Shown piece after piece: positions 1 to 64,000 of a stretch of 64,000 nt of DNA (its first letter is position 1; the number at the start of each line of letters is the position of its first letter). Under the pieces are notes generated by a model that was given only the letters and a program-made list of their open reading frames with translations, made no database searches and was not told where the DNA came from. Origin of the DNA: Poritiphilus flavus (lineage in GTDB: Bacteria > Bacteroidota > Bacteroidia > Flavobacteriales > Flavobacteriaceae); the NCBI RefSeq assembly GCF_009901585.1, contig NZ_WXYO01000002.1:156769-220768 (forward strand), given 5' to 3'. The translations under genes were made by a program, and so were the position numbers.

Positions 1-2
1 AC

Positions 3-2141
3 CGAGCCTATGACGACAAATCAAAACAGCAAAGTCTGGTAGCACAGCGTCTATACGGCATCTACCAAACGGTTATGTCTGTTAGCCATATCGGGAATGA
101 GCGGGATGATAATGAGAGCCCTTCCTTTTTGGACGCCAACGGACTTCAACAGAAGAAGATCATAGCTGCGGCCCCGAAGGATATCAATACCGCATTGTTA
201 GGGGAGCTTTTCAAGGAATTCGAAAGGATCAAGCTGGACCTTGACCCATACAACTGGGAAACCATCTTAAACTGGAGCGAACAGCAAAACCGCTATGCTC
301 AGGATCAGTTTGATTTCAAGGTCCGTGGCAAGAACATTAAGATGGACACCACTACCGAGTCATTGTCCCATTCGCGAATACCAAAGGTTGCCTTGCCAAA
401 ATACAGGGCATGGGGAGACTTGCTTTTATGGAGTCTTCAGGAAAATGTGCCCGGCTCTTTTCCATTTACTTCAGGTTTATACCCATTTAAGCGAACCGGG
501 GAAGATCCTACGCGTATGTTTGCAGGAGAAGGAGGACCGGAACGGACGAATAGAAGGTTTCATTACGTAAGCCTGGATATGCCCGCCAAAAGATTGTCCA
601 CGGCATTTGACTCGGTTACCCTTTACGGGAACGATCCCGGGCACAGGCCGGATATCTACGGAAAGATCGGGAATGCCGGGGTCTCTATCTGTTGCCTGGA
701 TGATGCAAAAAAGCTGTATTCCGGTTTTGATCTCAGCAACCCAATGACCTCGGTGAGTATGACCATCAATGGGCCGGCCCCTATGCTATTGGGCTTCTTC
801 CTAAACGCCGCTATCGATCAGAACTGCGAAAAATATATTAGGGAAAACGGCCTTGAGCAGGAGGTTGAGGCCAAAATAGAGAAGCTTTTCAAAGAAAAAA
901 AGGCCAAAAGGCCTGTTTACCACGGAGAGCTTCCTGAAGGAAATGATGGTTTGGGACTGATGTTACTCGGGTTGACCGGAGATATGGTGCTCCCGGCTAA
1001 GACTTACGAGGAAATAAAGGCACAAACCCTAAGGCAGGTAAGGGGTACTGTTCAGGCAGATATCCTTAAGGAAGACCAGGCTCAGAATACCTGTATTTTC
1101 TCAACGGAATTCGCTCTGAGATTGATGGGCGATGTTCAGGAGTATTTTATAGACCAGAGCGTCAGGAACTTTTATTCGGTTTCCATCTCTGGTTATCATA
1201 TCGCTGAAGCCGGAGCGAATCCCATAACGCAATTGGCCTTTACGCTATCCAACGGATTTACCTATGTAGAGTATTTCCTGAGCCGGGGGATGGACATTGA
1301 CAAATTCGGTCCTAACTTGTCCTTTTTCTTTTCTAATGGCGTGGATCCGGAGTACGCGGTAATCGGGAGGGTTGCCAGAAGGATTTGGTCTAAGGCCCTG
1401 AAAGAGAAATACGGAGCTTCCGCCAGGGCGCAGATGCTAAAATACCATATCCAGACCTCGGGTAGAAGTTTGCACGCTCAGGAAATTGATTTTAACGACA
1501 TAAGAACCACACTTCAGGCCTTATACGCTATTTACGATAATTGTAATTCCCTGCACACCAACGCTTACGACGAAGCGATCACTACACCTACCGAAGAATC
1601 TGTGCGCAGGGCCATGGCTATTCAGCTGATCATCAACAAGGAGTTGGGCCTGGCAAAGAACGAAAATCCGCTTCAGGGGTCCTTTATCATTGAAGAATTA
1701 ACGGACCTGGTAGAAGAAGCAGTATTGCTCGAATTCGACAGAATCACTGAAAGAGGTGGGGTTCTAGGAGCCATGGAGACCATGTATCAGCGATCCAAGA
1801 TCCAGGAAGAAAGTTTGCACTACGAAACTTTGAAGCATACCGGAGCATATCCAATTATCGGGGTAAATACTTTTTTGAGTTCCAAAGGCTCGCCTACCGT
1901 CTTACCCGCTGAGGTCATCCGTGCCACGGAAGACGAGAAAAAACAACAAATACAAACCCTGGAGAGCCTGCATCTGAGAAATAAGGATGAAGCCAAAGAT
2001 CAACTTGCTTTGCTTCAGGAAACCGCTATAGCGCATAAAAATCTGTTTGAACAGCTCATGGAAGCCACAAAAGTTTGCTCTTTGGGGCAAATCACCAAAG
2101 CGCTTTTCGAAGTTGGTGGGCAGTATCGCAGGAATATGTAG
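3..2141 (+). CDS. icmF: Fused isobutyryl-CoA mutase IcmF, C-terminal part (5' truncated by window edge)
   Basis: The reading frame is open from base 3 without a stop, so the ATG at 75 is internal and the true start lies outside the window. IcmF is an adenosylcobalamin enzyme that interconverts isobutyryl-CoA and n-butyryl-CoA. The family order is B12-binding domain, G-protein chaperone domain, then mutase domain. Here only the end of the linker and the whole mutase TIM barrel are present. Visible IcmF hallmarks are [38 protein letters not shown] and [35 protein letters not shown] is shared with all acyl-CoA mutases. The glycine- and arginine-rich [12 protein letters not shown] stretch separates it from methylmalonyl-CoA mutase. 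It lies upstream of and separate from a minus-strand gene. The family call is firm; the exact acyl substrate is not. Confidence 0.93.
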
Positions 2142-2158
2142 GGTCAGGAGCTGATCCT

Positions 2159-2590
2159 TTACAAAAAATCGTTAAACCCCCAATGGAGCTTATCGTTACC
2201 ATTGCCAAGGGATTTTCTCCAGGCCTTGAAGGACTTTCTGAAGGTGCGGATCTCTTCTCTTAGCAGGCTGAGGTATTCTTTCTCTTTTACCCCCTGTTTT
2301 TCTAATCCCGTACAATACGAATTGATATTCCGTATCATTACATTGATGAAATTCGCACTTTTTATCCTTACGGTATGGGATTTAGAAGTTTCAGCCTTGG
2401 CAATCTGTTGGGATATCAGAATGGTGTCTGTTAAGAGACTATCCGCTATATGGTCCTTCAAACTATTTGATTGATAGAGCTTTAGTAAGTTTTGATTGTA
2501 ACTTACATAGGACGCGATCTCCCGGCTCATGACGCAGAGATCGAGTGCTTTTCGGTAAACAGGTATCGTTCTTAAATTATCGTAGGGCAT
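2159..2590 (-). CDS. Small helical protein, four-helix-bundle (S23-like) type
   Basis: This is about 143 residues and almost wholly alpha-helical, with no signal peptide or membrane segment. I start it at the internal Met before PYDNLRTIPVYRKALDL, because that opening resembles four-helix-bundle proteins of the S23 / 23S intervening-sequence family, which begin with a similar LxVYxKALxL helix. An upstream Met would add only five residues. The C-terminus is basic and aromatic (SFKAWRKSLG). It converges on icmF with a 17-nt gap. I do not recognise a specific function; the four-helix assignment is inferred from helix pattern and the opening motif. Confidence 0.7.
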   Translation of the reverse strand: MPYDNLRTIPVYRKALDLCVMSREIASYVSYNQNLLKLYQSNSLKDHIADSLLTDTILISQQIAKAETSKSHTVRIKSANFINVMIRNINSYCTGLEKQGVKEKEYLSLLREEIRTFRKSFKAWRKSLGNGNDKLHWGFNDFL

Positions 2591-2693
2591 TTTCTTTCTT
2601 AGCAAATTCGTCTTATAAAATTACGACCAAATCCAAAAATGGCACTTTTTAATCGATAGCTTTTTTGTAGATTTACTTTAAAAACACAAATTA

Positions 2694-3155
2694 TTGGTGG
2701 ATAAAACATCGAATTTAAAGATAGATGAGCTCAATTGGGCCATTTTGCAATTATTACAGGAAAATTCCAGGGAATCTTTTGCCAGTATAGGGCGTAAAGT
2801 GGGCCTGACCCCTCCGGCAGTGGCTGAGCGTGTTAAGAAAATGGAGGACCTCGGGATATTGACCGGCTATGCGGCCAATGTTTCCTATAACAAATCCGGC
2901 TACCAGTTGAAAGCTATCATTACGCTAAAGGCGTTCATGGGTAAATTGAAGCCTTTCCTCGAGATGGTAAAATCCCTTTCCGAAGTTACCAATTGCTATC
3001 GTATCACCGGAGAAGTAAACATAGTGATGGAGGTAGTGCTCAAAGACCAGGCGCACCTGGAAACCTTTATTGACAAACTGATCCAATACGGGGAAACTAC
3101 CACTCATATCATTCTGTCAGAAGTCGTGTCTAATGGCCCCATACGTCCGGTATGA
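2694..3155 (+). CDS. Lrp/AsnC family transcriptional regulator
   Basis: This is a 153-residue protein of normal Lrp size. Residues about 10-60 form the winged helix (LDELNWAILQLL-like opening, then SIGRKVGLTPPAVAERVKKMEDLGIL). Residues about 70-145 form the RAM ligand-binding domain (CYRITGEVNIVMEVV). Members bind DNA as dimers or octamers and respond to amino acids. The first codons are TTG-GTG, so the start is either the TTG at 2694 or the GTG at 2697. It is divergent from the small helical gene, and it precedes the 7TM regulator by about 70 nt. Its ligand cannot be read from the sequence; the nearby alanine symporter at 4526 makes an amino acid plausible. Confidence 0.9.
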   Translation: MVDKTSNLKIDELNWAILQLLQENSRESFASIGRKVGLTPPAVAERVKKMEDLGILTGYAANVSYNKSGYQLKAIITLKAFMGKLKPFLEMVKSLSEVTNCYRITGEVNIVMEVVLKDQAHLETFIDKLIQYGETTTHIILSEVVSNGPIRPV

Positions 3156-3226
3156 TAGGCTTAGGCAGGGGCCAGACCCATCAGAAAGATCATTTTAGCT
3201 ATATTTAAAGATATAAGTCAGCCGCA

Positions 3227-4345
3227 ATGTTCGCGACCCTTGAAGATACCGTAACAGCAATCGTATGCCTGATCACTGCAGTAGTCATACATCGGATCTA
3301 TGTCAAGGAAAAAAAGGCCAGAGTGCAACCCCAGGACGTAAAGGGTATTATGTGGTTTGGCCTGGCAATTTTTATTTGGGGTCTGGGAGCCCTGATCGAA
3401 TTGTTTGCTGTTCTGGCTATGGGTTGGCCCCCAAACCATAAACTTCTGATATTTCTCGGGGTGTTGGTTTCCCTTTTAAATTCCATGTTCATTTTATTAT
3501 CCCTTCCATCCATTGAGCATTCTTCGGACCGGAATATTGTTATCCGAATTGTGGAGCGTTTTTCGGAAAGGGAATTCTATTTTATTTTTGGAGGGATCAT
3601 GCTGATGCTTGCATTTGTATTCCTCGCCACTTCATTTGGTGTAAGTGGTATGAGTAACTCCCTGATATGGCTCATAGACATCCCTATCTCCCTGGTGGTA
3701 GCTTTTGCGCTGCTTAACGAGTTGAACAAGGCCTTTGCTAACCGCAAAATGAAATTCATGTATCTGCCAAGCTTCGGACTTTTTGTGCTTATCGTTATTG
3801 CCGTAACACACCGTATTATCCCGGAGGAATTGATACCGCAAGCGATTCCAATGTCTTCCTGGGCACTGCTTGGAACGGTAACGGCCATTTCCTTTAAGTT
3901 TTTGTTCATTCTGCTGTTTTCCATTTTGTTGTACAGCTGGAAATTCCTCTCGGAGAAAGAAGCCCAGCAAAGTGTGCTAAGCAGGATATCAAAGCGGAAC
4001 GAAACCCTGGAGCTTAGTAACAGCAAGCTTCAACTTGCCAACGACAGCCATTTGGATACCATTTCCAGGCTCAAGGAAGAGGTCACGGAATTACGCGCTG
4101 CCACCCAGGCAAATTTGTCGGATAGACAAAAGGAAGTGCTTGCGAACCTGGGCGTCTGTGGAGAAGCCAAGTCGTATACGGAGATAGCGCAAGCCATGCA
4201 TATCAGTCTTGACGGCTTTCAGGCGCACATCCATCAGATCAAAAAAGTGCTTCATATCCAGGGGACTGAAGGCAAAACCCGGCTTATTCAGTATGCCAGA
4301 GACAATGATCTGCTACGTTTTGCTACTATTGAGAATGAGAAATAA
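3227..4345 (+). CDS. Membrane-bound regulator: seven TM helices, coiled coil, LuxR-type HTH
   Basis: This 372-residue protein has seven hydrophobic segments between about residues 5 and 240, then a coiled coil (about 245-295, LELSNSKLQLANDSHLDTIS). It ends in a LuxR/GerE-like helix-turn-helix (about 298-345: LSDRQKEVLANL, SYTEIAQAMHISLDGFQAHI). The layout implies an inner-membrane sensor with a cytoplasmic DNA-binding tail, a one-component design without kinase or receiver domain. The HTH keeps the xLTxRExEVLxLxA-like opening in diverged form. The upstream Lrp gene and downstream symporter give no firm clue to the signal. Domain reading is solid; target genes and ligand are unknown. Confidence 0.8.
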   Translation: MFATLEDTVTAIVCLITAVVIHRIYVKEKKARVQPQDVKGIMWFGLAIFIWGLGALIELFAVLAMGWPPNHKLLIFLGVLVSLLNSMFILLSLPSIEHSSDRNIVIRIVERFSEREFYFIFGGIMLMLAFVFLATSFGVSGMSNSLIWLIDIPISLVVAFALLNELNKAFANRKMKFMYLPSFGLFVLIVIAVTHRIIPEELIPQAIPMSSWALLGTVTAISFKFLFILLFSILLYSWKFLSEKEAQQSVLSRISKRNETLELSNSKLQLANDSHLDTISRLKEEVTELRAATQANLSDRQKEVLANLGVCGEAKSYTEIAQAMHISLDGFQAHIHQIKKVLHIQGTEGKTRLIQYARDNDLLRFATIENEK

Positions 4346-4525
4346 AGTGCATTGTTTGACATTGACAACAGCTGCAAAGATTCATTCAAAGTCCTCGTTA
4401 TTTCAATAGTCTTAGCCTGTACTTACGTATGTGTTTAAACATTACTCCCTGAAATTTTGAACACTGTTTAACCTTTTAGTCCAACGGATAAAAGCCCAAA
4501 TTCGCTCCAATTCAAATTTTTAGCG

Positions 4526-6073
4526 ATGCGAAAGAAGAGCGTACTGTGGGCATATCTCTTATTACCCGTAACAACCAATGCTCAGCAAGGCCTTGATGAG
4601 CAGATCAACCAGAATTTTCAGAAGGCAACCGGATGGTTTGTCGATGCCGTTTTTGCGGAGATACCAATAACGGACTCGGTAGGTTTGCCCTGGGTGCTTA
4701 TCGTCCTTATTTTTGGCGCAAGTTTTTTTACGGCCTACTTCCGTGGAATAAATTTTACTGGTTTCGCAACTTCTGTGCGAATTATTCGCGGTAATTATGA
4801 CGGACTGGAAACTGAGGACAAAACAGTGGATGATTCGGCAAAACCCCAGGCTGAAGAACAAGGTGAGGTGAGTCATTTTCAGGCGCTTACTGCCGCGCTT
4901 TCCGCAACCGTAGGCCTTGGAAATATTGCTGGGGTAGCTATTGCCCTGTCTGTGGGCGGTCCCGGGGCTACATTTTGGATGATACTGGTAGGTTTTCTGG
5001 GAATGGCCTCCAAATTTGTAGAGTGCACTCTTGGGGTGAAATACCGGGAAATTGATGAGAACGGAAAGGTCTATGGCGGTCCCATGTATTATCTCAGGAA
5101 AGGACTTCAGGACAAAGGACTGGGAAGATTGGGTAAGATCCTCGCAGTGGTTTTTTCGATCATGTGCATAGGCGGGTCCTTTGGAGGAGGAAATATGTTT
5201 CAGGTAAATCAGGCCTTTCAATTATTCCAATACGTAACAGGTGGTGAAGCGAGTTTTGTGCAGGGATACGGTTGGGTCTTTGGTTTGTTGATGGCAATTT
5301 TGGTTGCTATTGTGATCATAGGAGGAATAAAGAAGATCGCCAAGGTTACCGACAAGATCGTGCCGGCCATGGTAGTCCTTTACGTGGTTGCTGTATTAAG
5401 TGTTATCGGTATTAATTACAGCGCGATCCCAGACGCCTTCTCGGCCATATTTAAGGGAGCTTTCACCGGAGAAGGTGTGGCCGGTGGTTTTATCGGGGTG
5501 TTGATACAGGGTTTTAGAAGAGCTGCTTTTTCCAACGAGGCCGGGATCGGTTCTGCCTCTATTGCCCACTCTGCGGTCCGGACAAGATTTGCTGCCAGTG
5601 AAGGACTGGTCGCCCTTTTGGAGCCTTTTATAGATACGGTCGTGGTCTGTACAATGACTGCCCTGGCTCTGATTATAACAGGACAGGTAGTTATAGGTGT
5701 GGAACTTTCAGACTCTCAAGGGGTAGTACTTACCGCTAATGCCCTGGAAAGCGCGGTTTCCTGGTTTCCTTTCCTCCTTTCATTTGCTGTGATCCTCTTT
5801 GCTTTTTCCTCCATGATCTCATGGTCTTATTACGGCTATCAGGCATGGTCTTACCTCTTTGGAAGAAGTAAAAATGCCGAGTATATTTACAAAACTGTAT
5901 TTTGTCTTTTTGTGATCGTTGGTGCGGCTGCAGGTCTTGAAGCTGTAACTGATTTTTCGGACGCTATGATCTTTTCCATGTTAGTGCCGAATATGATCGG
6001 TCTGTTCATATTAGTACCCCAGGTTAGACAAGAATTGAACCGCTATTACAAGGCCATCAAAAGGGTAGCATAA
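4526..6073 (+). CDS. Sodium:alanine symporter family (AGCS) transporter
   Basis: This 515-residue inner-membrane protein couples Na+ entry to uptake of alanine or glycine. It carries the AGCS signature region (TVGLGNIAGVAIALSVGGPG, then FWMILVGFLGMASKFVE) and family motifs GGPMYYLRKGL and AAFSNEAGIGSASIAHSA. About ten to eleven hydrophobic helices are visible. The N-terminus looks like a cleavable signal (MRKKSVLWAYLLLPVTTNAQ), which is seen in Bacteroidota members of this family. A 180-nt AT-rich leader separates it from the 7TM regulator; I saw no exact TAnnTTTG box there. Confidence 0.92.
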   Translation: MRKKSVLWAYLLLPVTTNAQQGLDEQINQNFQKATGWFVDAVFAEIPITDSVGLPWVLIVLIFGASFFTAYFRGINFTGFATSVRIIRGNYDGLETEDKTVDDSAKPQAEEQGEVSHFQALTAALSATVGLGNIAGVAIALSVGGPGATFWMILVGFLGMASKFVECTLGVKYREIDENGKVYGGPMYYLRKGLQDKGLGRLGKILAVVFSIMCIGGSFGGGNMFQVNQAFQLFQYVTGGEASFVQGYGWVFGLLMAILVAIVIIGGIKKIAKVTDKIVPAMVVLYVVAVLSVIGINYSAIPDAFSAIFKGAFTGEGVAGGFIGVLIQGFRRAAFSNEAGIGSASIAHSAVRTRFAASEGLVALLEPFIDTVVVCTMTALALIITGQVVIGVELSDSQGVVLTANALESAVSWFPFLLSFAVILFAFSSMISWSYYGYQAWSYLFGRSKNAEYIYKTVFCLFVIVGAAAGLEAVTDFSDAMIFSMLVPNMIGLFILVPQVRQELNRYYKAIKRVA

Positions 6074-6121
6074 AAGGGTTTTATTTTTGGGGTTCAGAGA
6101 TTTAATTAGTTATTTTATCTC

Positions 6122-6946
6122 GTGGACATGGATAAACTTAACGAGTATTTTCAGATAGCCCTGGACAAGGTCGTTTTCTTCCTGCCCAAAATAATTGCCG
6201 CGGCTCTCATCCTCTGGATCGGATTCAAGATCGTAAAGAAACTGGTGAACTGGGTAGGGAAATTGCTGCAGAAAGCCGGTTTTTCGGAATCGCTCAGACC
6301 TTTTTTAACCTCTACCGTCAGTGTACTTTTAAAAGGTACCGTCTTATTCATTATCGCCACAATTATAGGTGCAGACCTCACCGGCCTGATTGCCATCCTG
6401 GCAGCGGCTGGGTTCGCGATAGGAATGGCGTTGCAGGGTAGTCTTGGGAATTTTGCTTCAGGAATACTTATACTGACTCTAAAGCCCTACAAGGTTGGTG
6501 ACTGGATACAGTTGGAGGATAAGTTCGGTAGGGTACAGGAGATAGGGATCTTCAGCACTGATGTGCTTACTCCGGGTAATAAGATCCTGATCATTCCTAA
6601 TTCCATGGTCACGGATTCAGTGGTAACCAATTATTCTGAAAAAGGCATGATCCGGTTGGAACTGACGGTTACCATGCCTTATGAAGAGAGTTTTCCGAAG
6701 GTTAGGGAGATTATACTTGAAGCGCTTTCAGATATCCCCAGGATCCTTAGGGATCCTGCTCCGGAAATTGGCATTTTGAATTTTGAGTCCCACAACATAG
6801 AACTTATTGTACGTCCGTTTGTAATTCCGGACGACTTTTGGGAAGTTACCTTTGCCGCTAACAAAGCGATAAAGAATGCTTTCAATCAATACCAGGTTAA
6901 AGTTGCGTATTCCGAGGGGGTGGAGATGGGCCTTATCGGAGAGTAA
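6122..6946 (+). CDS. Small-conductance mechanosensitive channel (MscS family)
   Basis: This 274-residue protein has the E. coli MscS size and plan. It has three N-terminal TM helices, a pore-lining helix rich in Ala and Gly (AAAGFAIGMALQGSLGNFASG), then the beta domain (DWIQLEDKFGRVQEIGIFSTDV, NKILIIPNSMVTDSVVTNYS) and a C-terminal alpha/beta domain. It opens on membrane tension to release solutes during hypo-osmotic shock. The start is either GTG at 6122 or ATG at 6128. A box TATTTTTG at 6082-6089 fits the -7 promoter element. It shares its last base region with the following frame, but the next gene probably starts 45 nt further on. Confidence 0.93.
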   Translation: MDMDKLNEYFQIALDKVVFFLPKIIAAALILWIGFKIVKKLVNWVGKLLQKAGFSESLRPFLTSTVSVLLKGTVLFIIATIIGADLTGLIAILAAAGFAIGMALQGSLGNFASGILILTLKPYKVGDWIQLEDKFGRVQEIGIFSTDVLTPGNKILIIPNSMVTDSVVTNYSEKGMIRLELTVTMPYEESFPKVREIILEALSDIPRILRDPAPEIGILNFESHNIELIVRPFVIPDDFWEVTFAANKAIKNAFNQYQVKVAYSEGVEMGLIGE

Positions 6947-6990
6947 TGCAAGGTGTTTATTTTGGCCGGATTTTTGATGTATCGAATGCT

Positions 6991-8412
6991 ATGAAGAAAC
7001 TTTTACCCTTCTTTTTCCTCTTGAGTGCCGCAATTGGCGGGGATTTGAGTGCCCAGCAACTCACCCTAAAAAAAGGGGTCATTATGAACGCTATACCGGT
7101 AAATGATTCAATTCCAGAGAGTTATTCATTATATCTTCCCACAAGTTTTGACAATACCGGGCGTTGGCCAATAGTGTTCGTTTTTGAGATGGAGGGTAAG
7201 TCCAAACAGGCGCTTCATATGTTTACGGAGGCTGCTGAGGAACACGGTTATATTCTGGCCAGTTCTAACAGTGTTAGTGATAGTTTATCACTTTCCAAAA
7301 ACGTATTGATCGCCAGCCGTATGTTCGGGGCTGTATCCAAGATCTTGCCCATTAACAATCGGCGGGCCTATACTGCCGGCTTCTCCTTCGGAGCAAAATT
7401 CGCTTCGGCCATACCTACTTTTGTCAAGCAGATTGAAGGGGTTATTTCCGTTGGTTCCCCTGTTCCGAATACGGAACTATTAAGTAACAAAAGACCCTTT
7501 CATTTTGTAGGGATAGTCGGTAAAGAAGATTTTAATTACAGCACCATGAGGAATGCCGCCAAGGTGCTGAACCGGCTCAAATTCCCGAATCAGTTGCTCA
7601 CTTTTGAAGGAGGACATGAGTGGCCTCCTAAAGGTCATATCTCAAGAGCCATGGAGATCCTTAAGCTCGCAGCCATGGCAAAAGGCAACACTGAAAAAGA
7701 TGATCAACAGGTATTGCAAAGTTACCAGAAGCGCTATCAGACATATACGCGACTCCGTTCGGCACAAAAAATGCTTCAGGCACACGACCTGATTCAGGAG
7801 ATGGTATCTGTCTACAGACCTTTTTACGAACTGGATTCCCTGGCGGCAATTAGAAAAGCAATTCGAAGGGATAAGGTATACCGGAGTCAAAAACGAAATG
7901 AAAACAACATTCTGTTTCGTGAAGGTCTTATCAAGGAAGACTACCTCTATTATCTGGAAGAGGATTTGCTGACCTATAATTTCAATAATTTGGGATGGTG
8001 GAATTACCAAATGGGGAAGCTGGCCCAGTACAAGAAGAGCAATAATTCCGAAGAAAAGATGATGGGTGAAAGGCTTTCAGGTTTTATAAATGCCCTGATT
8101 GAAGATAATATCGATTTGCTCAATGAAGAAAAATTGAAAGATGAAGAAGGGCTTCTTTTTCTATGGATGTTAAAGACGATTACCGCTCCAAAAGAATACG
8201 AACACTACCTGAGTATTATTTCTTTAAGTTCTAAGTACGAAGATTACGGAACATCAATTTTCTACCTGGAAGAGCTGCTTAAAAATGGGTACAAGGACAA
8301 GGCGGCCCTTTACGAATTAGAACATACGGCCCTATTCCGGATTAGCCCGGAATTCAATGAGATTGTCAATAAATACCTTAAAGACGCCCGCTACGATGTC
8401 ATTGAGGAATGA
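6991..8412 (+). CDS. Secreted esterase/phospholipase-like alpha/beta hydrolase with helical C-terminal half
   Basis: I start at the ATG at 6991, because MKKLLPFFFLLSAAIGGDLS is a good signal peptide; the frame is open from 6946. Residues about 30-240 read as an alpha/beta hydrolase of the PHB-depolymerase/phospholipase type. They include SYSLYLPTSFDNTGRWPIVF, the nucleophile elbow GFSFG, and a C-terminal GGHEWPP that would supply the catalytic His. The remaining ~240 residues are helical and charged, perhaps TPR-like, with no family I recognise. The stop overlaps the convergent DJ-1 gene by 14 nt. Location is periplasm or outside; the substrate is unknown. Confidence 0.75.
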   Translation: MKKLLPFFFLLSAAIGGDLSAQQLTLKKGVIMNAIPVNDSIPESYSLYLPTSFDNTGRWPIVFVFEMEGKSKQALHMFTEAAEEHGYILASSNSVSDSLSLSKNVLIASRMFGAVSKILPINNRRAYTAGFSFGAKFASAIPTFVKQIEGVISVGSPVPNTELLSNKRPFHFVGIVGKEDFNYSTMRNAAKVLNRLKFPNQLLTFEGGHEWPPKGHISRAMEILKLAAMAKGNTEKDDQQVLQSYQKRYQTYTRLRSAQKMLQAHDLIQEMVSVYRPFYELDSLAAIRKAIRRDKVYRSQKRNENNILFREGLIKEDYLYYLEEDLLTYNFNNLGWWNYQMGKLAQYKKSNNSEEKMMGERLSGFINALIEDNIDLLNEEKLKDEEGLLFLWMLKTITAPKEYEHYLSIISLSSKYEDYGTSIFYLEELLKNGYKDKAALYELEHTALFRISPEFNEIVNKYLKDARYDVIEE

Positions 8413-9133
8413 GATGGGGAACAGCATCTAAATCCCAGTCTATGACCAGGCCTTTGGCCAAAGATCTCGCAATCTCTTTTCCGTACAAAAATTCACATAG
8501 ATAAAGCGCTGCATCAAAACTTCTGGCTCCACCTGCTGAGGTGATGTATTTCCCATCATGCACGAAAAGCACGCTGTCTGCGACTTTGAGATTGGGAAAC
8601 ATGGTCTTATACGCCTCTATATCGCTGGGGAAGGTGGTGGAAACCACACTGTCCAGCAGTCCGGCCTTGGCCAACACAAAGGAGCCGTCACAATGAGAAG
8701 TAACAAATTTTGCAGTTTGCCCGACCTGCTTTACAAAATTGAGCATTACCTCGTCTTCCAGATCCGAATCAAGATGGTGTTCCGCGCTGGGAACTACCAG
8801 AATATCAATAGGTGGCAGGCTATCCCGGGTATAGTCAAAATCTGGTAAGATCCGCACTCCTTCAAAGGAGATTACAGCATCCCTGGAGTTGGCTACCGTA
8901 AATGTATTCATGGCTTTTATTCCCTCACGGTATTGGGTGTGCTGGAATATGTCAAAAGGGGCTGTGAATTCCGTGTTATAGGTTCCATCCATAATGAGGA
9001 ATGCCACATTATAACGGTTGGATTCCAGTTTTGGACTATAGGCTTCTTCCCGGGCCGGGGAGTTCGTTTTTTCCCTGCTTTCCGAACAGGAGAGCAGCAC
9101 TACGGCAAAGGCAAGTGGGAATATGTATTTCAT
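8399..9133 (-). CDS. DJ-1/PfpI (GATase1-like) family lipoprotein
   Basis: This 244-residue protein opens with a lipoprotein signal (MKYIFPLAFAVVLLSC, lipobox LLSC). The rest is a DJ-1/PfpI fold: YNVAFLIMDGTYNTEFTAPFDIF, then IDILVVPSAEH, then the nucleophile elbow TSHCDGSFVLAKAGLL with the conserved Cys, and a late ITSAGGARSFDAALYL. This layout is closest to the ThiJ/AraC-type ligand-binding GATase domains. The start codon overlaps the stop of the upstream MFS gene by 4 nt, so the two are translationally coupled. An extracytoplasmic, lipid-anchored DJ-1 domain is unusual compared with the cytosolic founders; enzymatic activity is unproven. Confidence 0.82.
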   Translation of the reverse strand: MKYIFPLAFAVVLLSCSESREKTNSPAREEAYSPKLESNRYNVAFLIMDGTYNTEFTAPFDIFQHTQYREGIKAMNTFTVANSRDAVISFEGVRILPDFDYTRDSLPPIDILVVPSAEHHLDSDLEDEVMLNFVKQVGQTAKFVTSHCDGSFVLAKAGLLDSVVSTTFPSDIEAYKTMFPNLKVADSVLFVHDGKYITSAGGARSFDAALYLCEFLYGKEIARSLAKGLVIDWDLDAVPHLIPQ

Positions 9134-10329
9134 TTTCTTCGGATCAGCTTTTTAAGTGCTAAAAGTAGTAAAATCCCCAATAGCCCAACTAATGCAGCTG
9201 CATACCAGGTAATTTCATATCCGTATTGGGATATAGACAGCATGCCTGAATTATGGGCAAAGACATGTGATATGGAAAATGCTATACTGTACAACGCCAT
9301 ATACTCCCCCTGATTGCCACGTTTGGCACGGTCCATCGCAAAGGCGTTGGAAAATGGAAATATTATCATTTCTCCAAGGGTCATGAGCAACATTCCTATA
9401 ACTACTATGCCGCCCCAGGACGAAAGGTTAAGAACAAAGAAACTCATTAAAACCAGGAATAAACCGGCTATAATATTCCCGATTTTAGACCATGGCCTGC
9501 TTTCCATGAATTTGATCAGCGGCATCTCAAAAGTGAAGATCAAAAGCCCGTTCATACCAAGGAGTAAGCCTATCTCGTATTCACTAAGTAATCGCTCTTC
9601 TTTGTAGTAAAGTGGCATAGTCGAAAAATACTGAACAAAAATAAATCCATAGAGGACCATAGACCCGATAAAGAGCCCATATGGTAAATCCCTGTAGGCG
9701 GATTTTGGAGCGCTATTTTTAACCTGATCAAGGACCTTGGCTTTCCTGGGATTCAGAAGGGACCACAACAATATTCCCGCTGCGATACAGGTTCCCCCAT
9801 CCACCCAAAATAAACCTCCGTATCCTAAAGTGGCAATGATAAGACCACCTACTGCGGGCCCGGCGGAAAACCCCAGATTTATGGCCAGGCGTATGAGTGT
9901 TACAGAACGGGTCTTGTTCTCCGGTTTACTATAGGCACTTAATGCGACCAGGGAAGCGGGCCGGAAGGCATCTGCAACGATCATCAGTATAAAGATACCT
10001 CCACTCAATACCCAAAAATCCGACAGGAACTGTATGCTGATAAATAGTATGCCGGTAAGGACAAGACTTATCAGCATTACCCTGTAGTAACCAAAGAGAT
10101 CCGTCAGTTTTCCACCCAGCCAGGAGCCAACCAGGGAACCCAGCCCAAAGGAGGTCATGATTATGCCCACATTTTCCAGGCTCAACCCGAGATCATTGGT
10201 CAGGTAAAGTGAGAGGAAGGGAATAACCATGGTGCCGGCACGGTTGATCAGCGTTATTAATGCCAACCACCATACTTCACTGGATAAGCCTTTAAAGGAA
10301 TTTATATAGTTTAAATAGAGCGTTTTCAC
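9130..10329 (-). CDS. MFS transporter, 12 TM
   Basis: This 399-residue protein has about twelve hydrophobic helices and classical MFS features: RAGTMVIPFLSLYLTNDLG in helix 1, GSLVGSWLGGKLTDLFGYY as the loop 2-3 motif, and a helix-4/5 stretch with AINLGFSAGPAVGG. This pattern is typical of drug/proton antiporters of the DHA1 group. The start is GTG at 10329, only 15 nt after the T-run of an intrinsic terminator, so expression probably depends on read-through (see the leader RNA). The gene is the first of a two-gene unit with the DJ-1 lipoprotein. The substrate is unknown. Confidence 0.88.
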   Translation of the reverse strand: MKTLYLNYINSFKGLSSEVWWLALITLINRAGTMVIPFLSLYLTNDLGLSLENVGIIMTSFGLGSLVGSWLGGKLTDLFGYYRVMLISLVLTGILFISIQFLSDFWVLSGGIFILMIVADAFRPASLVALSAYSKPENKTRSVTLIRLAINLGFSAGPAVGGLIIATLGYGGLFWVDGGTCIAAGILLWSLLNPRKAKVLDQVKNSAPKSAYRDLPYGLFIGSMVLYGFIFVQYFSTMPLYYKEERLLSEYEIGLLLGMNGLLIFTFEMPLIKFMESRPWSKIGNIIAGLFLVLMSFFVLNLSSWGGIVVIGMLLMTLGEMIIFPFSNAFAMDRAKRGNQGEYMALYSIAFSISHVFAHNSGMLSISQYGYEITWYAAALVGLLGILLLLALKKLIRRK

Positions 10330-10344
10330 CGTATAAAACCCATT

Positions 10345-10372
10345 AAAAAAGCCCTGACGGAATCGCCAGGGC
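10345..10372 (-). terminator. Intrinsic terminator in the MFS leader
   Basis: The hairpin has arms GCCCTG and CAGGGC with an extra CG/CG pair inside, and on the minus strand it is followed by TTTTTT. It sits upstream, not downstream, of the coding region it precedes. Confidence 0.75.
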
Positions 10373-10497
10373 TTATATTATTAATAATCACGTTCGATTT
10401 TCAACATAGACAGCTCCTGACCCTAGTTCCTGGATCTGTATAGACAGTCTTAAAAATCGAAAGTGCTTGCATTTTTCTAAAATGAAGCTCAAAGCTA
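10345..10497 (-). ncRNA. Structured 5' leader or small RNA with terminator, before the MFS gene
   Basis: On the minus strand a -7 box TAGCTTTG (10490-10497) is followed by a long inverted repeat. The arms at 10453-10465 and 10389-10401 pair at 12 of 13 positions around a 51-nt interior that holds ACAG/CTGT pairs. Downstream comes a GC-rich hairpin (GCCCTG/CAGGGC, 10351-10372) followed by six T. The T-run ends 15 nt before the MFS start codon. This order (promoter, folded domain, intrinsic terminator, start codon) is the architecture of an attenuator or riboswitch, though a separate sRNA of about 140 nt fits equally well. No known riboswitch class is recognised. Confidence 0.5.
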
Positions 10498-10543
10498 CAT
10501 AAAAAAATGCTATGTTGTATTTTTACCTTCAAAACTAAATTCT

Positions 10544-11209
10544 GTGAAGCGCGCAATACTCACTTTTACGCTTTTGACACTGGTCTTTTTGGTCTCCTGT
10601 AATCAAGGCAAGAAATACCATGATCAGGCAGCCAAGATGGAGGTGGTGAATGGCTCTGAAATGGTGCAGGAGATATTGGATTTTCAGCGGAATCTGGATG
10701 CGGAATTCAAAGACCCGGATAGCTCCCCATTGGCAGACCGTCATCGGAAGGATTTCGAAGGACTGGATTTTTTTAAACCGGATACCAGCTATAGGGTAGT
10801 GGCCTCGCTGAAAAGAACGCCGGATGCCGTTCCCTTTTTGATGCCCACAAATACAGACAGGAAGTCGGAGGAGGTGGTTTATGGAATTGCACTTTTTTAC
10901 CTCAAAGGAGAATGGCATGAGTTAGAGATCTATCAAACCAGGGAACTTATGCAGGAAGAAGGTTACGAAGACTATCTTTTCTTACCCTTTCTGGACCTGA
11001 CCAACGGAAAAGAGACTTATGCCGGTGGGCGTTATCTCGATCTGAGAATTCCGCAGGGTGATAGCCTCATCATTGATTTCAACAGGGCTTATAATCCCTA
11101 TTGTGCCTACAATCCGAAATATTCCTGTCCTATAGTCCCGCGGGTGAACGCCTTGAATATTCCGGTAACTGCGGGGGTAAAGGCTTTTCCGGAAACGGCC
11201 AAAAAGTAA
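10544..11209 (+). CDS. DUF1684 family lipoprotein
   Basis: This 221-residue protein starts at a GTG and carries a lipoprotein signal (MKRAILTFTLLTLVFLVSC). Family features of DUF1684 follow: a helical start ending in FRKDF-like RHRKDFEGLDFF, a beta-rich middle, and the conserved late block ETYAGGRYLDL, DFNRAYNPYCAYNPKYSCPI and P.VNALNIPVTAGVK. DUF1684 proteins have no established reaction; the invariant Cys/Tyr/Pro block NPYCAY..YSCP suggests a ligand or metal pocket. It is divergent from the MFS leader, and a bidirectional terminator separates it from the convergent porin gene. Confidence 0.85.
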   Translation: MKRAILTFTLLTLVFLVSCNQGKKYHDQAAKMEVVNGSEMVQEILDFQRNLDAEFKDPDSSPLADRHRKDFEGLDFFKPDTSYRVVASLKRTPDAVPFLMPTNTDRKSEEVVYGIALFYLKGEWHELEIYQTRELMQEEGYEDYLFLPFLDLTNGKETYAGGRYLDLRIPQGDSLIIDFNRAYNPYCAYNPKYSCPIVPRVNALNIPVTAGVKAFPETAKK

Positions 11210-11210
11210 A

Positions 11211-11232
11211 GCCCCGATCCTTGGACCGGGGC
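11211..11232. terminator. Bidirectional terminator between DUF1684 gene and porin
   Basis: The arms GCCCCG and CGGGGC (11211-11216 and 11227-11232) are extended by TCC/GGA. T-rich sequence follows on the minus strand (TTTACTTTTT), so it mainly ends the porin transcript; it lies 2 nt after the DUF1684 stop. Confidence 0.7.
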
Positions 11233-11277
11233 CTCAGCCTGAGTGAACTAAACAAAACCAAACTAATCGATTCTTTT

Positions 11278-12429
11278 CTAAAACCCGTAGACTGCTGCGA
11301 GTACAAATGATGCCAGGCTTCCGTTGACTTCGAGATCGTTATTCACGAAAACATCTTCAGAAGAGCTGTCCAGACGAATTTCCGGAATGATGGTCAGATC
11401 TCCTACCTTGGCGTTTCCGGTAAGCGTCACTGTAAATACACTACCATCGCCATCGGCATCTGATCCAATACCTGCAATATCACCAAAGAACTCGCTGGTG
11501 GCAAAGTACTCACCTCTAAGTCCGATTGTAAAGGTCTCGGAAGTTTTTAACTGAGGATATAAGGCGGCTCCGTAAAAACCGGCTCCATCGGTGTCCTGAT
11601 AAGTCGCGTTGATTCCGAGGAAGAAATCATCTGACACATCAAAACCTCCAGTATAGTCTATTTGAAAGAGGGACTTAACATCAGTATCTACAAGGGCTCC
11701 CGTACCGTCTAGCACTTCATTGAATCCCTGCTTACCGAAAAGAACATTGATATACTGACCGGAATACCCTAGTTGCGCTCCAAAAGAAAGCTCACCGAAT
11801 GGGTTGATATCCGTAAAATCTGTGGGGTTCAATACCGCAAGCATGGCAGACCAGTCATTTCCAAGATCAAAGTCGGCCTTAAGACCAGCATGAGAGAATG
11901 GTCCGTAAGAGAACATATAGGATGTACTGTAGTTAAAGTTTGCCGTAGGGGAGATCACCTCATAACCCAGGAAGGTATTGAAGTTACCAAAGGTAAGTGT
12001 GGTACTTTCGCTGACATTCCAATAGACGTAAAGCTGGTTTACGATGTTGGGTGATCCGAAAGGCGAACCAAATACTGCATCTTCTCCTCGTGGACCAAAA
12101 ACAAGGTCGGCAACAAAACCTACCTTATCACCTTCGTAACCCGCGATCAGATTTACCATACCCAACGCGAATCCAGGGTCGTTAGCAAAAGAGGATCCCG
12201 GAGCGGTGGCAGGGATAACCCCTATCTGGTCTCCAGCCGTGTCAAGTACAGGCACCTCCTTATTCAGGCCATTGAAGTTAGCGCGGTAGTAGGCATCAAC
12301 GGATCCGCTGAAGCTAAATTTTGACCCTTCTTCCTCTTCATCGTCCTGTGCAAAAGAGGCTGTTCCGACAAGCATGATGGCCAAAAGAATAATATTTTTT
12401 ATGTAATTTGTGTGAATGATCGTTTTCAT
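11278..12429 (-). CDS. Outer-membrane beta-barrel porin, OmpL/porin-2-like
   Basis: This 383-residue protein has a signal peptide (ending ASFAQ) followed by an acidic DDEEEEG segment. Regularly alternating, aromatic-girdled beta strands then run to a C-terminal aromatic (VLAAVYGF). It resembles the porin-2/OmpL-like family (FSGSVDAYYRANFNG opening). Genes for this family in flavobacteria often sit beside amtB, and here it is downstream of glnK and amtB on the same strand. I infer it lets ammonium or small nitrogen compounds cross the outer membrane. A hairpin between amtB and this gene may lower its expression relative to amtB. Confidence 0.82.
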   Translation of the reverse strand: MKTIIHTNYIKNIILLAIMLVGTASFAQDDEEEEGSKFSFSGSVDAYYRANFNGLNKEVPVLDTAGDQIGVIPATAPGSSFANDPGFALGMVNLIAGYEGDKVGFVADLVFGPRGEDAVFGSPFGSPNIVNQLYVYWNVSESTTLTFGNFNTFLGYEVISPTANFNYSTSYMFSYGPFSHAGLKADFDLGNDWSAMLAVLNPTDFTDINPFGELSFGAQLGYSGQYINVLFGKQGFNEVLDGTGALVDTDVKSLFQIDYTGGFDVSDDFFLGINATYQDTDGAGFYGAALYPQLKTSETFTIGLRGEYFATSEFFGDIAGIGSDADGDGSVFTVTLTGNAKVGDLTIIPEIRLDSSSEDVFVNNDLEVNGSLASFVLAAVYGF

Positions 12430-12514
12430 ATCTTAATGATTTGTATCCTGCATAAAACCAGGATGTTAACTAGTTAATTGAGCTTTAGTTATAAGTAATA
12501 TGGAAATGGTTTTG

Positions 12515-12542
12515 AACGGAGCGTTTGGCAGAACGCTCCGTT
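12515..12542. terminator. Strong hairpin between amtB and the porin gene
   Basis: An 11-bp stem (arms AACGGAGCGTT and AACGCTCCGTT) with a 6-nt loop. T-rich sequence follows only on the plus strand. On the coding (minus) strand the tract after it is TTCAAAACC, so there it is more likely a processing or partial-termination site than a full terminator. Confidence 0.6.
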
Positions 12543-12552
12543 CTTTTTCTTT

Positions 12553-13806
12553 TTAATGCTGGTTCATTCTGAAGTCGGCATATGCATCCATACCGTGTTC
12601 GTGAAGATCCAATCCTTCCAGTTCTTCCTCTTTAGATACCCGTATTCCCACGGTTTTCTTAAGTGCGAAGATTATCAGGAATGCTGTCAGCGAACAGAAG
12701 GTCGCGGCGGCTCCAACTCCGGCCAATTGGTAAAGGAATTGATCCATTCCTGCCATGGAACCGAAGATCCCTACCGCGAGTGTACCCCAGATACCGCATA
12801 TAAGGTGAACTGTAACCGCACCTACGGGATCGTCTAGTTTCAATCTGTCTATGAGTGCAACACCCAGTACGATAATCGCTCCAGCGATCAGCCCGATAAC
12901 AACTGATTCGGTAGGTGACATCAGGTCTGCTCCTGCAGTGATGCCTACCAGTCCGCCCAGAATTCCGTTAAGGAACATGGTAAGATCGTAGTTTTTGTAT
13001 AGTAGGGTAGAAAGGATAAATGATCCTACACCTCCCGCGGCGGCTGCAAGACAGGTTGTTACGAGTACCAGTGAGGTAGTGGCCGGGTCTGCCGAAAGTA
13101 CAGAACCTCCGTTAAAACCGAACCAGCCTAGCCAAAGGATTAGTACCCCGGCTGTTGCCATTGGGATGCTGTGACCTGGAATAGCCTTAGGTTTTCCATC
13201 CTCCCCGAACTTGCCAATACGGGCACCGAGCAGGTATATAGCGATAAGGGCTCCCCATCCTCCAACAGAGTGAACCAGGGTAGAACCTGCAAAATCGTAG
13301 AATCCTCCGTCTTCTCCACCAAGGGTAGAAAGGAATCCACCTCCCCATTGCCATGACCCAACTATAGGGTATACAAGGCCTACATATAGGATAGTGAATA
13401 TCATAAAAGGTCCTATTTTGATACGTTCGGCAACCGCACCGGAAACGATGGTAGCGGCTGTGGCGGCGAACATCCCCTGGAACAGGAAATCTGTCCACCA
13501 GGTGTAACCACCATCGGCATAATCCGGAGTCATCCCGTTTTCAGGAGCTCCAATACCAAATCCTGCAAAGTCGAGAATACCTGAAGAACCTTCCTCAAAT
13601 CCGGGATACATCAGGTTAAAACCACCAATGTAGTACATTAATAGTCCGACAGTGATAATGAAAATATTCTTAAATAATATGTTAATTGTATTTTTCTGTC
13701 TGGTTAATCCGATTTCTAAAAATGCAAAACCCATGTGCATAAAAAACACCAGGGCGGTGCAAACCATCATCCAAACATTATTAGCTGTAAATAATCCTGC
13801 GTCCAT
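12553..13806 (-). CDS. amtB: Ammonium transporter AmtB
   Basis: This 417-residue protein has about eleven TM helices, the normal Amt length. It starts with TANNVWMMVCTALVFFMHMGFAFLE and includes GSTLVHSVGGWGALI (pore histidine of the twin-His pair), GGFNGGSVLSAD-like and WGTLAVGIFG (second pore region). Amt proteins form trimers in the inner membrane and conduct ammonium. The gene follows glnK with a 27-nt gap, the conserved GlnK-AmtB pair in which the PII trimer plugs the channel when nitrogen is plentiful. The porin gene follows after a hairpin. Confidence 0.96.
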   Translation of the reverse strand: MDAGLFTANNVWMMVCTALVFFMHMGFAFLEIGLTRQKNTINILFKNIFIITVGLLMYYIGGFNLMYPGFEEGSSGILDFAGFGIGAPENGMTPDYADGGYTWWTDFLFQGMFAATAATIVSGAVAERIKIGPFMIFTILYVGLVYPIVGSWQWGGGFLSTLGGEDGGFYDFAGSTLVHSVGGWGALIAIYLLGARIGKFGEDGKPKAIPGHSIPMATAGVLILWLGWFGFNGGSVLSADPATTSLVLVTTCLAAAAGGVGSFILSTLLYKNYDLTMFLNGILGGLVGITAGADLMSPTESVVIGLIAGAIIVLGVALIDRLKLDDPVGAVTVHLICGIWGTLAVGIFGSMAGMDQFLYQLAGVGAAATFCSLTAFLIIFALKKTVGIRVSKEEELEGLDLHEHGMDAYADFRMNQH

Positions 13807-13833
13807 TTCTTATAAGTATTAGTTAGTTAGTTT

Positions 13834-14172
13834 TTAGTTGATTCCGGCATGGCCGTCTTCTCCTGTTCTTATTCGATAGGCATTCATGACGTCCGACACA
13901 AACACCTTTCCATCCCCTACGTTACCGGTACGAGCCGATTCCATAATGGTACTTAAGGTTTTGTCTAGAAATTCATCGGAAATCACGATCACCAAATAAC
14001 GCCTTTGGATGTCTGATGTACTGTAGGAAATGCCTCGATAAACATGTCCTTGCTTCTCGTTGCCAACTCCAGTTACATCCCAGTAACTGAAGAAGTTTAC
14101 CTCAATCTGATGCAGTGCCTTTTTGACCTCATCAAATTTCGATTTTCGAATAATTGCCTCGATTTTTTTCAT
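13834..14172 (-). CDS. glnK: PII nitrogen-regulatory protein (GlnK type)
   Basis: This is 112 residues, the PII length. It shows MKKIEAIIRKSKFDEVKKAL, a T-loop with GHVYRGISYSTSDIQRRY (the Tyr of SYST aligns with the uridylylated Tyr51 of E. coli PII), the B-loop TGNVGDGKVFV and the C-loop RIRTGEDGHAGIN. The T-loop differs from the enterobacterial sequence outside the Tyr. It is the first gene of the operon with amtB and the porin. The protein senses ATP/ADP and 2-oxoglutarate and gates AmtB. Its promoter carries a palindrome over the -33 element. Confidence 0.95.
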   Translation of the reverse strand: MKKIEAIIRKSKFDEVKKALHQIEVNFFSYWDVTGVGNEKQGHVYRGISYSTSDIQRRYLVIVISDEFLDKTLSTIMESARTGNVGDGKVFVSDVMNAYRIRTGEDGHAGIN

Positions 14173-14196
14173 TTGTAAAGTTTATTGTTGACGGGC

Positions 14197-14240
14197 CAAA
14201 TATATATCTAAAAAAATTACCCCCATCAAAAAGTGGGGGT
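14197..14240 (-). promoter_or_regulatory. glnK promoter with overlapping palindromic operator
   Basis: On the minus strand TTTTTG and TATATTTG (14197-14204) are spaced 22 nt, matching TTG-N17-23-TAnnTTTG. The -33 element lies in the loop of the perfect inverted repeat ACCCCCA...TGGGGGT (14219-14240). A regulator bound there would block RNA polymerase. The gene begins 24 nt further on. Confidence 0.6.
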
Positions 14241-14275
14241 ATTGGTCTAATTTTTGTTTTTATTTCAAAATGACC

Positions 14276-14291
14276 CCCATAATTTTATGGG
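14276..14291. promoter_or_regulatory. Second palindrome upstream of glnK
   Basis: CCCATAATTTTATGGG is a perfect 16-bp palindrome. It is preceded by ACCCCCAT (14273-14280), the same octamer that opens the first palindrome at 14219, 54 nt away (close to five helical turns). Confidence 0.5.
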
Positions 14292-14465
14292 TATTTCTTT
14301 TTCAAATTGAAAAAATTGCATTATTAATGATGAATAGTCAAAAAAGGGCAGTCAATCTTAAAAGATTGTACGTATTTCACTACATTCTCCGCTGATTTGT
14401 TTAAAAATGTGATAAAATTTAGAAGATTATTGAAAATTAAATAAAAAGGGAGGTAAATGTGATAA

Positions 14466-14840
14466 TCAAAACAATCTGGCCAGCCAAAGGCCTAATGCAA
14501 TGGCCAAAATCCCTGTTAGAATACTGCTAATGAGATAGATACTGAAGTGTAGTAATTCTCCCGAACTTAATAGGGAATGCTTCTCAAATGCAAAGGTTGA
14601 AAAGGTGGTAAATCCGCCGCAAAAGCCTGCTGTTAGTAAGAGAACCTGACTTTCACTGAGCAGATTCCCCTTTGCGGAAAGACCGAGGATGACGCCAATA
14701 ATCAAACTACCTATAATGTTCACCATAAAGGTGCCCAGGTAAAAATGTTCAAAGTGATCGTTAAAACTTCTTGAGATGAGAAAGCGGAGACAGCTACCGA
14801 GGCCTCCACCTAAAAAAACAAGCAACAACTGTTGTTTCAT
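14466..14840 (-). CDS. crcB: Fluoride ion channel CrcB/Fluc
   Basis: This is 124 residues with four TM helices. It shows GGGLGSCLRFLISR, the NIIGS motif (GTFMVNIIGSLIIGV) and GFCGGFTTFSTFAFE, which provides the Phe box of the fluoride pore. Fluc proteins export fluoride as dual-topology dimers; a single gene suggests a homodimer. It is followed on the same strand by nothing until glnK, and preceded by a small membrane-protein gene 17 nt upstream. No crcB-type fluoride riboswitch was recognised upstream. Confidence 0.93.
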   Translation of the reverse strand: MKQQLLLVFLGGGLGSCLRFLISRSFNDHFEHFYLGTFMVNIIGSLIIGVILGLSAKGNLLSESQVLLLTAGFCGGFTTFSTFAFEKHSLLSSGELLHFSIYLISSILTGILAIALGLWLARLF

Positions 14841-14857
14841 ACCCTAAAGGTATAAAA

Positions 14858-15040
14858 CTAAATCGCTTTTTTGTATTTGGAGGAAATGAAATCCAAAGGA
14901 AGGATTTTTGCCGGAGTCTGTCCGGGAACACCCTTTTTCAGATCTGCAACTTTTTTGTCTCTGCTACCCAGGATACTGGAGATCAGTAGGGCGGCATTTA
15001 TGAGGACAAGAACAGCAAAAATCGCAAAAAAGGTTACCAT
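14858..15040 (-). CDS. Small single-TM protein (60 aa), related to the microproteins at 31.3-31.6 kb
   Basis: The N-terminus is one TM helix (residues 3-23), followed by a basic stretch (SRDKKVADLKKG) and a soluble tail. F4, I7, N15, L18, L19 and S22 coincide without gaps with two microproteins at 31314-31400 and 31503-31592. A -7 box TAATTTTG lies at 15068-15075 on the same strand, 27 nt before the ATG, which supports a real gene. It probably shares a transcript with crcB, 17 nt downstream. Function unknown; its role next to a fluoride channel may be incidental. Confidence 0.65.
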   Translation of the reverse strand: MVTFFAIFAVLVLINAALLISSILGSRDKKVADLKKGVPGQTPAKILPLDFISSKYKKAI

Positions 15041-15067
15041 TTATCGGATTTGATTAACATTACAACG

Positions 15068-15075
15068 CAAAATTA
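15068..15075 (-). promoter_or_regulatory. -7 promoter element for the 60-aa gene and crcB
   Basis: TAATTTTG on the minus strand is an exact TAnnTTTG match; no good -33 TTG is visible at the right distance. Confidence 0.45.
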
Positions 15076-15156
15076 AGCCTTTTGGTATATTATACGAATA
15101 ATTCGGAAAGAATGTTGTGAATATCTTAATTTTTGTGGTATGCATACTTTTCCTAC

Positions 15157-15345
15157 CTATTTATTGAGCATATGCTTAATCAGAAATAGTATGATTACAA
15201 ATACCGTAAAGCCCAGCCCTACCCATCCGAAACCTTTGTAATTCTTTTTGTGGATGGTCTTGTCTTTTCTGTAGGTAACGATTAGGACAACAGTGAAAGC
15301 AAGGATAAAAAAGAGTGCAAAAATGAGTTGCCCGGTGCTGAACAT
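15157..15345 (-). CDS. Small two-TM membrane protein
   Basis: I place the start at the ATG at 15345 (MFSTGQLIFALFF); a TTG 18 nt upstream is possible but overlaps a promoter. The 62 residues hold two TM helices (about 5-24 and 40-58) joined by a basic loop (TYRKDKTIHKKNYKG). It is divergent from and nearly overlaps the leader of the MazG-like gene. I do not recognise a family function. Hairpin topology and strong basic loop suggest both ends are outside the cytoplasm. Confidence 0.65.
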   Translation of the reverse strand: MFSTGQLIFALFFILAFTVVLIVTYRKDKTIHKKNYKGFGWVGLGFTVFVIILFLIKHMLNK

Positions 15346-15359
15346 ATTGTGTATTTTTG
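15328..15359 (+). promoter_or_regulatory. Promoter of the MazG-like gene
   Basis: TTG (15328-15330), 21-nt spacer, then TATTTTTG (15352-15359): an exact Bacteroidota promoter. It ends 27 nt before the start codon and overlaps the start of the divergent small gene. Confidence 0.7.
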
Positions 15360-15386
15360 GCAAAATTAAACCAAAAAGACTTAAAC

Positions 15387-15773
15387 ATGAAGAGAAAGAT
15401 CAGAGCGGTTCAACAATTTCACACCGCCTTCGGACTAGGAGTGGCGGATACACCTATTGCTAACCTCGGAAAGACCAAAAACAGGCTGCGCTTTGATCTT
15501 ATGGACGAAGAGAACAAGGAGTATTTTGAGGCGGCCCAAAACGGCGACCTGGTAGAAGTGGCGGACGCTCTTGGGGATATGCTTTACATCCTATGCGGAA
15601 CCATACTGGAACACGGTATGCAGTATAAGATAGAAGAGGTTTTTGAAGAGATCCAGCGCAGTAATATGAGTAAGCTGGGTGCCGATGGGAAGCCCATTTA
15701 CCGCGAAGACGGAAAAGTGCTAAAGGGCCCGGATTATTTCAAACCGGATATTAAAGGAGTTCTGGATAAATAA
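15387..15773 (+). CDS. MazG-like / PRA-PH-type nucleotide pyrophosphohydrolase
   Basis: This is about 128 residues from the ATG at 15387, chosen because the promoter at 15328-15359 would place transcription start just before it. The all-alpha NTP-PPase fold is indicated by the metal motif DLMDEENKEYFEAAQNGD plus VEVADALGDMLYILCG, which supply the acidic cluster (E, E, E, D). The C-terminus has GADGKPIYREDGKVLKGPDYFKPD, a segment typical of bacterial PRA-PH-like phosphohydrolases. It likely hydrolyses a nucleotide or phosphoribosyl-type pyrophosphate; the physiological substrate is unknown. It converges on ilvE with a shared terminator. Confidence 0.82.
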   Translation: MKRKIRAVQQFHTAFGLGVADTPIANLGKTKNRLRFDLMDEENKEYFEAAQNGDLVEVADALGDMLYILCGTILEHGMQYKIEEVFEEIQRSNMSKLGADGKPIYREDGKVLKGPDYFKPDIKGVLDK

Positions 15774-15776
15774 AAA

Positions 15777-15800
15777 AAGGAGGGTGTAAAAGCCCTCCTT
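15777..15800. terminator. Bidirectional terminator between mazG-like gene and ilvE
   Basis: An 8-bp stem AAGGAGGG/CCCTCCTT with an 8-nt loop lies between the two stops. A-rich sequence precedes it and TTCTTATTTAT follows. Confidence 0.75.
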
Positions 15801-15821
15801 CTTATTTATATGAATTTTGGA

Positions 15822-16889
15822 TCACAATACGCTGTACCGCCAGCCAAATTTGTCTTCGGCCCGGTTGTACTGAATATCGGTGATCATTTTCTTCAGTTTA
15901 TGTGCGTAGCTATCCTCCAATTCCGGAAGCTCGTAATCTTTCCCCTTATAACCGAATGATGCTATCGGAGAGATCACTGCCGCCGTGCCAGCACCAAAGA
16001 GTTCTTTTAAACTTCCCTCCTTTGCCGCCTCGACAAGCTCATGCACGGAGATCTTCCGGACTTCTGTCGGAATCCCAAGATCTTCTGCCAGAGTTAGTAT
16101 GCTTTTCCTTGTCACGCCATCCAAAATACGGTCGCTAACAGGGCTGGTGATAAGTGTGTCGCCAATGCGCACAAATACATTCATCGCACCGGCTTCCTCT
16201 ATATATTCGTGGCTTACATCATCAGTCCAAATTACTTGTTGGTAGCCCTTGTCTACTGCCAACTGAGTTGGGTAAAACTGTCCGGCGTAGTTACCACCGG
16301 CTTTGGCGTAACCTACTCCGCCATTTGCGGCACGGGAATATTTCTCCTCGATGAGGACACTAACTTTACCAGAAAAATATGCACCCGAAGGAGCACAGGC
16401 AATGATAAAGGTGTAGGAGTCTGCTGGAGAGGCATGGAAACCTGTTCCGGAGGCAAACATAAATGGCCTGACGTATAGCGAACTTCCTGCGGCCTGAGGA
16501 ATCCATTTCTCATCCAGTTGAAGTAGCGTTCTCAACCCATCCATAAAAACTTCCTCCGGCAACTCCGGCATAGCCAGACGTTTGGCAGAGATATTCAATC
16601 GTTTTTGATTTTCCTGTGGTCTAAAAAGCCAAACACCTCCCTCGCTGTCCTTGTAAGCCTTCATACCTTCAAATATGGCCTGGCCGTAGTGAAAAACTTT
16701 GGCTGACGGCTCCAGGCTCAGAGGCTGGTAAGGAACAATTTTTGGCGATTGCCATGCTCCATCGACGTATTCGCAGATCAACATATGGTCTGCAAATACA
16801 CTGCCAAAAGAGAGATTGTCAAAGTCAATCTCGCTAAGCCTTGAAGTTTTTACCTTTTCAATCGAAAGGTTTTTAACCGATGTCTCCAT
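15822..16889 (-). CDS. ilvE: Branched-chain amino-acid aminotransferase (class IV PLP)
   Basis: This 355-residue protein belongs to the long (eukaryote-like, BCAT type II) branch. It has FGSVFADHMLICEYVDGAWQ, FHYGQAIFEGMKAYK, the PLP-lysine region GYAKAGGNYAGQF, and TRKSILTLAEDLGIPTEVRKI with LFGAGTAAVISP near the end. It transfers amino groups between 2-oxoglutarate and the keto acids of Leu, Ile and Val. It stands alone on its strand and ends at the shared terminator. Assignment is firm. Confidence 0.95.
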   Translation of the reverse strand: METSVKNLSIEKVKTSRLSEIDFDNLSFGSVFADHMLICEYVDGAWQSPKIVPYQPLSLEPSAKVFHYGQAIFEGMKAYKDSEGGVWLFRPQENQKRLNISAKRLAMPELPEEVFMDGLRTLLQLDEKWIPQAAGSSLYVRPFMFASGTGFHASPADSYTFIIACAPSGAYFSGKVSVLIEEKYSRAANGGVGYAKAGGNYAGQFYPTQLAVDKGYQQVIWTDDVSHEYIEEAGAMNVFVRIGDTLITSPVSDRILDGVTRKSILTLAEDLGIPTEVRKISVHELVEAAKEGSLKELFGAGTAAVISPIASFGYKGKDYELPELEDSYAHKLKKMITDIQYNRAEDKFGWRYSVL

Positions 16890-16997
16890 GAAAATTGCGT
16901 TTTACAAGAATAAAATTAATCATTTATACAGAGTTCGCCCTTCTTTTTTAGGGCAAAATTTCTGAGTTTTGCAGATGTCTCACAAATATTATTAATA

Positions 16998-17501
16998 ATG
17001 AAAGGTTTTAACATTTTACTTGTGGTTTTGGTATTGTTTAGCGCCTGTAAGCAGCAGGAGAAGTCGGCTAAGAATGTGGATGAAATGCAAAAAAACACGG
17101 CATACGAATCCTATGGAGAAAAATTATCTACTTCGGGAATTGAAAAACCTGAAAAAGTTTTGGCTTCTTATAGGGCCCTTGGAGCATCAGATACTTTAAA
17201 GACCAAATTTTCTGCAAGGGTAAAAGAGGTTTGCCAGGTAAAGGGCTGCTGGATGAAATTGGAGTTACCCGATGGAGCAGAGACCATGGTGAAATTTAAG
17301 GACTACGGTTTTTTTGTACCCACGGACATAGTCGGTAAAGAGGTAGTTGTAAATGGCAACGCATTTCTGGAAGTGGTAAGTGTGGACGATCAAAAACACT
17401 ACGCTCAGGATGCAGGCAAATCCGAGAAAGAAATTGCTGCCATTACCGAAGAGATCAGAAACTACGGCTTTGAAGCGGATGGGGTACTGCTAAAGCAATA
17501 G
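16998..17501 (+). CDS. DUF4920 family lipoprotein
   Basis: This 167-residue protein has a lipoprotein signal (LVLFSAC). After a charged linker comes the DUF4920 domain: a beta-rich unit with FSARVKEVCQVKGCWMKLEL (conserved Cys pair CxxxxCW), then VKFKDYGFFVPTDIVGKEVVVNG and a C-terminal helix. The Cys pair and buried hydrophobics suggest metal or redox use, but no function is established. The next gene (mnmD) begins 2 nt after its stop, so they are likely co-transcribed. Confidence 0.85.
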   Translation: MKGFNILLVVLVLFSACKQQEKSAKNVDEMQKNTAYESYGEKLSTSGIEKPEKVLASYRALGASDTLKTKFSARVKEVCQVKGCWMKLELPDGAETMVKFKDYGFFVPTDIVGKEVVVNGNAFLEVVSVDDQKHYAQDAGKSEKEIAAITEEIRNYGFEADGVLLKQ

Positions 17502-17503
17502 AC

Positions 17504-18166
17504 TTGAAACGGAAAGTGATCAAAACGGCGGATGGTTCAACGACCATTCAGATCGAGGAATGGGGTGAACAGTATCATTCACTTCACGGAGCGCTTCAGG
17601 AAGCATATCACGTGTTCATTTCTCATGGATTGGATCAGATCCGCAAGCGGGAAATAAGCATACTGGAGGTAGGTTTTGGGACCGGTTTAAACGCCCTGAT
17701 ATCGCTAATTGAGGCCCGAAAAAAGGGTATTGCCATAAGATATACCGGAGTGGAAAAATTCCCGGTAGCTCCGGAGGAGATCAGCCAACTGAATTACCTT
17801 GAAATGCTCGGTGCAGAGAAAGATGCAAAATCCTTTGAACGCATGCACAAGGCTACATGGGAAGAAGCCAATCCAATAGAAAGCGGTTTTGTTCTGGAGA
17901 AGCAACAAAAGGATTTCAGGGAGATCGAGGATATAGATATGTACGAGCTTGTTTATTTTGACGCTTTCGGAGCAAGAGTACAGCCAGAGCTTTGGACTGA
18001 AGCGATTTTTGTCAAAATGTTTAAGGCGCTAAAAGCGGAAGGTATTCTGGTTACTTATGCTGCGAAAGGTAGTGTAAGGAGGGCTATGGAATCCGCCGGA
18101 TTCAGGGTTGAAAGACTACCTGGACCTCCGGGTAAACGCGAAATGCTAAGGGCTATAAAACCATAG
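17504..18166 (+). CDS. mnmD: tRNA (5-methylaminomethyl-2-thiouridine) methyltransferase, MnmD-type
   Basis: This 220-residue SAM-dependent methyltransferase starts at a TTG directly after the DUF4920 stop. It has YHSLHGALQEAYHVFISHGLDQI, motif I ILEVGFGTGLNALISL, and YELVYFDAFGARVQPELWTEAIF, all hallmarks of the MnmC(m)/DUF752 domain. Here it is a stand-alone protein rather than fused to the oxidase half as in E. coli MnmC. It completes the wobble uridine modification of tRNAs reading two-fold degenerate codons. The product call is firm. Confidence 0.9.
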   Translation: MKRKVIKTADGSTTIQIEEWGEQYHSLHGALQEAYHVFISHGLDQIRKREISILEVGFGTGLNALISLIEARKKGIAIRYTGVEKFPVAPEEISQLNYLEMLGAEKDAKSFERMHKATWEEANPIESGFVLEKQQKDFREIEDIDMYELVYFDAFGARVQPELWTEAIFVKMFKALKAEGILVTYAAKGSVRRAMESAGFRVERLPGPPGKREMLRAIKP

Positions 18167-18252
18167 GTAATAGTCACATCTTTAGTTGCTTAAAAGTTAA
18201 ACAGTTGTGTTAAAGCTTAACTAAACCCTTAGTTAGCCCTGCATAAAACCGG

Positions 18253-18260
18253 TACATTTG
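18253..18260 (+). promoter_or_regulatory. -7 promoter element
   Basis: TACATTTG, an exact TAnnTTTG match, lies 13 nt before the epimerase start. A -33 TTG at the right spacing is not clear. Confidence 0.5.
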
Positions 18261-18273
18261 CAAAAAGGGGAGT

Positions 18274-19233
18274 ATGAAGATCTTGATCACAGGAGCCACT
18301 GGTTTGGTTGGGACAGAACTAACAAGGTTGTGCGAGCAACAGGGTATTGAGGTAAACTACCTGACTACCAGTAAACAGAAGCTCATAAAGCGGGAGGGCT
18401 ATAACGGTTACTTATGGAATCCGGATAAGGGTGAGATAGATCTCGAGGCTTTTAAGGGAGTTGAATCAATAATAAATCTGGCCGGGGCCACGGTTTCCAA
18501 AAGATGGACCCCTTCATACAAGAAAAAAATACGCTCCAGCCGCTTAGACACCCTAAACACTTTACGTACAGGACTTAGCCAGGCGGATACTTCCGGAATT
18601 ACTTCCCTGGTTTCTGCCTCAGCCATAGGCATATACAAAAATTCGCTTACCAATTTCTACACTGAAGATTCCACAGAAATCTCGGACGACTTTCTGGGCG
18701 ATGTGGTTCAGGACTGGGAGAAAGCGGTGGATCAGATAGATGGACTGGGCTTTAAAACGGCTAAAGTAAGGATAGGTCTCGTTTTGTCTATGGAAGGAGG
18801 TGCTCTTTCGGAAATGGTCAGGCCCATAAATTACTATGCCGGAGCTGCATTTGGCAGCGGTCAGCAATGGCAATCATGGATCCACATTCAGGATTTGGCC
18901 CGATTGCTGTTCTTTGTGGCGACCGAGGGGCTTGAGGGAACATTTAATGCTGTAGCTCCCAACCCGGTTACCAATACCAAGCTCACCAGGGAGATTGCCA
19001 GAGTCCTCAGAAAGCCATTGATCCTTCCCAATATACCTCGCTTTGCAATGCGACTGTTGCTCGGAGAAATGTCTGAGTTGCTCTTTGCAAGTCAACGTGT
19101 GAGCAGTAAGAAAATAGAACAATCCGGTTTTGTTTTTGAGTACCCGAACATTGGGAGGGCCCTGGAAAAGCTTTTGGCAAAGGGTACTGAAGAGGATTCC
19201 CGAAAGGGTCAGTTCACCGAAGAATACGTCTGA
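18274..19233 (+). CDS. TIGR01777 family NAD(P)-binding epimerase-like protein
   Basis: This 319-residue protein begins with the Rossmann fingerprint MKILITGATGLVGTEL and has IINLAGATVSKRWTPSYKKKI, ASAIGIYKN and QSWIHIQDLARLLFF. The last ~50 residues (KPLILPNIPRFAMRLLLGEMSEL) form the DUF1731 domain of the YfcH/SDR39U1 family. The family is an atypical short-chain dehydrogenase whose substrate is not established. It is a single-gene unit between mnmD and grpE, ending at an intrinsic terminator. Confidence 0.9.
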   Translation: MKILITGATGLVGTELTRLCEQQGIEVNYLTTSKQKLIKREGYNGYLWNPDKGEIDLEAFKGVESIINLAGATVSKRWTPSYKKKIRSSRLDTLNTLRTGLSQADTSGITSLVSASAIGIYKNSLTNFYTEDSTEISDDFLGDVVQDWEKAVDQIDGLGFKTAKVRIGLVLSMEGGALSEMVRPINYYAGAAFGSGQQWQSWIHIQDLARLLFFVATEGLEGTFNAVAPNPVTNTKLTREIARVLRKPLILPNIPRFAMRLLLGEMSELLFASQRVSSKKIEQSGFVFEYPNIGRALEKLLAKGTEEDSRKGQFTEEYV

Positions 19234-19262
19234 TTTTTACTGATCTTAGCTTCGCAAACACG

Positions 19263-19289
19263 CATTCGCCGCCGGCGGATGTTTTTTTT
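19263..19289 (+). terminator. Intrinsic terminator before grpE
   Basis: A stem CATTCGCC/GGCGGATG with a three-base loop (one G-T pair) is followed by eight T. It ends the epimerase transcript and lies just upstream of the grpE promoter. Confidence 0.8.
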
Positions 19290-19295
19290 GTGACA

Positions 19296-19329
19296 TTTTG
19301 ACATTTTTAAAGAATTGGCAGTACTTTTG
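19296..19329 (+). promoter_or_regulatory. grpE-dnaJ promoter
   Basis: TTTTG (19296-19300), 21-nt spacer, TACTTTTG (19322-19329): an exact Bacteroidota housekeeping promoter. No CIRCE element was seen, so heat regulation by HrcA is not supported here. Confidence 0.7.
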
Positions 19330-19364
19330 CCATCCCATTTTCGGGTATTTTAAATATATACTAC

Positions 19365-19931
19365 ATGAGTAAGAAAAATAAGGCGGAAGAGCTGGAAGAC
19401 GTAATATCAGAAGAAACGGCAAACGAGGGTCAGGACCAGATGATCGAGGAAGAACAAAGTGCTGAGGAAGTATCTAAACCTTCGGAAACCGAGTTGCTTC
19501 AGGAAGCCCTTGCGCAGGAAAAAGATAAATTCCTAAGACTTTTTGCTGAATTCGAGAATTATAAAAAGCGCACCTCCAGGGAGCGGATGGATCTGTTTAA
19601 GACGGCAGGTCAGGAAATTATGGTTTCCCTTCTTCCGGTAATGGACGATTTTGATCGCGCTCTAAAAGAGATCGCAAAATCCGAGGATAAGGAATTGTTC
19701 AAAGGAGTAGAACTCATCAGCAATAAATTCAGAGAGACGCTCAAAGCCAAAGGTCTGGAGGAGATCGTCATAAAACAGGGAGATGTTTTCGATGCTGAGG
19801 TGCACGATGCTATCACACAGATTCCGGCACCAAATAAAAAGCTGAAAGGAAAGATCATAGACGTTGTTGAGAAAGGTTTTACCCTAGGGGATAAAATAAT
19901 CCGACACCCTAAAGTGGTTGTCGGAACTTAA
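19365..19931 (+). CDS. grpE: Nucleotide exchange factor GrpE
   Basis: This 188-residue protein has an acidic disordered start and a long helical stalk (RLFAEFENYKKRTSRERMDLFKTAGQEIM). The head domain carries LLPVMDDFDRAL and the beta-wing HDAITQIPAPNKKLKGKIIDVVEKGFTLGDKIIRHPKVVVG. GrpE dimers release ADP from DnaK. It forms an operon with dnaJ (6-nt gap); dnaK is not in the window. Confidence 0.97.
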   Translation: MSKKNKAEELEDVISEETANEGQDQMIEEEQSAEEVSKPSETELLQEALAQEKDKFLRLFAEFENYKKRTSRERMDLFKTAGQEIMVSLLPVMDDFDRALKEIAKSEDKELFKGVELISNKFRETLKAKGLEEIVIKQGDVFDAEVHDAITQIPAPNKKLKGKIIDVVEKGFTLGDKIIRHPKVVVGT

Positions 19932-19937
19932 ATAGAA

Positions 19938-21056
19938 TTGATGAAGCAGGATTATTACGAAATATTGGGGGTCGACAAGAATGCGAGCGCTGCTGAGATA
20001 AAGAAAGCCTATCGCAAAAAGGCTATTGAATATCATCCTGATAAAAATCCGGGAGATGCCAAGGCAGAGGAAATGTTCAAAAGCGCTGCCGAAGCATATG
20101 AAGTGTTAAGTGATCCTGATAAGAAGGCCCGATATGACCAGTTCGGCCATGCCGCATTTGAAGGCGGTGGTGGTTTTGGCGGAGGTATGAATATGGAGGA
20201 TATCTTCAGTCAGTTCGGAGACATCTTTGGAAGTGCCTTTGGGGGCGGCTTTGGTGGATTTGGCGGTTTCGGCGGTGGTGGACAGCGCAGGATCAAGGGC
20301 AGTAATATGAGGATTCGCGTAAAGCTCTCGCTGGAAGAAGTAGCCCATGGAGTTGAGAAAAAGGTCAAGGTGAGACGTAAAGTGCAGGCGGCCGGAGTAA
20401 CCTACAAGACTTGTACTACCTGTAACGGTACAGGACAGGTTACAAAGATCACCAACACCATTCTTGGCCGGATGCAGACCGCGACAACCTGTTCAACCTG
20501 TAAAGGCTCAGGCCAGATCATAGACAAAAGGCCTTCCGATGCAGACGCTCAGGGCCTGAAAGTGGTTGAGGAGACCGTCTCTATTAAGATTCCTGCTGGT
20601 GTGGAAGAAGGAATGCAACTAAAAGTATCCGGAAAAGGTAATGAAGCCCCGGGTAATGGTATTCCGGGAGACCTACTTGTCGCCATAGAGACCAAGGAAC
20701 ATCCAACCTTAAAACGCGAAGGAGACAATTTACATTACGATCTGTATATCAGCATTTCTGACGCCGTTCTTGGTACTTCAAAAGAAATAGATACCGTTAG
20801 CGGAAAAGTTCGAATTAAACTTGAACCGGGCATTCAATCCGGTAAGATCTTACGTCTTAGAGGAAAGGGAATCAACAGTATTAATGGGTATGGAAGCGGT
20901 GATCTGCTGGTCCACGTAAATGTCTGGACTCCCAAGGAGCTTAATAAAGAACAACGGGAATTCTTCGAAAAGATGCAGCAGGACGATAATTTTGAACCAA
21001 AACCTGAAAAGACTGATAAATCTTTCTTCGAAAAAGTTAAGGATATGTTCTCTTAA
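19938..21056 (+). CDS. dnaJ: Chaperone DnaJ with a reduced zinc finger
   Basis: This 372-residue protein has the J domain with HPD ([11 protein letters not shown]), then a Gly/Phe-rich linker (about residues 75-120), and the two client-binding beta domains. The zinc region has only two CxxCxGxG motifs (CTTCNGTG and CSTCKGSG) instead of four. By context they correspond to motifs 2 and 3 of E. coli DnaJ, so only the second zinc centre should form. The gene follows grpE, and a terminator lies about 90 nt downstream. Identity is firm; the effect of the missing centre is inference. Confidence 0.96.
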
Positions 21057-21066
21057 CGATTTTAAG

Positions 21067-21096
21067 TTTTGGTTTTAAATAAAAAACGTATATTTG
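21067..21096 (+). promoter_or_regulatory. Promoter downstream of dnaJ
   Basis: TTTTG (21067-21071), 17-nt spacer, TATATTTG (21089-21096): an exact promoter match pointing into a non-coding segment that ends at an intrinsic terminator. Confidence 0.6.
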
Positions 21097-21098
21097 AT

Positions 21099-21183
21099 TT
21101 AATATTGGGCGACCAATATTAATTTTCTTTTTCATAGCAATTTTTTTCCCATCCTTATTCCTTTAAGGATGGGTTTTGTTTTT
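21099..21183 (+). ncRNA. Candidate small RNA between dnaJ and the ABC exporter
   Basis: Right after the promoter comes a perfect 10-bp hairpin closed by a GCGA (GNRA) tetraloop (21099-21122). A U-rich single-stranded linker of about 25 nt follows, then an intrinsic terminator (stem CCCATCCTTA/TAAGGATGGG, 21148-21173, then TTTTGTTTTT). There is no reading frame worth calling. The transcript would be about 80 nt. The alternative is that the hairpins simply serve as dnaJ terminators and the promoter match is chance. Confidence 0.5.
21148..21180 (+). terminator. Intrinsic terminator after dnaJ / candidate sRNA
   Basis: A 10-bp perfect stem CCCATCCTTA/TAAGGATGGG with a 6-nt loop, followed by TTTTGTTTTT. 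Confidence 0.85.
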
Positions 21184-21237
21184 ATAGGAAGCGATACAAA
21201 AAAAACCTTATCATTCCGGTCTTTCTAAGCATTTCTA

Positions 21238-21245
21238 TATCTTTG
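21238..21245 (+). promoter_or_regulatory. -7 promoter element of the ABC exporter operon
   Basis: TATCTTTG lies 14 nt before the start codon, an exact TAnnTTTG match; no -33 TTG is obvious. Confidence 0.5.
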
Positions 21246-21259
21246 GCAAAATTGCTTAC

Positions 21260-22195
21260 ATGGACAGTATTCTGGTCGCGGAGTCGGTCTCCAAACAGTT
21301 TGGCGATCACGTGGCACTAAATAAGGTATCCCTGCAAATCCCCCAAAACAGCATATACGGCCTTCTTGGCCCCAATGGAGCAGGTAAAACCACACTTTTA
21401 AGGATAATTAACCAGATAACCTACCCGGATGCGGGAGAGGTCTATTTTGAAGGGGAGGCTCTAAAACCGCATCATATAGCATTGATCGGTTACCTGCCCG
21501 AAGAAAGAGGCCTGTATAAGAGCATGAAAGTAGGAGAACAGGCACTTTATCTTGCACAGTTAAAGGGTCTCGACAAGGCTGAGGCCAAAAAACGCCTGAA
21601 ATACTGGTTTGAAAAGCTGGAGATTGGCGATTGGTGGAACAAGAAGATCCAGGAACTTTCCAAGGGAATGGCGCAGAAAATTCAGTTTATCGTAACTGTT
21701 TTGCACGAACCCAAATTGTTGATCTTTGATGAGCCCTTTAGCGGTTTTGACCCTATCAACGCCAATATCATAAAGGATGAGATACTGGAGTTAAAATCCC
21801 AGGGCACTGCGATAATCTTCTCCACGCATCGCATGGAATCCGTTGAGGAACTGTGCGAATATATCGCTCTGATCCACAATTCTGAAAAAATATTGGACGG
21901 AAAGCTTTCTGAGATCAAAAAAGCCTATAAAAACAATTTGTTCAAGGTAGGGGTGGAAACCCCTGCGGAATCACCTTTATTGGGGGAACTAAAGGATAAA
22001 TTTGAAATTTCGTCTACAGCATACCATCCGGATGAGGGGCTGTTGGATTTTTCGGTAAAGCTGCAAGCGGGAGAAGCCAAAGGTTTTCTTGCTTTTTTGT
22101 CTGAAAAGGCAGATATCGCAAGCTTTGTGGAAATGGTGCCAACAGCAAATGATATCTTCATTCAAACCGTTCAAAACCGGGATATTCATGAGTAA
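21260..22195 (+). CDS. ABC transporter ATP-binding protein (NatA-like)
   Basis: This 311-residue ATPase has Walker A GPNGAGKTTLL, the signature ELSKGMAQKIQ (an LSKGM variant seen in NatA-like ATPases), Walker B LLIFDEPFSGFDP and the switch His in STHRMES. The C-terminal ~90 residues form the DUF4162-type extension. Together with the downstream permease it makes an ABC-2 exporter of the Na+ or drug extrusion type. The permease start overlaps its end by 8 nt. Confidence 0.92.
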   Translation: MDSILVAESVSKQFGDHVALNKVSLQIPQNSIYGLLGPNGAGKTTLLRIINQITYPDAGEVYFEGEALKPHHIALIGYLPEERGLYKSMKVGEQALYLAQLKGLDKAEAKKRLKYWFEKLEIGDWWNKKIQELSKGMAQKIQFIVTVLHEPKLLIFDEPFSGFDPINANIIKDEILELKSQGTAIIFSTHRMESVEELCEYIALIHNSEKILDGKLSEIKKAYKNNLFKVGVETPAESPLLGELKDKFEISSTAYHPDEGLLDFSVKLQAGEAKGFLAFLSEKADIASFVEMVPTANDIFIQTVQNRDIHE

Positions 22196-23525
22196 ATTAT
22201 TGCTGATCATCAAAAGAGAGTACCTGGCCAAGGTAAGGAACAAGTCCTTTGTCATCATGACCTTTCTCAGCCCCATACTTATGGTGGGTATGATCGTACT
22301 GATCGCATATCTCACCAAAGTAAATGACAGTGAAAAGCGAATTATCGCGGTGCTCAATGAAAGCGATTATTTTTCAACGGATTTCACCACTACGGAAAGC
22401 ACCTCCTTCATCTACTTTAAGGGGCTCGACCTGGAATCTGCCAAAGATTCAGTTTTGAATACAGGCTACTACGGTTTGCTGTTTATTCCGGATAGAGGAG
22501 ACCTGGAAATCGTGGCGGAGGACTCCTATTTTTATACCAAAGAGGCCCCTGCAACAACGGTATTGGACAGGTTGGAAGACATCTTCCAGGACCGGCTCCG
22601 GCAGCGAAGGCTTAAAGATCTTGGCGTTTCGGCTGCGGAGTACGCACAAATGCGGGATAAATTCGAAATTAACACCGCTACCTTCGCAGGAGAGCAGAAT
22701 TTAAAAGGCATAAACGAGATCAAAGCTATTATTGGCGGAGGATTTGGCTATCTGATCATGATGTTCATTATCATTTATGGAGGTTTTGTGATGCGTAGCG
22801 TTATCGAAGAGAAGACCAGCCGTATCATTGAGGTCATAATTTCCTCGGTAAAGCCCTTTCAGCTTATGCTTGGTAAGATCATTGGAACATCCCTTGCCGG
22901 GATCACTCAGTTTGCTATTTGGATAGTTTCAGCTTCTCTTTTGCTCATGGTGGTTCTCTTACTTTTCGATATAGACCCCTCTGGTTTGAGCAGGAACCCC
23001 GGCTTATCAGCAAATACTGTTAATGCTATGACTGCGGTACCTTCGGAGATGGACACCATGCAACTGTATGCGGCCGAAATATACCAGTTTCCATGGGCTC
23101 TCCTCATTTTCTCATTTATTTTGTATTTCATTTTAGGCTATCTGATCTATAGCTCCATCTACGCTGCAATAGGGGCTGCAGTGGATAATGAAACGGATAC
23201 CCAACAATTTATTTTTCCTATCATATTGCCCCTTATGCTTGCAATTTATGTGGGCTTCTTTTCGGTGTTCAGCAATCCCCATGGGCCTATTGCCGTCGGG
23301 TTTTCACTTTTCCCGCTTACATCACCCATAGTTATGTTGATGAGGCTTCCGGGAGGGATAGGAGAAGGAGGCGTACCACTTTGGCAGTTGCTCTGTTCCA
23401 TTGCGCTTCTGATCATTACATTTATTGGCATAGTCTGGCTGGCCGCCAAGATCTACAGAGTGGGAATTCTGATGTACGGTAAAAAGCCTACCTACAAAGA
23501 ACTGTTTAAATGGTTGAGATACTGA
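22188..23525 (+). CDS. ABC-2 type permease (NatB-like)
   Basis: I use the ATG at 22188 (MSKLLLIIKREYLAKVRNKSF), which overlaps the ATPase stop; the frame is open further upstream but without coding character. The ~445 residues have TM1 (VIMTFLSPILMVGMIVLIAYL), a large periplasmic domain (about 45-185), then five more TM helices. The conserved MRSVIEEKTSRIIEVIISSVKPFQLMLGKI of ABC-2 exporters is present. It acts with the preceding ATPase. Confidence 0.9.
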   Translation: MSKLLLIIKREYLAKVRNKSFVIMTFLSPILMVGMIVLIAYLTKVNDSEKRIIAVLNESDYFSTDFTTTESTSFIYFKGLDLESAKDSVLNTGYYGLLFIPDRGDLEIVAEDSYFYTKEAPATTVLDRLEDIFQDRLRQRRLKDLGVSAAEYAQMRDKFEINTATFAGEQNLKGINEIKAIIGGGFGYLIMMFIIIYGGFVMRSVIEEKTSRIIEVIISSVKPFQLMLGKIIGTSLAGITQFAIWIVSASLLLMVVLLLFDIDPSGLSRNPGLSANTVNAMTAVPSEMDTMQLYAAEIYQFPWALLIFSFILYFILGYLIYSSIYAAIGAAVDNETDTQQFIFPIILPLMLAIYVGFFSVFSNPHGPIAVGFSLFPLTSPIVMLMRLPGGIGEGGVPLWQLLCSIALLIITFIGIVWLAAKIYRVGILMYGKKPTYKELFKWLRY

Positions 23526-23526
23526 G

Positions 23527-24423
23527 ATGGAGAAGATTCAGAATATGCTTTCCGGATTTAAGGAGTTCCTCCAGTATAAAATATACGATAGTGAGGCTAT
23601 TCACATCACCGTAGGCACCCTGCTTACCATCATATTGGCCATAATTGTGGTCACTTTTGCCTTAAAGCTGATCAATCGTCTGATCACGGCGAAACTTCCT
23701 GAGGAGGACAGGAACAAATTCGAGAGCATTTTTGGCTTCCTCAAATACCTTTTCTACATCCTGGTGGTGATCACTATTCTTCATTCATCAGGAGTAAATC
23801 TAACGGTGCTGCTAACAGCTTCCGCCGCTTTATTTGTAGGGCTTGGTTTTGCTTTGCAATACCTTTTTCAGGATATTATTTCAGGTATTCTGATCATTCT
23901 CGATCAATCCTTGCACGTAGGGGATATTATTGAGGTTGAAGGAAAGGTTGGCCGGGTATTTGAGATTAGACTCCGGACTACCAGGGCCCTTACCCGTGAT
24001 GATAAGGTTATTGTGATTCCCAATCATAAATTCTTAACGGATAGCATTTATAACTATACCCAAAATCATAAAACTACCAGGGAGGACGTTAGGGTAGGAG
24101 TGGCCTATGGAAGCGATGTGGAACTGGTAACCCGGGTGTTACTGGAATGTGTAGAGTCTAAAAAGGAAGTTTTAAGAAATCCGAAACCTTTTGTGCTGTT
24201 TGAGGACTTTGGGGATTCCGCACTGCTTTTTTCGGTCAACTTTTACATTAATGACAGTTTTACCGATCCAAAAATTAAAAGTGACCTACGTTATCTTATA
24301 GATGCGAAATTCAGGGCAAACAATATTACGATTCCGTTTCCGCAAAGGGATGTACACCTGTTCACACGCGATTTGGAAAAGCGCGGCAGCCAGCTTCCCA
24401 AAACTCAAACCGACAATAGCTAA
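23527..24423 (+). CDS. Mechanosensitive channel, MscS family (second copy)
   Basis: This 298-residue protein starts 1 nt after the ABC permease stop. It has an amphipathic N-terminus, TM helices at about 25-45, 65-85 and 90-115, the pore helix ASAALFVGLGFALQYLFQDIISG, and the beta domain DIIEVEGKVGRVFEIRLRTTRALTRDDKVIVIPNHKF. It is clearly diverged from the MscS at 6122 (lacking its GNFASG). Operon position suggests co-expression with the exporter, and the next gene starts 1 nt after its stop. Confidence 0.92.
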   Translation: MEKIQNMLSGFKEFLQYKIYDSEAIHITVGTLLTIILAIIVVTFALKLINRLITAKLPEEDRNKFESIFGFLKYLFYILVVITILHSSGVNLTVLLTASAALFVGLGFALQYLFQDIISGILIILDQSLHVGDIIEVEGKVGRVFEIRLRTTRALTRDDKVIVIPNHKFLTDSIYNYTQNHKTTREDVRVGVAYGSDVELVTRVLLECVESKKEVLRNPKPFVLFEDFGDSALLFSVNFYINDSFTDPKIKSDLRYLIDAKFRANNITIPFPQRDVHLFTRDLEKRGSQLPKTQTDNS

Positions 24424-24424
24424 T

Positions 24425-25297
24425 ATGATAAAGCACATTGGGATTTGGTGTTGCTTTTTGTGCTTTTCAGGGGTTGCTCTTGCTCAGAGTACGGACATCA
24501 TTCGCTTAGAGTATACCCAGATTCCAGAGAACAGCAATGGTATCAAGACGACCAGATACAGAGTATTGGGAAATTTTCCGATCGCGCTGGGTCCCGAGAA
24601 ATACGTGATCACCGGGTTAGAGTATAATTTTCTGGATATTGATGTAAGTCGGACCTTCCCTTTTGATTTTAGTGAACTGGAGCAATTGCATATTATAGAT
24701 TTTAATTTGGGATACATCACCCGATGGAATGAGAATTGGCGTTTTATAGGAATTGTAACGCCCCGCCTGGCTTCTAACTTTGTAAACGGTATTGAAAGCA
24801 ATGATTTCCTACTGAATGCTACCGCCGTTTTCCTCAAAACTAAAAATGACACGGACAAACCCTTCAGGCTTTTCGCCGGAATAACTTTCAACAGCGCTTC
24901 GGGTTTACCAATCCCACTTCCTCTGATAAGCTACCGAAGACGTTTTCACCGGAATTGGTCTTTTAATATCGGGGTGCCGAGGATGAACCTCGAATATCAC
25001 CTTAATGATCAGCATAGTTTTGAAATAGGAGCCCTTCTGGATGGGTATTTTGTAAATGCCCAAAACGATATTTTGCTACCCGATGGAGCTATTGGTGCAA
25101 ATATTTCGCTTTCGGCGGTACTGGGAAATATAGGGTATCGATACCGGGTTACGGAAGAGATCTCCTTTTACGGCTTCTTTGGTCATACTATCATACAAAG
25201 CGGCTTACTTCGGGACGACAAAAGAAAGAACGTTTTTGTACTGAATGAAGATCAAAATATATATTTTAGGGTGGGATTTAGAGTAGGAATATTTTAA
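24425..25297 (+). CDS. Outer-membrane beta-barrel protein, DUF6268-like
   Basis: I start at the ATG at 24425, where MIKHIGIWCCFLCFSGVALAQ is a signal peptide and the spacing to mscS is 1 nt. The mature ~270 residues are alternating beta strands with aromatic girdles, ending in FRVGFRVGIF with a terminal Phe, as expected for a BAM substrate. The DUF6268 assignment rests on the ITGLEYNFLDID and GIVTPRLASNF pattern and is tentative. Role unknown. Confidence 0.7.
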   Translation: MIKHIGIWCCFLCFSGVALAQSTDIIRLEYTQIPENSNGIKTTRYRVLGNFPIALGPEKYVITGLEYNFLDIDVSRTFPFDFSELEQLHIIDFNLGYITRWNENWRFIGIVTPRLASNFVNGIESNDFLLNATAVFLKTKNDTDKPFRLFAGITFNSASGLPIPLPLISYRRRFHRNWSFNIGVPRMNLEYHLNDQHSFEIGALLDGYFVNAQNDILLPDGAIGANISLSAVLGNIGYRYRVTEEISFYGFFGHTIIQSGLLRDDKRKNVFVLNEDQNIYFRVGFRVGIF

Positions 25298-25307
25298 CAA
25301 AAAAGAC

Positions 25308-26471
25308 ATGTCAAAAATTCTGGTAATTGAAGATGAAGCGGCGATTCGAAGGGTCTTGGTAAAGATCCTTAGCGAGGAAAGTGATGCCTACAAGGTGGAG
25401 GAGGCCGAAGATGGTGTAAAAGGTTTGGATTTGATCAAAAAGAACGACTATGATCTCGCTCTGTGCGACATAAAAATGCCAAAGATGGATGGTGTTGAGG
25501 TATTGGAAGCAGCCAGGAAACTCAAACCGGAAATCCCTTTTATCATGATCTCAGGTCACGGGGATCTGGATACCGCGGTAAACACTATGAGGCTTGGTGC
25601 TTTCGATTATATTTCAAAACCACCGGACCTTAACCGTCTTCTTACCACTGTACGCAACGCCCTGGACAGAAAAGAACTGGTCGTTGAGAATAAGATCCTC
25701 AAAAAGAAAGTAAGCAAGAATTACGAAATGGTCGGGGAAAGCAAAGCTATCCAGGCCATTAAGGATATGATTGACAAGGTGGCTCCTACGGATGCAAGGG
25801 TACTGATCACAGGCTCTAACGGTACCGGGAAGGAACTGGTTGCACATTGGATCCATCAGAAGAGTGAACGCAGCGGAGCCCCTTTTATTGAGGTGAATTG
25901 CGCAGCTATCCCGTCAGAACTCATAGAGAGTGAGTTATTTGGTCATGTTAAGGGAGCCTTTACCTCTGCGGTAAGAGACCGTGCAGGTAAGTTCGAAGCC
26001 GCAAATAAAGGAACTATTTTTCTGGATGAGATTGGAGATATGAGCCTATCAGCTCAGGCCAAAGTGCTTAGGGCTCTTCAGGAAAACAAGATATCCCGCG
26101 TGGGGACGGATAAGGACATTAAAGTGGATGTTCGGGTAGTAGCGGCTACCAATAAGGATCTGCAGAAGGAGATAGCCGATGGAAAATTTCGGGAAGATCT
26201 ATATCACCGTCTGGCGGTTATACTGATTCAGGTCCCTGCCTTGAACGACCGGCGTGAAGATATTCCATTGCTAATTGAACACTTTGCGAAGAAAATCGCC
26301 TCTGAACAGGGGGCCGCGCCTAAGGAATTCTCCAAAAAAGCCATTGAAATGCTAAAAGGCTATGACTGGACCGGTAATATCCGCGAACTTAGGAATGTTG
26401 TGGAAAGACTGATTATTCTCGGGGGCGAAGAAGTTGGTGAGGAAGACGTAAAACTATTTGCCAGTAAATAG
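25308..26471 (+). CDS. NtrC-family response regulator lacking a DNA-binding domain
   Basis: This 387-residue protein has an N-terminal receiver (phospho-acceptor Asp in LCDIKMPKMDG, residue about 50) and a linker helix. The sigma-54 AAA+ domain includes Walker A GSNGTGKE, Walker B TIFLDEIGDM and the arginine fingers. The sigma-54 contact loop reads GAFTSA instead of GAFTGA. The chain ends about 35 residues after DWTGNIRELRNVVERL, so there is no Fis-type HTH. It lies 10 nt after the barrel gene. It could still act as an activator from solution, or as a protein that modulates another activator. Confidence 0.88.
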   Translation: MSKILVIEDEAAIRRVLVKILSEESDAYKVEEAEDGVKGLDLIKKNDYDLALCDIKMPKMDGVEVLEAARKLKPEIPFIMISGHGDLDTAVNTMRLGAFDYISKPPDLNRLLTTVRNALDRKELVVENKILKKKVSKNYEMVGESKAIQAIKDMIDKVAPTDARVLITGSNGTGKELVAHWIHQKSERSGAPFIEVNCAAIPSELIESELFGHVKGAFTSAVRDRAGKFEAANKGTIFLDEIGDMSLSAQAKVLRALQENKISRVGTDKDIKVDVRVVAATNKDLQKEIADGKFREDLYHRLAVILIQVPALNDRREDIPLLIEHFAKKIASEQGAAPKEFSKKAIEMLKGYDWTGNIRELRNVVERLIILGGEEVGEEDVKLFASK

Positions 26472-26530
26472 GAAAACTAAGGGTTAAAGTACGAAGTAAG
26501 CGGTAAAAACCAGGAACGGAGAAGAACTCC

Positions 26531-27220
26531 TTATTTACAGGCTTCCAACTTTACCAATGCAGCTTCCGCGATTTCCTTGGTACGGAGGTTGTAGTATTTT
26601 TTGGCTTCGCTTAGGTCTTGCTTGAGTAATTGTAACTCACAGTGTTTATAAATTCGGTTTGTAAAGACATAGGCCTCTTTGCAGTCTACTGAATTTACTA
26701 CGTTTTCCAATGATGCTTCAAAGTTTTTCAAAGACTCATCTATTTTGTCCTCCAGCTTTTTACCGTTTAATTCCACAAAAGCATTTTTCTTCTTTTCGGA
26801 TTCCACTGTGTTCATGGCAAGTAGTTGCGAATCATAAGGGCTATCGTGCAATTCGTCATGCTCTTCCAGGGCTTCCAAACTGGTCAGGGCATTATCCAGA
26901 GCTCGGGTTAACAGTAATTTGGTGCCATTTAACGAAGAGACCCTGGTGGCCTTTTTTAGGTTATCCAGGCTTTCGTAAATACTATTTATCATTTGTTTGC
27001 AACCACATTCCTCAAATTGCTTTTTAGACTTTTCAATGGCGTTCAAAGCCTTGTATGCGTAGAATCGGGAAGTATTGATATCCTTGGCTTCAAGGGCCTT
27101 TTCAGTCTGTGATCGAACATAGCCAATATTGGAACCGGCGTAATCACAGGCTTTATTAAAACTGAAGGAAGAAAGTGTTAAAAACACCGTAGCGTACCAT
27201 ATGTAGTACCTTCTTTTCAT
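26531..27220 (-). CDS. Secreted helical protein of unknown function
   Basis: I start at MKRRYYIWYATVFLTLSSFS (27220), a signal peptide; four extra residues upstream are possible. The mature ~205 residues are almost all helical, with repeated KALEAKDINTS / AYKALNAIEKSKKQ type segments and six cysteines, of which two are in CGCKQ. It resembles helical periplasmic proteins with repeated bundles. It is convergent with the NtrC-like gene and divergent from ppk2. I do not recognise a family. Confidence 0.6.
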   Translation of the reverse strand: MKRRYYIWYATVFLTLSSFSFNKACDYAGSNIGYVRSQTEKALEAKDINTSRFYAYKALNAIEKSKKQFEECGCKQMINSIYESLDNLKKATRVSSLNGTKLLLTRALDNALTSLEALEEHDELHDSPYDSQLLAMNTVESEKKKNAFVELNGKKLEDKIDESLKNFEASLENVVNSVDCKEAYVFTNRIYKHCELQLLKQDLSEAKKYYNLRTKEIAEAALVKLEACK

Positions 27221-27413
27221 AGCATAAGGCATTGATTCAGTAAAATTTAGGCTTAGTAAAGATAGGAGGAGATGAGCCCGTTTCCCTATTTTTTTCGATT
27301 AACTGTAAGTCGACACCGTTCTTATAGACCAACGGTAAGGTTTAGAGGACAAACCGTGGTATTTTTTACACACACGGCTGTGGAACCCCGACAAAATGCT
27401 TTATATTCATCCT

Positions 27414-28298
27414 ATGAATAAAATACAGAGTGGTAATTATTTAGCCTCATCCAGTGTAAAACTTTCAGAAACAGATACTTATGAAGATTTTGGTCGATCC
27501 GAAAAGGAGTTGAAAACCGAGTTGGAAGAGGTACGTGTAAAACTCGGGAAATTTCAGGATACACTATATGCACATGGGAAATACGCCGTGTTGATATGCA
27601 TTCAGGGAATGGATACAGCAGGAAAAGACAGCCTGATCCGGGAGGTTTTCAAGGATTTTAACGCCAGGGGAGTGGTAGTACACAGTTTTAAGGTTCCTAC
27701 GGAGCTTGAACTAAAGCACGATTATATCTGGAGACATTATATCGCATTACCGGCTAAAGGAAAATTTGGGGTTTTTAACCGGACGCATTATGAAAATGTA
27801 CTGGTGACCCGCGTTCACCCTGAGTATATCCTGAGTGAAGATATCCCTGGGATACATCGTGTGGAAGACATAAATCACGAATTCTGGGAAAAACGCTTTG
27901 AACAGATCAACAATTTTGAAAGGCATATCGCCGATAACGGTACGCTGGTGTTTAAGTTTTTTCTACATCTTTCAAAAGAAGAACAGCGGCAACGCCTGCT
28001 TCGCAGATTACGCCTAAAGGAGAAGCATTGGAAGTTCTCACCTGGCGATCTAAAAGAAAGAAAATTGTGGGACAAGTATCAAAAATGTTATGAAGAGGCT
28101 ATTCGGAAGACTTCCAAGCCGCATGCCCCCTGGTATGTTATCCCGGCAGATAGTAAAAGGGCTGCAAGATTGATCGTTGCTTCGATTTTGCTGCAGGAAT
28201 TAAAAAAATATAAAGATATAAAGGAGCCGGAATTAGAAGATGAGGTAAAAGCCAATTTAGACCTATACAAGGCTGCTTTGGAAAGTGAAAAAGAATGA
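27414..28298 (+). CDS. Polyphosphate kinase 2 family protein
   Basis: I start at MNKIQSGNYL (27414); a Met 18 nt earlier is possible. The ~294 residues show the PPK2 Walker A GMDTAGKDSLIREVF and the conserved GVVVHSFKVPTELELKHDYIWR. NRTHYENVLVTRVHPEYIL and a lid with RRLRLKEKHWKF are also present. PPK2 enzymes phosphorylate nucleoside mono- or diphosphates using polyphosphate. Subclass I-III cannot be fixed from this alone. Its stop overlaps the start of the M28 peptidase gene. Confidence 0.9.
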   Translation: MNKIQSGNYLASSSVKLSETDTYEDFGRSEKELKTELEEVRVKLGKFQDTLYAHGKYAVLICIQGMDTAGKDSLIREVFKDFNARGVVVHSFKVPTELELKHDYIWRHYIALPAKGKFGVFNRTHYENVLVTRVHPEYILSEDIPGIHRVEDINHEFWEKRFEQINNFERHIADNGTLVFKFFLHLSKEEQRQRLLRRLRLKEKHWKFSPGDLKERKLWDKYQKCYEEAIRKTSKPHAPWYVIPADSKRAARLIVASILLQELKKYKDIKEPELEDEVKANLDLYKAALESEKE

Positions 28299-29692
28299 AA
28301 AAGATATTAGTGATTTTTTTCCTGAGCACTGCGGTGCTATTTGCTCAGACAGAAGATGAAAAAGCCATCAGGTCTTTTTACGATGCGGCCCTTACTCAGG
28401 GAAAAGCCTATGATTGGCTAAATCATTTATCCAACCAGATCGGCGGGCGACTTTCAGGTTCTGTCCAGGCGGAACAGGCTGTTAGGTATACCCGCATACA
28501 GTTAGATTCACTGGGTTTGGACCGTGTATGGCTACAATCCGTAATGGTACCGAAATGGGTTAGGGGCACCCCTGAATTCGCTTATATAGAAACCAGGCCG
28601 GGGATTACCAGTAACGTTCCTATCACAGCACTTGGAGGCTCTGTATCTACCCCAGTTGGCGGTATTAAAGCCAAGGTAATAGAAGTACAGGGCATAGAGG
28701 ATCTGGCTGTCAAGGGAAGAGATCAGATCGAAGGCAAGATCGTATTTTACAATCGCCCAATGGATCCTACGCTGATCAGTACCTTCCAATCCTATTCAGG
28801 TTGTGTGGACCAGCGCTACTCTGGGGCCGCAGAGGCGGCAAAATTTGGTGCTGTGGGTGTTATTGTCCGATCGATGAATCTGCGGCTGGATGATTATCCG
28901 CACACTGGTTCCATGAGCTATGGAGAAACCCCGGTTAACGAGCGAATCCCTGCGGCGGCCATAAGTACCAATGGTGCGGAACTGCTGAGTACCACCCTGA
29001 AGTTAAATCCCGAGATAAACTTTTATTTTAAGCAAAACTGCAAGCAGTTAGATGATGTAGAGTCGTTCAATGTCGTCGGCGAGATCCGTGGCAGTACCTA
29101 TCCGGGTGAGATCATTCTTGTAGGCGGGCATTTGGATTCCTGGGACCTTGGAGATGGCTCACACGACGATGGAGCAGGTTGTGTGCAAAGTATGGAGGTG
29201 CTAAGGTTGTTTAAGGTTACTGGGTATAAGCCGAAAAGAACCATAAGGGTTGTGCTCTTTATGAATGAGGAAAATGGCCTAAGGGGTGGGAATGCCTATG
29301 CTGATGCGGCCAAACGTAAAAGGGAGCAACACGTTTTTGCGCTGGAAAGCGATGCCGGAGGTTTTACCCCACGTGGTTTTTCATTTGATTGTGATCAGGC
29401 CAATTTTCAGCAGGTACAATCCTGGAAACCCCTTTTTGAACCTTATTTGATCCACCAGTTTATCCAGGGCGGTAGCGGAGCGGATATCGGACCTTTAAAA
29501 ACGGATGAGCTGGTCCTGGCTGGATTACGGCCGGACTCCCAGCGGTATTTTGATCATCACCATGCGGAGAACGATACCTTTGAGCATGTAAACAAGCGCG
29601 AATTGGAGTTAGGTGCAGCAACCATGACCAGCCTGGTATACCTTTTTGATAAGTACGGTACGGTTAAACCTGAAAAGATCAAGGGGAGATAG
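28295..29692 (+). CDS. M28 family metallopeptidase, secreted
   Basis: This 465-residue protein has a signal peptide ending at AVLFAQ and a PA-like insert (about 100-230). The M28 metal site reads GGHLDSWDLGDGSHDDGAGC (His, Asp), MNEENGLRGG (catalytic and ligand Glu), ALESDAGG (Asp), and YFDHHHAENDTFEHV (His). It is a zinc amino- or carboxypeptidase acting in the periplasm or on the surface. The start overlaps ppk2 by 4 nt. The stop runs directly into the 29.7 kb repeat region. Confidence 0.9.
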   Translation: MKKILVIFFLSTAVLFAQTEDEKAIRSFYDAALTQGKAYDWLNHLSNQIGGRLSGSVQAEQAVRYTRIQLDSLGLDRVWLQSVMVPKWVRGTPEFAYIETRPGITSNVPITALGGSVSTPVGGIKAKVIEVQGIEDLAVKGRDQIEGKIVFYNRPMDPTLISTFQSYSGCVDQRYSGAAEAAKFGAVGVIVRSMNLRLDDYPHTGSMSYGETPVNERIPAAAISTNGAELLSTTLKLNPEINFYFKQNCKQLDDVESFNVVGEIRGSTYPGEIILVGGHLDSWDLGDGSHDDGAGCVQSMEVLRLFKVTGYKPKRTIRVVLFMNEENGLRGGNAYADAAKRKREQHVFALESDAGGFTPRGFSFDCDQANFQQVQSWKPLFEPYLIHQFIQGGSGADIGPLKTDELVLAGLRPDSQRYFDHHHAENDTFEHVNKRELELGAATMTSLVYLFDKYGTVKPEKIKGR

Positions 29693-29732
29693 TTTGCAGT
29701 TTGCAGTGAATAGTAAACAGTGAACAGTGAAC
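29691..29732. repeat. Heptad word array AGTnnnC
   Basis: Six consecutive 7-nt words fit AGTnnnC/T, for example AGTTTGC and AGTGAAC. The first word overlaps the peptidase stop codon. The same heptads recur at 46558-46620. Confidence 0.8.
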
Positions 29733-29743
29733 AGTTTGCTATC

Positions 29744-29800
29744 TAATGGTCTAATCGTCTAATCCGTCCAAACGTCCAATTATCCAGCCATCGAACTCTC
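29744..29800. repeat. Short octad word array
   Basis: Seven words such as TAATGGTC and TAATCGTC are spaced 8 nt apart (one is 9). This is a smaller version of the array at 30053-30277. Confidence 0.75.
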
Positions 29801-29840
29801 TTAATCTAATTAGCCACATTTCCAAATGAATACTTGGTCT

Positions 29841-29905
29841 CTCCGCTTTGAAAATGCAGTGCCTAGGATTAACTTGAGTTTGGGGTGGGGTTGGAAGCCC
29901 CGTGA
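29841..29905. repeat. Dispersed hairpin module, copy 1
   Basis: About 65 nt are highly similar to 46491-46556: TGCAGTG, GGATTAA and TTGGGGTGGGG are shared in order. The module ends in a hairpin formed by GGGGTTGGAAGCCCC. Confidence 0.8.
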
Positions 29906-29932
29906 GAATTGGCGAGCCAATTTTCAGTATGC

Positions 29933-29992
29933 AGTTAGCAGTCCTCCTTCGCAAAGGCTATCGAGGATGAGATCGGTGAACAGTAAACAGTG
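29933..29992. repeat. Dispersed TCCTCC module, copy 1
   Basis: The core AGTCCTCCTTCGC followed by AAAGGCT and GAGGATGA is shared with 46166-46234 and 46334-46386. TCCTC/GAGGA arms can form a stem, and heptads AGTnnnC flank it. Confidence 0.8.
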
Positions 29993-30052
29993 TTCTTATT
30001 AAAAAACATTTAACTGGCATGAACATCACAACGTACACGAACCTGATCCATC

Positions 30053-30277
30053 CAACCGTCTAACCATCTAGCAATCCACCCATCCAACCGTCCAAGAATC
30101 CAACTATCTAACCGTCTAACCACTCAGCCATCCACCAATCTAATTGTCTAACAGTCCAACAGTCTAGCCATCTAACCATCTAACCGTCCAACCATCTAAT
30201 CGTCTAGCCATCCAACCATCCAACCGTCTAGCCATCCAACCATCCAACCCTCTAATCCATCCAACCTCCCAACAGTC
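30053..30277. repeat. Octad word array (28 units)
   Basis: 28 consecutive words follow YARCCRTC-like spelling (TAACCATC, CAACCGTC, TAGCCATC). 27 are exactly 8 nt and one is 9 nt. The words vary in sequence but never lose phase. An 8-nt step excludes a conserved reading frame. The array ends 30 nt before the -7 box of the peptidyl-prolyl isomerase gene. Confidence 0.9.
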
Positions 30278-30307
30278 CGAAATCTCGGTTCGTCAAGTAA
30301 ATTTCGC

Positions 30308-30315
30308 TACCTTTG
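30308..30315 (+). promoter_or_regulatory. -7 promoter element of the isomerase gene
   Basis: TACCTTTG, 22 nt before the start codon; no clear -33 TTG. Confidence 0.5.
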
Positions 30316-30337
30316 GCGCTCATTTAAAAAGAGAACT

Positions 30338-31273
30338 ATGCAAGACGGGATTTACGCCAAATTCAATACCTCAAAAGGCGAAATTTTAGTAAAACTTACT
30401 CACGATAAAACGCCGGGAACTGTTGGTAACTTTGTCGGACTGGCAGAAGGCAAATTAGGTAATACCGCCAAACCGGAAGGTACTCCTTATTACAACGGAC
30501 TTACCTTCCATAGGGTAATACCAGATTTTATGATCCAGGGTGGATGTCCTCAAGGAACAGGTACCGGAGATCCGGGATACAAATTTGATGACGAATTTCA
30601 TCAGGAGCTTACCCATTCAGGCCCGGGAGTGCTTTCTATGGCTAACGCCGGACCAGGTACTAACGGAAGCCAGTTCTTTATTACCCATGTGGCTACTCCA
30701 TGGTTAGACAATAAACATACAGTATTCGGGCACGTGGAACACGGTCAGGAAGTAGTCGATGCCATTGCCCAGGGAGACCTGATTGAGTCCCTGGAAATTG
30801 TACGCCAGGGTAATGAGGCAACCAATTGGGACGCTGTTGAAGCTTTCAGGACCTTTGAGAAGGTAAAAGAGGAACGGGAGGCCGAACAGAAAAAAAAGGC
30901 CGAGGCAGAATTGGAAAAACTTTCTGCTGGTTTCGAAAAGACTGAAAGTGGTCTAAGATTTAAGATCCTGAAACAAGGCAATGGTGAAAAGGCCGCCAAA
31001 GGCAATATGGTCTCCGTGCATTACGAAGGTAGCCTTGCTAATGGACAGGTTTTTGATTCTTCCTATAGCCGAAATCAACCTATTGATTTTCAGTTAGGTG
31101 TCGGACAAGTGATTCCGGGTTGGGACGAAGGGATTGGTCTGTTGTCTGTAGGAGATAAGGCCCGATTTGTTATTCCTTCATACCTGGCATATGGTGCGGC
31201 AGGAGCAGGCGGAGGTATTATTCCACCGAACGCCACGCTTATTTTTGAAGTAGAACTGATGGGAGTAAAGTAG
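30338..31273 (+). CDS. Peptidyl-prolyl isomerase: cyclophilin fused to FKBP
   Basis: This 311-residue cytoplasmic protein (no signal peptide) joins two unrelated isomerase folds. Residues about 1-165 are a cyclophilin ([45 protein letters not shown]). A charged helix with [16 protein letters not shown] links to an FKBP domain (about 200-311: [50 protein letters not shown]). Both active sites look intact. It stands alone between the octad array and a 600-nt region with two microproteins. Confidence 0.94.
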
Positions 31274-31313
31274 GCTTATTTTGCCTGGCTTAGCAGCCAT
31301 TCGATATAACGGA

Positions 31314-31400
31314 TTACTTTTTGCTATTCCTTAAGGAAGGGATCAGTAGCAGCAGGTTTATGGCGATAATGCCCAGAACAATTCCAAGGAAAAGCGACAT
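31314..31400 (-). CDS. Single-TM microprotein, 28 residues
   Basis: The ATG at 31400 opens a 28-codon frame. Residues 3-21 form one hydrophobic helix containing INLLLLI, and the tail is short and basic (SLRNSKK). F4, I7, N15, L18, L19 and S22 match, without gaps, the microprotein at 31503-31592 and the 60-aa protein at 14858-15040. It has no Shine-Dalgarno, which is normal here; the upstream AAAATT is A-rich as usual in this genome. Too short for normal gene callers. Function unknown. Confidence 0.5.
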   Translation of the reverse strand: MSLFLGIVLGIIAINLLLLIPSLRNSKK

Positions 31401-31502
31401 AATTTTAAAACTTTGGCTGGAGTCTGAGACTACCAGGCGGGTTCTGTTCTAATAACAACTCGAACCTTACAAACCCTACCCAAAGAACCTGAATTTCTTA
31501 GA

Positions 31503-31592
31503 TCAGGATTTATTGGTCTTTTTTCCGCTCAAAAACAACAATAGGATATTTACAAATAGCAGTAAGAAAAGAATGACCAAAAAAGTAATCAT
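31503..31592 (-). CDS. Single-TM microprotein, 29 residues
   Basis: The ATG at 31592 opens a 29-codon frame on the same strand as the previous one, 102 nt upstream of it. Residues 2-21 form a hydrophobic helix with VNILLLF, and the tail is basic (SGKKTNKS). It shares F4, I7, N15, L18, L19 and S22 with its neighbour, and the MxTF start with the 60-aa protein at 14858-15040. I see no exact promoter box. Function unknown. Confidence 0.5.
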   Translation of the reverse strand: MITFLVILFLLLFVNILLLFLSGKKTNKS

Positions 31593-31860
31593 AGCTGTGG
31601 TTGTTAAGCCGGGGAATTTGTCGAATGTTTAACCTTTAGACGGGAAAGTTCTAAATGGTTGCGCCAAAGTTAAACAAAATTTCAGCTGGTTTTATAATAA
31701 AATTCTTACACATTTTTTTAGAGAATGAAGACTGTTAATTCAGGCTGTGTAAGATTCAAAACTTGTCGAGAAACTTTTGCTAATGTTTAGTCCTCAACGG
31801 TTTTCGGGAAGGCAGGGAAACAAACAAGTTGAAAATAGATTGCTCCAGGCAAGTCCTAAA
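31593..31860. other. Intergenic stretch without recognised feature
   Basis: An AT-rich stretch between the microprotein start and the peroxiredoxin terminator. I find no convincing frame, repeat or promoter in it. At its other side, 31277-31310 on the minus strand reads QKVIRYIEWLLSQAK then a stop, which resembles a decayed C-terminal helix of an enzyme, but this is too short to call. Confidence 0.4.
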
Positions 31861-31886
31861 AAAAGCCTCCCGAAAAGGAGGCTTTT
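31861..31886. terminator. Terminator of the peroxiredoxin gene
   Basis: A 10-bp perfect stem AAAAGCCTCC/GGAGGCTTTT with loop CGAAAA; A-runs and T-runs on both sides make it bidirectional. Confidence 0.85.
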
Positions 31887-31892
31887 ACTTTT

Positions 31893-32531
31893 CTAGACCG
31901 TAGGATCCGGTGTCAAGCGGAGATAGGGTTTGATCTCTTCAACTCCTTTACTGAAAATTTCTTTTGCCTCATCAGTTGGAATAGAAGGGCTAACCACTAC
32001 ATCCTGCCCGTGTTCCCAATTTGCCGGTGTGGCCACTTTGTGATAGGCCGTAAGTTGCAATGAATCGATCACCCTCAACAGTTCGTGGAAATTACGTCCT
32101 GTAGATGCCGGATATGTAATGATTAACTTCACTGTCTTATCCGGTGCAATAATATACACGGACCGGACCGTAAGCGTATCATCGGCGTTAGGGTGGATCA
32201 TGTCGTAAAGATCGGATACCTTGCGATCTTCATCTGCTATTATGGGAAAGTTTACCGTGGTGTGCTGTGTTTCATTGATGTCCTTAATCCACTCATTGTG
32301 GGATTCTTTACCATCCACACTTAGCGCCACCATTTTCACATTGCGCTTGTCAAATTCCGCTTTGAATTTTGCCGCGGTTCCCAATTCTGTAGTACAGACC
32401 GGGGTAAAGTCCGCAGGATGTGAAAACAGTATTCCCCATCCGTCTCCAAGATATTCGTAGAAGTTAAATTGTCCTTCTGAACTGTCTGCTGTAAAGTCGG
32501 GGGCCATGTCGCCTAATCTAATTGTTGCCAT
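31893..32531 (-). CDS. 1-Cys peroxiredoxin (Prx6-like)
   Basis: This 212-residue protein has DGWGILFSHPADFTPVCTTELG, the Prx6-type active site; the peroxidatic Cys is the only cysteine in the protein. The GRNFHELLRVIDSLQL helix and the C-terminal extension with PANWEHGQDVVV are typical of Prx6. It reduces peroxides in the cytoplasm and needs an outside thiol for recycling. Nearby thioredoxin-like and DinB/YfiT-type thiol genes on both strands fit redox work. It ends at an intrinsic terminator. Confidence 0.94.
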   Translation of the reverse strand: MATIRLGDMAPDFTADSSEGQFNFYEYLGDGWGILFSHPADFTPVCTTELGTAAKFKAEFDKRNVKMVALSVDGKESHNEWIKDINETQHTTVNFPIIADEDRKVSDLYDMIHPNADDTLTVRSVYIIAPDKTVKLIITYPASTGRNFHELLRVIDSLQLTAYHKVATPANWEHGQDVVVSPSIPTDEAKEIFSKGVEEIKPYLRLTPDPTV

Positions 32532-32711
32532 TTTATTTGCTTTAAGGTTGTATTATCAAATACCGTAAAATTAGGCGGAATACTGGGGAAATTACACCTG
32601 GGTCTGGTTAAAAATGTATTAAAGTTTTAGAAATGAAGCACATTTCAAATTCGGCGATTAATTCAGACATAGGTATCCCAATATTTCTAAATCTTGCACT
32701 ACTTTTATAAC

Positions 32712-33266
32712 ATGACAGAGAAAGAACTACAAGAACTTCGATATCCCATCGGATATTTTAGTCGCCCTGATATTATAACCGATGAGATCCTGGCTGAATG
32801 GATCGCTCAACTGGAGTCTTATCCGGACAGATTACAGTCCTTGGTCAGTGCACTTTCGGAGGAGCAATTAGCCTGTCCGTATAGGCCGGATGGCTGGACA
32901 GTGCGTCAGGTAATACATCATGTGGCAGACAGCCACCACAATAGCTATGTACGCTTTAAATGGGGCCTTACCGAAGACCGCCCGACGATCAAAGCCTACG
33001 AGGAGAAGCATTGGGCTGAACTCTTTGATACCAAAACAGGGCCCATAGCATTGTCTTTGGCTCACCTAAGGGCGGTACATGCTAAACTGGTCTTTCTTTT
33101 GAAAGGCCTTAGCAGGGAACAACTCAGGCGGACATTCATTCACCCTGACGATGGCAGCGAAACTTCCCTTGAAGAGAATATTGGGAGATATGTGTGGCAT
33201 GGAAATCATCACTTTGCCCATATCAGGAACCTGCTGGAAAGGAAAGGATGGCTCAACGAACCCTAG
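32712..33266 (+). CDS. YfiT-type DinB-like metal-dependent transferase
   Basis: I use the ATG at 32712, because MTEKELQELRYPIGYF is the usual YfiT opening. The ~184 residues form a DinB four-helix bundle with metal-binding histidines in VIHHVADSHHNSYVRFKW and in WHGNHHFAHI. Family members transfer bacillithiol or related thiols, or hydrolyse small substrates. This one lies among peroxiredoxin and thioredoxin-like genes, which supports a thiol role. Its stop overlaps the cupin gene on the other strand by 4 nt. Confidence 0.85.
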   Translation: MTEKELQELRYPIGYFSRPDIITDEILAEWIAQLESYPDRLQSLVSALSEEQLACPYRPDGWTVRQVIHHVADSHHNSYVRFKWGLTEDRPTIKAYEEKHWAELFDTKTGPIALSLAHLRAVHAKLVFLLKGLSREQLRRTFIHPDDGSETSLEENIGRYVWHGNHHFAHIRNLLERKGWLNEP

Positions 33267-33583
33267 GGTTTTTCGCCTCCTTCCGGGCCGTAGAAAAACA
33301 CCCAGGTTACAAAGTCATCACTAAAGTTTTCAAATCGGTGGACTACCCCTGCCGGAACGAATAGAAAATCACCTGGAGCAAAAGCAGTCCTTTCGGTGTC
33401 CATTAAAAACTCCCCAGTTCCTGAAATTACAACGTAAATTTCGTCCCGGGTATGGGGTTGCTGCAGATCAACCTTCTCTGGTTTATATACCTCAACGTAA
33501 AGGGAACCATGTTTGAAGATCTCCTGGAACAATTTACCGCTGTCTGCGAGTCTTGACAGCGCTTCTGCTTTACTAACTTTCAT
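33263..33583 (-). CDS. Cupin-domain protein
   Basis: I use the ATG at 33583, 1 nt after the stop of the thioredoxin-like gene upstream; an ATG at 33616 would overlap that gene by 32 nt. The ~106 residues are one conserved cupin barrel: HTRDEIYVVISGTGEFLMD (motif 1) and GDFLFVPAGVVHRFENFSDD (motif 2), with metal ligands His, Glu and His. The short single domain gives no substrate. The pair with the thioredoxin-like gene is on one transcript. Confidence 0.82.
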   Translation of the reverse strand: MKVSKAEALSRLADSGKLFQEIFKHGSLYVEVYKPEKVDLQQPHTRDEIYVVISGTGEFLMDTERTAFAPGDFLFVPAGVVHRFENFSDDFVTWVFFYGPEGGEKP

Positions 33584-33584
33584 A

Positions 33585-34145
33585 TCAGCTTTCCCGCCAC
33601 TTAATGTTACAGCCAATACTGGGTTTTTGCTCCTGGCTAATGTCCTGACCGCTCAAAAGCGCGTCCAGGGCATTTCTCAGATCTGAACCACTTACCGGGA
33701 TACCGTTTCCTGGCCTGGAGTCGTCTAGCTGTCCGCGATATACCAGCCTGTGTTGAGTATCGAACAGGTAAAAGTCGGGTGTGCAGGCGGCAGCATAGGC
33801 TCTGGCCACTTCCTGGGTTTCATCGAACAAATATGGGAAAGTGTAACCCTCTTCTTTAGCGGTCTCCTTCATTAAGTGTGGTGCATCCTGCGGATAATTA
33901 ACAATGTCGTTGCTGGAAATGGCTATAAAACCAATACCTTTCTCCTGGTAGTCTTTGGCAAGGGACACCACACCGGCATTCACATGTTTGACAAACGGGC
34001 AGTGATTGCAAATAAACATTACAACCGTACCTTGTTCCCCACTGAGCTCGGAAAGGCCAAGGGATTTATCCGATACGGTATCCAGGAGTTCAAAATTGGG
34101 AGCCTGAGTCCCTAAGGGTATCATATTACTGGGTGTTCTGGCCAT
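33585..34145 (-). CDS. Thioredoxin-like (AhpC/TSA, TlpA-type) protein
   Basis: This 186-residue protein has the thioredoxin fold of the redoxin type. It has the active-site-like CNHCPFVKHV (CxxC), a helix with ISSNDIVNYPQDAPHLM, the cis-Pro region ACTPDFYLFD and the late YRGQLDDSRPGNG. There is no signal peptide, so it acts in the cytoplasm. It is first in a two-gene unit with the cupin. A redox role with peroxiredoxin nearby is inferred from context. Confidence 0.88.
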   Translation of the reverse strand: MARTPSNMIPLGTQAPNFELLDTVSDKSLGLSELSGEQGTVVMFICNHCPFVKHVNAGVVSLAKDYQEKGIGFIAISSNDIVNYPQDAPHLMKETAKEEGYTFPYLFDETQEVARAYAAACTPDFYLFDTQHRLVYRGQLDDSRPGNGIPVSGSDLRNALDALLSGQDISQEQKPSIGCNIKWRES

Positions 34146-34257
34146 TTTTTCTACTTCATTTGGTTATCCTAAAGTTAACATGAAAATTGGTACGACCCTA
34201 TATTTTAACGCAAAGCGCTAGGGTGACTGTTATCCTGCGAAATCAGATCTACTGCAC

Positions 34258-36783
34258 TTACATAATCGGACCAAAGAATATGGCATTCATCAGTAATTTG
34301 TTCGTGCCGTACCAGAAGGCCCTGAAGTTGGTGTTGTCTGTAAACAAAATAACCCTGCCTTTGCCCGATCGCACTGCTTTGAATGGTACGCTACCTTTAA
34401 TCAATTCCAGGTTTTCCTCAGATATGTAACCGCTTAAAAGCGGGTTTGAGGTATACTGAATGGGATTGTTATAGCTCTGCTTGTCCGCTTCAAGATAGAT
34501 GTTGGTGTTTCGGAAGAGCGGGAGTTTATCGTTCTTGTAACCAAAATTGATAGGGTGAGACCTGTCCAGCTTTGCCTCGAAAATGGCCCCTCCTGTAACC
34601 TGAGCTCCTTTGAAGTCAGCTTTTTCTTCAAAGGAAACATCCTTTGCCACAATACTGTCCTTTTTAAACTCAGGTTTCATCAATTCATTGTTTTTAAACC
34701 ATTTGGCAGCGCTTCGGTACCCGATAAGCGTACCACCAGACTTAACCCATGGCTTTAGCTTTTTGGCTACTGCACTGTCCAGGTTTAGGCTTCCCCAGGA
34801 ACCCGGGACAATAATATCGGTATACTTGCTGATATCCGCCGAATCGAAATAGCCCACGTCTAACTTGGTGATCTTCATGTCGTAGCGTGTATCGAACAAA
34901 TGCCACATCTCTCCGGCATCATAAGAACGTATTCCCTCGCCCACCAATACGGCTACTTTTTGCTTCTTTATCGGATCGAATTGATTGCTACCCAGATCTA
35001 TCCCCTGTGTCAGGCCCGTAGACACGCCATTTATTTGCAGATTGCATTCTGCCGCCACACCGCTGAGGAATTTGTGTAATTCGTCAGCCTGGAGCGCCTG
35101 ACCCTGCACTGGGATCATTATGGTACCATAGTCATATCTTGTACCATTCAAACTAAATGGCGACTTTGCCACCTTGGCTCTTAAACCCTTATTAAGGATC
35201 TTGTTGAGAGCCTTAGGGCTGTAGTATTCGTGCCATTCAAACAAATAGGCATACTGGCTTTTTCCGTTTACCGACCCCTCTAAAGGCTTGAGTTCAGTCA
35301 CTTCAGGTCCTGCATTTGAAAGGGAAGTAGTCTCGGTATAATCCAGGTTAAATGCCAACGGAAAGGTCCAGGCAGACACATCGTAAAACAAGCTGTCAGT
35401 AAAGGAGGTCCTTTTTTCGAAGATAGCTTTGATCAGTCTGTGGTTTTTCTGGTTCATAGGCACTACATAGCTCTTTTCTTTGACGAAGGAATTGCCGTTG
35501 AGCGATGCATCATTGGCCAACTCGTTGAATTTAATCTGATGCCTTTTAAGGATTTCGGCCAGGTGCCAGGCTTTGGCCCCGTCTTTACTATCTCCGAATA
35601 TCACGGCTTTGGTTCTGCTGCGCTGTGCCTCATCCCTCGCGGATTTGAAAAAGTCTCGTTGATAGGACAATATCTTTGTACGCATGTTCTTCGCCGCTTC
35701 TATGGTGGATAAGGCCGTGGTAAACTGATTGCGAATCGTAAATGGAAAAGTAAGTATTCCGTTTTCGCTTTCTTGTATATGACCCCTTGAACTCCCCTGT
35801 TCGAACAAAATTCCTATACCACCGTTAACATCCGGAAAAGTGGAGCCCTTACCGTAGTAATAATCGTCAAAATTCTCTTCTGTGTAATATAGTGAACCCA
35901 ATTCGTCCAGGGCTTTGGCGTGATATGTGCCGATCTCTGCCGTTAGCTCCTGGTTGATTTTAGGGGTGAGCGGGTGAACCCTTGAAGGCACTCCGGGCTG
36001 AAAGAAGAAGGTGGAATTGGTTCCCATCTCGTGGTGGTCCGTCAGTATGTTTGGCAGCCACTTATGAAAAGTCTTAATTCTTACCCGGCTTTCAGGAAGT
36101 TGTACCGGAAGCCAGTCCCTGTTCATATCAAACCAGTAGTGGTTTGTGCGCCCACCTGGCCATACTTCGTGATATTCACGCTCGTTCTTGTCCGGATTCA
36201 GTTGAATGCTCTTGTGAACATTCGCCCAATAGGCGAAACGCTGTAGGCCATCCGGGTTGAAGGAAGGATCGAGTAGTATGATCATTTTGTCCAAAAGGGA
36301 TTCTATTTCCGCACCCTGAGCGGCTGCCAGATAATAGGCATAAGCCAATGTGGCATTAGATCCGCTGGGTTCATTGCCGTGAATGGAAAAACCCTGGTAC
36401 ACCACTATGGGCATATTTTCCACATCTAAGGTGGAACCTTCCGTTTCTGTAAGCGTAAGGTGTTCTTTGCGAATTTGCTCTAGATTGTTGAGGTTCTCCG
36501 GAGTGCTGATGGTAAGCAGCAATAATGGTCTGCCTTCAAAAGTAGTACCACGTGTTTCTATTTGAATGCGATCACTTGCCGCGGCAAGAGTTTGCATGTA
36601 AAACCAAAGCTTATCATGGGTTACATGCCATTCGCCTACCTCGTGGCCAATAACATCCGCTGGTTTTGGGATTTTTTCGTTATACGTTACGTCCTGGGGG
36701 AGGTAATAGTTAAGATCTGGTACGTTTTGTGCGATCCCGGTTTGCATTATGGCGTAGAATACCAACACACACAATTGTTTCAT
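34258..36783 (-). CDS. M14 family zinc carboxypeptidase, large secreted form
   Basis: This 841-residue protein has a signal peptide (MKQLCVLVFYAIMQTGIAQ) and an N-terminal M14 domain of about 360 residues. The zinc site shows HGNEPSG (HxxE) with the later His in TDHHEMG, and the base Glu in FEQGSSRG. The C-terminal ~450 residues are beta-rich with SYDAGEMWHLFDTRYDMKIT and a GATase-like LEADK region; they look like the accessory part of large Bacteroidota M14 enzymes. It degrades peptides outside the cytoplasm. It forms a single-gene unit. Confidence 0.9.
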   Translation of the reverse strand: MKQLCVLVFYAIMQTGIAQNVPDLNYYLPQDVTYNEKIPKPADVIGHEVGEWHVTHDKLWFYMQTLAAASDRIQIETRGTTFEGRPLLLLTISTPENLNNLEQIRKEHLTLTETEGSTLDVENMPIVVYQGFSIHGNEPSGSNATLAYAYYLAAAQGAEIESLLDKMIILLDPSFNPDGLQRFAYWANVHKSIQLNPDKNEREYHEVWPGGRTNHYWFDMNRDWLPVQLPESRVRIKTFHKWLPNILTDHHEMGTNSTFFFQPGVPSRVHPLTPKINQELTAEIGTYHAKALDELGSLYYTEENFDDYYYGKGSTFPDVNGGIGILFEQGSSRGHIQESENGILTFPFTIRNQFTTALSTIEAAKNMRTKILSYQRDFFKSARDEAQRSRTKAVIFGDSKDGAKAWHLAEILKRHQIKFNELANDASLNGNSFVKEKSYVVPMNQKNHRLIKAIFEKRTSFTDSLFYDVSAWTFPLAFNLDYTETTSLSNAGPEVTELKPLEGSVNGKSQYAYLFEWHEYYSPKALNKILNKGLRAKVAKSPFSLNGTRYDYGTIMIPVQGQALQADELHKFLSGVAAECNLQINGVSTGLTQGIDLGSNQFDPIKKQKVAVLVGEGIRSYDAGEMWHLFDTRYDMKITKLDVGYFDSADISKYTDIIVPGSWGSLNLDSAVAKKLKPWVKSGGTLIGYRSAAKWFKNNELMKPEFKKDSIVAKDVSFEEKADFKGAQVTGGAIFEAKLDRSHPINFGYKNDKLPLFRNTNIYLEADKQSYNNPIQYTSNPLLSGYISEENLELIKGSVPFKAVRSGKGRVILFTDNTNFRAFWYGTNKLLMNAIFFGPIM

Positions 36784-36905
36784 AAGCCTTGTTTTAGATT
36801 TTGAATTAGTCTGCCGTTAAAGGTAACTAATAGCAAGGCATAGGACAAGTTCTTGCGGTTTAAAACCTGAAGTCAAGTAGGTGTTAAAAATACCGCATAA
36901 AAAAA

Positions 36906-36921
36906 CCCCGGAACTCCGGGG
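36906..36921 (-). terminator. Terminator of the DUF3276 gene
   Basis: A CCCCGG/CCGGGG stem with a short AACT loop, followed on the minus strand by seven T. Confidence 0.85.
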
Positions 36922-36944
36922 CTATTTACTTTTATATATGACTT

Positions 36945-37316
36945 TTAGATATCGTCAAAACTGACATCCGTAAAGCTTTCGGAAGACTTTACTTCTCCAT
37001 TACTGCTGGTATCTTCTTTTTTAAAGTCTTTTTGATGCCTTTCGGAAATCACTTCCAATCCTTTTTCATCAATGATGTAATCCATCATTTCCTCCAGGGT
37101 TTCACGGAACGATTGAAAATCCTCTTTGTAGAGGTAGATTTTGTGTTTCTTGTAGTGAAAAGAACCGTCATCATGGGTGAATTTCTTGCTTTCGGTGATC
37201 GTAAGGTAATAATCCCCTGCTTTTGTACTCCTAACGTCGAAGAAATAAGTTCTTCTTCCTGCTCTCATCACCTTTGAGAAAATCTCTTCCTGATCTATGG
37301 TATCTTTATCGCTCAT
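36945..37316 (-). CDS. DUF3276 / PUR family nucleic-acid-binding protein
   Basis: This 123-residue protein matches the bacterial PUR (DUF3276) family: a single beta-beta-beta-beta-alpha PUR repeat with FSKVMRAGRRTYFFDVRSTKAGDYYLTITESK. KIYLYKEDFQSFRETLEEMMDYI follows, then an acidic disordered tail. Members bind single-stranded DNA and RNA as dimers. It is a single gene with its own strong terminator. No regulation is visible. Confidence 0.92.
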   Translation of the reverse strand: MSDKDTIDQEEIFSKVMRAGRRTYFFDVRSTKAGDYYLTITESKKFTHDDGSFHYKKHKIYLYKEDFQSFRETLEEMMDYIIDEKGLEVISERHQKDFKKEDTSSNGEVKSSESFTDVSFDDI

Positions 37317-37392
37317 GGCCTTAGTTCTAGTTAGTATATTTTCTTAAATGCCATCAAAAATGTGAAAAAAAAGCTAATTCAGCAACATTTTT

Positions 37393-39147
37393 CTAGTTTT
37401 CTTTCTCCGATAGCTGGTTGATATAAAGGTCTTTGTAGTATCCTTCCTGCGCCACTAATTGGTTGTGTGTTCCCTGCTGCAGAATTTTACCTCCCTCTAA
37501 TACGATGATCTTATCCGCATTTTTTGCAGAGGATACCCTATGGCTTACGATAAGGGTGGTCCTGTTCTCGGAAGCCCTTTTGAGGTTGTTGAGGATCTCC
37601 TCTTCTGTTTCTGTGTCCACCGCAGAAAGACAATCATCAAAAAGATAGATCTGAGGGTCTTTTAGCAATGCCCTTGCAATGGAGACCCTTTGTTTCTGTC
37701 CTCCACTAAGGGTTATACCCCGTTCACCCAGTATGGTGTCATAACCATTTGTGAACCCTACGATATTGTCATGTACCACGGACATTCGGGCCACTTCTTC
37801 GATCTCTTCCTCTGTGGCCTCCTCTTTTCCGAATTTAATGTTATTTCGAATGGTATCTGAAAACAGAAATGCATCCTGAGGCACTGCACCTATCATGGAT
37901 CTCAGGCTTTCCAGGTTGATCTCCTTGATAGGCACATCGTCAATAAGGATAGTTCCGGAAGAGGTGTCATACAGACGGGCGATCAGCTCCAGGATCGTAG
38001 ATTTTCCTGAACCGGTTTTTCCCAGAATGGCAACAGTTTCTCCTTGTTCAACCGTAAAGGAAATACCATGAAGGGCCGTAATCTCCGTATCTTCATAAGT
38101 AAAAGTTACGTCCCTGAACTCAATTTTGCCGGAAATCTGAGTTTTCTGGGCCACTTCACTTTTGATGGACGGCTCTTCTTTAAGAAATTCGTTTATCCGC
38201 TTCTGTGAGGCCTCCGCCCTTTGTACTATGGAGGTAAGCCAACCCACGATGGCTACCGGCCAGGTAAGCATATTGACATAAAGAATAAACTCGGCAATAG
38301 TACCCACAGATTCGATCTGACCATCCAGATACTGCTTTCCACCTACATAGATCACAAAAATATTGCTGATACCTATCAGTAGTATCATCAAAGGAAAGAA
38401 CCATGCATTGACCTTGGCAAGGTCCATGCTTTTGTCCTTACCTTCCAGAGCCAGTGCTCTAACCTCAGAATTTATCTGTGGTTCAAGGGTATAAGCCTTA
38501 ATGACTGAAACCCCAGAAAAGGATTCCTGCGCAAAGGTAGAAAGGGTAGACAGGTATTCCTGCACCTTTGTACTCCTTTTGTGTATGATACGGCTGATCT
38601 GATAGATCAAAATAGACAGTACAGGAAGGGGTAATAAGGAATAAAAAGCGATGGTTGGCGCTTTTATAAACATCAGCGGGATCAGACAAACAAAAAGGGT
38701 CAATGTCTGCATACCGTACATTATCGCGGGCCCTGCATACAGCCTGACCTGGCTCACATCTTCGCTTATTCTGTTCATCAGGTCTCCCGTACGGTTCTTC
38801 TTGTAGAAATTGAGGCTAAGTAACTGATAATGGTCAAAAACCTCGTTCTTTAGATCATATTCTATATATCGAGACACGTTTATGATCGTTTGCCGCATTA
38901 GAAAGGTAAAGAAACCGGAAAGCAAGGCCGCACCTACGATGATCAGTATGTATTCTAAAAGTAGATCCCTGGCGGCAGACTCTTCGAGTTGATTACTGAC
39001 ATAATTCTCAACGACTTCAATAGAATTCTTTACGTATGAAGGCATTACCAGCTGAAATACCCTGGCGATGATAGTAATAATGATCCCCAGAAGTAGTTTT
39101 AACCAGTATTTTTTGAAGTATTTGTTGAGATGTCTGAGTTCCTTCAT
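37393..39147 (-). CDS. ABC exporter half-transporter (MsbA/MdlA-like), catalytic Glu replaced
   Basis: This 584-residue protein has six TM helices (residues about 15-310) and one nucleotide-binding domain: Walker A GKTGSGKST, Q-loop PQDAFLFSDTIRNNI, signature LSGGQKQRV, Walker B IYLFDDCLSAVD. The catalytic Glu after Walker B is Asp (DD for DE), as in MdlA-type halves of heterodimeric exporters. No partner half is adjacent. It may pair with a protein coded elsewhere or work with reduced ATPase activity. The substrate is unknown. Confidence 0.9.
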   Translation of the reverse strand: MKELRHLNKYFKKYWLKLLLGIIITIIARVFQLVMPSYVKNSIEVVENYVSNQLEESAARDLLLEYILIIVGAALLSGFFTFLMRQTIINVSRYIEYDLKNEVFDHYQLLSLNFYKKNRTGDLMNRISEDVSQVRLYAGPAIMYGMQTLTLFVCLIPLMFIKAPTIAFYSLLPLPVLSILIYQISRIIHKRSTKVQEYLSTLSTFAQESFSGVSVIKAYTLEPQINSEVRALALEGKDKSMDLAKVNAWFFPLMILLIGISNIFVIYVGGKQYLDGQIESVGTIAEFILYVNMLTWPVAIVGWLTSIVQRAEASQKRINEFLKEEPSIKSEVAQKTQISGKIEFRDVTFTYEDTEITALHGISFTVEQGETVAILGKTGSGKSTILELIARLYDTSSGTILIDDVPIKEINLESLRSMIGAVPQDAFLFSDTIRNNIKFGKEEATEEEIEEVARMSVVHDNIVGFTNGYDTILGERGITLSGGQKQRVSIARALLKDPQIYLFDDCLSAVDTETEEEILNNLKRASENRTTLIVSHRVSSAKNADKIIVLEGGKILQQGTHNQLVAQEGYYKDLYINQLSEKEN

Positions 39148-39325
39148 TCGGTTGGCAGGCTAAGGGTGTGGTTTTATTATAACGGCCCAAAGATAGCGGA
39201 TTGGTAGATATCTAAATGTTATAAAACTTATAAGATAAAGTGCGAACCAATACGGCCTGTTTTCAAAATAGATTGCTATTTTTGCTCCGTTGCTGTTTAT
39301 CAATCAAAAATAAGGTTCTTTATAC

Positions 39326-40273
39326 ATGCTAACAAGACGGCATATTAGGGTAAAAGTAATGCAATGCATATACGCCCTGACCCAATCCAAAGGTGATTCT
39401 CTTGAAAAACAGGAGAAGTTCTTGAAAGCGAGCATTGAAAACACCTACTCCTTATATCTTTTGAACCTGGCATTGTTTCGGGAACTCTTCCTGCTAGCGG
39501 AAAAGCACGTCTTGCACGCATCCAAAAAATACGTAGCAAATACCTCGGATCAATATCCCGATCAACAAAAATTTGTAAACAATCGATTGCTGTCTCAGAT
39601 CGCTAACAACGAGCGCCTGCAAAAAGAGTTGGAAAAGCGAAAATTAAAGCACTGGTATCTTCATGAGGAGTATGTAAAGATTATCTATAAGGAGGTTATT
39701 GCGAGTGAGTTTTACCGGCGCTATATGGAAAAGGAGGGAAGCGCTTATGAAGAAGACCGGGCTTTGCTCATTGAATTGTTTCGGGAGGTGATCGCCCCTA
39801 ACGAAAAGATCTATGAATATTTTGAAGATGACAAGCTCACCTGGGTAGACGATATTCCGCTAGTGAATACTTTCATTCTAAAACGCCTAAAAAAGGCGGG
39901 CCCTGGTCAACCAGAGGCCTTCTTTCTTCCGAAATTACTCAAGGATATTGACGATCTTGATTTTGCAAAAAAACTACTTTCAAAAACCCTGTTGAAAGAT
40001 GCGGAGCTCATGCAGGAAATCGAGGGCAAAACGCCGAATTGGGATAAGGACAGGATCGCGGATATCGACGCCATATTGTTGAAAATGGCCATATGTGAAT
40101 TGCTCAATTTCTCATCCATTCCTGAAAGAGTCACTATTAATGAATATCTAGAGATTGCAAAAGAGTATTCTACTCCCAAAAGCAGCATCTTTATTAACGG
40201 GATTTTAGACAAATTGGTGAAGGAATATAAAACCAAAGGAAAACTTAAAAAAAGCGGACGCGGATTGTTGTAA
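39326..40273 (+). CDS. nusB: Transcription antitermination factor NusB, long Bacteroidota form
   Basis: This 315-residue protein is twice the length of E. coli NusB, as is usual in Bacteroidota. It starts MLTRRHIRVKVMQCIYALTQ, and the NusB domain sits in the C-terminal part (IDAILLKMAICELLNFSSIPERVTINEYLEIAKEYSTPKSSIFINGILDKL). NusB with NusE starts antitermination of rRNA operons. A box TATTTTTG at 39277-39284 is a likely -7 element. The next gene's promoter lies inside its last codons. Confidence 0.93.
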   Translation: MLTRRHIRVKVMQCIYALTQSKGDSLEKQEKFLKASIENTYSLYLLNLALFRELFLLAEKHVLHASKKYVANTSDQYPDQQKFVNNRLLSQIANNERLQKELEKRKLKHWYLHEEYVKIIYKEVIASEFYRRYMEKEGSAYEEDRALLIELFREVIAPNEKIYEYFEDDKLTWVDDIPLVNTFILKRLKKAGPGQPEAFFLPKLLKDIDDLDFAKKLLSKTLLKDAELMQEIEGKTPNWDKDRIADIDAILLKMAICELLNFSSIPERVTINEYLEIAKEYSTPKSSIFINGILDKLVKEYKTKGKLKKSGRGLL

Positions 40274-40293
40274 ACAAATATTCCTTAATTTTG
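40265..40293 (+). promoter_or_regulatory. Promoter of the DUF1573-yajC pair
   Basis: TTG (40265-40267), 18-nt spacer, TAATTTTG (40286-40293). The -33 element overlaps the end of nusB. Confidence 0.65.
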
Positions 40294-40423
40294 CTCGGAA
40301 ACACAGGCCTGAAAGATAAAAATTTCAACCTTCTGCCTTTCTCAGGAAACGGACATAAAAGTGGCTAAAGCGGCCGCCAATCTTCTGAAAAGGGATAAAT
40401 TAAGTTTAAATAAAAACAAAAAA

Positions 40424-40909
40424 ATGAAAAGGACCGTAATCACTTTGAGTTTAGTTTCTGTACTAGCATTTATGTCTTGTAAGGAAAACGCTTCCAGCAA
40501 GATCAATGCTTCAAATGTGGAGGTAGCGGCGCAGCGCGATGAAGCAGCCAAAAACCTTCCTGTAATGACCTTCGATAAATCGGAACACGATTTCGGCACA
40601 ATTGAGCAGGGAACTCCGCAAGAGACTACTTTCAGTTTTACAAATACCGGTAATGCACCTCTGATTATTACAAATGCGACAAGTTCATGTGGCTGTACAG
40701 TTCCTCAATATCCTAAGAATACGCCAATTGCTCCCGGAGAAACCGGAGAACTACTGGTGAAATTCAATGGTTCCGGTCAGAATCAGGTAACCAAAACCGT
40801 AACCGTATCGGCCAATACAGAAAAAGGCTCAGAACTATTGCGCATCAAAGCTTTCGTAACTCCAAAGAATGCAGCCTCTACTGCTGCTGTTGGACCCGTA
40901 AAGCAGTAA
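40424..40909 (+). CDS. DUF1573 family lipoprotein
   Basis: I start at the ATG at 40424 (MKRTVITLSLVSVLAFMSC, lipoprotein signal with LxSC lipobox), although the frame is open from 40361. The mature ~145 residues are an immunoglobulin-like DUF1573 domain: DKSEHDFGTIEQGTPQETTF, TNTGNAPLIITNATSSCGCTVP (conserved CGC pair), and GELLVKFNGSGQ. Members are lipid-anchored periplasmic or surface proteins of unknown role. yajC follows within 20 nt, so they probably form one transcript. Confidence 0.88.
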   Translation: MKRTVITLSLVSVLAFMSCKENASSKINASNVEVAAQRDEAAKNLPVMTFDKSEHDFGTIEQGTPQETTFSFTNTGNAPLIITNATSSCGCTVPQYPKNTPIAPGETGELLVKFNGSGQNQVTKTVTVSANTEKGSELLRIKAFVTPKNAASTAAVGPVKQ

Positions 40910-40926
40910 TTTTATAAAGCACATAA

Positions 40927-41214
40927 ATGGGTGATATAGGATCATTACTTCCAATGCTGCTGATATTTGCGGTAGCGTACTTCTTTATGATACGACCGCA
41001 GATCAAGCGTCAGAAAGACGAGAAAAAATTTGCACAGGCATTGAAGAAAGGGGATAAGATTATTACAAAAAGTGGATTACACGGAAAGGTGGTGGATCTG
41101 AATGACAAGGATTTTTCCTGCATCATTGAAACCATGGCCGGAAGGCTTAAGTTCGACCGTTCTGCTATTTCCATGGAAATGAGCAAAAAGCTCAATGCAC
41201 CTAAGGAAAAATAA
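40927..41214 (+). CDS. yajC: Preprotein translocase accessory subunit YajC
   Basis: This 95-residue protein has one N-terminal TM helix (LLPMLLIFAVAYFFMIRPQIKRQK) followed by a small soluble domain (LKKGDKIITKSGLHGKVVDLNDKDF), the YajC pattern. It associates with SecDF at the Sec translocon. It is downstream of a DUF1573 gene and ends at a strong terminator. Confidence 0.95.
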   Translation: MGDIGSLLPMLLIFAVAYFFMIRPQIKRQKDEKKFAQALKKGDKIITKSGLHGKVVDLNDKDFSCIIETMAGRLKFDRSAISMEMSKKLNAPKEK

Positions 41215-41235
41215 CTCCTTCCCTCAAAAAATAAA

Positions 41236-41263
41236 ACACTGGCATATTGCCGGTGTTTTTTTT
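41236..41263 (+). terminator. Terminator after yajC
   Basis: A 9-bp stem ACACTGGCA/TGCCGGTGT with a 3-nt loop (one G-T pair), followed by seven T. Confidence 0.9.
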
Positions 41264-41287
41264 ACCCTCATGTTCGCCAAAGCCGCT

Positions 41288-41314
41288 TATTTAGTATCTT
41301 CATGCAACTAAATA
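41288..41314. promoter_or_regulatory. Inverted repeat before the Gfo/Idh gene
   Basis: Arms TATTTAG and CTAAATA are separated by 13 nt, directly ahead of the start codon. It may be an operator; no regulator is known. Confidence 0.3.
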
Positions 41315-41323
41315 TCATTTGTC

Positions 41324-42670
41324 ATGAATTCGAACAGACGCCACTTTCTAAAACAAGGCTCCCTGGCATTTTTGGGTAGCGGAGCTGCATTTTTATTCCC
41401 GTTAGAACTTCTTGCAAGCATTCGGAAATCAGTAAGTCCCAATGATAAGATAGGCGTTGGACTAATAGGCTGCAAAGGGATGGGCTTTTCAAATCTTAGC
41501 TCCATGCTAAAGATCAGTGAAATTGAACTTGTGGCGCTTTGCGATGTTGATGAGAATGTCCTGGAACAGCGCATTGCCGAACTTGAGAAGGCAGGCATTA
41601 AAAAACCCAAAAAATACAAGGACTACCGGAAACTTTTAGAAAATAAGAATATCGATGTCGTGATCATTGGGACACCGGACCATTGGCACTGCCTTCAGCT
41701 TACAGATGCCATTGACGCTGGGAAAGACGTCTATTGTGAAAAGCCTATTGCCAATTCCATTGAGGAGTGCAACCTGATGCTGAATGCCGTAAATGCCAGC
41801 GATAGAATAGTACAAATAGGACAGTGGCAAAGGAGTCAGCCTCACTTTGTGGATGCCATAAACTATGTGCATTCCGGGAAACTGGGAGAGATCCGCTTGT
41901 CTAAGGCCTGGGCCTACCAGGGTTGGATGAAACCCGTTAATCCCCAACCAGATTCACCAGCTCCGGAAGGGGTAGATTATGACATGTGGCTTGGACCTGC
42001 ACCGAAGCGGGCTTTTAATGCCAATAGATTCCATTTCAATTTCAGATGGTTCTGGGATTATGCCGGCGGATTGATGACGGATTGGGGTGTGCACCTGATA
42101 GATTATGCGCTATATGGTATGAAAGCGGGAACCCCTCGTTCCGTGATGGCCCTGGGTGGAAAATTTGCTTATCCGAATGATGCCTCTGAAACTCCTGACA
42201 CCCTTCAGACCGTTTTTGAATTTGACGGTTTTTCCATACTCTGGGAACACGCGACAGGAATTGACGGTGGCAATTATGGAAGAAATCACGGTATCGCCTT
42301 TATTGGTAACAACGGGACGCTGGTCCTGGATCGAGGTGGATGGGAAGTTATCCCGGAAAACGAATTCCAGGGTTGGGGAAAGGACGGAATACCAAAACTG
42401 GAACGGCTGCCCCTACAGCAAAATCAGGGAAGTGGCCTGGACCTGCATACGGTGAACTTTATAGAAGCCGTGAAAAGCAGGGATAGTTCGTCCCTAAATG
42501 CTCCTTTAAAAGTCGGTTATGACGCGGCCCTGGTTTCACACATGGGTAATGTGGCCTATAAAACAGGAAAGAGATTGTACTGGGATGCTGAACAGGGCCA
42601 GTTTACAGACAATGAGGCCAATGAAATAACCAAAGCGGCCTATCACAACGGATGGAAATTGCCGGGATAG
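41324..42670 (+). CDS. Gfo/Idh/MocA family oxidoreductase with Tat signal
   Basis: This 448-residue protein begins with a Tat-like signal (NRRHFLKQGSLAFLGSGAAF), so it is exported. The Rossmann domain (KIGVGLIGCKGMGFSN) carries the usual D-V-YCEKPIANS motif at the catalytic-lysine region, and the C-terminal domain has RWFWDYAGGLMTDWGVHLIDYAL. Exported Gfo/Idh proteins in Bacteroidota often act on sugars or sugar-derived substrates. It is a single-gene unit after a terminator. Confidence 0.92.
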   Translation: MNSNRRHFLKQGSLAFLGSGAAFLFPLELLASIRKSVSPNDKIGVGLIGCKGMGFSNLSSMLKISEIELVALCDVDENVLEQRIAELEKAGIKKPKKYKDYRKLLENKNIDVVIIGTPDHWHCLQLTDAIDAGKDVYCEKPIANSIEECNLMLNAVNASDRIVQIGQWQRSQPHFVDAINYVHSGKLGEIRLSKAWAYQGWMKPVNPQPDSPAPEGVDYDMWLGPAPKRAFNANRFHFNFRWFWDYAGGLMTDWGVHLIDYALYGMKAGTPRSVMALGGKFAYPNDASETPDTLQTVFEFDGFSILWEHATGIDGGNYGRNHGIAFIGNNGTLVLDRGGWEVIPENEFQGWGKDGIPKLERLPLQQNQGSGLDLHTVNFIEAVKSRDSSSLNAPLKVGYDAALVSHMGNVAYKTGKRLYWDAEQGQFTDNEANEITKAAYHNGWKLPG

Positions 42671-42676
42671 TTCAGA

Positions 42677-43273
42677 TCAGCTACTTCTGTATTTGTCATT
42701 AAGTGAAATACCCTGGGCTATCATAGGAAGGATCTTTTCCAGTCTGGATTGTTTGGTCTTTTCCTGTTTGGCCTCACTGATGTATTCACAAAACTCCCGC
42801 TGTTTGTAGGGCGTGAGTTTACCGAACCTCACCTTAAGTTCGTTGTCTTTGTCCAGAGCGTTAGATAGCGCTTCCGGTACGACGGTTTCCTTTTTGGGTC
42901 CCGGGCTAAGTGCAATACCCTTCCGTTGGTTGTCCAGAGCCTCCTGCATATAGGCCAAAACTCCGGCTTTATCAATCTCGTTCTCCGACAGGAACTTCCA
43001 ATGCCTCATGGCTTTGGTTTTACCTTCCTGTGCATTTTCCAGGACACCTTTAGGGTCACTTAGAAATACGCCGTTAAAGAACCACACCCCAAAATGACTC
43101 TTGAAGGCACAGATTCCTAATACATTTTTGCCATCGTAGGTATAAACAGGGAAATTCCATTTATAGCTCTCCTCCAGTTCTGTTTTTAGGGCCAGTTCTC
43201 TCAATACCGCGATTCCCTTTTTATATTGGTGTTCCCTGGCGTAAAAGGCTTCGATCTTTTCAGTTGCGCTCAT
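42677..43273 (-). CDS. YdeI/OmpD-associated (DUF1801-type) protein
   Basis: This 198-residue protein starts just after and overlaps pepT by 14 nt. The first ~130 residues are a DUF1801/YdhG-like domain (ESYKWNFPVYTYDGKNVLGICAFKSHFGVWFFNG). The rest is the YdeI tail (LTPYKQREFCEYISEAKQEKTKQSRLEKIL). Family function is not established. It converges with the Gfo/Idh gene, 6 nt apart. Confidence 0.85.
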   Translation of the reverse strand: MSATEKIEAFYAREHQYKKGIAVLRELALKTELEESYKWNFPVYTYDGKNVLGICAFKSHFGVWFFNGVFLSDPKGVLENAQEGKTKAMRHWKFLSENEIDKAGVLAYMQEALDNQRKGIALSPGPKKETVVPEALSNALDKDNELKVRFGKLTPYKQREFCEYISEAKQEKTKQSRLEKILPMIAQGISLNDKYRSS

Positions 43274-44507
43274 GAGGTTGTAATTTTTTGTTCCTTGTAA
43301 TTTCGCAAATTTTTACAATAACATCAACAGCCTTCATCATACTTTGCACTGGCAGGTACTCGTACTTACCGTGAAAATTATGACCTCCTGCAAAAATATT
43401 CGGGCAGGGAAGGCCCATATAGCTGAGTTGGGAGCCGTCCGTACCCCCTCTTATGGGTTTTATGATAGGAGTGACACCTACTGATTCCATGGCTTCTTTG
43501 GCGATCTCTACGATATGAAAAACCGGGGTGATCTTCTCTTTCATATTGAAATATTGATCTTTAACTTCAATGGAAAAACAAGCTTCGTTTTCAAGGTTCA
43601 GAGAAGCCACCAGCTCTTTTAGAAGGGCTTTTCTTTTTTCAAAGCTTTCAAGGTCGTGGTCGCGGATAATCATCTCTAACTCTGCCTGCTCTATACTTCC
43701 GCTCAGTTTGTGAATGTGAAAGAAGCCTTCTCTTCCTTCAGTATGCTCAGGAACCTCTTTTTCTGGCAATTGTGCGATAAGTCTATTGATCAGGCTTATG
43801 GCATTCACCATCTTTCCCTTGGCGTAACCTGGATGCACACTTTTGCCTGAAGCGGTTATATGGGCGCTCGCCGCATTAAAGTTCTCGTATTCCAGTTCTC
43901 CGATCTGACTGCCGTCTACGGTATAGGCCCAATCCGCTCCAAATTTTTCTACATCGAAATGATGAGCTCCCCTCCCGATTTCCTCATCAGGAGTAAAACC
44001 CACCCGGATCTTCCCGTGCTTGATCTCGGGGTTACGGATCAGGAATTCCATGGCGGTGATGATCTCAGTGATCCCTGCCTTGTCATCTGCACCTAGTAGG
44101 GTTGTACCATCGGTTACGATCAGGGTTTGACCTTTGTATTGGCTAAGTTCTTCAAAATAAGATGGGGAAAGCAGTATGGAATCTTTTTCATGGAGCACGA
44201 TATCTTTTCCGTCATACTCCGGTATTACCCTCGGTTTTACATCTTTTCCGCTGAAGTCCGGAGAAGTATCATAATGGGAGATAAATCCGATCACAGGTAT
44301 TGCCTCTTCACAATTTGAAGCTAATGTGGCCATAATATAACCTTTGTTATCAAGGCTAACCTCTTCCATGCCAATGGATTCCAGGTCTTTGGCCAGTTTA
44401 CGGGCTATGTCCCACTGCTTTTTGGTGCTCGGTGTGGTCTCTGATTCCGGATCGCTTTGTGAGTCAATGGTAACGTAGCTTATAAAACGGTCAATTATAT
44501 GCTGCAT
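43260..44507 (-). CDS. pepT: Peptidase T (tripeptidase)
   Basis: This 415-residue M20B enzyme has metal ligands and catalytic residues in GFISHYDTSPDFSG (His, Asp), GADDKAGI, TPDEEIGRGAHHF (Glu, Glu), YTVDGSQIGEL and FAGGHNFHGKYEYLP. It removes N-terminal residues from tripeptides in the cytoplasm. It overlaps the YdeI-like gene by 14 nt, so the two are probably co-transcribed from the pepT side. Assignment is firm. Confidence 0.96.
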   Translation of the reverse strand: MQHIIDRFISYVTIDSQSDPESETTPSTKKQWDIARKLAKDLESIGMEEVSLDNKGYIMATLASNCEEAIPVIGFISHYDTSPDFSGKDVKPRVIPEYDGKDIVLHEKDSILLSPSYFEELSQYKGQTLIVTDGTTLLGADDKAGITEIITAMEFLIRNPEIKHGKIRVGFTPDEEIGRGAHHFDVEKFGADWAYTVDGSQIGELEYENFNAASAHITASGKSVHPGYAKGKMVNAISLINRLIAQLPEKEVPEHTEGREGFFHIHKLSGSIEQAELEMIIRDHDLESFEKRKALLKELVASLNLENEACFSIEVKDQYFNMKEKITPVFHIVEIAKEAMESVGVTPIIKPIRGGTDGSQLSYMGLPCPNIFAGGHNFHGKYEYLPVQSMMKAVDVIVKICEITRNKKLQPHERN

Positions 44508-44568
44508 CCTTATAATTTTTGGCCAAAAATACAGTTTAAATATGTATTATTGCGCCTGTGCTTATTAG

Positions 44569-45027
44569 TTGTATGATATCGTGAAAAACACTTTCTATAT
44601 TTCGATTTTACTTGTACTCTTTTGCGGCTATATCTCCCATGCCCAACGTTTTGAAGACTGCACACTAGGCCTCGGGGGAAAGGATGCTCAGACCATAGTG
44701 GAGGTATTCCAATTGAATGAAGAACAACAATCCAAAATGAATGCATGGTCCGCGGAACTTCAGACCCAACAGAAATTGATTGAAGATCAGATCCAGGAAC
44801 TGTTTGACAAGCATCCACAAAGCACTACGGAAGAATTGAATACCCTGGCGGTAAAGTATAAGAAGTTAAAAGACCAGATAGTTACTATCTCAAAATCTTT
44901 TGACCAAAAACTACTGGCAACTTTCAATGAAAGGCAGTATGAAAGATACGTCGCGCTTTGCCGGGCGGCCTATCGCCAACCCATGACTATTCCTCAGAAA
45001 GTAAGAGATTCGGTAAATCCAGAATAA
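44569..45027 (+). CDS. Secreted small helical protein of unknown function
   Basis: The start is either the ATG at 44569 or the GTG at 44581 ([14 protein letters not shown]); the latter gives a cleaner signal peptide ending near ISHAQ. The mature ~125 residues are helical with a Spy/CpxP-like run ([30 protein letters not shown], then [11 protein letters not shown]). Two cysteines lie near the ends. Resemblance to periplasmic spheroplast-protein-Y-like helices is an inference. It precedes pyrD by about 90 nt. Confidence 0.65.
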
Positions 45028-45067
45028 TATCGGGCTTTCCATATATCGAATACCTGCAGCAAAGCGC

Positions 45068-45096
45068 TTGCTAGTCGGGGGAAGTTCGTATTTTTG
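45068..45096 (+). promoter_or_regulatory. pyrD promoter
   Basis: TTG (45068-45070), 18-nt spacer, TATTTTTG (45089-45096): an exact match that lies upstream of the ATG at 45116 and rules out a start at 45068. Confidence 0.7.
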
Positions 45097-45115
45097 GGGA
45101 AATTTTGTCAAAAGC

Positions 45116-46153
45116 ATGTACAAAGCCCTAATCAGACCCTTATTTTTCCTACTTGATGCTGAAAAAGTACACCATCTTTCTTTCAAATTGATCAAAACCT
45201 TCTCCCGATTGGGATTCTCCGGACTCTTTAGGTCCATTTTTCAAATTGAGGATCCGGGACTTGAACGAGAAGTCTTTGGTTTGAAATTCAAAAACCCTGT
45301 AGGTCTAGCTGCAGGTTTTGACAAGGACGCTAAATTGTTTAACGAATTAGCCGACTTTGGTTTTGGGTTTGTTGAAATTGGAACGCTCACTCCGAAACCG
45401 CAGGCAGGAAACCCTAAAAAAAGGTTATTCCGACTTAAGGCGGATAAGGCGATCATCAATCGAATGGGTTTTAACAATGAAGGGGTTTTTGACGCCGCAG
45501 AACGATTGAAAAAGGAACATAGGGTATTGATAGGCGGAAACATAGGCAAAAACAAAACCACTCCGAATGACCAGGCCATTAAGGATTATCTGATTTGCCT
45601 GGATGCGCTCTTTGAGGATGTAGATTACTTCGTAGTGAACGTAAGTTCACCGAATACGCCTGGTCTACGCGAACTTCAGGACAAAGAACCTTTGACCGCA
45701 TTATTGAACGCTCTTAAAAGGGAGAATACCAAATTGGCTGAAAAATTAGACGCCAAGGAAAAACCGATCTTACTTAAAATAGCCCCGGATCTGAGTGAAG
45801 ACCAGCTGTTGGATATCATCAAAATTGTGGATCGAACAGGGATTGATGGTATAATTGCTACTAACACTACTATAGGTAGAGAAGATCTAAAATCCGATTT
45901 TATACTTCAGGAAGAAAAAGGTGGTCTCAGTGGCAAACCTTTGACGAAAAAAAGTACGGAGGTGATCCGTTTTTTGGCTGAAAAGAGCGGAAAATCTTTC
46001 CCTATTATCGGTGTAGGAGGAATTCATTCAGCTGAAGACGCCTTGGAAAAGCTTGAGGCGGGTGCGGATCTTGTGCAGCTGTGGACAGGCTTTGTTTATG
46101 AAGGGCCGGGATTGGTCAAAAAGATCAATAAGGCCATTTTAGAACGAAATTGA
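45116..46153 (+). CDS. pyrD: Dihydroorotate dehydrogenase (quinone), class 2
   Basis: From the ATG at 45116 the protein is about 345 residues, the class-2 length. The N-terminal amphipathic helix ([23 protein letters not shown]) binds the membrane and quinone. FMN and orotate sites read [40 protein letters not shown] (catalytic Ser), IATNTTIGR and [29 protein letters not shown]. It catalyses the only redox step of pyrimidine synthesis. It ends just before the second repeat region. Confidence 0.96.
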
Positions 46154-46165
46154 GGCCCTGGATTC

Positions 46166-46234
46166 AGTTGGCAGTCCTCCTTCGCTAAAGCTACGGAGGA
46201 TGAAATCAGTGGGCAGTAAGCAGTGAACAGTAAA
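46166..46234. repeat. TCCTCC module, copy 2
   Basis: Shares the AGTCCTCCTTCGC core and GGAGGATGA with the modules at 29933 and 46334. AGTnnnC heptads follow, for example AGTGGGC and AGTGAAC. Confidence 0.8.
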
Positions 46235-46333
46235 AGTCTAGCTTCATTAAGGTCCTGGAAAATTAACTTTGCGGTTTTCCACCTGTAAAATTCAAAACAT
46301 ACAACTTAAAACCCATTTACTTAAACTTGAAGA

Positions 46334-46386
46334 AGTGAACAGTCCTCCTTCGCCAAAGCTTTGGAGGATGAATGCAGTTGGCAGTT
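46334..46386. repeat. TCCTCC module, copy 3
   Basis: Same core as the two other copies; TCCTCC/GGAGGA arms could pair around about 14 nt. Confidence 0.8.
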
Positions 46387-46393
46387 AATTTCA

Positions 46394-46481
46394 CAATTCC
46401 TCAATTTTACAATTTTACAATTTTACAATTTCACATTCCCTCATTTTCAAATCTTCAAATTGACAAACCATCAAATCAACA
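46394..46481. repeat. Octad word array, A/T-rich form
   Basis: Eleven consecutive 8-nt words (CAATTTTA, CAATTTCA, CATTTTCA, AATCTTCA, AATCAACA) keep exact 8-nt phase although their composition drifts from C-rich to A-rich. Same period as 30053-30277 but different words. Confidence 0.85.
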
Positions 46482-46490
46482 AATCGCCTT

Positions 46491-46556
46491 TTCTGCTTTT
46501 ACATTGCAGTGTCCGGGATTAATTTAAAATTGGGGTGGGGTTTGGAACCCCGGTTT
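46491..46556. repeat. Dispersed hairpin module, copy 2
   Basis: Second copy of the 65-nt module at 29841-29905, ending in the hairpin GGGGTTTGGAACCCC. Confidence 0.8.
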
Positions 46557-46557
46557 C

Positions 46558-46620
46558 AGTGGGCAGTTGGCATTAAGCAGTGAACAGTAAGTAGTAAACA
46601 CTAAACAGTGAACAGAATAC
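46558..46620. repeat. Heptad word array AGTnnnC (9 units)
   Basis: Nine 7-nt words in a row (AGTGGGC, AGTTGGC, ATTAAGC, AGTGAAC and so on) without a phase break. Same family as 29691-29732. Confidence 0.85.
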
Positions 46621-46644
46621 AGTTTTCCTTTTGTATGTTCAACC

Positions 46645-46711
46645 CTCAACACCTAACACTCAACACTTAAAACTTCATCTTAAACTTAATCTTGTACTTC
46701 AACTTACACTT
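46645..46711. repeat. Heptad-to-hexad word array
   Basis: Words end in C at 7-nt steps (CTAACAC, TCAACAC, TTAAAAC) and then at 6-nt steps (TTCATC, TTAAAC, TTAATC, TTGTAC, TTCAAC, TTACAC). The period changes once without losing order. Confidence 0.7.
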
Positions 46712-46815
46712 ATATTTTTGCGTAAACTTCACTGCCTTAGAATCCACCCGAATAACTGCCATATCCCCAATTTCCCCTGACCCGAATCTGGTATCCATTA
46801 TCAAATAAATAATGC

Positions 46816-46823
46816 TAATTTTG
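46816..46823 (+). promoter_or_regulatory. -7 promoter element of the HMG-CoA lyase gene
   Basis: TAATTTTG lies 20 nt before the start codon; no clear -33 TTG. Confidence 0.45.
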
Positions 46824-46843
46824 AAGAGCAACCAAAACCTGAA

Positions 46844-47710
46844 ATGTCCGAAAAGGTACAGATCATAGAATGCCCGAGAGATGCCATGCAAGGCATTAAA
46901 ACTTTTATCCCTACAGCGGAAAAAGTAAAATACATCCAATCCCTTTTAGGTTGTGGATTTCACACCATCGATTTTGGAAGTTTTGTCTCCCCCAAAGCCA
47001 TACCGCAAATGGTGGATACCGCCGAGGTTCTTTCCCAGTTGGATCTATCGCGGACCAATAGTAAACTCCTGGCTATAGTCGCCAATGTGCGCGGAGCCCA
47101 GGACGCCAGTAAACATCCGGAGATCGACTACCTGGGTTATCCCTTCTCTATATCCGAGAACTTCCAAATGAGGAATACCCATAAGACCATTGACCAATCC
47201 ATAGAGGTACTAAGGAGTATTTTGGAAATTGCAGAAAATACCGGAAAAGAAGTCGTTACATACATTTCCATGGGCTTTGGAAATCCATACGGTGATCCCT
47301 GGAGTGTTGAGATTGTAGGGGAATGGACCGAACGCCTGGCCGAAATGGGATCAAGAATACTTTCCCTTTCCGATACGGTCGGCACTTCCACCCCGGAAGT
47401 GATTACTTATTTGTTTTCGAATCTTATTCCTAAATATCCGGAAATACAGTTTGGTGCTCATCTGCATACTACCCCAACGAAATGGCACGAAAAGGTGGCC
47501 GCCGCATACGAGGCGGGTTGCCGTAGATTTGACGGAGCAATTCAAGGGTTTGGAGGTTGCCCTATGGCCAAGGACGAACTTACCGGTAATATGCCCACGG
47601 AGAAAATGCTTTCCTATTTTACTGCGGTCAAAGCGGATACACAGGTAAATTGGATGGCTTTCGAGGCTGCGCACAATAAAGCGACAGAGCTTTTTTCAGT
47701 CTATCACTAA
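46844..47710 (+). CDS. Hydroxymethylglutaryl-CoA lyase
   Basis: This 288-residue TIM-barrel enzyme has IIECPRDAMQGIKTFIPTAEKV, HTIDFGSFVSPKAIPQM, LSLSDTVGTSTPEV, QFGAHLHTTPTKW, and the signature GFGGCPMAKDELTGNMPTE with the catalytic Cys. It cleaves HMG-CoA to acetoacetate and acetyl-CoA in leucine and ketone metabolism. The short form without a mitochondrial signal fits bacteria. It converges with the PepSY reductase gene, 21 nt apart. Confidence 0.94.
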   Translation: MSEKVQIIECPRDAMQGIKTFIPTAEKVKYIQSLLGCGFHTIDFGSFVSPKAIPQMVDTAEVLSQLDLSRTNSKLLAIVANVRGAQDASKHPEIDYLGYPFSISENFQMRNTHKTIDQSIEVLRSILEIAENTGKEVVTYISMGFGNPYGDPWSVEIVGEWTERLAEMGSRILSLSDTVGTSTPEVITYLFSNLIPKYPEIQFGAHLHTTPTKWHEKVAAAYEAGCRRFDGAIQGFGGCPMAKDELTGNMPTEKMLSYFTAVKADTQVNWMAFEAAHNKATELFSVYH

Positions 47711-47731
47711 GCCCGGCCCGATCAAAAGGCA

Positions 47732-49936
47732 TTAATAGCAATCCATTTTGATCTTCCCGCGATTGAGGAATTGACTCAATGGGACATTTAACCGCTTTTT
47801 TGAAATGGTTTCCAAAACCCGAACCACCTCCTTTTGCATGGCAACTGAACCACATATCATTATTACACCCCCGTTTTCCAGGGATTTGGCGATCAGATCT
47901 GCTTCACGGCATACCAGGTCCTGTACGTAATGCTTTTCCAAACCAGACTGGGAATAAGCCTCAAAAACAAAACTGAGCTGCCCCCTATGTCTGGCGCTAT
48001 GGATATAGTCTTTGTAGATCTCCAAAGAGGTTTCGTTTCTTCCACCCCAGAACAGATGAGTTTTTGTTGCACCCAAACCGTTATTGATCATCCCCAGAAA
48101 GGGTGCAATACCCGTACCATTGGAAATAAGTATTACCTCCGGGGTTTTGGAAGGAAAATGAAATTCCGTATTTGGCTTAATCCAGGCGCTGATCTCCTGC
48201 CCTTGCTCCAGTCCACTTAGATACCGGGAACAATAGCCATTAGAATGCTTTTTAATACTCAATAAGATTTCGTCATCAGTTTTTGCTATTGAATAAAAGC
48301 GATCTACCTCATTGCCTCCTGGTTTTATCGCAATAAGATCCCCTGAACTGAAGCTGAGATTGCTTGTTGGTTTTAGTTTCAGGAGGAATGTATCGTCCGG
48401 GTTAACTTCGGTCCTCTCAACTACTACAAATTCTGTTGTCTTTTTGGTTGAAGCAGGTGACCCGGGATTTTTTAATCGGAGCTGAAGGCCCAGCGCCTTA
48501 GCCCATTTATCCGACCAGTCCTTAAATGCTTCAAAAGACTGGTTGTTGATCTTATAGAGTGGTAAGGCCTGCTTCAGTTTAGGGTGTTTTCCAAGAAGCT
48601 GATCGACCTCGATTGCGAACTGGCAATAGTTGGGATAAGCGAGAGAACCCAGGCCTACCACGGAGAAAGACATTGGATTGGCTATAGTGGTAGCTTGGAA
48701 CTTTTCCACGAATTTCTGTGCATTTGACGGAGCATCTCCATGGCCGTAGGTTGCCGTTAGTACAATGAGGTGCTTCACTCTGTCGAAATTCTCATAGTCG
48801 TTCAGTTCAGAGAGATATACGCTTTTTCCTAAGGCGATAAGTGCCTTTTGAAGCACTTTTGCCATATTGAAAGTACTGCCGGTTTCTGAACCTACCAGGA
48901 CCACATATTCACATTTCCCGGGATCTGCTGCCTCAGTTTTCAGCCTGACAGTATGCTTTCTTCTTCTCAGGGTCATGGCGAATCCTGAGATCATAAAAAA
49001 GACAATGGCAATACAACTCGCCAGTAATACAGCGGACCAAAGAACACTGCCACGGCCGGTATGCCAGGCCAGGCTTAGACGTGAGGCTAGCATGATAAGT
49101 GGATATTCGACCTCACTAATGACGGTGCCCTTGTACTGATGTACCAGAATTTCTCTGTCCTTAAGTTCTAACTGGTAGTAGTCCTCCTCATTATCAGAGA
49201 ATGGGAACAAAATTGTCCTCACCTCCTTTAATCGTATTTGCTTTAAAACCGAAGGGCCGGAAGCGACAGCTGAATTGCCTTTGGTAGTAGGCGCTAAAAC
49301 GGTCTGATGCGAAATCTCAGCTTCGGGTAACAAACCAAACTTTTCAAGGGAAAGGTAAACCCCTGTGCCCGCTATTATAATTACGGGAACCAAAAAGATC
49401 CGACCTAACACTACATGATAGTATTGACCAGACGTATCCTTGTTGACCCTGGTGAACCATCGTTTTAAACCTCCCTGCCTTCTGGCAACCAGAATAATAC
49501 CTGTGATCGCGATTAATAGAAGCAGGAAAGAGACCAGGCCCACAAAAAAACGCCCCGGGCTTTTAAGAAAAAGAGAGCGGTGAAGATTTGTGGCAAAACG
49601 GAAAATGGCCTTCTTTTCCTGAGGTTCCCCGATTTTTTCTGCCGTGAGCGGATTGATGTAGATGGTTGAACTCTCTCCATCCTGGCCGATTACGGAAGCC
49701 TGGACAAAGTTATCCGAATCCACCTTTAATTCAAGCACTTCCAGGTATTTTCCATCAAGCATTTCCAGAGTTTCAGCGACGGAAATGCGTTCCATATCTT
49801 CAGCCTTATAAGGCTGAATCGCATGGTAAATAGGCTCGAAAGCCAGAATGATACCGGTTATGGAAGCGATCCCCAAAAAAATGGAAGAAGATATAGCCAA
49901 AACAAGATGGCTATACCTCCAAATAGAAATTACCAT
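47732..49936 (-). CDS. PepSY membrane reductase fused to flavodoxin and FNR domains
   Basis: This 734-residue protein has an N-terminal PepSY-associated TM region (about 1-335) with four TM helices and conserved His at H10, H38 and in the LHRSLF, YHVVLG and LAWHTGRGS helices, able to hold haem. A flavodoxin-like FMN domain follows (about 345-480, SETGSTFNMA, ATYGHGDAPSNA), then a FAD/NADPH ferredoxin-reductase domain (RFYSIA, SNGTGIAPF, MICGSVAMQ). It should carry electrons from NADPH in the cytoplasm across the inner membrane. The DUF2271 gene lies 12 nt upstream. It is last of four coupled genes. Confidence 0.88.
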   Translation of the reverse strand: MVISIWRYSHLVLAISSSIFLGIASITGIILAFEPIYHAIQPYKAEDMERISVAETLEMLDGKYLEVLELKVDSDNFVQASVIGQDGESSTIYINPLTAEKIGEPQEKKAIFRFATNLHRSLFLKSPGRFFVGLVSFLLLLIAITGIILVARRQGGLKRWFTRVNKDTSGQYYHVVLGRIFLVPVIIIAGTGVYLSLEKFGLLPEAEISHQTVLAPTTKGNSAVASGPSVLKQIRLKEVRTILFPFSDNEEDYYQLELKDREILVHQYKGTVISEVEYPLIMLASRLSLAWHTGRGSVLWSAVLLASCIAIVFFMISGFAMTLRRRKHTVRLKTEAADPGKCEYVVLVGSETGSTFNMAKVLQKALIALGKSVYLSELNDYENFDRVKHLIVLTATYGHGDAPSNAQKFVEKFQATTIANPMSFSVVGLGSLAYPNYCQFAIEVDQLLGKHPKLKQALPLYKINNQSFEAFKDWSDKWAKALGLQLRLKNPGSPASTKKTTEFVVVERTEVNPDDTFLLKLKPTSNLSFSSGDLIAIKPGGNEVDRFYSIAKTDDEILLSIKKHSNGYCSRYLSGLEQGQEISAWIKPNTEFHFPSKTPEVILISNGTGIAPFLGMINNGLGATKTHLFWGGRNETSLEIYKDYIHSARHRGQLSFVFEAYSQSGLEKHYVQDLVCREADLIAKSLENGGVIMICGSVAMQKEVVRVLETISKKRLNVPLSQFLNRGKIKMDCY

Positions 49937-49948
49937 AAAAGTTTAAGA

Positions 49949-50446
49949 CTATTTTTGAGGCATTATCCGAACATAGCGGATAAATCCTTTTCCTTCTACT
50001 TTGCTGTTGATAGTTGATGAGGTAAGTTCAAACTCTATATCGTCTTCGTAGTATTCCTGATCCTCCACAGCCGTTTCAAATCGAATACTATAACCGGCAT
50101 CGATCTTATCATCTTCAATTTTCAAAACGTTAATCGCGCGTTCTCCACCGCCAATGGTAGCGCCGGTTATGGCGTCTATATCGGGCCTTTTCTTACCATA
50201 GAATTCCCACCACGCGGGAATGTCATGATACCATTCATCATCTTCACCCCTCACATAAAGTGTTTTTTCGTAATTACCTTCCGGGTCCATAAGAGAGATC
50301 ACAACATAGGCCTTTTCTCCGGAGTAATTAACCATTTGTATCATGCACTTATAGGAACTACTGGCGGCCTCCCTGGCCTTAAATCCTACCAGCAGCAGTA
50401 GAGGAATACTGAAAATTACAATAGCTCTCAATCTTCTTTTCATCAT
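49949..50446 (-). CDS. DUF2271 protein with flavinylation-type motif
   Basis: This 165-residue protein has an N-terminal TM anchor or signal (IFSIPLLLLVGF). The rest is a beta-rich DUF2271 domain. Residues 91-97 read DAITGAT, which fits Dxx(S/T)GA(S/T), the site where ApbE links FMN to a Thr or Ser (here T97). DUF2271 is known to occur with PepSY and flavin-transfer genes in extracytosolic redox clusters. The ankyrin gene overlaps it by 4 nt, and the reductase follows 12 nt later. No apbE is in the window. The flavin claim is inference from the motif. Confidence 0.8.
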   Translation of the reverse strand: MMKRRLRAIVIFSIPLLLLVGFKAREAASSSYKCMIQMVNYSGEKAYVVISLMDPEGNYEKTLYVRGEDDEWYHDIPAWWEFYGKKRPDIDAITGATIGGGERAINVLKIEDDKIDAGYSIRFETAVEDQEYYEDDIEFELTSSTINSKVEGKGFIRYVRIMPQK

Positions 50447-51954
50447 GGTGTTTCAAGAAAGTTTATGGTGACATTATTTTTTTGGAGCAACTCGTTTTCC
50501 ATTGCAAGGTCATATGCAGATTCTTCAAAATCCGTTTTGATAGACTTGTCTGCTCCGTCTTCAATGAGAAATTTTAAAATGGCATCATTATGGGCATTCA
50601 TCGCCGCCAGATGTAAGGGGGTATTTCCATCCTTATTTCTCGCATTGATATCCTGACCATAAGAACTGATATACTTCAGCGCATCCAGGTTGTTTTGCGC
50701 AACCGCTATATGGTATAAGGTGTTACCGTTTTCCTGAACTTGAGCAAAATTAAAGCCTTTTGCCTTCAAAGCGGCCAATTTATCCTGCATTAACTTCGGT
50801 CTCTCCGCTTTATATACATCTTTAAGGAGATAATACCCCAGGTTGTTACCCTCCTTATCTCTGACCTGAACATCGGCCCCATTTTCAAGCAGGAAATTTA
50901 CAACTTCCAGCTTGTTGCTCTGAATGGCATGGGTTAAAGCAGAGGCTCCTTGTTTATTAGTGTGGTTGATATCTTCAGTACCTGCTGCAAGATAACGGAC
51001 AACCTCCAGACTGTTTCTCCTGGCTGCATTGAGTAAGGCAGTGTTGCCGTCTTCGTCAGACTGATTGAGGTCTACCCCTTTTGAGACAAAATATTCAAAT
51101 ACTGGAAGCTCCTCATTTTGAAAGGCTATGCCGTGAAGTGGAGTTATTCCTTCGTCCGAAACCACGTTTGGGTTTATCCCGAGTTTTTCCAGGTATTGGT
51201 AAACTTCTAAACCATTGGTATATCCCCGGGTACCCCTACTGGCAAATATAAAGGCATTCTCACCACTCTTACTCAGTTTATTATGAGGAACCCCATGGTC
51301 AATCAGTTTGTTGAGCAGGTCTGTATTTCCGCGTTTTGCCGCATAGTGGAAAATACCATTCCCATTGCTGTCCTCACTCTTCAGGTCAATTCCTTTTTCT
51401 ACAAAGTAGTCAACAAGGGCATAGTCCTGGACAAAAGGTGCTACCAGCAACAGGGCATTGGCTCCATCCCGGTTTTTCTCCTCAGTGACCCTGGCACCGT
51501 GCTTAATGACAAAATCGTACAGCTCAGGGTTGATCTGACCGGTATTAGCGGCAAAATTAAGCAGGGTGTAGCCATGACTATCCACAATATCCGTTTTGGC
51601 ACCATTGTCCACCAGATACTGCATCATTTCCAGGTTGCCTTTATATGCAGCCCAAAAAATGTAGGTCCGCCCGTCATGCGTTAATTTGTTTACACCATTT
51701 CCATCCTGGGAAAGCAGGAATTTGATCGTCTCATTGTCCACTTTTTCAATAAGTGCCCAGGAGACCGGGTCAAAGGCGTTTGAATTAAGTTCGGAAATAT
51801 CAGCACCTTCGGAGATCCGCTGCTCTATTTCCGCAATAGACGGATTAGCTGTCCAATAAGCCCTTTCCAGGAATGGGTTTTCTCTTTGTGCGGATAAAAA
51901 GCTGGTTATAAAAATTGTCAGGGCGAAGACTATACCCGAATGCATTTTTTTCAT
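50443..51954 (-). CDS. Secreted ankyrin-repeat protein
   Basis: This 503-residue protein has a signal peptide (SFLSAQ end) and about thirteen ankyrin repeats from residue 25 to the end. They are recognisable as GxTxLxxAAxxGxLExVxxLLxxGADVN variants (DSHGYTLLNFAAN, DGNTALLNAARRNSLEVVRYL, GASALTHAIQSNKLEVVNFLLENGADVQ). It is exported, so the ankyrins act outside the cytoplasm, probably as a binding scaffold. It overlaps both neighbours by 4 nt, so its level is tied to the DUF6607 and DUF2271 proteins. Confidence 0.9.
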   Translation of the reverse strand: MKKMHSGIVFALTIFITSFLSAQRENPFLERAYWTANPSIAEIEQRISEGADISELNSNAFDPVSWALIEKVDNETIKFLLSQDGNGVNKLTHDGRTYIFWAAYKGNLEMMQYLVDNGAKTDIVDSHGYTLLNFAANTGQINPELYDFVIKHGARVTEEKNRDGANALLLVAPFVQDYALVDYFVEKGIDLKSEDSNGNGIFHYAAKRGNTDLLNKLIDHGVPHNKLSKSGENAFIFASRGTRGYTNGLEVYQYLEKLGINPNVVSDEGITPLHGIAFQNEELPVFEYFVSKGVDLNQSDEDGNTALLNAARRNSLEVVRYLAAGTEDINHTNKQGASALTHAIQSNKLEVVNFLLENGADVQVRDKEGNNLGYYLLKDVYKAERPKLMQDKLAALKAKGFNFAQVQENGNTLYHIAVAQNNLDALKYISSYGQDINARNKDGNTPLHLAAMNAHNDAILKFLIEDGADKSIKTDFEESAYDLAMENELLQKNNVTINFLETP

Positions 51955-52865
51955 TGCAGATCCTTTACAAATGAATCGATTACGGAACTTATGTCGTTCT
52001 CATCAGTGAGATCTTCTTCAAAAAGATGTTTGAAAAGCACCTTGTTATCCACTTTGTTTTCAAGGGCAAGATTGGTCTTACGGGAGTAAACCTCGTCCCA
52101 TTTGGCACGTACAGATGCCCACTTTTCCTGGTTCTTTTGCCACCATTCCGCAGCGGCTTTACATTGGCTGTCTGGCACTCTAACATAGGTGTTGTACCCT
52201 TTTTCTTCAGCCAGGACAATGTCTTCCTTACCTTTTTCCCGAACGATTTTATAGTTATCCTGGTCGTGAACCCATCCGTTGGAGGTTATTTCATGTCGAT
52301 TTCCCCGGCTGGTAACATTGTAATCACTTCGGGTGGTATACTCCCTTCTTGGAAGGGGGGCGTCTGTACGGTTTTCCCAATAGCTTTTGCCGTCTACGTG
52401 TACCCAGGTTCCGGAACCTTCATATCGGGGGCTGTCATCCACCTGAAAGACCTTTTGTGTCCACTGTCCCTTCACCGCTTCGTCCGGCTTGGACTGATAG
52501 GTCCAGTTATTGTCATGATCGTACATATAGAAATCGGTGTTCTCGTATAACCAGTCCTGACGCCAGTGTTTTACGATATAAGTTTCATCTGGTTTACCTA
52601 CTTGTAAGAGGTGTTGTATAGATACGGTATTGTCATCTTCCCGAACCAGTTGTGCCCATTCCAGGCCTTTGTCTTTTTTGGTCTTGGATGGTTTGTAGGT
52701 GGAGTCTTGGACATGCTGAAAAGTCTCAGTGAAATTGAAAGTTACTTCGAAGCAACCGCACATCTCTTTAATGGCCTTCAGGTCTTTCTTTTTGTTGGAT
52801 TTCTGGGCGATAATCTGGCCACCTGCCAGCATTAATAGCATAACGAAAGCAATGGATTTCTTCAT
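51951..52865 (-). CDS. DUF6607 family secreted protein
   Basis: I start at the ATG at 52865, because MKKSIAFVMLLMLAGGQIIAQ is a signal peptide; the frame is open upstream but that part lacks coding character. The mature ~285 residues are beta-rich with a conserved CGCFEVTFNF start and many Trp/Tyr (KHWRQDWLYENTDFYMYDHDNNWTY, TWVHVDGKSYWENRTDAPLPRREYTTR). DUF6607 genes typically sit by TonB receptors in Bacteroidota. It is first in its four-gene unit and divergent from the TonB receptor. Confidence 0.83.
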   Translation of the reverse strand: MKKSIAFVMLLMLAGGQIIAQKSNKKKDLKAIKEMCGCFEVTFNFTETFQHVQDSTYKPSKTKKDKGLEWAQLVREDDNTVSIQHLLQVGKPDETYIVKHWRQDWLYENTDFYMYDHDNNWTYQSKPDEAVKGQWTQKVFQVDDSPRYEGSGTWVHVDGKSYWENRTDAPLPRREYTTRSDYNVTSRGNRHEITSNGWVHDQDNYKIVREKGKEDIVLAEEKGYNTYVRVPDSQCKAAAEWWQKNQEKWASVRAKWDEVYSRKTNLALENKVDNKVLFKHLFEEDLTDENDISSVIDSFVKDLQ

Positions 52866-52903
52866 GTTAGAATCATTAAAAGTTAAAAGTGAATAATTCG
52901 TCG

Positions 52904-52911
52904 CAAAAATA
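52904..52911 (-). promoter_or_regulatory. -7 element of the DUF6607 operon
   Basis: TATTTTTG on the minus strand, 38 nt before the start codon. The -33 position is uncertain and lies under the operator at 52918-52940. Confidence 0.4.
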
Positions 52912-52917
52912 TTAATT

Positions 52918-52940
52918 TTATTTAGATTGATTAAAAATAA
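52918..52940. promoter_or_regulatory. Candidate Fur-type operator, copy 1
   Basis: 23-bp dyad TTATTTAGA-N8-AAATAA, identical in its outer parts to copies at 58680 and 58753. It sits between divergent starts, covering the -33 region of the TonB receptor promoter and lying upstream of the DUF6607 -7 box. Confidence 0.6.
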
Positions 52941-52944
52941 GAAA

Positions 52945-52952
52945 TATATTTG
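52945..52952 (+). promoter_or_regulatory. -7 element of the TonB receptor-hmuY operon
   Basis: TATATTTG, directly after the operator. The nearest TTG (52927-52929) lies inside the operator at 15-nt spacing. Confidence 0.55.
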
Positions 52953-52969
52953 CCTCAAATTTATTAAGA

Positions 52970-55066
52970 ATGAGTCTAAATAAAAATAAAAGGCTACTTA
53001 TTTTTTATTTTTTTTTAAGTGCCCTGGTTTTTGCACAAACTGAAGAGACAGATAGCATTATCAGGCAGGATTTAGACGAAGTCGTGGTCACGGCAACGAG
53101 AACAGTAAGACAATTGTCCTCTCTCCCTTTGCCAGTTACACTCATTTCCAAAAAACAACTTCAGGAAACCGGTGTAACCCGCCTAAATGAGATCCTTAAC
53201 GAACAGACAGGTATCATTATGACCCCTGATGTCACCATTGGTGGGGGAGAAGGGGTACAGATCCAGGGAATAGCCTCGGATTATGTGCTCGTACTTATAG
53301 ATGGAGTTCCGGTAGTGGGCCGAAGCTCCGGTAATCTCGATCTAAGCAGGCTTGCCATTGGCAACATCAAACAGGTAGAGATCGTTAAAGGGCCTTCTTC
53401 CAGCCTTTTCGGTTCCGAAGCGCTGGGAGGAGTGATCAATATCATCACAGAAAAGCCCACTTCCGACAAAATAAGGGGGCAGGCTTCCCACCGTGTAGCT
53501 TCTTTCAATAACCAAAACTCCAATGTTAGTATACAACAAAGGATAGAGAAGGTGGGTTTTTCGTTTTTCGCGGACCGCCTGAGTACCGATGGATACGACC
53601 TGGCTCCATCCCAGGACGGCCAAACGGTTAATCCGTTTTACAATTACACCTTCAGTGGCAGACTCTTTTTTGACATTGCGGAAAACCTGAATCTTTTCGC
53701 GTCAGGACGCTATTTTTCCCAGGAATTCGAGGTTTCTCCCAGTACCAGTGAAGAGGAGGATCTCAATGCCCTTCTTCGAATAGACCATACGGCATCCCGG
53801 AAAACAAATTTGCAATACGAATTCTATTACACCAATTACAGAACAGACGAACAGACTTTAGATCCTATTAATAACGATCTATTACTGGATAACAACTTCG
53901 ATCAGAAGTTATTCAGGCCTGAAATACGATTTAATCACAGCTTCAAACCTAATAACACCCTTACCCTGGGGGTTGGTTACAATTTTGAAAGCCTGAATCG
54001 ATCTCTTTTTGCCGAACAGGTCAGTTTTGACTCACAATATGTCTTTACCCAGTATGATTTTCGTCCTTTTGACAATCTTAATGTCATTGCCGGAGCCCGT
54101 TTTGATAATCACAGCGAATACAATTCGCAATTAAGCCCCAAGATCTCCGCCAAATACGATTTGGGAAAATACTTTTCCATTAAAGGCTCTGTAGGCAGTG
54201 GGTTCAAAGCCCCGGATTTCAGGCAGCTATATCTGGATTTTACCAATGTGTCCGCCGGAGGGTATTCCGTATTAGGAAAAGAAGTAGAGGCTCAGGGAAT
54301 ACGGCGTTTACAGGACAACAACGAAATAGCCAGTTTGGCTGTTGATCCTTCAGACCTGGGTGATCAACTGGATGCTGAGAGTTCCATTGGTTACAATCTC
54401 GGATTGTCCTTTAAAAAGGGAGAATTTTCAACTGAACTCAATCTCTTTAGAAACGATTTCAAAAACCTTATTGATACACAAATTCTGGCGGCCAAAACCA
54501 ATGGGCAGAATGTTTTTGGGTATATCAACAGGGAAAGGGTTTATACTCAAGGTCTTGAAATTGATACCCGATATCAGCTATGGGAACATCTGAGGATCTC
54601 TCTTGGTTACCAGCTTCTTTACGCTTATGACAAAGACAAGGAGGAGGCCATTGATAACGGAGAAGTGTTTGGCCGAGACCCTGAAACCCTGGAGACCTTT
54701 CGTCTATCCAGGTTGGATTATTTCGGCCTGGTTAACCGGTCCAGGCATATGTTCAACTTCAAAGTCTTCTATGAGGTGCCGAAATGGAATGCCAATGCCA
54801 ATCTTCGGGTCAATTACCGGAGTAGATTTGGGCTTACGGACCGGAACGGTAATGGTTTGCTGGACGATCTGGACGATTCCTTTGTCTCCGGCTATGCCCT
54901 GGTGAATCTGACACTCAACAAAACATTCTTTGATCGATACAGCCTGCAGCTTGGAGCCATTAACCTCCTTGATTTTAAAGGTGAAAATCCGCTCGCTTTG
55001 TCGGGCACCGAGGTTTTGGTAAACCCCGGAATTCAATTGTTTACAAGACTCAATATTCAATTTTAA
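52970..55066 (+). CDS. TonB-dependent receptor (haem/siderophore type)
   Basis: This 698-residue outer-membrane receptor has a signal peptide (LVFAQ end), then a plug with the TonB-box-like DEVVVTATRT, SLPLPVTLISKKQLQETG, ILNEQTGIIMTPDVTIGGGEGVQIQGI, GPSSSLFGSEALGGVINIITEKP. The 22-strand barrel ends in a terminal Phe (LFTRLNIQF). It imports an iron compound using TonB energy. The candidate Fur operator lies just upstream and hmuY follows 15 nt later. The substrate could be haem or a siderophore. Confidence 0.93.
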   Translation: MSLNKNKRLLIFYFFLSALVFAQTEETDSIIRQDLDEVVVTATRTVRQLSSLPLPVTLISKKQLQETGVTRLNEILNEQTGIIMTPDVTIGGGEGVQIQGIASDYVLVLIDGVPVVGRSSGNLDLSRLAIGNIKQVEIVKGPSSSLFGSEALGGVINIITEKPTSDKIRGQASHRVASFNNQNSNVSIQQRIEKVGFSFFADRLSTDGYDLAPSQDGQTVNPFYNYTFSGRLFFDIAENLNLFASGRYFSQEFEVSPSTSEEEDLNALLRIDHTASRKTNLQYEFYYTNYRTDEQTLDPINNDLLLDNNFDQKLFRPEIRFNHSFKPNNTLTLGVGYNFESLNRSLFAEQVSFDSQYVFTQYDFRPFDNLNVIAGARFDNHSEYNSQLSPKISAKYDLGKYFSIKGSVGSGFKAPDFRQLYLDFTNVSAGGYSVLGKEVEAQGIRRLQDNNEIASLAVDPSDLGDQLDAESSIGYNLGLSFKKGEFSTELNLFRNDFKNLIDTQILAAKTNGQNVFGYINRERVYTQGLEIDTRYQLWEHLRISLGYQLLYAYDKDKEEAIDNGEVFGRDPETLETFRLSRLDYFGLVNRSRHMFNFKVFYEVPKWNANANLRVNYRSRFGLTDRNGNGLLDDLDDSFVSGYALVNLTLNKTFFDRYSLQLGAINLLDFKGENPLALSGTEVLVNPGIQLFTRLNIQF

Positions 55067-55080
55067 ATTATCAGCGTATT

Positions 55081-55959
55081 ATGAAAAACAGTTTAAAACT
55101 ATTTAGCCTTCTTTTTGTGTTATTCACTTTGGTAGCATGCAGTAATGACGATGAAGAGACCCCAACCGAATTCACAGTTACGGCTGTAAACCCGGTTTCT
55201 GGTGCCGTGGGTACTGAAATTACTATAACAGGAACCGGATTTCCTTCTGAGGCCAGTCAGATTGATCTTAGCTTCAACGGTGTTGCCGCTTCCATTTCCT
55301 CTCTTAGCAGCACTCAGATTGTTACCGCTGTACCAGCTGGAGCAGGAAGCGGTGAGATCAGTATTTCTGCCAACGGATTTACCAGGGCGGCCCCATCTTC
55401 CTTTACGGTATTGTCCAACCTGGTTTCCGAAACCTTCACTAATTTATTTGCCCCTCAGACAGGAGGTTTCGGAGAACCGGCAGGCGGACCCTTTACCAAA
55501 TTCAGTTTTGCAGACGGAGATGTGACCGAGAGCGAGACAGATTGGGATATCGCTTTCAGGTCTACAACAATCGCGGTTAATGGAGGTCAGGTAACAGGGA
55601 CAAATGATGAACCGGCAAGAAATGGAAATGCAGCAGCAGCCATAGAAAATGGCACTTTTGACGATATTACTTCGGCTTCGGGGCTAACTTTTGTACAGGA
55701 TGCAGACGGCGCATTCGGTATTCCGACTGGTAGTGACAGCGGATGGTACAACTACAACTTCATGACCAATATTGTTGCTCCAATTCCGGGCAAGATCCTG
55801 GTTTTTAGAACAGCGGATGGAAAATATGCCAAAGTGGAGATCCTGAGCTATTACGAGGACGCTCCGGCTAATCCTGATCCTGATACGAACGCTGCCAGAT
55901 ACTTTACATTTAAGTACGTCTATAATCCTAACGAGGGAGAAACCTCCCTTGCAGAATAG
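55081..55959 (+). CDS. hmuY: HmuY-like lipoprotein with N-terminal IPT/TIG domain
   Basis: This 292-residue lipoprotein (lipobox TLVAC) has a TIG domain (about 33-110: VNPVSGAVGTEITITGTGF, ISANGFTRA) and an HmuY fold (about 118-285: FTKFSFADGDVTESETDWDIAFRS, GWYNYN, PIPGKILVFRTADGKYAKVEILSYYED). HmuY binds and steals haem for a TonB receptor. The protein contains no His at all, so haem ligands would have to be other residues; M in YNFMTNI is a candidate. It follows the receptor gene closely and is followed by a terminator. Confidence 0.85.
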   Translation: MKNSLKLFSLLFVLFTLVACSNDDEETPTEFTVTAVNPVSGAVGTEITITGTGFPSEASQIDLSFNGVAASISSLSSTQIVTAVPAGAGSGEISISANGFTRAAPSSFTVLSNLVSETFTNLFAPQTGGFGEPAGGPFTKFSFADGDVTESETDWDIAFRSTTIAVNGGQVTGTNDEPARNGNAAAAIENGTFDDITSASGLTFVQDADGAFGIPTGSDSGWYNYNFMTNIVAPIPGKILVFRTADGKYAKVEILSYYEDAPANPDPDTNAARYFTFKYVYNPNEGETSLAE

Positions 55960-56368
55960 TAAAAAATTATTTGAATAATCTAATTTCCTGGACTCAACTC
56001 AGTGATAGTTTGATTTAGTAAAAAGGTCGGAGGATACATTCAGTTTTAGGTTCACTGTATCTCCGGCCTTTTTATTTCTCGCCATTTCTGAACAGAATAT
56101 ATTCCGTTCCGGATCCTTTCAAAAGTTTTACTTGGCCCGTTGAAACCTAATGATCCCATTTAAGGGAACTTCTGTTGGATGTAACATGGACAGGGTTTTT
56201 ATTTGCTCCAACCCGTTTATGGTAATCCTTAAGTGCACCCCGGGGTGTTTTTGGATTTTCCAATCACTCAGGAGGAAGAATTTGCCAAGTAGCAAGCCCT
56301 TCATTACTAATGGCAAATGCAATCGAAGCGGCGTATCAATATTCCGGATAATCTATAGCGGAAGTAAA
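55960..56368. other. Intergenic region with terminator; possible gene remnant
   Basis: After the hmuY terminator the stretch 56100-56360 has open frames on both strands, none with a start, promoter or family I recognise. The minus frame at 56128-56322 contains ITINGLEQIKTLSMLHP, which could be a fragment of a lost gene, but I cannot support it. Confidence 0.35.
56021..56073 (+). terminator. Terminator of the TonB receptor-hmuY operon
   Basis: Arms GGTCGGA and GATACA pair with TGTATC and TCCGGCC with a single bulged G, followed by TTTTTA. Confidence 0.75.
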
Positions 56369-56405
56369 AAGGCTGAAACAATTGAAAACGCAATTGATCA
56401 GCCTT
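56369..56405 (-). terminator. Terminator of the second TonB receptor
   Basis: AAGGCTGA/TCAGCCTT with inner CAATTG/CAATTG pairs; five T follow on the minus strand. Confidence 0.75.
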
Positions 56406-56453
56406 AGCTTATTGTATGGTGTACTAAACCTCAGTCAGGCTTAGAAATTTGCT

Positions 56454-58676
56454 CTAATAACGCAATTCGATACCGCCGTAAATCCCAAATGGATGCCCTG
56501 GCCTTAGCCCTGCCGGTACTCTGGCCACGGCATAGGTCTCATCAAACATATTAATGATATTGGTAGTAAGGCTGATATTCTTATTGAAATGGTATTTTCC
56601 GGCAAGATCAAAAATAAAGTTAGAATCCACCAACTCGTTCTCCGGAATGCTTCCACTGCCTGCCTCAGTCCGGAACTCTCCGTTAAATCTTCCACTTAGA
56701 TGAATTTCGTAATCGTCATGTTCCAGAGAAAGAGAACCATTAAATTGGTGTTTTGCAATGTATGGAAGCTCGTCGCCCGCATTTACCTCGCCCCATAGGT
56801 CGTCTTCGCTACCGAAACTATTTTGAAATTCCGTATCAGTCAGGGTATATCCCAGGGTCAAAGGCAAGATCAGCTTGCTGCTATTAGGAAGCAGATTGTA
56901 GTTTAGAAGTACCTCCAGTCCTTGTACGCGTACTTCCCCCGCGTTAAACTGCTCCAAAGAACCCGTTCCGCCTGTGGCTGCGAGATCACTTCCCAGGAGG
57001 TTGCTGTAGTCGTTATAAAAACCTACGATCTCTCCCGAAAAGTTTCCAAATGAGAAACGGCTTCCGACCTCGTAATTTATGCTCTCTTCAGGTTCCTGAC
57101 CTTCCTGGTTGCTGGGTGGAGAAAAACCCTTATGTACACCTCCGAAAACTGAAAGTTTTTCAAAATTGTAATTAAGGCCGATACCGGGAATAAAAACATC
57201 CACCTTATTCTCTCTTTCAGCTATATTGGTCCCAACCCGATCTGGATCTTCGGTCCCGTAATTCATTCTGCCCAGGGTGATATTTTCATATCGCAATCCG
57301 GGGGTCACTGTTAATTCCTTGTATTTTAGCTTATATAGGGCAAAGGCGGCAAATGCTCTTGCATCGCTTATCCTGTTGGCATTGGTGCCAGGTACCCCGG
57401 CTGAAGTAAGCCGCATCTGACCGTCGTTTGATATGGCGTAACCATCAACCCATTGAAATCTGTCCTCCTCATCGTAATGATATCGAAGTCCCAATTCAAA
57501 ATCATGGAAAAAGGTTTTATCCGTCCAGTGCAGGTCTAATTTAGTTTGAACTCCGGTAGATAGGTAGTCCCTATTATTTGCTTTTACACCCAGGGCATCG
57601 TCTGGGCTGTCTACCGTGCCTCTGATCACATCCAGGTAAGGGGCAAAGTCCACCGGACTGGCCAACAACCCAGAAATTCCTTCTCGTTCACCATTTAAGG
57701 TTACATAGTCCAGTTTGTACCAATTTCTGCTAAAGTCATTTCTGTAAGCTGTTGAAGTGATTCTAAAATAGTCACTGAACTTCAGTGTATGCGTAAGCAT
57801 AATTTGGGTGTGTTCCGTTGTCATACGGTCTACCTGGGAAGAAGCATAACGCTCAAATGGACTACGGTTGAAATCGTCTTGAGTTAAACCTAAATAAGTC
57901 TCATCAGAGTCTTCATCCGAATATTGAAATTTTAATTCCAATTCCTGCCCGACTTTTGCGGTTGGATTGGTCTTGACCAAAAATTTTGCGACCAGGTCGT
58001 TCTTGTCAAAACCGGTATCCCCGCCGGAAGTAAGGTTTTTAAAGCCGTTGGAGTTGTAGTTGAGATATTCAACGGCGTATCCAAAGTTTTTCTGACTATC
58101 CCCAAGCTGGGCGTGTACCCTTCCGCTCTGAAAACTGCCGTAACTGGAATTAACAAAGGCGCTGAAATCGTCCGGCACTTCTGTGGAGATCATATTAATA
58201 GCACCTCCTGTGGTGAAAGGCCCGTATTGCACCTGGCTGCTACCCTTTAGGATCTCAACGGCCTCCATCCTGGCGATGGTTGGGAAATAGTAGGCGGCAG
58301 GTGCGCTGTAAGGTGCAGGAGCGATCAGAACTCCGTCTTCCATAACGCTTATCTTGGCACTACGCTCAGGGGAGGTTCCTCTTAAACTAATATTTGGCCT
58401 CAACCCAAAACCGTCTTCTTCGTAAACATTTACTCCTGGCACACTTCTGAGGGTACGGTTGATATCCGTATAATTGAATTTCTTGATCTCCTTTGGGGAA
58501 ATATAATACGCGGAACCTGTCCTGTTTTTCGCTTCGAATTTACTACCGAAGATGACCTTTGCTGAAAGGACCACCTCGTTGAGCTTAACCGTCGCCGGGG
58601 CGGGAAGTGTATCGTTCTGTTGACTATAACTAAAAGTGAAGGAAAGTGCCAGAATGGCGGCCAGGGAAATTCTCAT
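56454..58676 (-). CDS. TonB-dependent receptor (FecA-like)
   Basis: This 740-residue outer-membrane receptor has a signal peptide (FTFSYSQ), a plug opening with LNEVVLSAKVIFGSKFEAKNRTGSAYYIS and the characteristic GLRPNISLRGTSPERSAKISVMEDG, VEILKGSSQVQYGPFTTGGAINMI, and a barrel ending GIYGGIELRY. The plug pattern resembles ferric citrate/FhuE-like receptors. Two copies of the candidate Fur operator lie at its promoter. It is convergent with the hmuY operon. The exact iron substrate is unknown. Confidence 0.92.
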   Translation of the reverse strand: MRISLAAILALSFTFSYSQQNDTLPAPATVKLNEVVLSAKVIFGSKFEAKNRTGSAYYISPKEIKKFNYTDINRTLRSVPGVNVYEEDGFGLRPNISLRGTSPERSAKISVMEDGVLIAPAPYSAPAAYYFPTIARMEAVEILKGSSQVQYGPFTTGGAINMISTEVPDDFSAFVNSSYGSFQSGRVHAQLGDSQKNFGYAVEYLNYNSNGFKNLTSGGDTGFDKNDLVAKFLVKTNPTAKVGQELELKFQYSDEDSDETYLGLTQDDFNRSPFERYASSQVDRMTTEHTQIMLTHTLKFSDYFRITSTAYRNDFSRNWYKLDYVTLNGEREGISGLLASPVDFAPYLDVIRGTVDSPDDALGVKANNRDYLSTGVQTKLDLHWTDKTFFHDFELGLRYHYDEEDRFQWVDGYAISNDGQMRLTSAGVPGTNANRISDARAFAAFALYKLKYKELTVTPGLRYENITLGRMNYGTEDPDRVGTNIAERENKVDVFIPGIGLNYNFEKLSVFGGVHKGFSPPSNQEGQEPEESINYEVGSRFSFGNFSGEIVGFYNDYSNLLGSDLAATGGTGSLEQFNAGEVRVQGLEVLLNYNLLPNSSKLILPLTLGYTLTDTEFQNSFGSEDDLWGEVNAGDELPYIAKHQFNGSLSLEHDDYEIHLSGRFNGEFRTEAGSGSIPENELVDSNFIFDLAGKYHFNKNISLTTNIINMFDETYAVARVPAGLRPGHPFGIYGGIELRY

Positions 58677-58679
58677 AGC

Positions 58680-58702
58680 TTATTTAGACTAAATTCAAAT
58701 AA
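58680..58702. promoter_or_regulatory. Candidate Fur-type operator, copy 2
   Basis: TTATTTAGA-N8-AAATAA, 4 nt ahead of the receptor start codon, in its 5' untranslated region. Confidence 0.6.
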
Positions 58703-58719
58703 AGGATGTTTCGCGAGGC

Positions 58720-58750
58720 CAAAAGTACAATTCGATTGCGAGTTTTCAAA
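58720..58750 (-). promoter_or_regulatory. Promoter of the FecA-like receptor
   Basis: On the minus strand TTTG (58747-58750), 19-nt spacer, TACTTTTG (58720-58727): an exact match, flanked by the two operator copies. Confidence 0.75.
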
Positions 58751-58752
58751 CT

Positions 58753-58775
58753 TTATTTAGAATAAATAAAAATAA
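58753..58775. promoter_or_regulatory. Candidate Fur-type operator, copy 3
   Basis: TTATTTAGA-N8-AAATAA directly upstream of the -33 element; with copy 2 it brackets the promoter. Confidence 0.65.
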
Positions 58776-58877
58776 TTTTGAGTTGCCTTTTGGTTACCAA
58801 ATGGTTAGGATTGAGCCCATAGAAGTCCTTTGGGATCAAAAATGAGAAAAGCGTGCGCTTACTGGCCCAAAAAGTAG

Positions 58878-58885
58878 TATATTTG
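58878..58885 (+). promoter_or_regulatory. -7 element of guaB
   Basis: TATATTTG, 23 nt before the start codon; no clear -33 TTG at 17-23 nt. Confidence 0.5.
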
Positions 58886-58908
58886 CACGCAATTAATCCT
58901 TAATTGCA

Positions 58909-60381
58909 ATGGAAGCCCATCGTAAAAAAATCCTCGGAGAAGGTCTCACATATGACGACGTACTCCTGGTGCCGGCCTATTCCGAAGTACTTCCCAGAGA
59001 GGTCAACATCCAAACGAAATTTACTCGAAACATCACTATCAACGTCCCGATAATTTCGGCTGCTATGGATACCGTTACTGAATCTAGTATGGCGATCGCC
59101 ATGGCCAGGGAAGGAGGTATTGGTGTACTGCACAAAAATATGTCCATAGAGCAACAGGCGATCAAAGTGCGCCGCGTAAAGCGTGCTGAAAGCGGGATGA
59201 TCATGGACCCGGTTACCCTACCCGAAGAGGCCCTGGTAAGAGATGCCAAGGCCAGTATGGCAGAACACAGTATAGGAGGTATTCCTATTGTGGATGATGA
59301 ACGGAAACTTGTGGGTATAGTAACTAACCGTGACCTGCGTTTTGAAAAGAACAATAGCAGGCCCATATCCGAAGTCATGACGGCTACCAATCTGGTCACC
59401 GTTGGGGAAGGGACCTCACTGGCAGAAGCCGAAGACATTCTCCAGGAGAACAAAATTGAGAAACTTCCCGTAGTAAATGGTCAGAATAAATTGATAGGTC
59501 TGATCACCTTTAGAGATATTACCAAACTTACCCAAAAACCCATCGCGAACAAGGATCAATTCGGAAGGCTTAGGGTTGCCGGGGCTGTTGGTGTGACACC
59601 GGATAGCCTGGAAAGGGTGGGAGCACTGGTTAATGCGGGTGTGGATGCGATCGTTATCGATACGGCACATGGACATACCAAAGGGGTGGTTGCCATTTTA
59701 AAAGAAGTGAAAAACCAATTCCCGGATCTGGATGTGGTAGTTGGTAATATTGCTACTGCTGATGCTGCCAAATACCTGGTTGAAGCCGGAGCGGATGCCG
59801 TAAAAGTAGGTATCGGCCCGGGTTCTATTTGTACAACCCGTGTAGTGGCCGGAGTAGGTCTTCCTCAATTCTCAGCGGTTCTGGAAGTAGCAGATGCCAT
59901 TAAAGGTTCCGGTGTACCCGTGATAGCTGATGGGGGAATAAGGTATACGGGAGATATTCCCAAGGCCATTGCAGCTGGTGCGGACAGCGTGATGCTGGGC
60001 TCACTTTTGGCCGGGACCAAAGAATCTCCCGGAGAGACAATTATTTATGAGGGTCGGAAATTCAAATCCTATCGGGGAATGGGTTCCGTAGAGGCTATGA
60101 AAGAAGGTAGCAAGGATCGTTATTTCCAGGATGTGGAGGACGACATCAAAAAACTGGTGCCTGAAGGAATTGTTGGCCGTGTCCCCTATAAAGGAGACCT
60201 TTTTGAAAGTATTCATCAATTTATCGGAGGGTTGAGAGCCGGAATGGGGTATTGCGGCGCCAAAGATATTGCCAGTTTAAAGGAATCCGGCCGCTTTGTA
60301 AAGATCACCGCTAGTGGAATCAATGAAAGCCATCCACACGATGTGACCATTACCAAGGAATCTCCCAATTACAGTCGTTAA
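58909..60381 (+). CDS. guaB: IMP dehydrogenase
   Basis: This 490-residue enzyme has the usual barrel split by a CBS pair (about residues 95-210). It shows [30 protein letters not shown], the catalytic loop [20 protein letters not shown] with the active-site Cys, and [27 protein letters not shown]. The flap is [22 protein letters not shown]. It converts IMP to XMP with NAD+, the committed step to GMP. Single-gene unit; assignment firm. Confidence 0.97.
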
Positions 60382-60473
60382 TTTGCCGACTATTTAGCGG
60401 GAACTTGAAGATTACTGCCGGGTAAGCTGTTTATCTTTTGCTCCAACACTAAAGGTTTCATTTGAATTTTAAG

Positions 60474-61013
60474 ATGACGGTTCAAGTCAATAAGGAAATC
60501 AATTTAGTTCCGGTCACACTCGCTTCGCAGCATAAGTTATTCAGGCTTATGTCTGTTATCTATCCGCCTGTGTATGCACATCTCTGGCCGGATGGTGGCA
60601 ACTATTACCTGAACAAGCTATATTCCATTGAAAACCTTAAATCCGAATTGAAGGATCCGGACTCCAGATATTATTTTGTGGAATACAATGAAGAGACCAT
60701 CGGAATTCTGAAAGTAGTCCTCAATTGTAGTATACCAGGTGGAGATAACCGGCCCATGGTAAAACTTCATCGGATCTATCTCTCCCCGGAAATCCAGGGA
60801 AAAGGACTTGGCAAACAACTGCTGAATTGGATAGAAGAAAAGTTCTGCAAAGATCCACGTACCCCTTTATGGCTTGAGGTTATGGACAGTCAGGAAAAAG
60901 CCATTAGGTTTTACGAGAATTGCGGTTTTATAAAGGCAGGGACCTTTAGTTTTGATGACCTTATGATGAAAGCCGTCTATAGAGGGATGTTCAGAATGAT
61001 CAAGGAGGTCTGA
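60474..61013 (+). CDS. GNAT family acetyltransferase
   Basis: I start at the ATG at 60474 (MTVQVNKEINL); a TTG 12 nt upstream is possible. The ~179 residues follow the GNAT plan, with the acetyl-CoA motif A LSPEIQGKGLGKQLLNWIEE, and VMDSQEKAIRFYENCGFIKAGTFSF as motif B. The substrate is not evident. It is a single gene between guaB and katG and ends at a shared terminator. Confidence 0.88.
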   Translation: MTVQVNKEINLVPVTLASQHKLFRLMSVIYPPVYAHLWPDGGNYYLNKLYSIENLKSELKDPDSRYYFVEYNEETIGILKVVLNCSIPGGDNRPMVKLHRIYLSPEIQGKGLGKQLLNWIEEKFCKDPRTPLWLEVMDSQEKAIRFYENCGFIKAGTFSFDDLMMKAVYRGMFRMIKEV

Positions 61014-61049
61014 AGCTACGGTTCCAGCTCCTAATCCGACCAAAAAAAA

Positions 61050-61069
61050 GCGGCCTGAAAACAGGCCGC
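61050..61069. terminator. Bidirectional terminator between GNAT and katG genes
   Basis: An 8-bp stem GCGGCCTG/CAGGCCGC, loop AAAA, with A-runs before and T-rich sequence after, so it works on both strands. Confidence 0.9.
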
Positions 61070-61105
61070 CTTCTTTTCTTATATATCTGTTTCGATATCG
61101 TTGTA

Positions 61106-63654
<2,549 letters not shown>

Positions 63655-64000
63655 ATGATCCACCGACAGTTTTTGAGTTTTAAAATTACCTGGGTGAGTA
63701 CCAGGGATCTTTTGCTGAAATGGATTCCTTATGCCTTGGTTTTGCTACTGTCCGCCTGTGGTACAAAACGCGACTCCTCTACGCTGACAATCGCGGCCGC
63801 GGCTAATACGCAGTTTGCCATGGAAGAGATAGCAGCCCTGTATTCAGAAAAGACCGGAACGCAGCACGTTTTAGTATTTAGTTCCTCCGGTAAGCTAACG
63901 GCACAAATCATGGAGGGTGCCCCCTATGACGTTTTTGTATCGGCAGACATGAAATACCCCACGGAGCTTTTCAATAGTGGCTTAACTCAAGGTTCTCCCA
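63655..64000 (+). CDS. modA: Molybdate ABC transporter substrate-binding protein ModA (3' truncated by window edge)
   Basis: From the ATG at 63655 the frame is open to the last base (115 codons visible). It has a long N-terminus and a lipoprotein signal (LVLLLSAC), then [54 protein letters not shown]. These are the ModA binding features, with the SSSG and S/A-D loops that hold molybdate. It should feed ModBC, which lie outside the window. The start could also be a later in-frame Met; the extended N-terminus before the signal is unusual. Confidence 0.85.

Follow-up and report, generated by a model that had tools for sequence, protein, structure and literature searches.

Arrays of degenerate 6-, 7- and 8-nucleotide words recur at dozens of intergenic loci of the Poritiphilus flavus genome, where they keep a common order and orientation. 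With moderate confidence, we interpret them as satellite-like composite repeats, oriented and dispersed in intergenic DNA, whose words would form a single recombining pool. The window referred to throughout is the whole stretch of P. flavus DNA that was analysed, 64,000 nucleotides in length.

Results

Phased arrays occupy two intergenic gaps of the window

Within the window, arrays are confined to two gaps between open reading frames, one at 29693-30337, flanked by genes for a peptidase M28 protein and a cyclophilin/FKBP protein, and one at 46154-46843, flanked by genes for a dihydroorotate dehydrogenase and an HMGL-like protein; all features described here lie on the plus strand. The first gap opens with a CAGTNNN heptad array (H7, 29691-29735; TRF period 7 at 29691-29707 and 29704-29735) that begins where the upstream gene (ORF 28295-29692) reaches its stop codon. 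It is followed by a short array of CNRTCYAA-class octads (29742-29800), the composite's linker of about 61 nt, termed LINK (29843-29903, among 28 aligned copies), CAGTNNN heptads 3' of LINK (29925-29942, read from the sequence), a palindromic element termed PAL (29942-29970, a pattern match with none expected by chance), heptads 3' of PAL (29974-29991, also read from the sequence) and the main CNRTCYAA octad array (O8, 30048-30277), which was recognized by TRF, by a lag scan and by BLAST within the same genome. The short octad array, which the earlier note had described as strictly stepped from 29744, has a TRF period of 8 (29742-29780) with 6% indels, and its strictness is lost. Across 30048-30266 of the main array, TRF reports a period of 8 with 27.2 copies, 70% matches and 2% indels; at 70% matches the units are not near-identical, unlike those of long perfect or nearly perfect simple sequence repeats. 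Scores at periods of 24 and 32 exceed that at 8, an early hint of multi-word copying.

The second gap carries two heptad-flanked PAL elements, identified by pattern match and from the sequence (46165-46231, with PAL at 46175-46203; 46340-46385, with a heptad before and heptads after PAL at 46343-46371). Beyond these lie an AT-rich octad array termed A8 (46387-46485, words AATTTYAC and TCAAATCA; TRF period 8 and lag scan), a second LINK copy (46493-46553, found by eye; 90% alignment with locus L033), a CAGTNNN heptad array 3' of LINK (46557-46623; TRF period 7 at 46574-46623), an AACACTN heptad array (46641-46675; TRF periods 14 and 7, the latter at 46648-46675) and, after these heptads, an ACTTNN hexad array (46665-46712; TRF period 6, lag 6). 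The octads from 46394 had been taken for a single array; their 8-nt period holds, but TRF separates two pieces (46387-46435 and 46447-46485) with differing consensus words. Near 46665 the step does shift from 7 to 6 nt, TRF giving period 7 and then 6. The best 56-nt identity in the window reaches 0.768 at lag 8, against at most 0.536 in five dinucleotide shuffles, 0.679 at lag 7 against 0.518, and 0.589 at lag 6 against 0.518, values that together with TRF bear out the 8-, 7- and 6-nt phased arrays of the earlier note.

The arrays belong to ordered, oriented islands

The main octad array has 65 BLAST matches within the P. flavus genome, and four consecutive CAGTNNN words have 422, compared with none for the reversed control. 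Many contiguous 7-nt arrays lie in intergenic DNA, as in bacterial heptamer or STRR-type repeats (STRR being the name for cyanobacterial short tandem repeats of the heptamer kind), the main array itself having an 8-nt step. We fetched 38 array regions of this genome, and a de novo scan of these and the window yielded 231 array regions, overlaps kept, with periods of 8 (n=141), 7 (n=75), 6 (n=14) and 9 nt (n=1). At an equal threshold, neither 7- nor 8-nt arrays appeared in seven stretches picked arbitrarily, each some 20 kb long (L051, L052, L196-L200), which indicates that the arrays are concentrated in islands. One such stretch (L052:8998-9198, on G000:C14) shows a 9-nt periodicity that likely codes for an amino-acid repeat. 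A 128-locus scan gave many 7-nt regions as well, from loci mostly chosen by heptad pattern, and no counts are drawn from it.

Modules usually follow the order A8-LINK-H7-PAL-H7-O8. Read in island orientation, the transitions are H7 to O8 (29), O8 to A8 (26), A8 to LINK (18), LINK to H7 (15), H7 to PAL (14) and PAL to H7 (11), with A8 to O8 (1) and H7 to LINK (2) rare, and, in islands that contain three or more modules, 291 of 313 lie on the majority strand; A8, S6, G7 and V7 were located by hand-made regular expressions, so that module counts are approximate. PAL was seen within CAGT heptads in 36 copies across the fetched regions and the window. The 28 LINK copies, of about 61 nt each, have a mean pairwise divergence of 0.237; their number is a lower bound, since the search missed at least the window copy at 46493-46553, and a loose LINK regular expression returned mostly noise. 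LINK stems are paired in 95.9% of cells of the aligned copies, with weak covariation that 14 of 500 shuffles reach and that a slid version of the stems outscores. Both neighbouring genes could be called for 43 islands, comprising 24 same-direction, 14 convergent and 5 divergent gaps by a simple ORF picker, and some islands start within a few nucleotides of the upstream stop codon.

Steps around LINK recur in a second genus

Octad DNA was found in 2 of 60 genomes, that of P. flavus and one weak match. Across the phylum, 101 of the 395 genomes contain five consecutive CAGTNNN words, a count in which many arrays are pure repeats and the reversed control is frequent in some genomes (G170, G178). 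The reversed control, TGACNNN five times over, outnumbers CAGTNNN in G170, G178 and G158, indicating that other heptad families abound in the phylum. Runs of five CAGTNNN words appear in cyanobacteria, Chloroflexi, Planctomycetes, Acidobacteria and others as well (at least 120 stretches). In a lag scan, stretches of G001, G009, G011 and G168 (L181, L184, L185, L189) match at every lag and look like runs of N.

LINK is present in at least 3 of 299 family genomes when at most three candidates are scored per genome: P. flavus, G187, which represents a second genus of the family, and G589. LINK in G187 again lies between octads and heptads. Lag 8 is best in the 110 nt before LINK for 22 of 28 copies in P. 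flavus and 7 of 8 in G187, and lag 7 is best in the 70 nt after it for 23 of 28 and 7 of 8 copies, respectively. The words before LINK are AT-rich A8 octads in P. flavus and YNTCACYG-like octads in G187; the phase signal of the earlier note thus extends to a related genome, with 8- and 7-nt steps flanking LINK and octad words of another kind. A triple octad pattern from G187 has 85 matches there and none in P. flavus (G000), G289, G450, G451 or G589, and no orthologous arrays were found in G187 and G289. LINK occurs without word arrays in G589 and at one G187 locus. LINK-like hairpins stand in tandem, spaced by about 100 nt and without word arrays, at about 1100-1900 of the G187 locus L281.

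A second species of the window's genus was not among the genomes reached, and three Microcystis genomes served as a stand-in, with orthologues of both flanks for five of nine regions and seven comparisons, classified by eye. Whole 7-nt words were gained or lost in four of the seven, and the other three comparisons showed rearranged arrays; among the four gain/loss cases, two also had one changed word and one had different DNA between arrays. Against the expectation that words change in close strains while phase holds, word number shifts more than word identity in this material. Microcystis G452 (L256, L258, L260) carries other word arrays of 7- and 8-nt step, such as CCCCACA, CCCCATCT and AGGGTTTT, beside CAGT heptads.

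Variation is confined to fixed word positions

Position tables were compiled from units admitted by their neighbours' scores, a unit's own score not being used. The 1321 octads from 35 P. flavus loci have, at positions 1 to 4, C (.74), C/A/T (.54/.28/.15), A/G (.54/.40) and T (.93) and, at positions 5 to 8, C (.95), T/C (.50/.47), A (.93) and A (.79). The 521 heptads from 34 loci read C (.90), A (.87), G (.93) and T (.92), followed by three free, C-poor positions. When loci of 12 units or more were scored, the core varied less than the remaining positions at all 33 octad loci and all 20 heptad loci. At 25 of the 33 octad loci the three positions of lowest variability coincide exactly with the core, as do the four of lowest variability at all 20 heptad loci. 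Variation is therefore confined to fixed word positions. Free positions are two-lettered, the top two letters averaging 91%, and mutual information within the octad is small (0.038 bit for positions 3 and 6; maximum 0.079, for positions 4 and 5). A slight coupling links positions 3 and 6, A going with C and G with T. The position tables rule out uniform drift from one ancestral unit. Since C5 and A7 hardly vary, we also dropped the idea that the purine and pyrimidine positions reflect wobble pairing with a constant partner.

The words of G187 likewise include two-letter positions. Its YNTCACYG octads (311 units, 20 loci) have C/T (.46/.44) at position 1 and C/T/G (.49/.36/.13) at position 7, and its heptads (GTTYGMR, 181 units; CAGTNNN, 141 units) include a position divided between A and C (.50/.44). 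This A/C position looks like a segregating site and not the product of a purine/pyrimidine rule. If the words form a population, core positions would be the sites that have become fixed in it and two-letter positions those still segregating.

Words also differ where the surrounding DNA is conserved. Among paralogous loci with flanks at least 85% alike (nine pairs on the left, four on the right; flank divergence 0.084 and 0.046), the adjoining octads are often unrelated yet in phase, with a free-position divergence of 0.15-0.53, compared with 0.476 for random words; one pair (L022) is identical throughout. The main array of the window and locus L017 have left flanks that are 99% alike, and the first words differ; window positions 30074-30143 (70 nt) then agree letter for letter with a block inside L017 that stands in another register, beyond which similarity drops to the random level. 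At L031, two copies have a common left flank and several common end words, with whole words gained between them, as judged by eye. Paralogue pairs with no or one gap first hinted at hypermutation in place beside conserved flanks; this idea was rejected because in-phase alignment of unrelated octads already reaches about 68%, and because the window matches L017 in another register.

These observations bear on the strongest alternative, in which each word would be a putative protein-binding site, selection holding core and spacing while the free positions are saturated by mutation. A candidate reader would be a cooperative protein, for example of the ribbon-helix-helix (RHH) kind, covering contiguous 7-bp words. 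The lower variability of the core at every octad and heptad locus scored is what such selection would produce, and saturated free positions would also leave neighbouring words independent of one another. A precedent exists in passages of PMC9499535, where the parS sites of plasmid pSM19035 are described as 7-bp WATCACW repeats bound by the RHH protein ParB: a degenerate array of contiguous, unspaced short words with fixed core and step, like those seen here, although the likeness is one of resemblance only, parS comprising six sites on a plasmid, each of 7-10 words and bound by a known protein, as opposed to dozens of chromosomal islands. Saturated positions, however, should be four-lettered, whereas the free positions are two-lettered and one in G187 is A/C; nor can saturation give the words, often unrelated in place, that lie beside flanks conserved at 93-99%. 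We regard the binding-site explanation as unlikely.

Octad neighbours are no closer than random words

Sixty chains of at least eight octads (1054 words) give a neighbour identity of 0.678, compared with 0.689 +- 0.004 for within-array shuffles and 0.683 for random words drawn genome-wide, a result unchanged after dropping 11 loci with block copies. The step is kept while words differ, as the earlier note had proposed. Identical adjacent octads are depleted (27 against 52 +- 6 expected), perhaps through loss of like pairs by slippage. Between-locus standard deviations are near binomial at positions 3 and 6 (0.089 and 0.094 against 0.084) and above binomial at positions 1, 2 and 8, and an Fst-like value across octad loci is 0.037. 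Because neighbours are no closer than random words and loci are alike in composition, purely local copy-and-drift fails for these octads.

Copying of longer tracts is evident nonetheless. Three-word runs recur within loci 102 times against 4 expected, and multi-word blocks are duplicated within loci, with 18 of 20 pairs in a greedy block-pair list lying inside one locus. These pairs contain 51 differences in 178 word pairs (by position, 1:6, 2:20, 3:9, 4:0, 5:1, 6:10, 7:1, 8:4), words at segment ends possibly not being homologous; changes strictly interior to duplicates amount to six rows, three with a single changed site, too few to use. Runs common to different loci are at chance for two words (771 against 744 +- 59), mildly raised for three (37 against 25.5 +- 5.7) and 8 against 1.1 expected for four.

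Heptads behave differently from octads. Heptad neighbours are alike (0.751 against 0.691), and two-word heptad runs common to different loci number 1377 against 803 expected; octad neighbours in G187 are alike too (0.744 against 0.683), opposite to those of P. flavus. Pool behaviour is therefore not general, and the contrast with ordinary tandem repeats drawn in the earlier note applies to the P. flavus octads and not to its heptads or the G187 octads, in which neighbour copying is seen. Copy-and-drift from one unit, which that note had set against its own reading, likewise fails for the P. flavus octads in its purely local form and leaves its trace as neighbour copying in the heptads.

Such copying is what local tandem-repeat evolution would predict, strand slippage copying neighbours that then drift; the 7-nt unit is possibly the stretch that contacts DNA polymerase (Mrazek 2007, as cited in passages of PMC4679880 and PMC4692102). 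The similar neighbours in P. flavus heptads and G187 octads, the block duplications within loci and the gain and loss of whole words in Microcystis all speak for this process. The P. flavus octads, with neighbours no closer than random words and a composition that hardly differs between loci, speak against it, as does the simulation below, in which all-local copying lies far from the observations. As the sole process slippage is refuted for these octads, and it remains a contributor; as an account of the arrays overall we rate it slightly less probable than binding sites.

A neutral model with exchange between loci approximates the octads

We simulated neutral evolution of 60 arrays of 18 words, in which in-phase tracts were copied between or within arrays, with two tract lengths, two runs of each, mutation tuned to the observed diversity and no selection. 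When all or half of the exchange was between loci, Fst ranged from -0.01 to 0.07, neighbours fell within about 0.03 of random, and both nearly fixed and two-letter positions arose. With 90% local copying Fst rose to 0.28-0.32, and with all-local copying to 0.89-0.93, with neighbour identities of 0.96-0.99; the observed values are 0.037 for Fst, 0.678 for neighbours and 0.683 for random words. Four-word runs between arrays, of which the simulation count finds 29 in the real data, numbered 17-140 with 16-nt tracts and 255-480 with 60-nt tracts. The observed number fits short tracts only, and the few long runs common to different loci likewise imply that exchanged tracts would have to be short. 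The deficit of like neighbours was not reproduced. Within this model, then, exchange of tracts between loci can reproduce most octad statistics without selection, and local copying alone cannot.

Homogenizing local copying would make neighbours alike at the free positions, which is not seen, leaving genome-wide exchange or a constraint on each word. The A/C position of G187 and the in-phase changes of words next to conserved flanks lead us to favour exchange. Under the satellite-like reading, arrays at different loci would swap short in-phase tracts by gene conversion or template switching, the step would be kept because only in-phase pairing is productive, and the islands would mainly be tolerated spacer DNA filling gaps up to stop codons. 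We infer these exchange events between loci without a direct sighting of one in closely related strains, and we know of no machinery for exchange of this kind, both of which weigh against it.

The one reverse transcriptase found lies apart from the octads of its contig

The PF00078 (RVT_1) profile finds one reverse transcriptase in the P. flavus genome, at C13:78489, whose best match is the UG19 class of DRT proteins (PADLOC E 2.8e-134). A match to RTas1465 follows it (E 7.1e-93; L265:1054-3356), and by sequence similarity the two make a candidate defence pair. The gene is on contig C13, away from the two octad places of that contig. The profile of the Y1 transposase, PF01797, gives one partial match (E 8.7e-7, profile positions 32-88 of 121).

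The earlier note had raised an error-prone synthesis process. A reverse transcriptase or telomerase-like enzyme that wrote words from a template, with a fixed step and loose positions, would indeed make independent words with fixed and loose positions, and one UG19-like enzyme is present. That enzyme, the only one found with PF00078, is without a link to the arrays, however, multi-word blocks are plainly copied, and several unrelated word families with different steps coexist in one genome, and we consider templated synthesis very improbable. Least probable of all, by a small step, is an RNA signal such as a Rho-utilization site, which the G-poor octad strand with TC every 8 nt just after stop codons, and some islands lying a few nucleotides from them, might suggest: only 15 of the 24 same-direction gaps have octads oriented like the genes, Rfam gives no match at gathering score within window positions 29000-47500, and folding of the window copy of LINK does not exceed that of shuffles (z -0.07).

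Discussion

The islands resemble several known repeat systems, each in part. Eukaryotic satellites keep their unit length while unit sequence diverges between lineages, and their arrays exchange; unlike them, the units here are 6-8 nt long and form small dispersed islands in a bacterium. REP/BIME-type mosaics combine palindromes and spacers in ordered intergenic mosaics, a trait matched by the recurrence of PAL and LINK. They differ in that the spacers here are tandem word arrays; for the Y1 transposase there is the one partial match.

Bacterial heptamer arrays are closer in step. Passages of PMC4679880 describe intergenic TAACTGA heptamer repeats in Beggiatoaceae, cyanobacteria and five Bacteroidetes, with long arrays and further heptamers sharing gaps in some Bacteroidetes. 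Like the arrays here, these are contiguous 7-nt intergenic words, and TAACTGA, read on the other strand and in another phase, is CAGTTAT, a member of CAGTNNN. Those passages describe a single word repeated directly, with related heptamers rarely repeated in the main genome studied, whereas the arrays here combine degeneracy at fixed positions, octads and hexads, and an ordered composite with LINK and PAL. The GGGAATC and GGGGAYT heptamers of Xanthomonas and Nostoc also form genome-wide, mostly non-coding 7-nt arrays, which vary in length and sequence between close relatives, according to passages of PMC4692102; they are G-rich, quadruplex-forming and of a single word type, and those passages contain no 8-nt arrays or linker.

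Our searches of open-licence papers turned up heptamer arrays and nothing on degenerate octads, slot-specific steps or this composite. On our best reading, the arrays are akin to the known bacterial heptamer arrays. A further proposal, which we advance only tentatively, is that each slot passes on its own step, 8 nt ahead of LINK and 7 nt beyond it, which would persist across genera while octad words are replaced and the words within a genome behave as one recombining population.

Short tandem repeats in bacteria are usually ascribed to local slippage, whereas the octads fit the neutral model only with short in-phase tracts exchanged between loci. Treating words as a population makes the evolution of such arrays measurable, and the common steps around LINK in two genera offer a handle on the origin and upkeep of 7- and 8-nt periods, a question that has stood since the excess of heptamers was first noticed. 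If the step is indeed inherited with its slot, the arrays would be a bacterial counterpart of satellites that keep their unit length but not their sequence, and what sets the step would be either a machinery of in-phase exchange or a protein moving along DNA in strides of 7 or 8 bp.
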